39,504 bases of DNA from a virus (IMGVR_UViG_3300009001_000023:1-39504), one strand, 5' to 3'. Positions 1 to 39,504 are shown, counted from the first letter of the stretch. The notes: generated by a model from the sequence alone, not told the origin. Program-made: numbers and translations.

Positions 1-3000
1 ACCAAGAGCAGTGCCTCCGTTGGGGCTGTATGTAATCTTGGTTCCAGTCAAGAATCCGTGAGAAGGAATCTTGATGACATTCTGTTCCAAGTCAACCGTA
101 AATTGTGGGTCAAAACTCTTTACAATTTCAGGAACTGAACCGTTAGCAGTTACCTCAAAAGTGGTCGGAGTGGGGACATCACTGATGGTGTAAGTGCCGT
201 CTGGAGTCCTAATCAAAGACTTCAGAGTGTGATTTCCTGTTGGAGTAGTTGCGGTGGTCAAATCAATAGCAACACCGTTGTTTGCATTGGATACAGATGT
301 AGCCAACTTCAAAGTGTTTCCATCAACTGGAATAACGTAGTACGGAGTTGCAGTAGTTAGACCACCAATAGCAACCCCACCACCAGTGTCGTACTCAACA
401 AGCTCGGCTAGCGAGAATCCGTGGTTTGGAATGGTGATTGTGTCATTCTCGTAATCAACTGACTTGTTGATAATAGAGTGGTTGCCAACACCAACACCCT
501 GAATGTCAGCGATGTTGACAAAACTTGGGTCTTCAGACAAACGAATTGTGTTGTCGTCAACCTTTTGGACGTAGTACGTGTCACGGTTGTTAAGACCCGG
601 AATTGCGGTGTCAGTGACCATAATGCCGTTGTAGCCATCAGTTGATGTCTCAACTAGGTCTGCAAATCCAGTAATGCCTTGACCAAGACTGTTGTAGCTG
701 TACAGACGAATTGTTCCAGAAGAAGCGGCAAAAGGAACTCTTTCAAGTTGGCAGGTTCCGGTTACCGAAGAAGCACCAATAGTTCCGTCGCCACCCAGTG
801 GGTCAGCAAACTGAATCCTGTTGCTTGCTGGAACACTGGTGATTGTGTGGGTTCCATTAAAGGATTCGATGTTTGTTCCGGTCATGTTTGAGATGACCAC
901 GGTGTCGCCAACTTGGAAGTTGTGAGTCGTGTTTAGCGTCACATCGCACGTTGAACCTGTTCGGCTTCTATTTGTTACTGAGAACTGAGTGACGTTCCCT
1001 TGAGTCGGCCTAGTCAAAGTGAAAGTGTTGTCATCGACAGCAGCAATTACATCGTATGTTCCGTTAAAGACCGATGTGTTATTCCCTGTCATGCCAGAAA
1101 TGTTCACACGCATACCAGCATCAAACCCATGCTCGTACTGAGTCTGAATCTGAATGATGTTGTGCGAAAGCATGTCTCGACCAGAAATTGTAAAGTCATA
1201 TCGAGGCTCATCGAAAGCACGAATCTGACGACTGGCCCAGACGGTTCCATCAACGTTCTGCTGGGCAATAGTTCCTGTGTTAGGAGTTACCCACTCGATT
1301 TCACGGTTGCTGGGGGTAGCGGTAATCTGCCACTCACCGTTAAACTCTTCTGGCTGATTTCCTGTGATGTTGGAAATTCGAATCCACTCACCGGGCTTCA
1401 TGCGGTGGTCTGTGTCTAAGTACATCCGCACTGTGTTGCCCGAGCGACGACGCCAAGTAATTCCAGTGTTGAAAACGTCGTCAAGGAAGTACGCACGACG
1501 GATACGACCAGAAACAACGCCAGCTGCTTCGTTTGTGGTGGTCAGACTTGTCCCGGTGTCCACATCATAGTAGAACTCGTTGGCGTTGCTAGTTCCAGCA
1601 ACAATCCAATCCCCATTGAACTCATCTTCGTTGTCTTGACCGTCTTCGAAGTTAAATACTCGAACACGATAGTTAGTGCTGAGGCGGTGGGGGTTGTCTG
1701 TCGTGATGTAGCGACGAGTACCCTCACTTCGGCGGTTAACAATGTTGCACTCAGCAGACCAAAGCTTGTCTGACTGGTCTGAGAAGTCCTTCATCTGGAA
1801 CCATGCGTCACCGCCATCGCTCCATCCGTGGGGTTCAGAGAAGTTGATAAAAATATCATTCCACTGATTGGTGTAACCAAGAAGGTCATCACCAAATCGA
1901 ATGCTCTCGATTCCCTTGGTGACTGGCTCATCTAGTTGAGCGTAAAGTTCATCTGCGTCAATAACCTGACTTACGAAGAACTGACGATTGAACACATCAC
2001 GGAAGCGGTTTTCCATGCTGTTGACCGTGATGCGGTCGCCAACTAGACGGTCGTGGTTGTAATCAAGGTTGAAATAGACACGAGTTCTACGGTCAAGACG
2101 ACGGCTTTCTACATAGCCACCACGCTTAGAGACGTAACCGGAAACATCTAGCTCTTCTGCCTGAGTCCGGTCAGCATAGTTATTGCGGTAACGCAAACGT
2201 GTCCGAGAGCCGTTGATTCCAGTCTCAATGTTGTCAATGCGAGCGAAGCCTTGAACGGTTGCGTACACATCGTCTGGCAACTGGAAGTACGGGAACGTGA
2301 TGTTCTCGTCTTCACCGATGGGAGCCGACGCATCATTGAACCAAAAACCGTACTCGTCTCGAATATCTCCAAGAGAGTTGGGGTTCCATGTGGCATCGTC
2401 CATGAACCATTCGCCGTTGAAGTAGCCACCATAGTTCTCGTCTGGAATCCCCTCAATCTTGATGAGGTAACCAGCATCATGGTAGTGAGGCCGGTCGCAG
2501 TAGATGTAGCGGTTACGTCCAGAAGACTGGATGCCACGAATCTTGACTCGACGCTCGCCAAGGAAGTACTCATAGTCAAGGTCACGCCTAGACGTTGCTC
2601 CTTCAGGGGCGTCGGTTGCGTTTTGAGTAAAGTTTTCCTCTGCTGTGAACGAGAATTCGTTTGCAGACTGAACACCAGTCACACGCCAGAAACCATTCCA
2701 ACGACGGTTAATAGCAACACTTGTTGCGGGAAGACCTTGAATATCAACAAACATATTGGTCGAAAGACCGTGGTTAGCGTTTGTCGTGATGTAACGAGTA
2801 TTTCCAGATGAGCGGAAGCTTGTGATTCCAAGAGTCGGGTATGCAGCACGCTCCGAAGGACGCTGAACATTGTCAAACAGCAAGAATTGGTTTCCGTCAA
2901 AGCCGCCGTCTGTGTCGATGTCTACATACTTGTAAACACCGCCAGAGTAAAGACGCTTAACCTCATAGTCACGAGATTTGGCGTACTGAACCGTTTGACC

Positions 3001-5028
3001 AGTGACATATCCATGACTTGGGAGATAGATGCTGTCTTCAAATTCGTTTACAACAGTGAAGATGAAGCTGTGGTTACGACCTTCACCAAGGGCAGTCAAG
3101 TCAAGAACTGGTCCATCAAGGGACTGGCTAAGAGTGAATCGGTTAGCGTCAATTACTTCCTTGACGTAGTAAGTGGCATTGTCCTGCAGAGGAACAATTG
3201 GGTCCTGCTCGTTTGTTCGATAGCGAACAGGCTGGTTAGCCAAGAACCCATGATTAGGAATAGTAAAGCTATTTGTGTCAAGGTTAACGATGACATCGTT
3301 AAATCCTTCTGATGTTGCTGAAGAAGCAGCAGTCAGATTGACAGTCGTGTAGTCGGGGTCCGGTGTTGTGCTGAGACGGAATGAGTAGTCATCTACAACG
3401 TCGATGTAGTAAACAGAGGTCTCGTTGAGAGTTGAGACAGGAGTTCCAGTGTGGAAGTAGTTAACAGCTTTTCCAGCAAAAAGCCCGTGAGGCTCAGTCA
3501 AATGAATCTGATTGCTGTCTACATCAATAGTGATTGGGATAAAAGCGTGATATGAACTTCCGGCAGGCTCAACCTCGATGGCATTTAGGTCAGCGGCTGC
3601 ATCTTCTGGAGTTTCATGCAGAACAAATCCAAAAACAGTGGATTCAACGAGAGTTACTTCAACGGAACCCGGTTCGTCAGAACCGTTCCAAGCAACTGTT
3701 CCGATGTCTCGACCCAAGAGTTGAGAAGAACCGTTGTATGTTCCTTCCGAGGTTGCAACGTCAGTAGCAGTCGCAATAATCCACGAACCACCGCCACCAC
3801 ACCAACGAGAGCCAGAGCGGTTGTTGGTTGCTCCACCGGAGTATCCACCAGCACCACCGGGGCCACCCCAGCTCTGACCGTCAGAGCCTGCGCCACCACC
3901 GAAGCCACCTTCAGCAGAAGATGAGCCAGCGCTATACCCTCCAGCTAGACCATTGAAAAAGTTCTGACCACCGCCGCCTCGTTCGGAGTTTCCACCACTT
4001 GTGTAAAAACCACCACCAGCTCCACCAGCGGACCGACCAGAACCACCTCTACCTTCGGTTCCAAATCCAGAGTTGTAGTTCTGGGAACGACCACCTTGGT
4101 TAGTCGTCTCACCATTTCCTCGACCCGTGCCACGAGCTGAAGTGGTGTTAGAGGAGGAAGAGCCGCCACCAGCGACAAACAGGGGGATATTTCCATCTTT
4201 ACGAACTACGAACGTTCCACCAGAAGAAGCAGGCCATGTAGTGTTGTTTGGTGGCAAATCACCGACTTGACCAACAACAACAGTAATAGTTTCGCCACGG
4301 TTTAGACGAACTCGTCCCTTGACTGTGGCCCCAAGACCAGCGTTTGCTCGACCAACTCGACCAGAAGCACCTTTTACAGTGAACTCATAGATACCATCAA
4401 CTGGAACTTCCCAGTCTTGATACCCCTGAAAGTCCCCCTGAGAAAGGTACTGAGAGGCCCAGCTGGCTCCTTCATTTTCATACTCTGTACGAAGTTGTGA
4501 AATTGTTGGTCCGTAACGACCAGTGGAGCCACCAGTTGTAAATGTGTGTGTCGTGAAATTATAGGTAGAAGAGCCGCCTAGACCCGTGAGAAGGTTTTTG
4601 ACGTAGTAAACATTTCCTGATGTCAGACCAGTAATTGGCTCTGCGTCTGTAACATATTTGACAGCTTGCTGGTCTGCGTACTTGACCTGAGACAGGTTGA
4701 ACTGCTGATTGTAAACATTCGGGAAGTTGAAGGTTACTGTTCCTGCAGCAAAGTTTGTGATGTCAATATTGGCTCCTCCTTGAGTGGAAGAGAAACCAAC
4801 ACTGAAATCGTCGGAATTTAAAAAGTAAACAGTGTCAGTGTCAATGCCAACAAGGTCTCCTGTGCCCTCACGGAAAACCCAAGCGCTGTCATCGGTGACA
4901 TCTGAGGAGAGAGTGGTAGCGTCGTCACGCCCGGGGAAGTACACAAAATCTTCATCCAGATTGACATTTGTCTTCTGGAGAGTGTGCGTTCCCGCCCCAC
5001 CCACAGCAGTGATGTTCAGCAGTGCCAT
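1..5028 (-). CDS. Giant HGF/FCCH-repeat virion adhesion protein (C-terminus outside window)
   Basis: The frame is open from ATG 5028 down to base 1 with no stop, so at least 1676 residues are present and the C-terminus lies beyond the window. An AGGAG sits 10 nt before the ATG. Residues about 200-460 form a glycine-rich domain: a beta module with VDGIYEFTVKGASG and an ITVVVGQVGD strand, then a long Gly/Ser tract, as in many phage fibre proteins. From about residue 490 onward the protein is an irregular array of modules of roughly 60-90 residues. Each has an HGF or HGL turn (for example IPNHGFLANQPVRY), a TYYVKEV or FNGEWQI strand and an NTFTL strand. This resembles the repeats that annotation pipelines label E1 FCCH-like in phage baseplate and fibre proteins. 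Inferred role: tail or baseplate adhesion. It is probably transcribed with the fibre genes to its right, with an extra promoter at 5062. Confidence 0.85.
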   Translation of the reverse strand, partial: MALLNITAVGGAGTHTLQKTNVNLDEDFVYFPGRDDATTLSSDVTDDSAWVFREGTGDLVGIDTDTVYFLNSDDFSVGFSSTQGGANIDITNFAAGTVTFNFPNVYNQQFNLSQVKYADQQAVKYVTDAEPITGLTSGNVYYVKNLLTGLGGSSTYNFTTHTFTTGGSTGRYGPTISQLRTEYENEGASWASQYLSQGDFQGYQDWEVPVDGIYEFTVKGASGRVGRANAGLGATVKGRVRLNRGETITVVVGQVGDLPPNNTTWPASSGGTFVVRKDGNIPLFVAGGGSSSSNTTSARGTGRGNGETTNQGGRSQNYNSGFGTEGRGGSGRSAGGAGGGFYTSGGNSERGGGGQNFFNGLAGGYSAGSSSAEGGFGGGAGSDGQSWGGPGGAGGYSGGATNNRSGSRWCGGGGSWIIATATDVATSEGTYNGSSQLLGRDIGTVAWNGSDEPGSVEVTLVESTVFGFVLHETPEDAAADLNAIEVEPAGSSYHAFIPITIDVDSNQIHLTEPHGLFAGKAVNYFHTGTPVSTLNETSVYYIDVVDDYSFRLSTTPDPDYTTVNLTAASSATSEGFNDVIVNLDTNSFTIPNHGFLANQPVRYRTNEQDPIVPLQDNATYYVKEVIDANRFTLSQSLDGPVLDLTALGEGRNHSFIFTVVNEFEDSIYLPSHGYVTGQTVQYAKSRDYEVKRLYSGGVYKYVDIDTDGGFDGNQFLLFDNVQRPSERAAYPTLGITSFRSSGNTRYITTNANHGLSTNMFVDIQGLPATSVAINRRWNGFWRVTGVQSANEFSFTAEENFTQNATDAPEGATSRRDLDYEYFLGERRVKIRGIQSSGRNRYIYCDRPHYHDAGYLIKIEGIPDENYGGYFNGEWFMDDATWNPNSLGDIRDEYGFWFNDASAPIGEDENITFPYFQLPDDVYATVQGFARIDNIETGINGSRTRLRYRNNYADRTQAEELDVSGYVSKRGGYVESRRLDRRTRVYFNLDYNHDRLVGDRITVNSMENRFRDVFNRQFFVSQVIDADELYAQLDEPVTKGIESIRFGDDLLGYTNQWNDIFINFSEPHGWSDGGDAWFQMKDFSDQSDKLWSAECNIVNRRSEGTRRYITTDNPHRLSTNYRVRVFNFEDGQDNEDEFNGDWIVAGTSNANEFYYDVDTGTSLTTTNEAAGVVSGRIRRAYFLDDVFNTGITWRRRSGNTVRMYLDTDHRMKPGEWIRISNITGNQPEEFNGEWQITATPSNREIEWVTPNTGTIAQQNVDGTVWASRQIRAFDEPRYDFTISGRDMLSHNIIQIQTQYEHGFDAGMRVNISGMTGNNTSVFNGTYDVIAAVDDNTFTLTRPTQGNVTQFSVTNRSRTGSTCDVTLNTTHNFQVGDTVVISNMTGTNIESFNGTHTITSVPASNRIQFADPLGGDGTIGASSVTGTCQLERVPFAASSGTIRLYSYNSLGQGITGFADLVETSTDGYNGIMVTDTAIPGLNNRDTYYVQKVDDNTIRLSEDPSFVNIADIQGVGVGNHSIINKSVDYENDTITIPNHGFSLAELVEYDTGGGVAIGGLTTATPYYVIPVDGNTLKLATSVSNANNGVAIDLTTATTPTGNHTLKSLIRTPDGTYTISDVPTPTTFEVTANGSVPEIVKSFDPQFTVDLEQNVIKIPSHGFLTGTKITYSPNGGTALG

Positions 5029-5061
5029 TTGCTAGCAGCTCCTCTTTCTAGACCTTCTCTT

Positions 5062-5069
5062 ATTATACA
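5062..5069 (-). promoter_or_regulatory. Candidate -10 box (TATAAT) before giant adhesion gene
   Basis: On the minus strand TGTATAAT lies in the 48-bp gap between the upstream stop and the ATG at 5028. No good -35 is visible. This could start a separate transcript for the giant gene. Confidence 0.4.
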
Positions 5070-5076
5070 GCGAGAG

Positions 5077-7551
5077 TTACCTGACGAACACTGCCAAACC
5101 AGTGAAAAGTCGGTAGTTAGTGACGTTTGTATTGAAGCCGTTGTTCCAAAAGTGACCACCAACACGGAATGAATAGTTGGAGGTGTAGTTAAACCCAATT
5201 CCACCACCAAAGCGCCCAGAAGTGTTGCTCGTACCACCCATACCAATCATTGCAGCACCGTGACCAGTGACGTTGTTTGATGTAATAGTGTCAAACCCAC
5301 CGGTCATGTAGCTGTTGATTGACCCATAGTTGTTGGCTCGGTCAGACAAAATTTTGAATCCATAAACTGTTGGGGTTTGGGCTTGATAATTTCTTGCCCC
5401 GGGGAAAAGCTCCAACTGACGGGTCCACGAGTACTCCAATTGAGATACCGAGGGGAACAGCCACTGGTCTCCGTAAGTTGTTAGGTCAGTTCCACCTGTC
5501 ACAGAACGCATGTTTGCAATCTGAGCGTTGTGCCTCCACCCAAGACGCTTAGTTGTGTCATTAATCGACACAACCATTACATCGTTGAAAGGAAGTTGAT
5601 AGAACAATTTAGAGAAGGAGTCAACATTACTGAAATCAGCATTTGAACTATCACTAAATAGAGTGTCAAAGTCCGAATCTTGATTCCATGCCCACCCATC
5701 CCAAGTTGAGCCATAGGTGTAGGCAGCACCGGAGTGGGTTGCTCCACCGGGACGACCAATATATGGACTCAAAAGAGTGTTGTAGGACAGCTTCATAATT
5801 TGCGTCCAACCACCACCTTCAAGGTCCATATCAACATAAGTCGGGTATGCAACTGTTCCACCGGGGGGCTTAATCCAGTAAGTGCCACTAGTTGCAGCCG
5901 GGTTGTCGTTCAGAATCTGTTGACCACTCGAAGCAGCACGGGCTTCAGTGCTTCCATCGAGAACAAAGCCTTTAGTGGTTGTTAGACGAATGTGAGTTCC
6001 GTCTGGGTAGACATCCTGAACGTAGTAATAATCTTGAGGTGTCTCTGATGTTGTAAAGGCTCCCCCAGCCGGATACGAATACAAAACCATGTCTGCTTCT
6101 TCAAAGTCATGTCCCGGTACAGCGAGAATGTCTTTATCAAGAGAAACTGATACGGCGGTTAGGGTCTGCGTCCCTGTTCCTCCAGAGATTGCAGTAAGCG
6201 TTGCCCCGTCTGGTGTGTCTGTAATGTTGATAACACTGGCAGATGGGTTTGTGGCTGTCACCCAATAAGTGGTGTTGTTTGTTAGGCCAGTGGCAGCAGC
6301 ACCATCTGTGCTGTAGAAAACCATCTGTCCAGCAGGCCAGTTGCTGTCACCGCTCAAAGCAATGTTGCCTAGACCACTAATGCTGTTAATTGTGAATGTG
6401 GCACCCTCAGAATTGTCTGCATCAAACTCGAAAGCGGTACCCCGAGATAGTTCTACGGAAATTTGAGTATCAAAATCTTGGTTATTACCAGAGAACTCTG
6501 CAACTAAATCTGCAATCTGGAATGTTCCAGTCATTGCTGACGTAATATCAATTACATCACCGTTAGGGACCTCGCTGACCGTGAAAGTCGAGAGAGAAGC
6601 ACCGAGAGCATCTACTCCCTTAAGGAAGACAACACCACGAGGTTTGTTTGCGAAGTACCCGCTAGAAGCTGTTACATCGTAGTAAAGAGGTGTTCCAATA
6701 GTCCGACCATCAAAATTTTCAGTCGTATGTCCGACGGTAATTGTGTTGTTTTCGAGGCTCACACCAGCAATCGGGCTCCCAGCCACATCGGCTGGCAAAC
6801 TAGCCGTTCTGTTGGAAAAATCGTAGTTTTGAGAGTCTACGGTGTTTGAAGCGTCAAAAATACGAGCAGTTGCGTTATTACTCGAATCGAAAGTGCTAGA
6901 CGCCGTATTCGTTGAATCAAACTCTTGAGAAATCGTAGAGTTTAGGTTCAAAAAATAGAAAGGTGTGTTTACCCCAAACCCGTGAGGGCTTTCTGTTGTA
7001 ACAGTCAGAGTAGAGGGGGTACCTGCATCAGTTACAAGACCATGCGAATCAGCAATACGAATCTGCGAGCCTTGGAAGAACTCACCAGTCACAATTGAGG
7101 TATACAAATCCTCAATAGCTGCTGTAAAGAACTGATTCTCTTTGGCTAGATAAGTAAAGGTTCTGGCTGTAGGAACCGAGTTGATGATGTAGGCACCGTC
7201 GGCTGTTAGTGACTTTGTTCCATTTACGTTGATAGGAATACCAACAGAAAGACCGTGGTCAAGGCTTGTTGTAACGGTCACTTCTCGGGAACCTTGAATT
7301 GTATTAATTGACGAGATATTGGGAATCGTCGTGTCACCCGACTTCGAGAAGAACGAAGGGGTGTTGTTGATTAGCTCTAGAGTCTCCCATTTAGTGGGCT
7401 GAAGACCATACTCAAAGTCGGTGTCAATGAGGTTGGCTGGCGTGGAGACACGGAGTTTAGTTACCGGGTCAACAAACTCTTTCGGGAACGAGATTTCGCC
7501 ACCAGTGCCACCACCAGTGCCCCCGCTACTACCACCAAGAAAACCCGGCAT
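5077..7551 (-). CDS. Phage fibre protein with C-terminal fibrinogen/intelectin-like domain
   Basis: 824 residues, ATG start preceded by AAAGAGG. After a Gly-rich leader, residues 20-70 carry a motif I know from aquatic T4-like phage structural proteins (LIDTDFEYGLQPTKWETLEL), probably a virion anchor. Residues 85-540 contain HGF/HGL beta repeats like those of the adjacent giant protein. From about residue 545 the sequence changes to SGTYWIKPPGG, then YVDMDLEGGGWTQIMKL, then a Trp- and Asn-rich tail with TSGRFGGGIGFNY. This is the pattern of fibrinogen-related or intelectin domains, where the GGGWT segment follows a short Asp-rich strand. Such domains bind glycans or acetyl groups, so this is probably the receptor-binding tip. 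The closing Cys and Ca-binding residues of the animal proteins are not clear, so the fold call is inference. Confidence 0.8.
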   Translation of the reverse strand: MPGFLGGSSGGTGGGTGGEISFPKEFVDPVTKLRVSTPANLIDTDFEYGLQPTKWETLELINNTPSFFSKSGDTTIPNISSINTIQGSREVTVTTSLDHGLSVGIPINVNGTKSLTADGAYIINSVPTARTFTYLAKENQFFTAAIEDLYTSIVTGEFFQGSQIRIADSHGLVTDAGTPSTLTVTTESPHGFGVNTPFYFLNLNSTISQEFDSTNTASSTFDSSNNATARIFDASNTVDSQNYDFSNRTASLPADVAGSPIAGVSLENNTITVGHTTENFDGRTIGTPLYYDVTASSGYFANKPRGVVFLKGVDALGASLSTFTVSEVPNGDVIDITSAMTGTFQIADLVAEFSGNNQDFDTQISVELSRGTAFEFDADNSEGATFTINSISGLGNIALSGDSNWPAGQMVFYSTDGAAATGLTNNTTYWVTATNPSASVINITDTPDGATLTAISGGTGTQTLTAVSVSLDKDILAVPGHDFEEADMVLYSYPAGGAFTTSETPQDYYYVQDVYPDGTHIRLTTTKGFVLDGSTEARAASSGQQILNDNPAATSGTYWIKPPGGTVAYPTYVDMDLEGGGWTQIMKLSYNTLLSPYIGRPGGATHSGAAYTYGSTWDGWAWNQDSDFDTLFSDSSNADFSNVDSFSKLFYQLPFNDVMVVSINDTTKRLGWRHNAQIANMRSVTGGTDLTTYGDQWLFPSVSQLEYSWTRQLELFPGARNYQAQTPTVYGFKILSDRANNYGSINSYMTGGFDTITSNNVTGHGAAMIGMGGTSNTSGRFGGGIGFNYTSNYSFRVGGHFWNNGFNTNVTNYRLFTGLAVFVR

Positions 7552-7642
7552 TATTCATTACCTCTTTCACGCCAAAACAGCCCTACATGTAGAATAGCAC
7601 CGCACTCGCTGTGCGATTTTGCGAATTTATTGGAAAAATTCA

Positions 7643-8293
7643 TTATACGCCTAGCCACCACGCTGTTGATACGGCGTATGTACTCTGAAGACCTCTTGGA
7701 CCAGTCGGTCCAGTCTGTCCACCCTGAGTGCGAACGAAAACTCCGTTGTAATAGACATAAGTAATAGCAGTACTTGTGTCAAACCAAGTGTCACCGTCTG
7801 TTGCCAGACCAATATCAGGCTGCTGGGGACTGGCAATAAACTTACCGACAGGACCAGTAGGTCCAGTAGGACCGGGAACTTCAGACTGAGGACCAGTCGA
7901 ACCGGTAGGACCAGTTTGCCCACGAGGCCCAGTGGGACCTTGAGGACCAGTTACGTTTGAATCAGCACCTGTGGGACCTGTTACACCTTGAGGACCAATG
8001 TCACCTTGATTACCTTGAGGTCCAGTGGGTCCTTGAACACCAGTTGGACCTGTGGGTCCCTGCGGACCAGCAACGTCAGAAACGGGTCCTGTAGCACCTT
8101 GAATACCTTGAGGACCTGTGTCACCCTTAGCACCAGTTGCACCTGTTGGTCCTTGAATACCTTGTGGACCCTGAGGACCAGTGGGAGCAGTGCGCTTTAG
8201 CTCCCAAACAGTGCCTGTCCACACCCAAGTGCTGTTTCCAGCGGTGAACTCTTCACCTACAACTGTGGGGGTTGGGAAATCAATTGCTGCCAC
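7643..8293 (-). CDS. Short collagen-like tail-fibre protein
   Basis: 216 residues, starting at GTG behind a strong AGGAGGAG. Residues 1-35 are the anchor module [16 protein letters not shown] ending in a [10 protein letters not shown] strand, shared with the genes at 9434-11317 and 11327-12034. Residues 36-150 are Gly-X-Y repeats rich in GPTGPTG and GPQG, which should form a collagen-like triple-helical rod. Residues 155-190 hold a compact module with [18 protein letters not shown], also seen inside the larger collagen-like fibres. The C-terminus is short (STAWWLGV) and has no trimerisation domain like that of the 627-residue paralogue. It is probably a small trimeric fibre or whisker. The repeat tract makes assembly errors possible, but the frame is intact. 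Confidence 0.85.
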
Positions 8294-8334
8294 TGTACTC
8301 CTCCTTTCTATCCTCTAAATAATTATTGTACTTT

Positions 8335-8502
8335 TTATGGAATAACTGGTTCTGGGATTCCTGCATTTTTTCTCGCAACATAAGCCTCTGCCCAATTGAT
8401 TGCTGCTTCAAGACTTTCCCAAGGACCGCACTCGTCAATAACGTTGTCACCGTACATAATCTGTACAAGTGGGCCATCTGGAATGATTACATATTTAAAC
8501 AT
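8335..8502 (-). CDS. Small hypothetical protein in fibre cluster
   Basis: 55 residues, starting MFKYVIIPDGPLVQIMYGDN at ATG 8502 behind GGAG, 12 nt after the stop of the propeller gene. The middle has WESLEAAINWAEAYV. Short proteins with a conserved W-x-S-x-E-A...W-A-x-x-x-V pattern are common beside fibre genes in aquatic phages, but I know no function. A longer reading from 8625 would run through the propeller gene in another frame and is not supported. Possibly an assembly accessory or a soluble regulator; unresolved. Confidence 0.7.
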   Translation of the reverse strand: MFKYVIIPDGPLVQIMYGDNVIDECGPWESLEAAINWAEAYVARKNAGIPEPVIP

Positions 8503-8513
8503 CTTTATATCTC

Positions 8514-9431
8514 CTATACCGAATACGCAATCTTTCCGGAGCCCCCGACAGCAATACCGATACTGTCTTGCAGCAAGACAGCATTGATGTTGTCGAGACC
8601 GAAATTTGAAGGCCGCTGGGTCCACCCAACTCCGCTAAGAGAAGTTGCTAGCTTCCCGGCTGTACCGCCAGCAACATAGCTCTCTGAGTTTGCATCTACG
8701 GAAGTAATCCTAAAAGCACCAAAAGAAGGAGGTGGGTACACCTGAGTCCACGAGGTTCCGTTAGATGATGTAGCAATCTTTCCGGAGTCACCAACAGCAA
8801 CAAACTGAGTCCTGCTTTCGTTGGCTACAACATCGTTGATGGTGTCATAAACAAACGAAGAAGTTCTTTGCGTCCAATCAAGACCGTTTGTTGACGTAGC
8901 AAGTTTTCCGTCGTACCCAACAGCGATAATCAAAGTTTCGGTTGCGTAGACCTCATTTATAAAAGAAGTTCCAAAAGAAGAAGTTCTCAGTACCCACTCA
9001 ATGCCATCAATCGAGGTTGCTAGTTTTCCGGAGCCTCCAACAGCAATCCAAAGCGAAGCAGATGGTGCATAAGTTATTCCTAAAACAGCGCTAGCTCCGA
9101 AACCAGAAGCTCTTAAAGTCCACGTAATTCCATCAGTTGATGTAGCAATTTTTCCAGAACTTCCGCCAATCATGTAAAGACCGTCGTAGTACGCAGAAGA
9201 GTAAATATTGCTCGTACTGAAGTTCGATGTTCGAGCAACCCAACTAAACCCACTGTCAGTGGAAGTGGCTACTTTGCCTGAGTTTCCGGCAACAATGTAT
9301 TGACCAAAACTGTTGGATGTAATTGTATTGATAGTCGTCGTCCCAAAAGTCGAATCGGCAACCAAAGTCCACCCCGCTGCCACAAAGGGCACGGGGAGGG
9401 TTGCGTGCATCGCATGGGTTGAAATAAGCAT
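8514..9431 (-). CDS. Seven-bladed beta-propeller (BNR/sialidase-like repeats) virion protein
   Basis: 305 residues. ATG 9431 is chosen: it lies 2 nt after the stop of the collagen gene (TAATCATG). A TTG start at 9464 would overlap that gene by 31 bp. The protein holds seven copies of a 40-45 residue repeat with the core G.SGK.ATSTDG..WT.R.S.FG, namely NSGKVATS, SSGKIATS, GSGKLATS, YDGKLATS, DSGKIATS, TAGKLATS and GSGKIAYS. The first WTLV strand and the final GKIAYSV can close the ring, as in seven-bladed propellers. Repeats of this type occur in BNR/sialidase-like and YCF48-like propellers. No catalytic Arg triad of sialidases is evident, so glycan binding or a structural role is more likely than hydrolysis. 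Its position between collagen fibres suggests a fibre-tip module. Confidence 0.8.
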   Translation of the reverse strand: MLISTHAMHATLPVPFVAAGWTLVADSTFGTTTINTITSNSFGQYIVAGNSGKVATSTDSGFSWVARTSNFSTSNIYSSAYYDGLYMIGGSSGKIATSTDGITWTLRASGFGASAVLGITYAPSASLWIAVGGSGKLATSIDGIEWVLRTSSFGTSFINEVYATETLIIAVGYDGKLATSTNGLDWTQRTSSFVYDTINDVVANESRTQFVAVGDSGKIATSSNGTSWTQVYPPPSFGAFRITSVDANSESYVAGGTAGKLATSLSGVGWTQRPSNFGLDNINAVLLQDSIGIAVGGSGKIAYSV

Positions 9432-9433
9432 GA

Positions 9434-11317
<1,884 letters not shown>

Positions 11318-11326
11318 TATCTACCC

Positions 11327-12034
11327 TTACGTCAAATCTGCTTCGTAGATGAACTGAATCAGAATCTTGTCGTTCACATCGAAAAGGAACGGAGTTGACT
11401 CGGTGGCTGCAACACCTTCGTCAATTGTTGCCGTCTGGCTATGCATGTAACACTGAATTGTGTTGGCAATTCCATTAGTTACGCTAGTAAAAATCGCTGT
11501 CCCGAAGAACTGATTTCCCGGTCCTTCGTTACGCATGACCACTTGACCAACTGGCTGATATGTAGCAGCAACAGCGTCAGTCGGTAGCGAAAAACTGTAA
11601 GCACCAGAACCTCTGTTAAACCCGTTAACAGAGCTTCCACCAGTAATTCGAATTTCCCCGATAACAGTTGCACCAATTGCAACGTATCGAGCGGTAACAC
11701 TGGCATCTCCAACTGTTGGGTTAGTTGTAGCAGCAGTCCACTGAGGTGTGTACGTAGTCCAAGCAGAGATAGCAAACGTTCCAGTAGGCCCTGTAGGACC
11801 GGTTGGTCCGACCTCTGTTGAAGCAGGTCCAGTAGGTCCTGTTACAGAGGGGCCGGTAGGTCCTGTAGGCCCAGTGACATTTGAATCAGCACCTGCTGGA
11901 CCTGCTGGACCGGTGGGTCCAACAGCGCTAGTGCGAACCAGACGCCATGCTGTTCCGTCCCACTGATAAACGTTAATACCGTTTGTATAGGTATCTCCTA
12001 CCTGTGGGCTTTCTGGGAAATCAATCGCTGCCAT
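11327..12034 (-). CDS. Collagen-like tail-fibre protein with jelly-roll-like tip
   Basis: 235 residues, third member of the shared-anchor family (MAAIDFPESPQVGDTYTNG, then YQWDGTAWRLV). The collagen-like rod is short (about residues 38-90). The C-terminal 140 residues contain WTTYTPQWTAATTNPTVGD, VTARYVAIGATVIGEIRI and a YSFSLP strand, ending ILIQFIYEADL. This is a beta-rich tip of a type common in phage fibres; the YTPxWT opening also occurs as YTPTLS in the tip of the 1621-residue fibre next door. The stop is followed 9 nt later by the next gene. Role: short trimeric fibre, probably receptor binding or decoration. Confidence 0.85.
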   Translation of the reverse strand: MAAIDFPESPQVGDTYTNGINVYQWDGTAWRLVRTSAVGPTGPAGPAGADSNVTGPTGPTGPSVTGPTGPASTEVGPTGPTGPTGTFAISAWTTYTPQWTAATTNPTVGDASVTARYVAIGATVIGEIRITGGSSVNGFNRGSGAYSFSLPTDAVAATYQPVGQVVMRNEGPGNQFFGTAIFTSVTNGIANTIQCYMHSQTATIDEGVAATESTPFLFDVNDKILIQFIYEADLT

Positions 12035-12041
12035 TTTTCAC

Positions 12042-16907
<4,866 letters not shown>

Positions 16908-16977
16908 GTGCGGCACTCCAAGCTATAAAGGCATCCTAGAGAAGACTGCACAGGCAACAGACTTCTCGACCTTTTAT

Positions 16978-16983
16978 ATTGTA
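16978..16983 (-). promoter_or_regulatory. Candidate -10 box (TACAAT) for the fibre operon
   Basis: In the gap before the long fibre gene the minus strand reads AGCGTACAATAT. The same 12 bases occur at 28990-29001 upstream of the terminase operon. The -35 here is poor. This is probably the start of the leftward fibre operon. Confidence 0.4.
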
Positions 16984-17018
16984 CGCTGTTATTAGGAGCC
17001 CGAGTCGGGAATTGCTGC

Positions 17019-18221
17019 CTAACGAGTGCCCGAAATAACGCTAATATCCTTTCTTGGATTATAGCCCTCTCCTATCACCATTGTTAGGATGCCCGGAGGC
17101 GATTCAAGACCATGACGGTCCCTAAACCAAGCACTCCCGACATCTGTTGTGGGGGCTTGAAGCCATAGACGTTCTCCAATATCCATGCATTTGAAGTTGT
17201 GGTAGTGACCAGAAACCCACACATCGCAGAGCCCCAAGGCAGTTTGACCTGCTGATTGCTCTTGCAGATACTTCATCACGTTTGAACCAGTCTGATGACC
17301 GTGAAAGAGCCCCAACATGGTTCCGCAAACATCTACAGCAAGGGTTTGATGTGACTTTTCGGGGAACCTGAACTCAACATGTGAAAGATTTTCGTTCTCT
17401 GCACAGGCGTCTTGAACTGCAGAAGCAATCTCGACATTCCACCCATCTGATGGGTCAGCATGGACTTGCCTAGTCACTTCATCGTGGTTTCCGTTGACCA
17501 CGGGGACAACAAGACGGTCGCAGAGAGGTGCAAAAGCCTTGATTTGAGCGAGCAACAGCCTTCTAGCCACCCGGGTTTGTTCCGTAAGGCCCAAATCTGA
17601 TGCCGCTGGGCTCTGAAGCTTGCCTCCCTGAGAAGTATTACCTTCTACATGGTCTCCGGGCAGTGCAATGACTACCGTGCCAATGCTTCTTCCAATTTTT
17701 CTGAGGTCTTTGAGCCTTTGAACTGCCTCGTCGGTCATAGAAAGCAAACGGGAGATGGTGGACTCAGTTCCATCATCTCCCTGCTTCTTTCCAATCTGCT
17801 GGTCGCTAGGGACAAACAGATAAGCCAGTTCTCCTGTCTGCTTTTTCTGACCTTTTGATGGTCTCCACTTCGAAACTTCGTGGATAAGTTGTTCCAAGTC
17901 AAAATCCAGCTCGGTGTTCTCTGGTTGAACTGGAGCAAGGCTGGCTCGATACGCTTCAAGCCATTCACCAGCATGGTTTTGCCATCTCGACTTGCGAAGT
18001 GATGTGACAGACCACATCATTGGGTCTAAATCAAACTCGTGGAGAAGTTGCTCCGCATCAGGCATTTCCCCGGCTGGTCGAGGAGTAGAGATGAGATACC
18101 CACCGTCTGGGTCAACCTCAAGACGAGGCTTCCAAGACTCTGGAGTATTAAGAGCTTTCATATCAGAGCCGCTTGGCCCCGGTGATACCAAAGCCGCTAA
18201 GCGGTCTGTGAGCTCCGACAT
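17019..18221 (-). CDS. SbcD/Mre11-like calcineurin-type metallophosphoesterase
   Basis: 400 residues, ATG 1 nt after the stop of the upstream HTH gene, so translationally coupled. The metallophosphoesterase signature is in order: FVPSDQQIGK (135-144, first metal motif with D140, although the usual DxH is DxQ), PGDHVEG (188-194), GNHDE (244-248), FHGH (306-309) and SGHYHNF (337-343). These residues hold two metal ions in the SbcD/Mre11 nuclease and related families. The N-terminal 120 residues (SVTSLRKSRWQ, GEWLEAYR) form a helical region often fused to this domain in actinophage proteins. Likely role: DNA end processing during replication or recombination, or host DNA degradation. No SbcC/Rad50 ATPase is in the window. 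The substrate is not determined by the motifs. Confidence 0.85.
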   Translation of the reverse strand: MSELTDRLAALVSPGPSGSDMKALNTPESWKPRLEVDPDGGYLISTPRPAGEMPDAEQLLHEFDLDPMMWSVTSLRKSRWQNHAGEWLEAYRASLAPVQPENTELDFDLEQLIHEVSKWRPSKGQKKQTGELAYLFVPSDQQIGKKQGDDGTESTISRLLSMTDEAVQRLKDLRKIGRSIGTVVIALPGDHVEGNTSQGGKLQSPAASDLGLTEQTRVARRLLLAQIKAFAPLCDRLVVPVVNGNHDEVTRQVHADPSDGWNVEIASAVQDACAENENLSHVEFRFPEKSHQTLAVDVCGTMLGLFHGHQTGSNVMKYLQEQSAGQTALGLCDVWVSGHYHNFKCMDIGERLWLQAPTTDVGSAWFRDRHGLESPPGILTMVIGEGYNPRKDISVISGTR

Positions 18222-18222
18222 A

Positions 18223-18513
18223 TCAAACCTTCCCGCTCAACTCTTGTCGAATCTGGCTGTTCTTCCCGACAAAGCAACGGCACTGCTGCCTACGGTGAAG
18301 AGCAATCGAAGAATACGAGATGTCGTGTCCTTCACCCAGAAGAATGTCGTGAATCTGTCGATTGGAAATGGTGCCCGAGACAGAGCGTGATTTAAACACC
18401 AGCTCTAGGGCTTCCTTATCTTCTCCCTCAACCTCAGAGAGCAGCTTTGCTACCCCGCAAGGGAGACCAGTTTCACTTCGTTGTGCGTTTTTTAATTTGT
18501 CTGCGAGACTCAA
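18223..18513 (-). CDS. Small helix-turn-helix DNA-binding protein
   Basis: 96 residues. The start is TTG at 18513, decided by GGAGG 5 nt upstream; no ATG is available. Residues 45-85 (TISNRQIHDILLGEGHDI, then SYSSIALHRRQQCRCF) read as a helix-turn-helix with a basic recognition helix ending in CxC. Small proteins ending their HTH in HRR..C.CF are familiar from actinophages, where they sit beside the metallophosphoesterase. Role inferred: transcriptional or replication regulator for this two-gene unit. The leader holds a nested inverted repeat (18543-18577) that could be its operator. Confidence 0.7.
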   Translation of the reverse strand: MSLADKLKNAQRSETGLPCGVAKLLSEVEGEDKEALELVFKSRSVSGTISNRQIHDILLGEGHDISYSSIALHRRQQCRCFVGKNSQIRQELSGKV

Positions 18514-18542
18514 GATTTCCTCCAGTCACCTTTTGTCCTACC

Positions 18543-18577
18543 GTAATCGAAAGTCTCTATGTAAGACCATTGATTAC
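18543..18577. promoter_or_regulatory. Nested inverted repeat in leader of HTH gene
   Basis: GTAATC (18543-18548) pairs with GATTAC (18572-18577), and inside it GTCT (18553-18556) pairs with AGAC (18564-18567). It is either an operator or a leader hairpin about 30 nt upstream of the TTG start. The rest of the 182-bp gap (18514-18695) shows nothing convincing. Confidence 0.35.
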
Positions 18578-18695
18578 ATCACCAGTAACATTAGCACCAG
18601 AGGGCTAGGCGTAGGGGGATATCAAGAGATAAACGCTGAACGGCGTGTCGAAAAAAGTGCCCGAAAACGGTCAGGAACCGGAGGTATGATACAAA

Positions 18696-19154
18696 TTACT
18701 TATCTGTGGACCGGGAGCGCCTCGGGCTTGATGCTTTTTTTGCTTCGTCTTGCTTCATCACTTTGTCGAACTCCGCCGACCCGGAAGTCTCGTTCAGGAA
18801 CCTAATCAGCAATGTGTTGGATTCATTTACCGACTTGCTGAGACGGTCTACTTTCTTGCCCATCGACTTCATCTCTTCATCAAGAGCTTCAGTCCTTCTT
18901 GCAACATCTGCAAGGCTAAGTCCGCCATTTGAATTTGGATGGATTGGCTCAGTTGCGACTTCGATTTCTTCACGCATCATGGTTCGCATCAGTTTCATCC
19001 ACCACTTAGTGACTCCGAAGATGAGACCTCCGACGGTGATAGCAAGACCTATCACGGCAGCAACGTCGCCAACGTCAAGAAAGTTTGGCGTACCGGGTTC
19101 CCACCAATTACCGGTCTCATCGGCGGCGGCTGCCATGAGCGTGATGAGAGACAT
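18696..19154 (-). CDS. Single-TM membrane protein, candidate holin
   Basis: 152 residues, ATG with AGGAAGG upstream. A short polar N-terminus is followed by one membrane segment at about residues 31-50 (VAAVIGLAITVGGLIFGVTK), then a basic aromatic stretch (WWMKLMRTMM), a heptad-like coiled coil around 85-115 (DEEMKSMGKKVDRLSKSV) and a charged Lys/Arg/Ser tail. This plan matches single-TM holin-like or membrane-anchored phage proteins. No endolysin is seen next to it, so the holin call is inference from architecture; an inner-membrane scaffold for replication is an alternative. It is transcribed leftward, divergent from the primase gene. Confidence 0.6.
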   Translation of the reverse strand: MSLITLMAAAADETGNWWEPGTPNFLDVGDVAAVIGLAITVGGLIFGVTKWWMKLMRTMMREEIEVATEPIHPNSNGGLSLADVARRTEALDEEMKSMGKKVDRLSKSVNESNTLLIRFLNETSGSAEFDKVMKQDEAKKASSPRRSRSTDK

Positions 19155-19233
19155 AAAACCTTCCTAGCTACTCGACTGGTCTTGTCTCTGCGAATACTGA
19201 ACTAGTTTATATTACTTTTCTTCTAGCGAGTCC

Positions 19234-19250
19234 GACACGGAAGGTGTCGA
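19234..19250. promoter_or_regulatory. Inverted repeat in divergent control region
   Basis: CGACAC-GGAAG-GTGTCG lies in the 194-bp gap (19155-19348) between the leftward membrane-protein gene and the rightward primase gene. It has no T-run on either side, so an operator is more likely than a terminator. Confidence 0.3.
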
Positions 19251-19293
19251 TAGGTGTATAGTCGAAAGACTTCTACTCCGTTCTGTAAGACCC

Positions 19294-19322
19294 TTGACTG
19301 GCTAGACGGACTAGCGGTACTG
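19294..19322 (+). promoter_or_regulatory. Weak candidate promoter for primase-helicase gene
   Basis: TTGACT is followed about 17 nt later by GTACTG, a poor -10. The gene start lies roughly 30 nt further on, with its own GAGG. The -35 is good but the -10 is weak. Confidence 0.25.
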
Positions 19323-19348
19323 TTCTTTCTAGAGGAATCGAGGTGTAG

Positions 19349-21934
19349 GTGTCTAACGACGAAACGACGAGGCAAGCCAAAGCAGCAGCGTTCTATGGGA
19401 GCATCGACTGGAACATCCTGCCCTGCTACGGAATCGTGGGGGGAAGGTGTACCTGTGACAAAGCTCACGGCGAGCCTAAAGAGGTAGGTAAGCACCCCGC
19501 CCTGTCCGAGTGGAACATTCAATCCACTAGCGACCTTTCAACTATCACAAAGTGGTGGGAGACAGACCCCAACTACAACGTAGGAGTTCACTGCTCCAAG
19601 TCCGGGTTCTTCGTCATTGACATTGACCCCCGTTCGGGTGGTCCTCAGTCTTTCCAAAAGTTTGAAGAGATGGTCGAAGGAGCACTCCCTCCAACCATCG
19701 AAGCGATTACCGGAACCTACACCGGAGACAACGGTCAGCCCCAGCGGGGTCGTCACATCTTCTACCGATGCGACAACTCAGAAGGTCTGGTTGGCAACCT
19801 CACGAAGATGGGGCTCAAGGGTATTGACATCAAGCACAACGGTTATGTGCTGATTGCCCCGAGCAAGCACTTCTCCGGAGTGGACTACGAGTGGGTTGAG
19901 GGTCACGCTCCATGGGAGATGGAAATGGCAGAGGCTCCCGAAGAACTCCTCGCCGTTCTTCGCAAGCGAGCTCGCAAGACCAGTTTCACTCTTGATGAGG
20001 GCAACTGGGATTGGTTGGACTACGAGCCAACAGTAGATGTTGACAAGATTCTTGAAGAGGGCATTGATGAAGGCTCCCGTGCCGTAGACATCTACAAGGC
20101 CACCTGCTCTTTGGCGAACAAGTACGGGACCGACCCCATGGCTCGGCAGATGATTGAGACGATGATGATTCGTTTCAACACCGAGAAGGTGCGTCCACCG
20201 CTTCACATCGAGGGAACCAACGGTCTTCTCCATCACGTTCACCGTGCTATCGACTTTGTTGCAGATAACCCGAAGGTTGGCATCATCTCTCCGGAGACAG
20301 CCGAGTGGATGCAGAAGCAAGCAAAAAGCCTCTCTCCCGACGAGCAACCTAAGGCTATGACTGGAGTTGTCGCTCCAGTGCAAGGTGAAGGCGCAATGCG
20401 TTATGGCAAAGAAGCCATTCTCGCTTCTATTGAAGATGGAGATTCCATTTCGGATGCAGCAAGCATTTCCAACATGGATATCCCTAAAGACCCGGATTCT
20501 CTGAGCTCTCAGGATGGTGGGGACGAAAGACGACGCTCGCTGTCGGACACCGGTAACGGTCGTCGTCTTGTCGATGTTTTTGGTACGGGTATTCGATACA
20601 CCACAGGTCTCGGTTGGTTCGTTTGGAAAGAGGGTTACTGGAAGCCAGACCGTGAAGACCTCGAAGTTCAAGAACTAGCCAAGAGGTTGGGGTCAATCAT
20701 CTCGACTGACGTAGGTAGCTATCCCGAATCGCAGCAGACCGATGTGATTAAGTGGGCTCATCAATCTCGTTCCAACGCCAGACTTCATGGAGCGATTGAG
20801 AGCGCAAAGTCAGACCCTCGTGTTGAGGTATCTGTCGAAGGCTGGGATAAAGACCAAAACCTTTTGGGTGTTGCCAACGGGGTAATCAATCTCAAAACCG
20901 GAGAACTTCTCAAGGGTCGTCCGGACTTGTACATCACTCGTCGTGCTCCTGTTGCTTACACCGCAGGTCACAGGAACGCCAGATGGGAACAGTTCCTTAA
21001 CTTTGCAACTAGTGGAGATAAAGAATTCCAAGGTTGGCTACAGAGAGCAGCCGGTTATTCGTTGACTGGTTCGAGCAAGTATGACTTGATGTTCTTGGTT
21101 TATGGACCTGCGGGTTCTGGTAAGAACACTTTTGTTGAGGCTCTTGTAAAAGCACTAGGCACACAGCAGTACGCATGGCCTCTTGACTCAAGCATTCTTG
21201 CTCAAGGAGACGGTCAGGCAAGCGGTTCCGACCTTTACCACTGGGCTCAATTGCGTGGTCGTCGTGTTGTTTGGGTGGACGAGCTACCAGACTCTGAGCG
21301 ACTCAAAGAAAACTCGGTCAAGAAGCTGACGGGTTCCTCCGAAATCTCAGCACGTTCTCCGGGTGAACAACCGTTCACGTTCCAGTCGCAAGCGAAACTG
21401 TGGGTCTCGACTAACCACCGACCCATCATCACCGATGACGCTATGTGGCGACGCATCCGACCTATCCCATTCCTTCGAGTTCCAGAAGAGCCAGACCCCG
21501 ACCTCAAGGACTACATCTTTGACCCGGAGGGTGCACTCCCTGCAGTTCTTGCTTGGGCGGTCGAAGGAGCAATGCAGATTCTCAACTCGACTTCTAAAGA
21601 TGCGCTCGGTTGGTGCAAGGTCGTGGCAGAAGCAGCAGAGGTCTATCGAAAGAACGAAGACCGAATCGGAATTTTCTTATCAGAAGAGACAGAAGAAGTT
21701 GAGGGGGAGAAGACTCCGGTCAAATCTCTATACGGTCTCTATCGAAAGTGGTCAGAAGACCGTGGAGAGAAAGCAATGACTCAGATTGCTTTTCACAGAA
21801 AGCTAGTTGACCGAAACCTAAAGGTAGAAGGTCTTGGAGCAAAGGCAGAAGTCCACGGAAGAAAAATCGTGATGAGGTCTGTATCTGTCTCTACAGAAGT
21901 TGACTGGTACTCAGCCAGCAACCTAGCTAGATAA
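19349..21934 (+). CDS. Bifunctional PrimPol primase - D5-type SF3 helicase
   Basis: 861 residues, GTG start with GAGG 5 nt upstream. Residues 10-200 are a primase-polymerase domain: a Cys cluster (CYGIVGGRCTCDKAHGEP), GKHP (47-50), the metal-binding DxD in VIDIDPRSGG (D91, D93), GRHIFYR (H136) and GIDIKHNGYVLIAPS (D160). A linker rich in Asp and Ser covers about 330-395. The D5 N-terminal region starts near 395 (GTGIRYTTGLGWFVW). The SF3 helicase core has Walker A GPAGSGKNT (about 586-594), Walker B VVWVDELPDS (about 640) and the sensor LWVSTNHRP (about 685). It primes and unwinds DNA at the phage replication fork. It is the only large rightward gene in the left 30 kb, and its stop abuts the terminase stop with no gap (TAATTA). 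Confidence 0.93.
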   Translation: MSNDETTRQAKAAAFYGSIDWNILPCYGIVGGRCTCDKAHGEPKEVGKHPALSEWNIQSTSDLSTITKWWETDPNYNVGVHCSKSGFFVIDIDPRSGGPQSFQKFEEMVEGALPPTIEAITGTYTGDNGQPQRGRHIFYRCDNSEGLVGNLTKMGLKGIDIKHNGYVLIAPSKHFSGVDYEWVEGHAPWEMEMAEAPEELLAVLRKRARKTSFTLDEGNWDWLDYEPTVDVDKILEEGIDEGSRAVDIYKATCSLANKYGTDPMARQMIETMMIRFNTEKVRPPLHIEGTNGLLHHVHRAIDFVADNPKVGIISPETAEWMQKQAKSLSPDEQPKAMTGVVAPVQGEGAMRYGKEAILASIEDGDSISDAASISNMDIPKDPDSLSSQDGGDERRRSLSDTGNGRRLVDVFGTGIRYTTGLGWFVWKEGYWKPDREDLEVQELAKRLGSIISTDVGSYPESQQTDVIKWAHQSRSNARLHGAIESAKSDPRVEVSVEGWDKDQNLLGVANGVINLKTGELLKGRPDLYITRRAPVAYTAGHRNARWEQFLNFATSGDKEFQGWLQRAAGYSLTGSSKYDLMFLVYGPAGSGKNTFVEALVKALGTQQYAWPLDSSILAQGDGQASGSDLYHWAQLRGRRVVWVDELPDSERLKENSVKKLTGSSEISARSPGEQPFTFQSQAKLWVSTNHRPIITDDAMWRRIRPIPFLRVPEEPDPDLKDYIFDPEGALPAVLAWAVEGAMQILNSTSKDALGWCKVVAEAAEVYRKNEDRIGIFLSEETEEVEGEKTPVKSLYGLYRKWSEDRGEKAMTQIAFHRKLVDRNLKVEGLGAKAEVHGRKIVMRSVSVSTEVDWYSASNLAR

Positions 21935-23350
21935 TTAGCGAACGGTAAACACTCTTCCGCCACCACCCTGCATACCCCGATGTGAGGGGAGCCGTCTGGC
22001 TGCTGGAGATTTTGCCTTCAACTTTCCTCCAGAGAAACCTGACGGTGGTTTGATAAGCAAGGCAGTCATTGCATGGACCAAAGCGTCTACTCGGTCAGGT
22101 GAGTTCTTGGTTTCTCCCGGAATCCATGCTGTCATCTGAGACTCAAGGTCTGGAAGGTAGTTAACGTGGTGGACCCTGCTCTGCTCGTAGGCAAGAACAA
22201 CAGGCTCTGCTCGCAAAGCTTTCCCGTGTTTTGAGTGAACTTCTAAAACTTTTACATTGGGGTCAATCGCATTGATTGCGTTACGAACTAGTGCTCCACC
22301 TTGATTGACTTCGGCTACAACTGGGCAACCCCAACGTCGAGCCATCTCAACAACTTTGTTGGCCCACACCTCCGGAGAACCGTGGATAGTTGCATCCTCA
22401 AGAACCCAAGCATGTCTCTTGTAGAGGTCTCGGTCGGCGGTGGAAGCGCAAACAACGATGCCGCACTCGTCTCGTGGGTTCTCCGCAACCGATGGGTCAA
22501 CTCCGATACAACGTAGGGGTGTGCTTGGGGGGAGAATCATTTCTCTGGCTGCTTCAATCATTTCGATTGTCCAGAGAGCACCCTCAACATCGTCAAGCAT
22601 TTCACCGTAGAGTTCCTGCTGAGCAAGACGAGTCCCCTCGTACACTCCGGTGATGGCTTGCAAGTATGTGTTTGACAGGTTGCCAGCGTTATCGAGAGTC
22701 GAACCTTTGGAAATAAAAACTCGACCATCCTTCTTTGCTTCGTCAATTAGCGAATAAAGAACCGGAACTCGTTTTGGGGTCGTGGTCGCAATAATTTGTG
22801 GATTTGACCCGAGTCGAGTAGCAACTCGAAGGTTGTCCCACGAAGTCATACCTGCAGCATCGGGACTTTGCCTCCATGCTGCCAACTCGTCTGCCCATGC
22901 GTAGTGGGCCTGAATACCACGAAGACCGTCCGGTTCGTCAGCGGTAAGAAGGGTAGCGACGTTACCGTTGGGCCATGTAAGCCTTCTTTTTGATGGCTCG
23001 TAGTGGGGCTTCTCAGATGGTGGGCAAATGTTCATAACACCTGACTCACCCTCGACTACAACGTCACGAACGTCTGCTGCGGTACGGGCGACGAGAGCGA
23101 AGCGAAGTTGACCTTGAGAAGTATCTTTAGCCTTCTCTCGAATCCACTCCGCTGCGCTCCTCGTCTTGCCCGCACCACGACCGGCTAGGTATAACCAGAT
23201 ACTCCAGTCGGTGTTATCGGGGGGTCTTTGTTCGGGTCTGGCCCATGCAGACCAGTCCCAAACGAGACTGTCCATGTCTAGACCAGCAAGGACCTGCTGC
23301 TTCTCGTCCTCGGGTAAGAGGGCTATTTGTTCCATCAAACTCTTACCCAT
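21935..23350 (-). CDS. terL: Terminase large subunit
   Basis: 471 residues. The ATPase has Walker A GRGAGKT (57-63) after LYLAG, and Walker B YAWADELAAW with D154-E155. The coupling segment ATTTPKRVPVLY follows at 188-199. The RNase H-like nuclease has CIGVDPSV (D285), VVAEVNQGG (about 341-349) and a C-terminal DRVDALVHA carrying the last acidic residue. STLDNAGNLS is typical of this actinophage and marine-phage branch of terminases. It cuts concatemeric DNA and drives it into the prohead. Translation starts 14 nt after the stop of the putative small subunit. The last gene of the long leftward operon, it ends exactly against the primase stop, so the convergent transcripts must overlap or be terminated inside the genes. 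Confidence 0.95.
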   Translation of the reverse strand: MGKSLMEQIALLPEDEKQQVLAGLDMDSLVWDWSAWARPEQRPPDNTDWSIWLYLAGRGAGKTRSAAEWIREKAKDTSQGQLRFALVARTAADVRDVVVEGESGVMNICPPSEKPHYEPSKRRLTWPNGNVATLLTADEPDGLRGIQAHYAWADELAAWRQSPDAAGMTSWDNLRVATRLGSNPQIIATTTPKRVPVLYSLIDEAKKDGRVFISKGSTLDNAGNLSNTYLQAITGVYEGTRLAQQELYGEMLDDVEGALWTIEMIEAAREMILPPSTPLRCIGVDPSVAENPRDECGIVVCASTADRDLYKRHAWVLEDATIHGSPEVWANKVVEMARRWGCPVVAEVNQGGALVRNAINAIDPNVKVLEVHSKHGKALRAEPVVLAYEQSRVHHVNYLPDLESQMTAWIPGETKNSPDRVDALVHAMTALLIKPPSGFSGGKLKAKSPAARRLPSHRGMQGGGGRVFTVR

Positions 23351-23364
23351 AGGGGAAACCTGCC

Positions 23365-23826
23365 TTACCTAGTCTGACGCTGAAGACTCCTCTGCACTCC
23401 ATAATAGAGCGGAGCAGCGGAACTGAGGCCCATGTGCTTTGCCAAGTTGGAAAGCGAGATGCCAGACATGTACTCCGACCGAAGTTGGTCGTGATAGAGG
23501 TCAGTTCCCTTTTCCTTGGCAGAGCGAACACGCTCAGCAGCGGCCTCAATGTTTTGTTCCTTGAGGCGAATCTTTGGCTTGTATTCGCTGACAACAACAT
23601 TGCTCATTGCAACACGGCGGCGAACACCTGCGTAGGCGACATTGATGCGCTCAGCGAGCTTAGGAAGACTTCCGCCCTTCTCCTGAAACTCCTTGAGGAG
23701 GTCGGTGTACTGCTTACTTGCTCGGTGGGCAGGTGTGTCTTGGTTGCGCCGACCGTAAGCCTTCTTTGCCAGTGGCAAGATTGGCTCAATCTTGGCAGCG
23801 TATTCTTCTACGAGCTCTTGGCCCAT
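23365..23826 (-). CDS. Probable terminase small subunit (HTH protein)
   Basis: 153 residues, ATG with GGAGAG upstream, directly before terL. It has two helix-turn-helix-like segments: GSLPKLAERINVAYAGVRRR (about 52-71) and GISLSNLAKHMGLSSAA (about 121-137). The linker is basic and helical (KIRLKEQNIEAAAERVRSAK). The N-terminus is helical with YGRRNQDTPAHRASKQY. Small terminases bind the packaging site through N-terminal HTH domains and vary greatly in sequence, so the call rests on position plus HTH content. A general DNA-binding regulator is the alternative. The 99-bp gap upstream has no clear promoter. Confidence 0.6.
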   Translation of the reverse strand: MGQELVEEYAAKIEPILPLAKKAYGRRNQDTPAHRASKQYTDLLKEFQEKGGSLPKLAERINVAYAGVRRRVAMSNVVVSEYKPKIRLKEQNIEAAAERVRSAKEKGTDLYHDQLRSEYMSGISLSNLAKHMGLSSAAPLYYGVQRSLQRQTR

Positions 23827-23925
23827 TTATCTCTCCATTTGTGTCTTTGGTCCAACGCTTGTCCCTAGGAAGAAAAATCTATCACACCTCTGCAAAATAT
23901 CCAACCCAAAGTCGGACATTTAGTA

Positions 23926-24111
23926 CTAATCGTCAGAATGCTTAGAACGGAAGGGATATGTGCCCATCCAGACCAACAGAGACCACAAAATAGCCCAGCC
24001 AACGACCGTTCTGGCAGAGCCATCTAGCACGAACCATGCGATAAACATTCCTAGCAGAGTCCACACTTGGTCCAACATGTCTTTTATAAAGCCTCTAATG
24101 AATTTTTTCAT
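23926..24111 (-). CDS. Small two-TM membrane protein
   Basis: 61 residues with two hydrophobic segments (about 14-29, [16 protein letters not shown], and 34-51, [18 protein letters not shown]), a basic N-terminus ([10 protein letters not shown]) and a charged tail. Its ATG overlaps the stop of the exported PE-rich protein by 4 bp (ATGA), so the two are translationally coupled and probably act together at the membrane. It has the size and topology of a class II holin. Because it is coupled to an exported protein, a chaperone or anchor role is equally possible. Confidence 0.65.
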
Positions 24112-26309
24112 TTCTTATTCCTTCTAGATTTTGGGGAGTCAGAGGCGGGTGCGCCACCGCTTCCACTCGGGGTCTTTGGGGTTGGTGGTGCTGGAGGTGC
24201 GCCTCCACCAGCGAGTCCGGTTGCCAGAGAAGCCACTTGAGCAACTTGAGCCACAATGACTGCGGCAACCACGACTTCTTGGGACTCCTCCCGCTCTTCT
24301 TCGGTCATGTCCATACCGATTGAGGAGAAAGCGGTCAAAACTTTTCCGGGGTCAGTAAAAGCTTCAGTAAGAATCTTTCCGGGGTCATCGAAAACTTCTA
24401 AAGACTCAGCAATTTCTGCCGATACAACAACTGGATTTCCAGACGAGTCTGTTCTGACCTCAATCGGCGTTTCATCCGGGAGGTCCGAGTAGTCGAGACC
24501 GAGTTCCTCAAGATTATCGGATGTGATAACTGTGCTGGACTTTGCAGCTGCCTCGACCAGCAACTCGACAACAACTTCTTTTTCTTCTTCAGTTAGCTCA
24601 CCGTCAGCCATCAATTCTTCAGCGACACGCTCAAGAGTGGGCTCTGGCTCTTCTATTATTGTGTCAAAATTATCTTGTGAAGATTCTTTGGGTGGTTCTG
24701 GGTCTGGTGTTGACTCTGGCTGGGGTTTTTCTTGGTCTGGCTCTGATATCTCTGGTTCTGGGGTTTCAGAGGATGCTTCAGGTTGAGGCTCAGGAACAGG
24801 CTGAGCTACGGGCTCTTCAGCAGGAGGGTCAACAACTTCAGGCTCAGGTTCGGGAACAGGCTCAGGCTCGGGAGCAGGCTCGGGGTCGGGTTCGGGGGCG
24901 ACGGGCTCGGGCTCAGGAGCAGGCTCGGGGGTTGGCTCAGGTTGAGGAGTCGGTTGAGGTTCTACCTCCGGGGTGGGAGCGGGAGCTGGGGAACTAGGTT
25001 TAGGCTCAGGTTCTGGCTCTGGAGTTTGATTTTCTACTTCTTCCTGAACGACAGAACTTGTCGTAGCAACTGAAGTTTGCGCTGCGCTAATGGCTTCTTG
25101 CATTGAAGACTCTGCGCTCTGTGCTGTCTCCAACGCTTCCAAAGCCAAAGATTGATTGGCTGACTCAACTTCTTCATAGCTGGTCAAGTCAGTTTGGGCG
25201 GACCCAAGATTGGCTGTTGCATCGTCAACCTCCTGTTGGTAGGAAGGGTTGATGATGTAATCAAAATACTTGTAGTAAAAGTTGTCGAGGGTATACCAGT
25301 CGTATTCTGGAGTGGCTGGGATTTTCAAGTACCCAATCGACAAACCCTCAGTTGCTGTGTAAGTAACGACATACCCGATGTCACCAGTGCCTTCTTTGGG
25401 CTCAGCGGTGCTGTAGTCGGGGAGGGTGTTTTCTACAACAGAAGTTGTTCCTTCTGCGTCGTACTCGATTACTAAGTAAGGCTCGTCGCCGTTTTTGGCG
25501 AAAACATCGAACCCAACTTCATAAACCCTGATGCTCTCTGGCATGTAGATGTAGACATCATCAGTTGCTTCTTCTAGGTTGAGCGTGAAGCCGTTGTCTA
25601 CGAAAGGGTCGTCATCCGGAATGTCTACGATTGACACACCTGCGACCGGAGAAGATGAAACTGGTGTATCACCAACGGTGATAACAATTTCTGAATCTGA
25701 AAGGTCTTCGTCCTCGAAGTCCTCCGTCACTGTCGTCTCTACGGGGTAATCAGCCTCGGCGTTTGCTAGTGCAGACTCAGCTTCTTCTAGAACTGTTTGC
25801 TTGTCTGCTACAACCGCTTGTTGTGACTCAACATCTGATATTGATTGCTCCCAGTCTGAGAGTGCAGTTTCGGCGTTTTGGATTGCTTCGTTGACTACTG
25901 CAATCGAAGCCTCTGCGCTTTCCACATCCTGAGTTGCACTAGCAATCGCCTCGGCGGTTTCGTCAGTTGACGTAATTGTTTGCTCTAGGTTGACAACCTC
26001 CTGCAAAGACTCGTTTGTGGATTGAATATCAGATTCCGCTGCTGCTGCTGCGGTTGCAACATCACCGAGAGAGTCTTGCGTTGACTCAAGCGATGCCGCA
26101 TCTTGGACCACCTCCTCAGACGCATCCGGACTGGAATCTTGGATACTGGGTTCTTGTTCGAGTTGAACCTCCTCTGCTGGGGAGTCAGCGGCATATGCAG
26201 TTGTAGGAGAAAGAACTCCGTACACGAAAATTATAATCGACCCTGCAGCAGTCGAAAATAGGTACGACAGAAGTCGGCGTTTATAGATATAGAGATGCCG
26301 ACGTACCAT
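24108..26309 (-). CDS. Large exported Pro/Glu-rich surface protein
   Basis: 733 residues from ATG 26309, where AGGGG lies about 6 nt upstream; an earlier in-frame ATG at 26330 sits in a hairpin loop without a ribosome site. A classical signal peptide is present: basic [12 protein letters not shown], a hydrophobic core, then TTAYA|AD near residue 41. Residues 50-190 are acidic Ala/Ser/Glu-rich with heptad character. Residues about 190-350 form a beta-rich domain ([42 protein letters not shown]) with the look of a carbohydrate-binding sandwich. Residues about 425-540 are a PEPEP tract like a cell-wall spacer. Near the C-terminus are a hydrophobic stretch ([18 protein letters not shown]) and a Pro/Gly tail ending SRRNKK, which could be a membrane anchor. 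No LPxTG is seen. Function unknown; superinfection exclusion or host-surface modification are guesses. Confidence 0.8.
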
Positions 26310-26351
26310 AACTAGCCCCTGCGCACTCATGTGGGCAGAGTGCGGCTAGTT
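26310..26351 (-). promoter_or_regulatory. 42-nt inverted repeat abutting start of exported-protein gene
   Basis: On the minus strand AACTAGCC-GCACTC pairs with GAGTGC-(GCAGG)-GGCTAGTT: 14 paired bases, a 9-nt loop and a 5-nt bulge, ending at the base before ATG 26309. The alternative ATG 26330 lies at the loop edge and AGGGG sits at the bulge. This may control translation. It lies 9 bp past the serine-recombinase stop, so a recombination site is the alternative. Confidence 0.6.
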
Positions 26352-26359
26352 ACATTTTA

Positions 26360-27037
26360 TTATTTCTTTGTGTTGTCGATTTCTCTGCAGATAGCAGCGT
26401 AAACACTAGAAACAGTCGAGGCATACCACTGCTTCCCCCCTTGCGATGTCTGAACTTTATGAGCGTTCAGTTCGTCCGCAATTGACTTGTACGAGACACC
26501 TGCTTGCCGTCTGTCGTAAATCATTTGCTTAGTTTCTTCTGACACCTTTGACTTGGGACCAACATCAACGCCCCAAACCTTCCCCGAGTCCCGTCTGTCC
26601 TTGTGAACATCCTTTTGGCGCAGGGAAATCATGCCTCGTTCCATCTCTGCCATGGCAGACATGACAGTCACAACAAACCGACCTTGATAAGTAGCGGTGT
26701 CGAGCCCGAGGTCGAGCATTGATAAACGCCATCCGTTTTTATGTGAACGGTCAACGATGCTGAGGAAGTCACGGGTTGAACGGGCAAGTCGGTCAAGGCG
26801 GGTTACGTAAAGTGCTTGCGCCTTGCCTTCGTCTAGTTCAGAAAGTGCTTTTGTAAGTACCGGTCTACCGGTGATGTTCTTACCTGAGCGGCCCTCTTCA
26901 CGAAGGATGACTGCTTCGTAACCAGCAGCCTCAGCAGCTGCAATCAACTGCTTTTCTTGTGCTCCCAAACTGATTCCATCTTCTGCCTGCATCTGAGTAG
27001 AGACTCGTGCGTAGCAGTAAGCGATTCCCTCACTCAT
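26360..27037 (-). CDS. Small serine recombinase (resolvase/invertase family)
   Basis: 225 residues from ATG 27037 (AGGAC 7 nt upstream); a longer TTG start would run through the zinc-ribbon gene. The catalytic domain has YCYARVSTQMQ with nucleophile Ser13, SGKNITGRPVL (51-61), YVTRLDRLARSTRDF with the conserved arginines (R80, R83), and MAEMERGMI (129-137) leading to the long helix. The C-terminal HTH is at about 165-215 (YKSIADELNAHKVQT). It is the length of resolvases and invertases, not of large serine integrases. It may resolve genome multimers or invert or excise a segment; no paired recombination site is confirmed. It overlaps the upstream small gene by 8 bp. Confidence 0.9.
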   Translation of the reverse strand: MSEGIAYCYARVSTQMQAEDGISLGAQEKQLIAAAEAAGYEAVILREEGRSGKNITGRPVLTKALSELDEGKAQALYVTRLDRLARSTRDFLSIVDRSHKNGWRLSMLDLGLDTATYQGRFVVTVMSAMAEMERGMISLRQKDVHKDRRDSGKVWGVDVGPKSKVSEETKQMIYDRRQAGVSYKSIADELNAHKVQTSQGGKQWYASTVSSVYAAICREIDNTKK

Positions 27038-27200
27038 TGTCGGTCCTGTTCTTTTCGTATCGAAGCTTTGCCTCTGCCTCGTCAATCAATAGGTTTGGGC
27101 ACTCCTCTACTGAACTCTCGTAAGTGTTGCCGCAGTCAAAACACTTCCAAGTGGTGTCTTTTAATCCCTGCAAGTACCCCTGCGCATACTGAACGCTCAC
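27030..27200 (-). CDS. Small zinc-ribbon-like protein
   Basis: 56 residues, GTG start overlapping the ThyX stop (GTGA, 4 bp); its stop overlaps the recombinase ATG in ATGAGTGA. The core TWKCFDCGNTYESSVEECP has CxxC plus a third Cys, an incomplete zinc ribbon of the kind seen in small phage proteins. The rest is acidic and helical. The double overlap places it firmly in the operon. No function can be assigned; a nucleic-acid or protein adaptor is possible. Confidence 0.7.
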   Translation of the reverse strand: MSVQYAQGYLQGLKDTTWKCFDCGNTYESSVEECPNLLIDEAEAKLRYEKNRTDNE

Positions 27201-27925
27201 GGTGCAACTCTGCCGTTCTTTACAAAAGCAGCGTGAGTAACGGGCATGTGGTACTCAAAGATTTCCTCATACCTCTCTGCCACCATCTCAATCTCCCGTT
27301 GGGGGTAAGAAGGGAAGTGAGAACCTTCGGCAATCCGACGTAGTGAGAGGAAGTTCATCAAAGCTCTAGCGTTCATCGTGACGTAGGCAGACGAGTAGAT
27401 GCTGACAGGGAGAACTACCCGAGCAACTTCACGGGCTACACCAGTAGAGAGAATGTTTTCGTAGTTCGTGTATGCAGTCTCGCAACTTTGACGAACCTTC
27501 TGGATGGTCATGGCGTACTGAAAGTCATCCCCGTCTTCAAAGATGTATGCACCCGTCTTGCCTGTCTGAACCAACTTCCGCTGACGGTCTGGCATGTAGA
27601 ACACAGGGTCCAACTGCCTATAGCGACCTGACTCTTCGTTGTAGGAAGCGATGCGATGACGCATGTGCTCACGCCAGACGAAGATGGGTGCGTTGACGTA
27701 GAAGGTGAAGTAGGAGTGCTCGAAGGGTGTCCCGTGGCGTTCCCTCATCAGAAAGTTGATGAGACCTTTATCTTTTTGTGGAAGCTCGTTGTTCTCAAGT
27801 CCTGCGAAGTCAAGAGTGCGCTCCCCCTCGGTGCTTACCCGAGCGGAAAAGACGACATCCATGTCTTCGGCACTGCACTTGACTAGCTCGACATCGACAT
27901 CGGACTTAAACCGAATCTTGGTCAC
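27197..27925 (-). CDS. thyX: FAD-dependent thymidylate synthase ThyX
   Basis: 242 residues, GTG start with AGAGGG about 10 nt upstream. The family signature RHRxxSxNExSxRY is present as RHRIASYNEESGRY (89-102). Other typical blocks are FSARVST, the RHGTPFEH segment (63-70) and ARVVLPVSIYSSAYVTMNAR with the folate/dUMP-binding Arg and Tyr residues. It makes dTMP from dUMP using methylene-tetrahydrofolate and FAD with NAD(P)H as reductant. With the NrdB gene at the right edge it gives the phage its own dTTP supply. ThyX in place of ThyA is common in actinobacteria and their phages. The gene overlaps its neighbours on both sides. Confidence 0.95.
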   Translation of the reverse strand: MTKIRFKSDVDVELVKCSAEDMDVVFSARVSTEGERTLDFAGLENNELPQKDKGLINFLMRERHGTPFEHSYFTFYVNAPIFVWREHMRHRIASYNEESGRYRQLDPVFYMPDRQRKLVQTGKTGAYIFEDGDDFQYAMTIQKVRQSCETAYTNYENILSTGVAREVARVVLPVSIYSSAYVTMNARALMNFLSLRRIAEGSHFPSYPQREIEMVAERYEEIFEYHMPVTHAAFVKNGRVAP

Positions 27926-28184
27926 TATTTAGAATCCCTCTGTACTCGTCTTCAAGTCTTGCGAGTCGTTCTGACTGCTCAGACTCGTAAGACTGCTCGA
28001 TTGCTCTGGATAGAGCGTTTATCCCATCAACAACTTCGTGGCTCTCATTGCAACACCACGGGTCGTACCGAAAAGTCGCTGTTATCAGAACCGTGCCATC
28101 ATCGCTAAAACCAGAAGACTCGAACTTCAAAAGAGAAATCCGTTCTGGATTCCCCGGTTGAGGCTCCCTGTTCGGGCTACCCAC
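27906..28184 (-). CDS. Small hypothetical protein upstream of thyX
   Basis: 92 residues. GTG 28184 lies 3 nt after the stop of the upstream membrane gene. Its 3' end overlaps thyX by 20 bp. The middle has beta character (TVLITATFRYDPWCCNE); the C-terminal third is a charged helix (SEQSERLARLEDEYRG). The first 25 bases resemble a degenerate copy of the start-associated element found further right (TGGGTAGCCCGAAC), so the true start is less certain than for its neighbours. No family recognised. Confidence 0.55.
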   Translation of the reverse strand: MGSPNREPQPGNPERISLLKFESSGFSDDGTVLITATFRYDPWCCNESHEVVDGINALSRAIEQSYESEQSERLARLEDEYRGILNSDQDSV

Positions 28185-28187
28185 TGA

Positions 28188-28382
28188 TTACTCGACTGCG
28201 GTGAGATTTGGCTTCTTCTTGTCCTCGATGTTCCCACGGACATTCTTGAATGCCACGGTGAACGCCTTGCCTAGCGCATAGAGAACAAGAATCAGAAAAG
28301 CGACCAACGTTGCCAGAAGGAAAATACCAATCCCCCACATAGCAATCTGGAACGCCCACTCAAACGGTGTTGTCCAATCCAT
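28188..28382 (-). CDS. Small single-TM membrane protein
   Basis: 64 residues, ATG with a strong AAGGAGG. A long hydrophobic segment covers about residues 10-37 (AMWGIGIFLLATLVAFLILV), followed by a basic stretch (KAFTVAFKNVRG) and a charged tail. Orientation is probably N-out, C-in by the positive-inside rule. It lies between a nuclease-like gene and thyX. No function is recognised. Confidence 0.7.
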   Translation of the reverse strand: MDWTTPFEWAFQIAMWGIGIFLLATLVAFLILVLYALGKAFTVAFKNVRGNIEDKKKPNLTAVE

Positions 28383-28394
28383 GTCGTTACCTCC

Positions 28395-28901
28395 TTAGGT
28401 TTCCTTATTATATGAATCGGAGATGGCGAGTGCAACCTCCTTGAGGTTCTCAATGGGCTTGAGAGCCCACTGAGGAACAAAGTACGCATCTGGACGGAAG
28501 CCGATGCCCTCGTTGTGTAGCCATTCGGGGTCCCGAGCGTCGTAGCCATGGATAAACCCCCGAACGGTATAGCTGGGGCACTTACCTGTGACCAAAACGA
28601 AAATATCGAAAAGGTCGTCAACTGGACGCACGATGAGGTCGTGTTCGGGGTGGGGACGAGTTCGGACTTGAATGTTAGGTGGGAAGTCAGGTGCCTTGAA
28701 GGTGTTGACGCTCCCGTCCCAATAGATGTTGAGAGCCTTGGCTACGACCAGTTCTCCGATGGCACCTTCGATGCTTTCGCTCCATCCGAGGGTCACTAAA
28801 CCGTGAGCATCCTCTAAACCTGCACGCTTGGACTCCAGACTCCGACGAAGGCCGACTTCGGCAGCCATTGAGTACTCGTACCAGTCAAGTGTGATGTCCA
28901 T
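28395..28901 (-). CDS. PD-(D/E)XK-like phage nuclease-fold protein (putative)
   Basis: 168 residues, ATG preceded by GGGGAGGAG. A possible restriction-endonuclease-like core can be seen: GAIGE (46-50, Glu50), then FKAPDF (Asp72), then IQVRTR (77-82), where Gln-x-Arg replaces the usual Glu-x-Lys. Strands DIFVLVTG and YTVRGFIHGYDARD follow. Proteins with this order occur in many phages as putative nucleases. Because the third catalytic position is Gln78, it may be inactive or use another residue. It is the first gene of the operon that ends in the terminase, behind a promoter at 28996-29018. Confidence 0.5.
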   Translation of the reverse strand: MDITLDWYEYSMAAEVGLRRSLESKRAGLEDAHGLVTLGWSESIEGAIGELVVAKALNIYWDGSVNTFKAPDFPPNIQVRTRPHPEHDLIVRPVDDLFDIFVLVTGKCPSYTVRGFIHGYDARDPEWLHNEGIGFRPDAYFVPQWALKPIENLKEVALAISDSYNKET

Positions 28902-28995
28902 GCGTCTCCTCCCCTTTGTTTCTGGGGATTTCAGTATACAGACTTAGACTCAAAGTTGTACAACATCTAGGGGGTTTATAATGTTCAGATATTGT

Positions 28996-29018
28996 ACGCT
29001 AGGAGCGATTTTCGTACA
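28996..29018 (-). promoter_or_regulatory. Promoter inside an inverted repeat for the terminase operon
   Basis: Minus strand TTGTAC, 17 nt, TACAAT, lying mostly within the dyad ATTGTACG (28991-28998) and CGTACAAT (29013-29020); the exact promoter extent is TTGTAC 29014-29019 and TACAAT 28991-28996. A second candidate is nearer the gene: TTGTAC (28958-28963), 19 nt, TATACT (28933-28938). The rest of the gap 28902-29019 shows nothing else. Confidence 0.5.
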
Positions 29019-29019
29019 A

Positions 29020-29142
29020 TTAGCGCTCTTTCAGGGCCTTGACGACCTGTTCCAACAAGTTGTTCTGCTTTTCAAGCTGTTCGGCAATCTTCTGCAGGTG
29101 ACGAGCAATCTCGTTCTGCGACCGTCGTGTCTCAGAATCCAT
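29020..29142 (-). CDS. 40-residue coiled-coil protein
   Basis: Starts MDSETRRSQNEIARHLQKIA at ATG 29142, directly behind the start-associated element. The whole peptide is a predicted amphipathic helix with Leu/Ile heptads (LEKQNNLLEQVVKALKER). It is third in the operon 29902-29142-29020, and the stop of the cytidylyltransferase abuts the element. Function unknown; probably an oligomerising adaptor. Confidence 0.7.
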   Translation of the reverse strand: MDSETRRSQNEIARHLQKIAEQLEKQNNLLEQVVKALKER

Positions 29143-29165
29143 TTTTTCGGGCTCCCGTTCCGTTA
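29143..29165 (-). repeat. Start-associated element, copy 1
   Basis: Minus strand TAACGGAACGGGAGCCCG followed by AAAAA and the ATG of the 40-residue gene. It begins with the stop codon of the cytidylyltransferase. GGGAG is the ribosome site. Confidence 0.8.
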
Positions 29166-29642
29166 TTTGCCTTTGATGCGCTGGACCAGTTCGGTGGTGG
29201 AGTAGGGGTGGGTTCGGGTGTTGTAGTAAATGGCAATCCCGTGCTTCTCGCACCAGTCCTTACCCGTGAAGTCCCGACCGATGTACTCCTCACCGATGAT
29301 TCGGATGTCGGGACGACGGGTCTTGAGGATGTTGAGGAGGTCCTCCTCCGTCTCGTAGACGATGATTTCGTCTACATGCTTGACCGCTGAGAGTTGAATC
29401 TGTCGCTCGACCAGAGATTGGAATGGTTTCCGCTTCTCCTTCGGGCGGTCAATGCTGGGGTCGGTCTGCAAAGCAGCGATGAGGTAGTCGCACATCGACT
29501 TTGCTTCCTCAAGCATGAGGACATGCCCTGCGTGGAGGAGGTCGAAGCACGAGGCGGTCAAACCGACCCGAGGACCTCCTCCAAGGCTCTCTAGGACATC
29601 AAAGATGTACTGGTCATCCTGTACAGGGGTTGCAGAATCCAA
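29163..29642 (-). CDS. Cytidylyltransferase-like nucleotidyltransferase (TagD/RfaE-type)
   Basis: 159 residues. The start is TTG 29642, fixed by the start-associated element directly upstream and by the shared MDS start. The nucleotidyltransferase motif HxGH is at 37-40 (SCFDLLHAGHVLMLEEAK). A basic loop (RPKEKRKPF, 66-74) and a C-terminal YSTTELVQRI (147-156) match the RxKRxPF and (I/Y)STT loops of this family. Such enzymes make CDP-glycerol, ADP-heptose or CDP-ethanolamine-like activated groups from CTP or ATP. The substrate cannot be told from the sequence. With the pyruvyltransferase-like and GH130-like genes nearby, it suggests glycan or teichoic-acid related metabolism during infection. 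Confidence 0.85.
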   Translation of the reverse strand: MDSATPVQDDQYIFDVLESLGGGPRVGLTASCFDLLHAGHVLMLEEAKSMCDYLIAALQTDPSIDRPKEKRKPFQSLVERQIQLSAVKHVDEIIVYETEEDLLNILKTRRPDIRIIGEEYIGRDFTGKDWCEKHGIAIYYNTRTHPYSTTELVQRIKGK

Positions 29643-29665
29643 CTTTTCGGGCTCCCGTTCCGTTA
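29643..29665 (-). repeat. Start-associated element, copy 2
   Basis: Minus strand TAACGGAACGGGAGCCCG then AAAAG and TTGGATTCT. It starts with the stop of the upstream gene and is almost identical to copy 1, which runs on into ATGGATTCT. Confidence 0.8.
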
Positions 29666-29902
29666 TCCGTCTTCTCCCTCATCGAATTCTAGCCCGGGAA
29701 GGGTGTTTAGGTCGGGATTTTCTTTCATTCTGAGTTCGTCCATGGACTCTTGGACCATTTCTATCTTGCCAGTAGTCCGTTCCACCTTCTTCTGCAGGTA
29801 CTCGATGTGGTTCCTGATGTTCTGACGCTCTTGTCGAAGCTCTTTCCGCTTGTTGACAAGTGCCAACATCTCTGGGGTTGGGGTGTATGTCGTTTCTTCC
29901 AT
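29663..29902 (-). CDS. Small coiled-coil protein
   Basis: 79 residues, ATG behind GGAAGGAC. Residues about 15-60 form a continuous charged coiled coil (LRQERQNIRNHIEYLQKKVE), followed by an acidic tail. It is the first gene of a three-gene leftward unit. A TATGAT box lies about 27 nt before the start, so this unit has a normal leader and Shine-Dalgarno, unlike the leaderless genes to its right. No function recognised. Confidence 0.7.
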   Translation of the reverse strand: MEETTYTPTPEMLALVNKRKELRQERQNIRNHIEYLQKKVERTTGKIEMVQESMDELRMKENPDLNTLPGLEFDEGEDG

Positions 29903-29966
29903 TTCGGTCCTTCCGTCATTGGACTACCAAAGTATCATAGAAACACCAAAAACACCAAAACTGGAC

Positions 29967-29989
29967 TTTTCGGGCTCCCATTCCGTAAT
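29967..29989 (-). repeat. Start-associated element, orphan copy 3
   Basis: Minus strand TTACGGAATGGGAGCCCG followed by AAAAGTC. No start codon follows. It lies 15-40 bp upstream of the -10 box of the rightward gene at 30016. Confidence 0.7.
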
Positions 29990-30003
29990 CAGCAAAAGAC
30001 GGC

Positions 30004-30009
30004 TACGAT
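30004..30009 (+). promoter_or_regulatory. TACGAT -10 box, leaderless spacing
   Basis: Ends 6 nt before ATG 30016. TTCCGT lies 17 nt upstream, inside orphan element 3, as a possible weak -35. Confidence 0.6.
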
Positions 30010-30015
30010 GAAAAT

Positions 30016-30714
30016 ATGAAGATTGAGTTTTTTGAGTTCTCTGAGCTCGTGGGGGAGGAGTTTTACCCTAAGCCCGCCAAAGATGTTTTACCTGAGTGGT
30101 GGCGTTCCATGCCTTCTTATCGAGAACACGGTGAGCGTATAGAGGCCCATGGAGACGCTGCATCTACTGCTAAGCGTTGTGTGCCGATTCTTGATTCCAT
30201 GCTTACGGGCTATGTTCTGTTCTTGCCAACTGATATATCAGTAGAAGAGCATGACGGAGAAGTTTGGTTCGAGCCAGCATTCATTCCTTTCATTGACTAT
30301 CACCCCGAAGAGCAAATCGGTACCCACCCGATGTTCCCCGAAGGATGGTCTCGTGTTCCAAAGTTCCAAAACACTTTTGGAATGAGAACTCCAGAAGGTT
30401 ATTCGTGTCTATTCAAGACGCCATCGCACCATGACCTGCCCTTCACACTCTTTGATGGGGTGGTCGATACAGACACGTTTAACCTTCCAGTCGGTTTTCC
30501 GTTTGCCTTAAACGACCCCGAGTGGCGTGGGGTTATCCCCGCAGGTACTCCAATTGCTCAGGTCATCCCATTCAAGAGAGAAGTGTGGGAGCACACAACC
30601 GTGGGCGACTACGAGACCACCGGAACAATGGCTTTTGAGCAAATGGGCACTCTTCGTTCCCAGATGAAGAATGGTTACAGGAACCACTTCTGGAATAGAA
30701 AGAACTTTAGCTAG
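30016..30714 (+). CDS. Conserved phage protein of unknown function
   Basis: 232 residues. The ATG has no Shine-Dalgarno, and a -10 box ends 6 nt before it, so the mRNA is probably leaderless. The sequence VLPEWWRSMPSY, KRCVPILDSMLTGYVLFLP, TPEGYSCLFKTP, GVVDTDTFNLPVGFPF and GTPIAQVIPFKREVWEH matches a family I have seen in cyanophages and other aquatic phages without known function. The Asp/His/Asp-rich beta blocks suggest a cupin-like or enzyme fold, but no catalytic motif is certain. Its 3' end overlaps the small leftward gene by 8 bp. Confidence 0.75.
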   Translation: MKIEFFEFSELVGEEFYPKPAKDVLPEWWRSMPSYREHGERIEAHGDAASTAKRCVPILDSMLTGYVLFLPTDISVEEHDGEVWFEPAFIPFIDYHPEEQIGTHPMFPEGWSRVPKFQNTFGMRTPEGYSCLFKTPSHHDLPFTLFDGVVDTDTFNLPVGFPFALNDPEWRGVIPAGTPIAQVIPFKREVWEHTTVGDYETTGTMAFEQMGTLRSQMKNGYRNHFWNRKNFS

Positions 30715-30853
30715 AAAAAAGCTTTTGGTGTTCGTTTCTAGTGTTCAAGTATGAGATTGCGTCTCTGATTGCCTTGGCTTTGATGGGGTGACCTTCTGAT
30801 TCGTGAATCAGCGCCAGCATCTCCAAATCAATAATAATGTCCTGAAATGTCAT
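30707..30853 (-). CDS. Small hypothetical protein (48 aa)
   Basis: Starts MTFQDIIIDLEMLALIHESE at ATG 30853, directly behind start-associated element copy 4, and ends overlapping the stop of the rightward gene by 8 bp. It is helical with an acidic first half and basic second half (GHPIKAKAIRDAISYL). The element in front gives good support for translation. The promoter for this gene is not obvious. Confidence 0.7.
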   Translation of the reverse strand: MTFQDIIIDLEMLALIHESEGHPIKAKAIRDAISYLNTRNEHQKLFSS

Positions 30854-30876
30854 TTTTCGGGCTCACTTTCCGTTCT
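30854..30876 (-). repeat. Start-associated element, copy 4
   Basis: Minus strand AACGGAAAGTGAGCCCG then AAAA and the ATG of the 48-residue gene. One core base differs (GTGAGCCC instead of GGGAGCCC). Confidence 0.75.
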
Positions 30877-30899
30877 TAGACAAAATCCTAGTCGTGTAA

Positions 30900-30905
30900 T
30901 AGAGT
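30900..30905 (+). promoter_or_regulatory. TAGAGT -10 box, leaderless spacing
   Basis: Ends 7 nt before ATG 30913. A TGTAAT also lies 5 nt further upstream. No Shine-Dalgarno is present. Confidence 0.45.
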
Positions 30906-30912
30906 TTGCGCA

Positions 30913-31113
30913 ATGACTAGAAAGTTTGGTTGGTGTCTAGACGGACACGACGAAGGCTGTCGGGTCCACTACCGCAACTGGGACGACACCATCGTTGAGT
31001 GTGGGTGCGAGTGCCACGTTGGCAAGCCCAAACCTCCGTTACCGGACTGGAAAGTTGCAGCACCGGCAGACGTACAACCCAAGGTATTGAAACGGCGCAA
31101 GAAAAAGAACTAA
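30913..31113 (+). CDS. Small Cys/His-rich protein
   Basis: 66 residues. Cysteines and histidines fall in a cluster: C8, H12, C16, H19, and then CGCECH near residues 30-35. This suggests a metal-binding module of about 30 residues. The tail is Pro-rich and then very basic (VLKRRKKKN), which suggests nucleic-acid binding. It probably starts a leaderless transcript shared with the next gene, which follows 9 nt later. Family not recognised. Confidence 0.7.
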   Translation: MTRKFGWCLDGHDEGCRVHYRNWDDTIVECGCECHVGKPKPPLPDWKVAAPADVQPKVLKRRKKKN

Positions 31114-31116
31114 CAT
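31111..31116 (+). promoter_or_regulatory. TAACAT -10 box, leaderless spacing
   Basis: Ends 6 nt before ATG 31123. The box overlaps the stop codon of the preceding gene, so this gene may have its own start inside the pair. Confidence 0.5.
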
Positions 31117-31122
31117 GGTTGC

Positions 31123-31305
31123 ATGATTGAAGGTACGGACCTCAAGGCCGAGCAACACCGCAGGTATCTGCGAACTGCGCTTCGACAGACCGAAGAGAAC
31201 ATCAATGGTTTGAAGGGTCAGCTCAAGTTGCTTGAGGATTACAGACTTTGGTTGGCGAACGAATTGGAAATTACTGAGCAAGCAGCCAAAGACATCGAAA
31301 CCTGA
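31123..31305 (+). CDS. Small coiled-coil protein
   Basis: 60 residues, almost fully helical with heptad-like leucines (ALRQTEENINGLKGQLKLLE, then YRLWLANELEI). There is no Shine-Dalgarno. The stop runs straight into orphan start-associated element 5. No function recognised. Confidence 0.65.
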   Translation: MIEGTDLKAEQHRRYLRTALRQTEENINGLKGQLKLLEDYRLWLANELEITEQAAKDIET

Positions 31306-31326
31306 TTTTTCGGGCTCCCATTCCGC
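31306..31326 (-). repeat. Start-associated element, orphan copy 5
   Basis: Minus strand GCGGAATGGGAGCCCG followed by AAAAATC; no start codon follows. It directly abuts the stop of the rightward gene and lies 24-44 bp upstream of the next TATAAT. Confidence 0.7.
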
Positions 31327-31349
31327 TAAAAGCCTTATTCGAGGCGGAC

Positions 31350-31355
31350 TATAAT
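31350..31355 (+). promoter_or_regulatory. TATAAT -10 box, leaderless spacing
   Basis: Perfect -10 ending 6 nt before ATG 31362. A GGAG overlaps the gap but would be too close to the start to be the main signal. No -35 is visible. Confidence 0.6.
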
Positions 31356-31361
31356 GGAGTG

Positions 31362-31862
31362 ATGGATACCGAGGATATTCGGATTGTCCCCCAGAGGTTT
31401 GAGGACTTCATGTGGGGATTTTCCATAATGGGCCGAAAGCCGAAGTCTGCCTTTGAGTGGGCTCAATCCTCGGTAGCAATAACTAAATATGTAATGGACC
31501 ATATGGAGCCCTTGTTCCAAAGGCCAGTTTTCTTTGCTTTGCTCGATGACCCCTTAAATACTCAAAAACAAGCGGAAGTTGAGATTCCGCTTATTCGCAA
31601 AGAACCTGAAAAAGTTACAAAAGACTCGTTCGGGCTCTTTTCACTGGGTGGGGGTGTATTGCACGTTGAGCAACACGCAACAGTTGCTGCCATTCTGATT
31701 CCCGGGGCTCCTCAGATTGGGATAGGCCACTCAGGGTCTGTTGTGCACGTTAGTCCTGACGGGGAAATCTACAAGATGATTTCAGACGAAAATTTGAGTC
31801 TTACCGTTGACCCAGATATCGCCGTGCTATCAACAGTGCTACTGGATGACACTTTTTCCTAA
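31362..31862 (+). CDS. Hypothetical protein
   Basis: 166 residues from ATG 31362 (a GTG one codon earlier is less likely given the spacing rule). It is a mixed alpha/beta globular protein without recognised motifs. Notable segments are FEDFMWGFSIMGRKPKSAFE, a Gly-rich turn (LFSLGGGVLHVEQHATVAA) and PGAPQIGIGHSGSVVHVSPD. No membrane segments. Family not recognised. It is followed by the pyruvyltransferase-like gene with its own leaderless start. Confidence 0.6.
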   Translation: MDTEDIRIVPQRFEDFMWGFSIMGRKPKSAFEWAQSSVAITKYVMDHMEPLFQRPVFFALLDDPLNTQKQAEVEIPLIRKEPEKVTKDSFGLFSLGGGVLHVEQHATVAAILIPGAPQIGIGHSGSVVHVSPDGEIYKMISDENLSLTVDPDIAVLSTVLLDDTFS

Positions 31863-31892
31863 TCCTTCCCCCAGCAGCCAAAACAGAAACGG

Positions 31893-31898
31893 TAATCT
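31893..31898 (+). promoter_or_regulatory. TAATCT -10 box, leaderless spacing
   Basis: Ends 6 nt before GTG 31905. No Shine-Dalgarno is present. Confidence 0.5.
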
Positions 31899-31904
31899 AA
31901 GTCA

Positions 31905-32636
31905 GTGATTCACGAATGGAAGATGGACGGGGTTACCCGTAATTTCGGAGACGCCCTCTATGAAGTCCTACTTCCAGAGGGGGTCTATAAAGACTTTGCC
32001 GAAGACACGGAGCACCTGTATTTCCCCATCGGTAGCGTGATTTCTACAAGGCACATCATCGCTGCTCTCGCTCAAGACCTGACTCCGGTGTTCATCAACT
32101 GTGGTTGGCGTGGCGAGATGATTCAGCCGGACCTCATCCAACAAAGCAAATTTATTGGTTGTCGGGGGCCTTACACGCAGAAAGAGCTCGCTCGACACGG
32201 AGTCGAAGTTGAGGTGACGCACGACCCGGCGTACCAACTTCCCGAGTTTGTTCCGAAGGGTGCCCCGAACGCCCTTGCCATCGTGGTCCGTCACATCTCA
32301 GACCCGTCGGACTACAACCAGCAATCAATCTTTGAACTCAAAGCAGACGCTGTTTTCTCACCTGTAGTCGAGACAAAAGAAGACATTATTGAGTTTGTCC
32401 AGAAGATTTCCGGCGCTCGCTTTGTATTGGCAGGCTCAATGCACGCTGCGATTGTGGCGCACGCCTATGGGGTGCCTTTTGCCCCTCTCAGGGCAGATGA
32501 CGACTACATCGACTGTATGCCGAAGTGGTTTGATTGGATGGCTGCAGAGGGTCTAGGAAAGCCAAAATTCTGTAAGGATGTAGTCGAAGGCCGAGAATGG
32601 TATCGGTCCCTCTCGAAGGAGACGAACGATGAGTGA
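31905..32636 (+). CDS. Polysaccharide pyruvyltransferase-like protein
   Basis: 243 residues from GTG 31905. It has the order of the CsaB/WcaK/ExoV pyruvyltransferase family: an N-terminal NFGDALYEVL (13-22), the central GCRGPYTQKELARHG (85-99), a DPAYQLPEF segment, and a C-terminal AGSMHAAIVAHAYGVPFAPL (about 174-193), in which S-x-H-x-x-x-x-x-x-x-x-G-V-P is the family signature. These enzymes transfer a pyruvyl ketal from phosphoenolpyruvate to cell-surface sugars. In a phage it could alter the host wall polymer and so block re-adsorption, but other uses of this glycosyltransferase-like fold are possible. It ends overlapping the next ORF by 8 bp (ATGAGTGA). Confidence 0.8.
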   Translation: MIHEWKMDGVTRNFGDALYEVLLPEGVYKDFAEDTEHLYFPIGSVISTRHIIAALAQDLTPVFINCGWRGEMIQPDLIQQSKFIGCRGPYTQKELARHGVEVEVTHDPAYQLPEFVPKGAPNALAIVVRHISDPSDYNQQSIFELKADAVFSPVVETKEDIIEFVQKISGARFVLAGSMHAAIVAHAYGVPFAPLRADDDYIDCMPKWFDWMAAEGLGKPKFCKDVVEGREWYRSLSKETNDE

Positions 32637-32868
32637 TTTAGACGAACGACCGCTGTGGACCGGTCAAATTATGGGGAAGTACAACATTGTGGTGCTGCCC
32701 ATTGGAGAGGCCGTGTTTACGGCAAATCTGATGATTTACAACCTAGATGACGAAGTTGTCTATCAAAAAGAGGTTCCAGCTAACCGAAACCTGCCCGAAG
32801 GAGCAAGTCAGAGGGAGTACGCCCAGTGGCAGAAGGTTGTCACCGACTGGGTGCTGAACAAGTCGTAA
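32629..32868 (+). CDS. Small hypothetical protein
   Basis: 79 residues, ATG within the end of the pyruvyltransferase gene, with GGAG in front, so coupled to it. The sequence is beta-rich (GKYNIVVLPIGEAVFTANLM) followed by a helix with Trp (YAQWQKVVTDWVLNKS). Its stop abuts the stop of the opposite-strand gene (TAATTA). No function recognised. Confidence 0.65.
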   Translation: MSDLDERPLWTGQIMGKYNIVVLPIGEAVFTANLMIYNLDDEVVYQKEVPANRNLPEGASQREYAQWQKVVTDWVLNKS

Positions 32869-33060
32869 TTATCGCCATCTGCCGAAGATGGCTCGCATGG
32901 CTTCCTTCGGGGACATCTTGTGTCTCCTGCCGTACCGCTCTTCTTGGTAGGCAAGCTCCTTGAGGATGCGTCTGCGCTCATCCCACTTGCCCCTCTGATA
33001 CGCACGCTCCAACTTCTCTTGGTTGGACATCATCGTTGAGAACTCCCTGTCAAAATCCAT
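32869..33060 (-). CDS. Small basic helical protein
   Basis: 63 residues, starts MDFDREFSTMMSNQEKLERA behind start-associated element 6, which abuts the stop of the gene upstream. It is highly charged and helical (KWDERRRILKELAYQEERYG), and ends KEAMRAIFGRWR. Probably a small nucleic-acid or protein-binding factor; no family recognised. Confidence 0.7.
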   Translation of the reverse strand: MDFDREFSTMMSNQEKLERAYQRGKWDERRRILKELAYQEERYGRRHKMSPKEAMRAIFGRWR

Positions 33061-33085
33061 TTTTCCGGGCTCCCACTCCGTTCTA
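33061..33085 (-). repeat. Start-associated element, copy 6
   Basis: Minus strand TAGAACGGAGTGGGAGCCCG, then GAAAAATGGATTTT. It begins with the upstream stop (TAG) and ends at the ATG. Confidence 0.8.
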
Positions 33086-33340
33086 AGACGAAGGCTCCGT
33101 GGGCATGGGGTTGTGGGGGAAGTTGGTCAGGTCGTCGGCAACTAGTTGGGTGAGGATGCCAAGGGGAACCTTGTCACCTGCTCGGTCGTGTGCTGCGATG
33201 TGGTCCAGCATCTCCTGCGTGGACTCTGGGTGGAACACGGTTTCGATAAGGTCACCAAACTTGCACATGTAGCAACCAAGCTTGCCCTGCGTGTTGCGCA
33301 TGACGTATACGTCATATTCCGGCATCTTCGAGTAAATCAC
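33083..33340 (-). CDS. Small hypothetical protein
   Basis: 85 residues from GTG 33340, chosen because GGAGG lies 5 nt upstream. An in-frame GTG at 33379 exists but has its AGGAG only 2 nt away. The two starts are linked by an in-frame 13-bp duplication (33329-33341 and 33368-33380), so the longer form would repeat the residues VIYS. The protein (YDVYVMRNTQGKLGCYMCKF, with CxxC, then HPESTQEMLDHIAAHDRAGD) has a possible zinc-binding set of Cys and His. It is the first gene of a leftward pair. Function unknown. Confidence 0.6.
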   Translation of the reverse strand: MIYSKMPEYDVYVMRNTQGKLGCYMCKFGDLIETVFHPESTQEMLDHIAAHDRAGDKVPLGILTQLVADDLTNFPHNPMPTEPSS

Positions 33341-33410
33341 TAGGTCCTCCGTCTCTTTTGCCAGCAGCGAGTAAATCACTGCTCCTCATACTAGGCATTC
33401 TCTTGCGTAT

Positions 33411-33416
33411 TAGCCT
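33411..33416 (+). promoter_or_regulatory. TAGCCT -10 box, near-leaderless spacing
   Basis: Ends 5 nt before ATG 33422, in the short divergent gap 33341-33421. This is the weakest member of the series. Confidence 0.35.
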
Positions 33417-33421
33417 AGGTT

Positions 33422-33718
33422 ATGCGTAATATTGATTCTATGACGGATGACGTAAAAAAGCTAGGAGTCAAGTTCGCTCTTGAGGACCCCCAGTGGGGTG
33501 TCGAGCTACAGCAGGGCCTTGAGGAATACATGATGACTCTTTACGAGTCAATAGACGCTGACCTAGATAGCCCCGAGGCAGACGTTGAGACAGAAAGTGG
33601 TCAGCCGTTCTGCGCCTGCAACGTGTGTGAGGGAAGGGAGATTCTTTCCTACGTTGTCCCTAGGGCCATCGTTGGATACCTAGAGGGCAAGGTCACTCTT
33701 GATGGATACCCCGACTAG
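33422..33718 (+). CDS. Small hypothetical protein with CxCxxC
   Basis: 98 residues, acidic helical first half (WGVELQQGLEEYMMTLYESI) and a CACNVCEGRE segment (about residues 63-73) that could bind a metal. A later ATG is also possible (MTDDVKKLG). The end overlaps the opposite-strand gene by 4 bp. No family recognised. Confidence 0.6.
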   Translation: MRNIDSMTDDVKKLGVKFALEDPQWGVELQQGLEEYMMTLYESIDADLDSPEADVETESGQPFCACNVCEGREILSYVVPRAIVGYLEGKVTLDGYPD

Positions 33719-34083
33719 TCGTCATCCATATTTCTTCTAACAACCAAAGACTGCAAGAAGTTGAGATGTTCCTCGGTGAGGTCTCCTTCGTAGTTCTTTA
33801 GATTGCTGTAGTTGTCCGGTGTGATAGTGACCGTCATGTCTTCATCTGTGAAGTTGAGACTGATGAGGCCAAGCTGCCATAGCTCGTTAGCGGTGTTGTT
33901 CACTTCTGACTGATGCATGGCATACAGCTCTGGAAAGACATCCTTGCACTTCTCGGTGAATCGAAAAACCGGGTCTCCCTGATGGTCATAGCCCATAATT
34001 TCGAGGGCTCCGGTATTAATCAGAATCTCGAATATCTCTTCTGAGCGCCCGTCGTCGTCAAAGTCATCCGGCTCGAAATCCAC
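33715..34083 (-). CDS. Acidic hypothetical protein
   Basis: 122 residues from GTG 34083, fixed by start-associated element 7 directly upstream (VDFEPDD). A longer upstream reading belongs to the preceding gene in another frame. The sequence (EEIFEILINTGALEIMGYDH, then DPVFRFTEKCKDVFPEL, then LWQLGLISLNFTDEDMTVTI) looks like a winged-helix-type small domain and resembles unnamed proteins in aquatic phages. Function unknown. Confidence 0.65.
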   Translation of the reverse strand: MDFEPDDFDDDGRSEEIFEILINTGALEIMGYDHQGDPVFRFTEKCKDVFPELYAMHQSEVNNTANELWQLGLISLNFTDEDMTVTITPDNYSNLKNYEGDLTEEHLNFLQSLVVRRNMDDD

Positions 34084-34102
34084 TTTTTCGGGCTCCCACT
34101 CA
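34084..34102 (-). repeat. Start-associated element, copy 7
   Basis: Minus strand TGAGTGGGAGCCCG, then AAAAAGTGGATTTC. It begins at the stop of the upstream gene (TGA) and ends at the GTG start. Confidence 0.8.
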
Positions 34103-34366
34103 GTCATCATCCTCATCGTCGTCGCCGTCATCTGCGGTGAAGACAATGGTTTCGGCGTTGGCTTGGTCAATCAACATGGCGACTAAACGTAGAGCTTGAT
34201 GTTCGAGGAAGCCAGCTCGCATGAAAGAAAGGAACAACTCGTGCATCTGCACGGCGTCCTCATCCATCGGACTTGCGCCTAAGGCATCTTCAAAAGCCTG
34301 TTCGTCAAACTCAAGTTTGTCTGACTTCGAGGACTCTTGTTCTTCCTCGCTAGCTTCTTCATTCAT
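34100..34366 (-). CDS. Acidic hypothetical protein
   Basis: 88 residues. The central part (MHELFLSFMRAGFLEHQALR, then LVAMLIDQANAE) is a helix pair; both ends are Asp/Glu-rich, ending DDDEDDD. There is no Shine-Dalgarno and a TAGACT box ends 6 nt before the ATG. First gene of a two-gene leftward unit, in tandem with the acidic 122-residue gene. Possibly a DNA-mimic or protein partner; this is only a guess from its charge. Confidence 0.65.
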   Translation of the reverse strand: MNEEASEEEQESSKSDKLEFDEQAFEDALGASPMDEDAVQMHELFLSFMRAGFLEHQALRLVAMLIDQANAETIVFTADDGDDDEDDD

Positions 34367-34372
34367 AGGAAA

Positions 34373-34378
34373 AGTCTA
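34373..34378 (-). promoter_or_regulatory. TAGACT -10 box, leaderless spacing
   Basis: Ends 6 nt before ATG 34366. The same hexamer at the same distance serves the gene starting at 36713. Confidence 0.55.
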
Positions 34379-34395
34379 GATGGTGGCAGCAGGTT

Positions 34396-35631
34396 CTATA
34401 GAAGGTCGGTCCAACTCAAAGAACCGATTCCCGACTGCGTTCCCCCTAATGAGCGCAGTGCGAGGGTCAAAGTGTCGCTCACAGGAGTGCTCGAATTAGT
34501 GCGCCCAAGTTGCAAATCGAAGCGAGCGAGGTTGCCGTTTCCAACGTCGATAGATGCAGAAGCTTGGTTGGAAGAGTTGATGAATCCTTCAGCAACAACA
34601 GTTCCACCTGTCATGGCGGTAGCAGAGATGTTGTATTGGATATTGCCCGTGGAGGGAGCATGGGTTACCCAAGTGCCTTCCGTAAGGGTTGCGTTGCGAA
34701 TAAGAGCCCACTGGTAGTTGCCCTGAGCGACAGGGAGAATCTCAGCGGAGGAGGGGAGGATGATGGAGTCCGTTCGACCCTCTGTCATCCGAATTGAAAC
34801 TAGGGGGTAGAAATCAGAGCCGACGTTTACCGTTGCTGTTCGAGCAGCGGTCCACGACTCGGTGATGCGCTCGTAGCCACCATTGACAATGACCGAGGCA
34901 CAAATCTGCCCGAGGGACGAAGCGCTCTCAGTCGCAACAAGGTTTTCAATCTCGTAGCGAATCGGAAGAGAAGCAGTTGTGATGTAGGTGGAAGTGATGT
35001 GGTTTGCGTGGTTGAACTGGTGCGCCATGATGAAGTTTCCGTCGATGGCAAACCCAAGACGTACAGAACCAGCACCTAGCCACTCGTACTCGGAGAAGAA
35101 GATTTGGGTCTTGGAAAGGTCAAGAACTACGTCACTTGGACCGTTGCCGTCGAGGGTGTCCATGTTCCATTCGGACTGGGGGACACGAATCTCCACGACT
35201 GAACCGCTGACATAACTTCTGGACACGAGGTAGACATCGGTTCCGCTTCGCTCAAGGAAGTAGCCGTTCTGCCGTGAGAAGTACCCCGCTCTGTGGCGGA
35301 GCCCCGCCTTAGCAGGACCAAACACGAAGGTCTGCATGACCTGCAGAGACTTACCGGGTTGGTAGAGAAAGACTCTCTTGGACTCCCGGGTCATCTTGTC
35401 GCCAGCGTTGGCACCGACGGTGAGGGTGTCCATGCTCGCATTGGGGAGGTAGACAGATGAAGCAGTTCCTGTGGTCTCGTCTGACCAGTCACCTGCCACC
35501 TTGTATCGGTGTTGAGAATCGAAGATGGTGTAGGGCTCAGCGATTTTGACCCGACCGAACATGTCAGTGCGAAACAGGTTCGCTTGGTCCCGAGATGGTT
35601 TCGAGACATTGTTCCTAGGGTTGTCGGTCAT
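34396..35631 (-). CDS. Virion structural protein
   Basis: 411 residues from ATG 35631; the region before it in frame is a spurious extension with no start signal. The order VFLYQPGKSLQVMQTFVFGP, HRAGYFSRQNGYFLERSGTD, WNMDTLDGNGPSDVVLDLSK, EYEWLGAGSVRLGFAIDG and HQFNHANHITSTYITTASLP, LPIRYEIENL matches a conserved virion structural protein I recognise from cyanophages and pelagiphages, probably a concanavalin-like beta-sandwich. The remaining C-terminal 170 residues (VSIRMTEGRTDSIILPSSA) are another beta domain. It lies alone, far from the fibre cluster. A leaderless-type -10 precedes it, so it may be expressed apart from the other structural genes. Confidence 0.75.
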   Translation of the reverse strand: MTDNPRNNVSKPSRDQANLFRTDMFGRVKIAEPYTIFDSQHRYKVAGDWSDETTGTASSVYLPNASMDTLTVGANAGDKMTRESKRVFLYQPGKSLQVMQTFVFGPAKAGLRHRAGYFSRQNGYFLERSGTDVYLVSRSYVSGSVVEIRVPQSEWNMDTLDGNGPSDVVLDLSKTQIFFSEYEWLGAGSVRLGFAIDGNFIMAHQFNHANHITSTYITTASLPIRYEIENLVATESASSLGQICASVIVNGGYERITESWTAARTATVNVGSDFYPLVSIRMTEGRTDSIILPSSAEILPVAQGNYQWALIRNATLTEGTWVTHAPSTGNIQYNISATAMTGGTVVAEGFINSSNQASASIDVGNGNLARFDLQLGRTNSSTPVSDTLTLALRSLGGTQSGIGSLSWTDLL

Positions 35632-35637
35632 GCTATA

Positions 35638-35643
35638 AGTGTA
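35638..35643 (-). promoter_or_regulatory. TACACT -10 box, leaderless spacing
   Basis: Ends 6 nt before ATG 35631. It lies only 15 bp from the start of the divergent promoter at 35659. Confidence 0.5.
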
Positions 35644-35658
35644 TCTCAGAAGCTCGAT

Positions 35659-35687
35659 TTGACTTCTATAACAAACGGAGGTATGAT
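35659..35687 (+). promoter_or_regulatory. Promoter TTGACT-N17-TATGAT, leaderless spacing
   Basis: The best sigma-70-type promoter of the series. The -10 (35682-35687) ends 6 nt before ATG 35694. A GGAGG lies inside the promoter and would not be transcribed. Confidence 0.7.
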
Positions 35688-35693
35688 ACCGCC

Positions 35694-36014
35694 ATGCCAC
35701 GACGAAGAAAATCAAACAAACCACAGGAACCCCGGCCCAACGACAACTGGGTAGTCAGCGAAGACTACGAGGCCAACGGTCGAAAGATTCAGCGTGATAC
35801 TGAATTGAGTATCACCGGAGAGTCAGGCAGGTTCCGATTTATGAGACATGTTCTGAATCCCGATAGTGCCACGGAATGGATTGATGTCATCGGTGGTCCC
35901 AAGGGGTACAAGCAAGTCAGGTCCTTCCGTCCAGACCGAATCAAGCGGGTTCACTGGAAGAACAAGACCGGTGAGAACCTTGCAGCAGAACGGAAGAATG
36001 CCGCTTCTAAATAG
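35694..36014 (+). CDS. Conserved small actinophage-type protein
   Basis: 106 residues. Basic N-terminus (MPRRRKSNKPQEPRPND), then a beta-rich domain (RDTELSITGESGRFRFMRHV) and a conserved block (WIDVIGGPKGYKQVRSFRPD, then RIKRVHWKNK). This pattern, with RFRF and RSFRPxR, is frequent in small actinophage proteins of unknown function. It is probably nucleic-acid binding from the charge. It is followed by a second rightward gene 16 bp later, which has its own leaderless start. Confidence 0.7.
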   Translation: MPRRRKSNKPQEPRPNDNWVVSEDYEANGRKIQRDTELSITGESGRFRFMRHVLNPDSATEWIDVIGGPKGYKQVRSFRPDRIKRVHWKNKTGENLAAERKNAASK

Positions 36015-36018
36015 GATG

Positions 36019-36024
36019 TAGAAT
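36019..36024 (+). promoter_or_regulatory. TAGAAT -10 box, leaderless spacing
   Basis: Ends 6 nt before ATG 36031, preceded by TG. No Shine-Dalgarno is present. Confidence 0.55.
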
Positions 36025-36030
36025 AGAACC

Positions 36031-36468
36031 ATGAAATGTCTTTGTGGTTACTCTCAGATGCCGAACAACACCGCTGTTTTGGCTCGGCACATGCAGGATT
36101 GCATGACATCCGGACCGCTCAAGGGGCTCGTACCAGACCCCTGTGTCGTCTGGCGTGATGGGGAATTTCACGTTGTAAAACAGCCCGAAGAGGGCGAGCA
36201 CCCCATTGAAATGCAAATCGTCAGGCCACAACCTCACGTTGTTGCTGTAGAAAAGAAGGTCTACGCCGAAGCTTTGAAGTTTATGACTGTTGAAGAGGCA
36301 GCAGAGACACCAGAAGAATTCGAGCAGATTCTTGAAGAGGTTGCTGAGGGTGGAGAACTTCCCCTGCAGGAAGCTATTGAAACGCTAGAGGAAGCTCAGG
36401 CTGAGGCTGAAAAAGAAGAGCCAAAGCCTGCTCCAAAGAAGAGGGCACCTAAGAAGAAGACTTCTTAA
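36031..36468 (+). CDS. Zinc-finger-like protein with acidic and basic tail
   Basis: 145 residues. Residues 3-24 read CLCGYSQMPNNTAVLARHMQ then DC, a C-x-C...H-x4-C arrangement typical of a small zinc finger. A beta region follows (VVWRDGEFHVVKQ). The second half is Glu/Ala-rich helix, ending with a Lys/Pro/Ala tail (PKPAPKKRAPKKKTS) similar to histone-like tails. Probably DNA binding. The 3' end overlaps the convergent gene by 4 bp. Confidence 0.65.
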   Translation: MKCLCGYSQMPNNTAVLARHMQDCMTSGPLKGLVPDPCVVWRDGEFHVVKQPEEGEHPIEMQIVRPQPHVVAVEKKVYAEALKFMTVEEAAETPEEFEQILEEVAEGGELPLQEAIETLEEAQAEAEKEEPKPAPKKRAPKKKTS

Positions 36469-36713
36469 CTTTTGTGGAGTAGCTCGGACTCGTCAATGAT
36501 GTCTTCGGCTACTTCGAACAACTTCTCTTCGTGAGAGTTGTAATGGTGGTAGCAGAGATATAGCTCTCCGCCGCCTTTGAGAATAACTTTGTAATAAGAC
36601 TGAGAACCGCACTGGTCGCAGCGTTCGGGAATTGTTACGTACTCAAGTTCTTCGTTGACTTCTTCTGGTTCTGCCTCTGTTTGGGCAGACGGATGCATCG
36701 CCTCTGCTGACAT
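36465..36713 (-). CDS. Actinobacterial-type zinc-ribbon protein
   Basis: 82 residues. The N-terminus is acidic and disordered, and the core reads RCDQCGSQSYYKVILKGGGE, then LYLCYHHYNSHEEKL. CxxC followed by a Gly-Gly-Glu-Leu strand and CxHH is the pattern of a small zinc-ribbon family widespread in actinobacteria and their phages (annotated there as DUF7455, from memory). It is the best single pointer to an actinobacterial host. TAGACT ends 6 nt before the ATG, so the mRNA is probably leaderless. Confidence 0.75.
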   Translation of the reverse strand: MSAEAMHPSAQTEAEPEEVNEELEYVTIPERCDQCGSQSYYKVILKGGGELYLCYHHYNSHEEKLFEVAEDIIDESELLHKS

Positions 36714-36719
36714 AAAAGA

Positions 36720-36725
36720 AGTCTA
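36720..36725 (-). promoter_or_regulatory. TAGACT -10 box, leaderless spacing
   Basis: Ends 6 nt before ATG 36713 and overlaps the 3' end of the GH130-like gene. Confidence 0.55.
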
Positions 36726-37691
36726 GTATTCGACCGTCTTGAGTGACTTGAGCACCGTGTCCATCGGGATGCGAGCCACATGGCAAGAGACATCGTTCTT
36801 CCCGAAGGAGATGAGGAAGTCCTTCTTCTGAGCGACCAGTCCGCAGGCAAACTCGATGCCGGGGGAGTGAAACTTGAAGCCCTCAGACATGGACATGATG
36901 TAGCCCTCGTTGTTGAATCTAACGAAGTAATGAACGTAATCACGAGTAGTTGTCGAGATAGTGCCAAAACTTTCGGCTACATATCTATTGTCTGTCTTGG
37001 TGAAGGTTCGATGCATGACACCAAGGTAAGTCTCGTCTCCTAGGGAATGAAGATTGGTGTTGCCTCGGAGCATGGCTGTCTCGGGGGCGTCGGTCATCCA
37101 TCCATAAAGTGTTCCGTCTTTGACCACCTGATTGGGCCCATAGATGAAGTCAAAGTTGTCATTGGTCTCGTAAGGGAGCATCCAGTTCTTTTCGGGGACG
37201 AGAGCGTCAAGACCGGGAAATAGTTCGAAGTCAACAACCTTTGTGCACTTTGAGTCAAGCTTTGCGATAGCCATGCGAGCCCTTTCGACTTGGTTCTTTT
37301 CTAGAACAACACAAGTGAAATGCCAAGCTCCGTCTCGGTAGAAGAGACGAGCATCCTCTACACCACGTTTGAAGTCGTACTCTTCTACTTCAGAGAAGTC
37401 AATCTCACGAAGCTTCTTGGGCTTAAAGTCGTTATCTAGTTCTGAGAAGTAGAGCTTGCTCTGGAAGTCGGTGGCACCGTTTACGATGCGATACAAACCT
37501 CGGGAGTCGTAGATGAAGTTGCTAGAACGGAACGTGGCGACGTAGCCCTTCTTGGGCCAATAGCCGATGGACATGTTGAAGCATGACCAATGCTTGTCTG
37601 TCTCATAGACAACTTCGTCTTTGATAAATCTGCGAACGTCAACAACAGACCCGCCGAGTTGGCGAATTGTTGGGTACTCTTCCGGGTTCAT
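36723..37691 (-). CDS. GH130-like five-bladed propeller enzyme
   Basis: 322 residues, ATG with GAGG 5 nt upstream. The sequence follows the order of GH130/GH43-type glycoside phosphorylase folds: FNMSIGYWPKKGYVATFRSS (38-57), GVEDARLFYRDGAWHFT (110-126, with the E-D-x-R motif carrying the acidic residue), PEKNWMLPYE (166-175), YGPNQVV, MLRGNTN (207-213) and VMHRTF (225-230). In GH130 enzymes phosphate and mannosyl-containing substrates bind here. The match is in the layout only, and substrate or activity is not established. With the cytidylyltransferase and pyruvyltransferase-like genes it may form a glycan-directed accessory set. Confidence 0.7.
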   Translation of the reverse strand: MNPEEYPTIRQLGGSVVDVRRFIKDEVVYETDKHWSCFNMSIGYWPKKGYVATFRSSNFIYDSRGLYRIVNGATDFQSKLYFSELDNDFKPKKLREIDFSEVEEYDFKRGVEDARLFYRDGAWHFTCVVLEKNQVERARMAIAKLDSKCTKVVDFELFPGLDALVPEKNWMLPYETNDNFDFIYGPNQVVKDGTLYGWMTDAPETAMLRGNTNLHSLGDETYLGVMHRTFTKTDNRYVAESFGTISTTTRDYVHYFVRFNNEGYIMSMSEGFKFHSPGIEFACGLVAQKKDFLISFGKNDVSCHVARIPMDTVLKSLKTVEY

Positions 37692-37734
37692 GTTGTCCTC
37701 TGTCTTATTCGTACTTTAGTGTTTCTGTCCCAAC

Positions 37735-37740
37735 TATTGT
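37735..37740 (-). promoter_or_regulatory. Candidate TACAAT -10 box before GH130-like gene
   Basis: Minus strand AGTACAATAG between the tRNA and the gene, about 40 nt before ATG 37691. No clear -35. Confidence 0.3.
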
Positions 37741-37749
37741 ACTACTCAG

Positions 37750-37822
37750 AGCCCCCTGCCGGGTTCGAACCGACGACATCTTCATTACAAGTGAAGTGCT
37801 CTACCAACTGAGCTAAAGGGGC
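37750..37822 (-). tRNA. tRNA-Thr (anticodon UGU)
   Basis: 73 nt forming a complete cloverleaf on the minus strand: acceptor GCCCCTT with AGGGGGC (one G-U pair), a D-arm with AGTTGGTAGA, anticodon stem CTTCA/TGAAG with loop CTTGTAA (anticodon TGT, reading ACA) and the T-arm GGTTCGAACC. CCA is not encoded. It lies between the small ORF and the GH130-like gene. A phage copy would help read ACA codons. Confidence 0.95.
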
Positions 37823-37848
37823 GTACTAGAAAGATACCAAAAGAAAAG

Positions 37849-37880
37849 ACCCCCGCCGACGGTCGGGGGCCTTTCTCTTT
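37849..37880. terminator. Bidirectional intrinsic terminator
   Basis: CCCCCG (37850-37855) pairs with CGGGGG (37864-37869), with a small inner stem. The plus strand continues CCTTTCTCTTTTT and the minus strand TCTTTTCTTTT. It ends the leftward nrdB unit before the tRNA. Confidence 0.75.
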
Positions 37881-37885
37881 TTAGT

Positions 37886-38032
37886 TTAGTGCTCGGTTAT
37901 CTTGTAACTCTCGATAACTCGATTAGCGACCAGCCAGTTCCAGAACGATTCGACTGTTTCTTTCCGAGGCCCTTCTATGTTGTAGGTCCTCGTCTTGTCT
38001 TTGTTCTGAACTTCAACCACTTCGTATGTCAT
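37886..38032 (-). CDS. Small hypothetical protein (48 aa)
   Basis: Starts MTYEVVEVQNKDKTRTYNIE at ATG 38032 behind GGAAGGGA. The second half is helical with two Trp (ETVESFWNWLVANRVIESYK). It lies after the nrdB unit and just before the terminator, in the same leftward transcript. Probably a small accessory protein; no family recognised. Confidence 0.75.
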   Translation of the reverse strand: MTYEVVEVQNKDKTRTYNIEGPRKETVESFWNWLVANRVIESYKITEH

Positions 38033-38064
38033 TTTGTCCCTTCCTATGTGGTGGATGTTATCTA

Positions 38065-38103
38065 TTATTTCTTACCACAGGTGCACTTGTCTCCGCAAGA
38101 CAT
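38065..38103 (-). CDS. Possible 12-residue Cys-rich peptide
   Basis: ATG 38103 lies 2 nt after the nrdB stop and opens the reading MSCGDKCTCGKK followed by TAA. Three cysteines in 12 residues suggest a metal-binding or redox peptide. There is no convincing Shine-Dalgarno, so this may be chance. Confidence 0.3.
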   Translation of the reverse strand: MSCGDKCTCGKK

Positions 38104-38105
38104 AA

Positions 38106-39086
38106 TTAACTTACTTTCGCATTGACCTCATACGAGGTGTTGGTGGACTCGAAGAAGTTGACCAACTGCAAGGTGTCGTTTGCCGTTGCCATCCACTTCG
38201 CAGGGTTGGTCACGTTGTAGTGAGCCGGGAAGCCCAACTCCTCAAACCGACGGTCAGCAAGATACTTCGTGTACTGACTGACGTAGTTGTGGTTGAGACC
38301 GAGGATTCCGTTCGGGAACATCTCCTCGTTGTAAGCACATTCCATCTCAACAGCGTCCAGAATCATCTGCTTGACCTCAGCAACGAACTCGTCCGTCACA
38401 ATCTCGGGGTTCTCTTCCAGAACGGTGAGGATGAGGTTGATGCCGAACTTCAGGTGCAGGGACTCGTCACGAACAACCCAGTCGATGAGAGATGCGTAGT
38501 TCCTGAGCAGGTTGCGCTGGCGGAAAGACAGAGCAACCATGAAGCCCGAGTAGAACCAGATGCCTTCCATGATGATGTTGTACGCCACGAGGTTCCGCAC
38601 AAAGTCCTGCTTGCCCTCAACCGTGTCGATGTCCAGAGTGTCCTCGGTCATGCGCTTGATGAACTTGGTCTCGAACTCTTCCTTGCGAGCAATCGTTTCT
38701 GACTCGATGTGCTGAGCGTAGATTCGCTCTCGGTCAACGGGGAAAGTCTCAAGGACGTACTCGAAGCTCATGCAGTGGTTGGCTTCTTCCCACATCTGCT
38801 TGGCGAGGTAGAGATGCGCCTCGGGTGCGTTGACGTAAGGGTAGACACCAAACGCAAGAGCCTTGTTGACGATGAGCTCGCTGGGGTTGAAGAACGACAT
38901 CAAGAACTCAAGAGCGTGACGTTCTTCGTCCGTCATCTTCTTAAAGTCAGCGATGTCCTCACCTAACTGAATCTCGTTAGGGAACCAAGTGTTAGCAACC
39001 GCTTGGTCGTAGAGGTCCATTGCCCACTGATAACGAACTGGTTTGAGGAGCAGACCTTCTTGAATTCCCGTTCCTAGGATGCCCAT
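38106..39086 (-). CDS. nrdB: Class I ribonucleotide reductase beta subunit, radical Tyr replaced by Phe
   Basis: 326 residues from ATG 39086, which overlaps the stop of the micro-ORF by one base (TAATG). All six metal ligands expected for the ferritin-like R2 fold are present: E70 (FFNPSELIVN), E101 and H104 (MWEEANHCMSFEYVL), E174 (IMEGIWFYSG), and E208 and H211 (RDESLHLKFG). The residue seven after E101, where class Ia and Ib enzymes hold the radical tyrosine, is Phe108. Glu as first ligand and Phe at that place is the pattern of class Ic enzymes (Chlamydia type, Mn/Fe cofactor). It makes the radical for NrdA, which reduces ribonucleotides for DNA synthesis. No NrdA gene is in the window. 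Confidence 0.92.
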   Translation of the reverse strand: MGILGTGIQEGLLLKPVRYQWAMDLYDQAVANTWFPNEIQLGEDIADFKKMTDEERHALEFLMSFFNPSELIVNKALAFGVYPYVNAPEAHLYLAKQMWEEANHCMSFEYVLETFPVDRERIYAQHIESETIARKEEFETKFIKRMTEDTLDIDTVEGKQDFVRNLVAYNIIMEGIWFYSGFMVALSFRQRNLLRNYASLIDWVVRDESLHLKFGINLILTVLEENPEIVTDEFVAEVKQMILDAVEMECAYNEEMFPNGILGLNHNYVSQYTKYLADRRFEELGFPAHYNVTNPAKWMATANDTLQLVNFFESTNTSYEVNAKVS

Positions 39087-39163
39087 TACTGGCAGCTCTC
39101 GCACTGAAGTGCTTCCATGGGGTCAGTGGGACAGGCATAGCCGTCAATGATTTCGGGGTCCAT
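39086..39163 (-). CDS. 25-residue CxxC micro-ORF upstream of nrdB
   Basis: Starts MDPEIIDGYACPTDPMEALQ and ends CESCQ, ATG 39163 with AGGAG 5 nt upstream; its stop overlaps the nrdB start by one base (TAATG), so the two are coupled. The end ...C-x(9)-C-E-S-C-Q resembles the flexible C-terminal redox tail of RNR alpha subunits, which commonly ends in a CxxC. It may be a detached tail acting in trans, the end of a split nrdA, or only a short leader peptide. The start signal is strong. Confidence 0.7.
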   Translation of the reverse strand: MDPEIIDGYACPTDPMEALQCESCQ

Positions 39164-39361
39164 AATTTCTCCTAGAAATGAAAAAAGGGGGCGGTTTGGG
39201 GGAAGAAAAAACGCTCAAAGAAAGAGCGTTAGAAATCCAACGTACCGTGTATCGCTACACGCTACAGACCGCATAAACACAGGGGAGTAGGCGCATCCGC
39301 TTACTTGAGCCGATGTAAAAAAGTCCAAAGTGCTTCAAAAGTATTTGCACTCTTTAGTGGA
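39164..39361 (-). ncRNA. Structured leader RNA of the nrdB unit (putative)
   Basis: A minus-strand transcript from the TATAAT at 39367-39372 would begin near 39361. It would carry a 5' hairpin (39322-39363, AGTCCA/TGGACT and AGTGC/GCACT), a hairpin with a GCGA tetraloop (39246-39261, stem CGTGTA/TACACG) and then an intrinsic terminator (39205-39230) only 40 nt before ATG 39163. No other promoter fits between terminator and gene. This points to attenuation or a riboswitch-like control. No known RNA family is recognised. Confidence 0.4.
39205..39230 (-). terminator. Intrinsic terminator inside nrdB leader
   Basis: Minus strand AACGCTC-TTTCTTT-GAGCGTT followed by TTTTTCTT. The 7-bp stem and T-run are convincing, and it faces the nrdB unit. 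Confidence 0.75.
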
Positions 39362-39374
39362 CTTGTATTATACT
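39345..39374 (+). promoter_or_regulatory. Promoter TTGCAC-N18-TATACT (rightward), overlapping leftward TATAAT
   Basis: TTGCAC 39345-39350, 18 nt, TATACT 39369-39374, serving the gene at 39413. The leftward TATAAT (39367-39372) overlaps it. The -35 lies within the inverted repeat 39322-39363, a possible operator. Confidence 0.6.
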
Positions 39375-39412
39375 TTTTAGGTAAGCTTGAATGACGTAAC
39401 GAAAGGTCCATT

Positions 39413-39504
39413 ATGGATAGACGAGCGGAAATTGCTCGCACTAACGCAATACTGATTAGTAGTGGGTATCTGTTTCTCCCGATGCTCTTTGTGCCACTAG
39501 AAAC
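39413..39504 (+). CDS. Start of a rightward gene (cut by window edge)
   Basis: ATG 39413 with AAAGG upstream opens MDRRAEIARTNAILISSGYL then FLPMLFVPLE to the window edge (30 codons). After a charged helix comes a hydrophobic segment, so it may be a membrane protein. Too short to identify. Confidence 0.6.
   Translation, partial: MDRRAEIARTNAILISSGYLFLPMLFVPLE

Follow-up and report, generated by a model that had tools for sequence, protein, structure and literature searches.

TANNNT boxes 6 nt before start codons point to leaderless genes in a large uncultured phage and its actinophage relatives

The DNA analyzed here, called the window below, is a 39.5-kb record of an uncultured virus, a large tailed phage with genes for a terminase, an exonuclease, a primase, ThyX, the small subunit of ribonucleotide reductase and collagen-like tail fibres. 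Relatives of the window in IMG/VR are up to 160 kb long; the uncultured relatives that we compared with it are labeled G002 and G004 to G012. Positions 1-5000, which look like a gene desert, hold an open frame of 1677 codons on the minus strand that continues past the left end. Between 30.0 and 36.7 kb, a sequence-only reading of the window had listed eleven genes with a TANNNT hexamer just before the start. All eleven boxes were found at the places given, nine of them ending exactly 6 nt before the start codon, one at 7 nt and one at 5 nt (Table 1).

Table 1. TANNNT boxes of the window and the genes that follow them. Distances (nt) are counted from the end of the box to the start codon.
Feature	Position	Strand	Distance to start	Description	Orthologs (distance)
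Putative -10 box TACGAT	30004..30009	+	6	before 30016	6 in G010; 7 in G002, G004, G006
Putatively leaderless gene	30016..30714	+		232 aa, phrog_7084 (unknown function)	
Box TAGAGT	30900..30905	+	7	before 30913	no ortholog found
Small gene	30913..31113	+		66 aa; stop TAA (31111-31113) supplies TA of next box	
Box TAACAT	31111..31116	+	6	before 31123; overlaps stop of gene 30913; gap-9 arrangement	
Putatively leaderless gene	31123..31305	+		60 aa	
Box TATAAT	31350..31355	+	6	before 31362	
Putatively leaderless gene	31362..31862	+		166 aa	
Box TAATCT	31893..31898	+	6	before GTG 31905	6 in G002, G004, G005, G006; 7 in G007
Putatively leaderless gene	31905..32636	+		243 aa, polysaccharide pyruvyl transferase family (PF04230)	
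Box TAGCCT	33411..33416	+	5	before 33422	6 in G002, G004, G006
Putatively leaderless gene	33422..33718	+		98 aa	
Box TAGACT	34373..34378	-	6	before 34366	6 in G002, G004, G005, G006, G007; 7 in G010
Putatively leaderless gene	34100..34366	-		88 aa	
Box TACACT	35638..35643	-	6	before 35631	6 in G007, G008, G009; 7 in G004, G005, G006
Putatively leaderless virion structural protein gene	34396..35631	-		411 aa, phrog_1645	
Box TATGAT	35682..35687	+	6	before 35694; divergent from 35631	kept in G002, G007
Putatively leaderless gene	35694..36014	+		106 aa, DUF7246 / phrog_1338	
Box TAGAAT	36019..36024	+	6	before 36031	6 in G002, G004, G006; 7 in G007
Putatively leaderless gene	36031..36468	+		145 aa	
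Box TAGACT	36720..36725	-	6	before 36713; TAG is stop of gene 36723-37691; gap-9 arrangement	
Putatively leaderless gene	36465..36713	-		82 aa, DUF7455	

The preference for this distance does not depend on how the genes were chosen. When all 716 ATG and GTG starts of open reading frames of at least 40 aa were scanned on both strands, TANNNT occurred at 6 nt in only ten cases, namely the nine in Table 1 and 37016 on the minus strand, which is an internal ATG inside gene 36723-37691. With a gene caller that is blind to upstream signals, 6 of the 42 window starts had a box at 6 nt, compared to an expectation of 0.6, and none of 1000 null runs (Markov resampling) reached six starts at any distance from 0 to 30 nt. 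Permuted hexamers of similar composition gave no peak in the window. The scarcity of Shine-Dalgarno (SD) sites and the absence of a -35 element, both part of the initial description, were borne out as well: ten of the eleven box genes are without an SD site, the sole one being GGAGG 12 nt from the ATG of 35694, and TTGACA matches remain at the shuffled level in the aquatic group of phages that includes the window. All eleven genes had also been taken as heads of transcription units. For 31123 and 36713, which begin 9 nt after an upstream stop, it is not clear that a unit starts there. The weakest case is 30913, with its box at 7 nt, no ortholog in our set and no call by the coding model, and the orthologs of 36713 do not share its box.

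Boxes were found at 37% of divergent starts, at 11% of same-strand gaps of at least 15 nt and at 2.4% of tight junctions, the last value being little above background. Gene gaps of exactly 9 nt are threefold commoner than their neighbors (33 compared to 11 gaps of 8 nt and 11 of 10 nt), and in 21 of these 33 junctions the upstream stop codon, TAA or TAG, is at the same time the first half of the box. In the window, such sharing applies to 36713, which uses the stop of gene 36723-37691, and, as judged from the coordinates, to 31123, which uses the stop of gene 30913-31113. That the stop codon of the preceding gene often supplies the TA of the box is a new detail. A stop codon that also serves within a putative -10 element is a compact solution and bears on gene annotation and operon models.

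Another element was noticed in the same region. CGGAAYGGGAGCCCGAAAA lies on the minus strand directly before the starts 29142, 29642, 30853, 33060 and 34082 and occurs twice more in this region without a start. It resembles the Start-Associated Sequence (SAS) GGGATAGGAGCCC of Cluster K mycobacteriophages (PMC3203893) and also GGGAAAGGACCCC of Cluster EF (PMC7302621). The SAS-like element recurs in G002, G004, G006 and G007, and variants of it exist in G010.

A genome-wide count of TANNNT distances, which had been proposed together with the initial claim, resulted in a single peak at 6 nt in the window, in its relatives and in every actinobacterial phage tested. Among the called genes of the relatives, the box was found at 6 nt in 14 of 153 (G002), 11 of 159 (G004), 12 of 152 (G010), 13 of 102 (G005), 13 of 98 (G006), 15 of 77 (G007), 11 of 107 (G008) and 10 of 58 (G009). 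The uncultured phage DSL-LC01 has it in 9 of 156 called genes, with six more boxes at 7 nt, and the cultured phages GodonK (Gordonia), Zooman (Microbacterium) and Racecar (Arthrobacter) in 7 of 189, 55 of 304 and 16 of 281, respectively. The positive control, Thermus phage phiYS40, showed the box at 6 nt in 30 of 164 genes, and no peak at this distance appeared in the negative control T4 (3 of 245) or in the low-GC relatives G011 (4 of 145) and G012 (2 of 31). The pooled aquatic relatives minus the window have 97 starts with a box at 6 nt, 24 at 7 nt and between 4 and 17 at any one of the remaining distances within 0-15 nt, which makes 6 nt four times as frequent as 7 nt; some of these relatives share common ancestry and are not independent, and 102 of the 103 upstream regions of aquatic box genes are distinct.

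Zooman also indicates what kind of element the box may be. Among the deposited gene starts in a 20-kb stretch of this phage, 15 of 58 have a box at 6 nt, and none was found at 0-5 or 7-10 nt. All 15 show TTG at the spacing of a -35 element, ten of them the full TTGACA, and across all 55 Zooman box sites the match to TTGACA reaches 3.8 of 6 positions at a 17-bp spacer, compared to 1.4 in other genes. Because this -35 element is present at standard spacing though it was never part of the search, we regard it as strong evidence that the box acts as a -10 element. The cultured actinophages keep the -35 at 17 bp, whereas the window group is without it, as in Mycobacterium tuberculosis, in which no -35 motif was found (PMC3898074). 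With its 55 candidate leaderless genes, Zooman furthermore offers a cultured phage for laboratory measurements of leaderless expression.

The boxes are also conserved in diverged genes. Orthologs of box genes with 32-69% amino-acid identity kept the box at 6 nt in 21 of 45 cases; among control genes, this was so in 7 of 54 (p = 0.0003). Several of the misses are boxes at 7 nt. A single gene, 33379, accounts for four of the seven positives among the controls; it is SD-led in the window but has a box in G004, G006, G007 and G010. Hence, a gene can switch between both start modes.

With the last T of the box at -7 of a sigma-A promoter, transcription is predicted to begin approximately at the A of the ATG. 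This position is in line with the scarcity of SD sites among box genes (19% compared to 63% in other genes, p = 1.5e-29) and with an enrichment of pyrimidines at -1, in the aquatic phages with 77% of box genes compared to 31% of others (p = 1.4e-18) and in the cultured phages with 88% compared to 46%. A pyrimidine at -1 and a purine at +1 are favored by the mapped transcription starts of M. tuberculosis (PMC3898074). The sharp peak at 6 nt, the loss of SD sites and the -1 pyrimidine strongly support the earlier proposal of leaderless mRNAs, and further support comes from the -35 element at approximately 17 bp in the cultured relatives, the conservation in diverged orthologs and the two control phages. 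Judged by these signatures, the box genes of the window, approximately ten in number, would almost certainly yield mRNAs that begin at the start codon.

The closest terminases of named phages are those of DSL-LC01 (80% identity), followed by Microbacterium phages (approximately 63%), Gordonia phages (approximately 49%) and Arthrobacter phages (approximately 46%). DSL-LC01 has a predicted host among the Actinomycetia, and the WhiB family is confined to actinobacteria and their phages (PMC10611076). WhiB is encoded in G002, G004, G008, G009, G010, DSL-LC01, Zooman, GodonK and Racecar; it was not found in the 39.5-kb window fragment. Profiles for terminase and virion proteins, run against genome contigs of bacteria and archaea, revealed neither a host nor a prophage. 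Because relatives encode WhiB and the nearest terminases come from actinophages, the host is most likely an actinobacterium. G011 and G012 probably infect other hosts, because their GC content is 0.34-0.35 and they have no WhiB.

Taken together, we are confident, on the strength of these sequence comparisons, that the boxes are best explained as compact host-type promoters giving leaderless mRNAs in a phage of actinobacteria. In this model, the TANNNT boxes would be -10 elements read by the host RNA polymerase with its housekeeping sigma-A, and their position would make transcription begin with the start codon's first base. Ribosomes would then translate from the 5'-terminal AUG or GUG without an SD site, as would be ordinary in an actinobacterium. 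Mostly small genes, mainly those heading short or divergent units, would in this way get their own promoter in minimal space, at times by sharing the stop codon of the upstream gene. Some observations fit less well. Several orthologs, for example those of 36713, are without a box; boxes at 5 or 7 nt require either a start off the usual spacing or a leader of one base; and the strength of promoters without a -35 element, as in the window group, cannot be judged from the sequence.

The boxes had initially been read as a dedicated regulon, i.e. a block of genes switched on together by a sigma factor that the phage encodes or by a polymerase that it modifies. All boxes of the window lie within 6.7 kb and the window group has no -35, which would fit such a system. 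However, we consider it improbable. Only the window (p = 0.026) and DSL-LC01 (p = 0.03) show clustering, which is weak, in the other phages it does not reach significance, and the boxes of the relatives are dispersed. The crowding in the window may arise because the rest of the fragment, according to the gene map, consists largely of long structural and replication genes. Sequence logos of the box promoters did not show a shared operator, and no Sigma70_r2 domain was found in 12 phages, the genome of the window phage itself being incomplete. A search for T7-type RNA polymerases in the phages gave no match, as did its positive control. Moreover, the box is of the host type, and the same boxes occur with a standard -35 in Microbacterium, Arthrobacter and Gordonia phages. 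Host sigma-A is the simplest and likely reader.

Slightly less probable still is that the promoters are of the ordinary sort and leave a very short leader of 1-5 nt. The boxes at 5 nt (33422) and 7 nt (30913) and the starts with a box at 7 nt in the relatives would agree with short leaders, but the pyrimidine right before the A of the ATG is what one would expect of an initiator located precisely at the codon, and the distance of 6 nt prevails over 7 nt four to one. That the boxes are functionless chance matches in AT-rich start regions, as might be thought of so short a motif, is hardly credible given the null models, the permuted motifs, the flat profiles of T4 and G011, the loss of SD sites, the conservation in orthologs and the pooled peak at exactly 6 nt in independent phages.

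Beyond the leaderless reading itself, these phages might run leaderless and SD-led classes of starts in parallel and change their relative use in the course of infection, so that the leaderless set would represent a translational regulon. This proposal is modeled on a suggestion for phiYS40, whose infection raises IF2 and lowers IF3 (PMC3594737), and we regard it as unlikely; the phages searched do not encode an IF3_C domain. In this reading, the SD-led class would include the conserved SAS-like leader of the same region.

The sequence-only reading had considered such promoters as undescribed in phages, which does not hold. Most middle and late mRNAs of phiYS40 are leaderless (reviewed in PMC3594737), three promoters of Corndog-type (Cluster O) mycobacteriophages, PL1, PR2 and PL2, are predicted to be so (PMC4351075), and the same was predicted for one promoter (P90) of Adephagia gene 90 (PMC11373665). 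In the open-licence literature, we found no systematic report on leaderless promoters in large actinophages, nor on arrays of them. The combination of TANNNT at 6 nt, a -1 pyrimidine and no SD site provides a simple, unbiased sequence test, with which unit heads can be located and start codons corrected in phages of actinobacteria, whose small genes are mostly without known function.

The box genes would correspond to the usual leaderless habit of actinobacteria, which according to our counts is common across large actinobacterial phages, and probably form no special regulon. Like the window genes, the leaderless genes of Actinobacteria and Deinococcus-Thermus have the first T of the box 12 nt upstream of the start, no SD site and no need for a -35 (PMC3160421, PMC3898074, PMC12340547). 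Leaderless TANNNT genes make up on average 19.2% of the genes in actinobacterial genomes (PMC3160421), compared to 6-19% of the called genes with a box in the uncultured relatives; unlike those cases, we deal here with genes of an uncultured phage whose transcription starts are predicted from the sequence. PhiYS40 is likewise a large phage, rich in leaderless genes and with a box peak at 6 nt, but its host belongs to another phylum and its leaderless set is tied to middle and late expression, whereas in the window phage such genes are a minority. Corndog-type phages, compared by their published description only, and Adephagia share the predicted transcription start at the first base of the start codon; they have 1-3 such promoters per genome, SigA-like and with a -35, in contrast to approximately ten, all lacking a -35, within 6.7 kb of the window. 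The closest parallels are Zooman, Racecar, GodonK and DSL-LC01, with related terminases (46-80% identity) and the same peak at 6 nt, the three cultured ones differing from the window group in their retained -35.

Judged by their upstream sequences, the orthologs of gene 33379 (window 33083-33379) change between two predicted modes of initiation. The gene is led by a Shine-Dalgarno sequence in the window, while in the uncultured IMG/VR relatives G004, G006, G007 and G010 it has a -10 box (TANNNT) ending 6 nt upstream of the start codon and would be leaderless. In the pooled actinophages, gaps of exactly 9 nt between same-strand genes show an approximately threefold enrichment. The upstream stop codon, TAA or TAG, provides the TA of the -10 box at 21 of the 33 such gaps; the same arrangement occurs in the window (see table). 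The cultured Microbacterium phage Zooman has a repeated cassette, TTGACA - about 17 bp - TAgGCT - 6 nt - ATG, which precedes 15 of the 58 same-strand genes in its 150-170 kb stretch (L129). Many of these cassette genes code for small membrane proteins.

Features in the window and in stretches of its relatives
Feature	Position	Strand	Remark
SAS-like cores	29154, 29654, 29977, 30864, 31317, 33072, 34095	minus	window
Stop/box overlap sites	31111-31116, 36720-36725		window; 9-nt-gap arrangement
Nucleotidyltransferase-like gene	29163-29642		window; phrog_7878
Polysaccharide pyruvyl transferase gene	31905-32636		window; PF04230
SAS-like element near putatively leaderless start	L031:13513 (G002), L038:105 (G004), L121:6621 (G006), L045:1800 (G010)	same as start	relatives

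Among the other window genes, the two putative transferases in the table suggest sugar or surface modification. An open frame of 1677 codons (1-5031, minus strand), which extends past the left end and was missed by an ORF listing without open ends, has homologs in G002, G004, G010 and the uncultured actinophage DSL-LC01 that are internally repetitive, and probably encodes a large virion protein. The virion protein phrog_1645 (34396-35631) has cyanophages and Puniceispirillum phage HMO-2011 as nearest named phages (43-47%), whereas the terminase (21935-23350) is nearest to actinophages; hence, the genome is mosaic.

The window also carries seven minus-strand copies of an element (consensus CGGAAYGGGAGCCCGAAAA) resembling the Start-Associated Sequence (SAS). 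Five of the seven are directly followed by a start codon, with the upstream stop mostly just before the element; those at 29977 and 31317 lack a start and lie opposite putatively leaderless promoters. The element is also present in G002, G004, G006 and G007, while G010 carries a variant of it. In G002, G004, G006 and G010 it is found 24-25 nt ahead of a putatively leaderless start, upstream of the -10 box, which makes a role as ribosome site impossible there. This placement points to a function at the DNA level, at least for some of the copies. The window element is similar to the SAS of Cluster K mycobacteriophages, GGGATAGGAGCCC.
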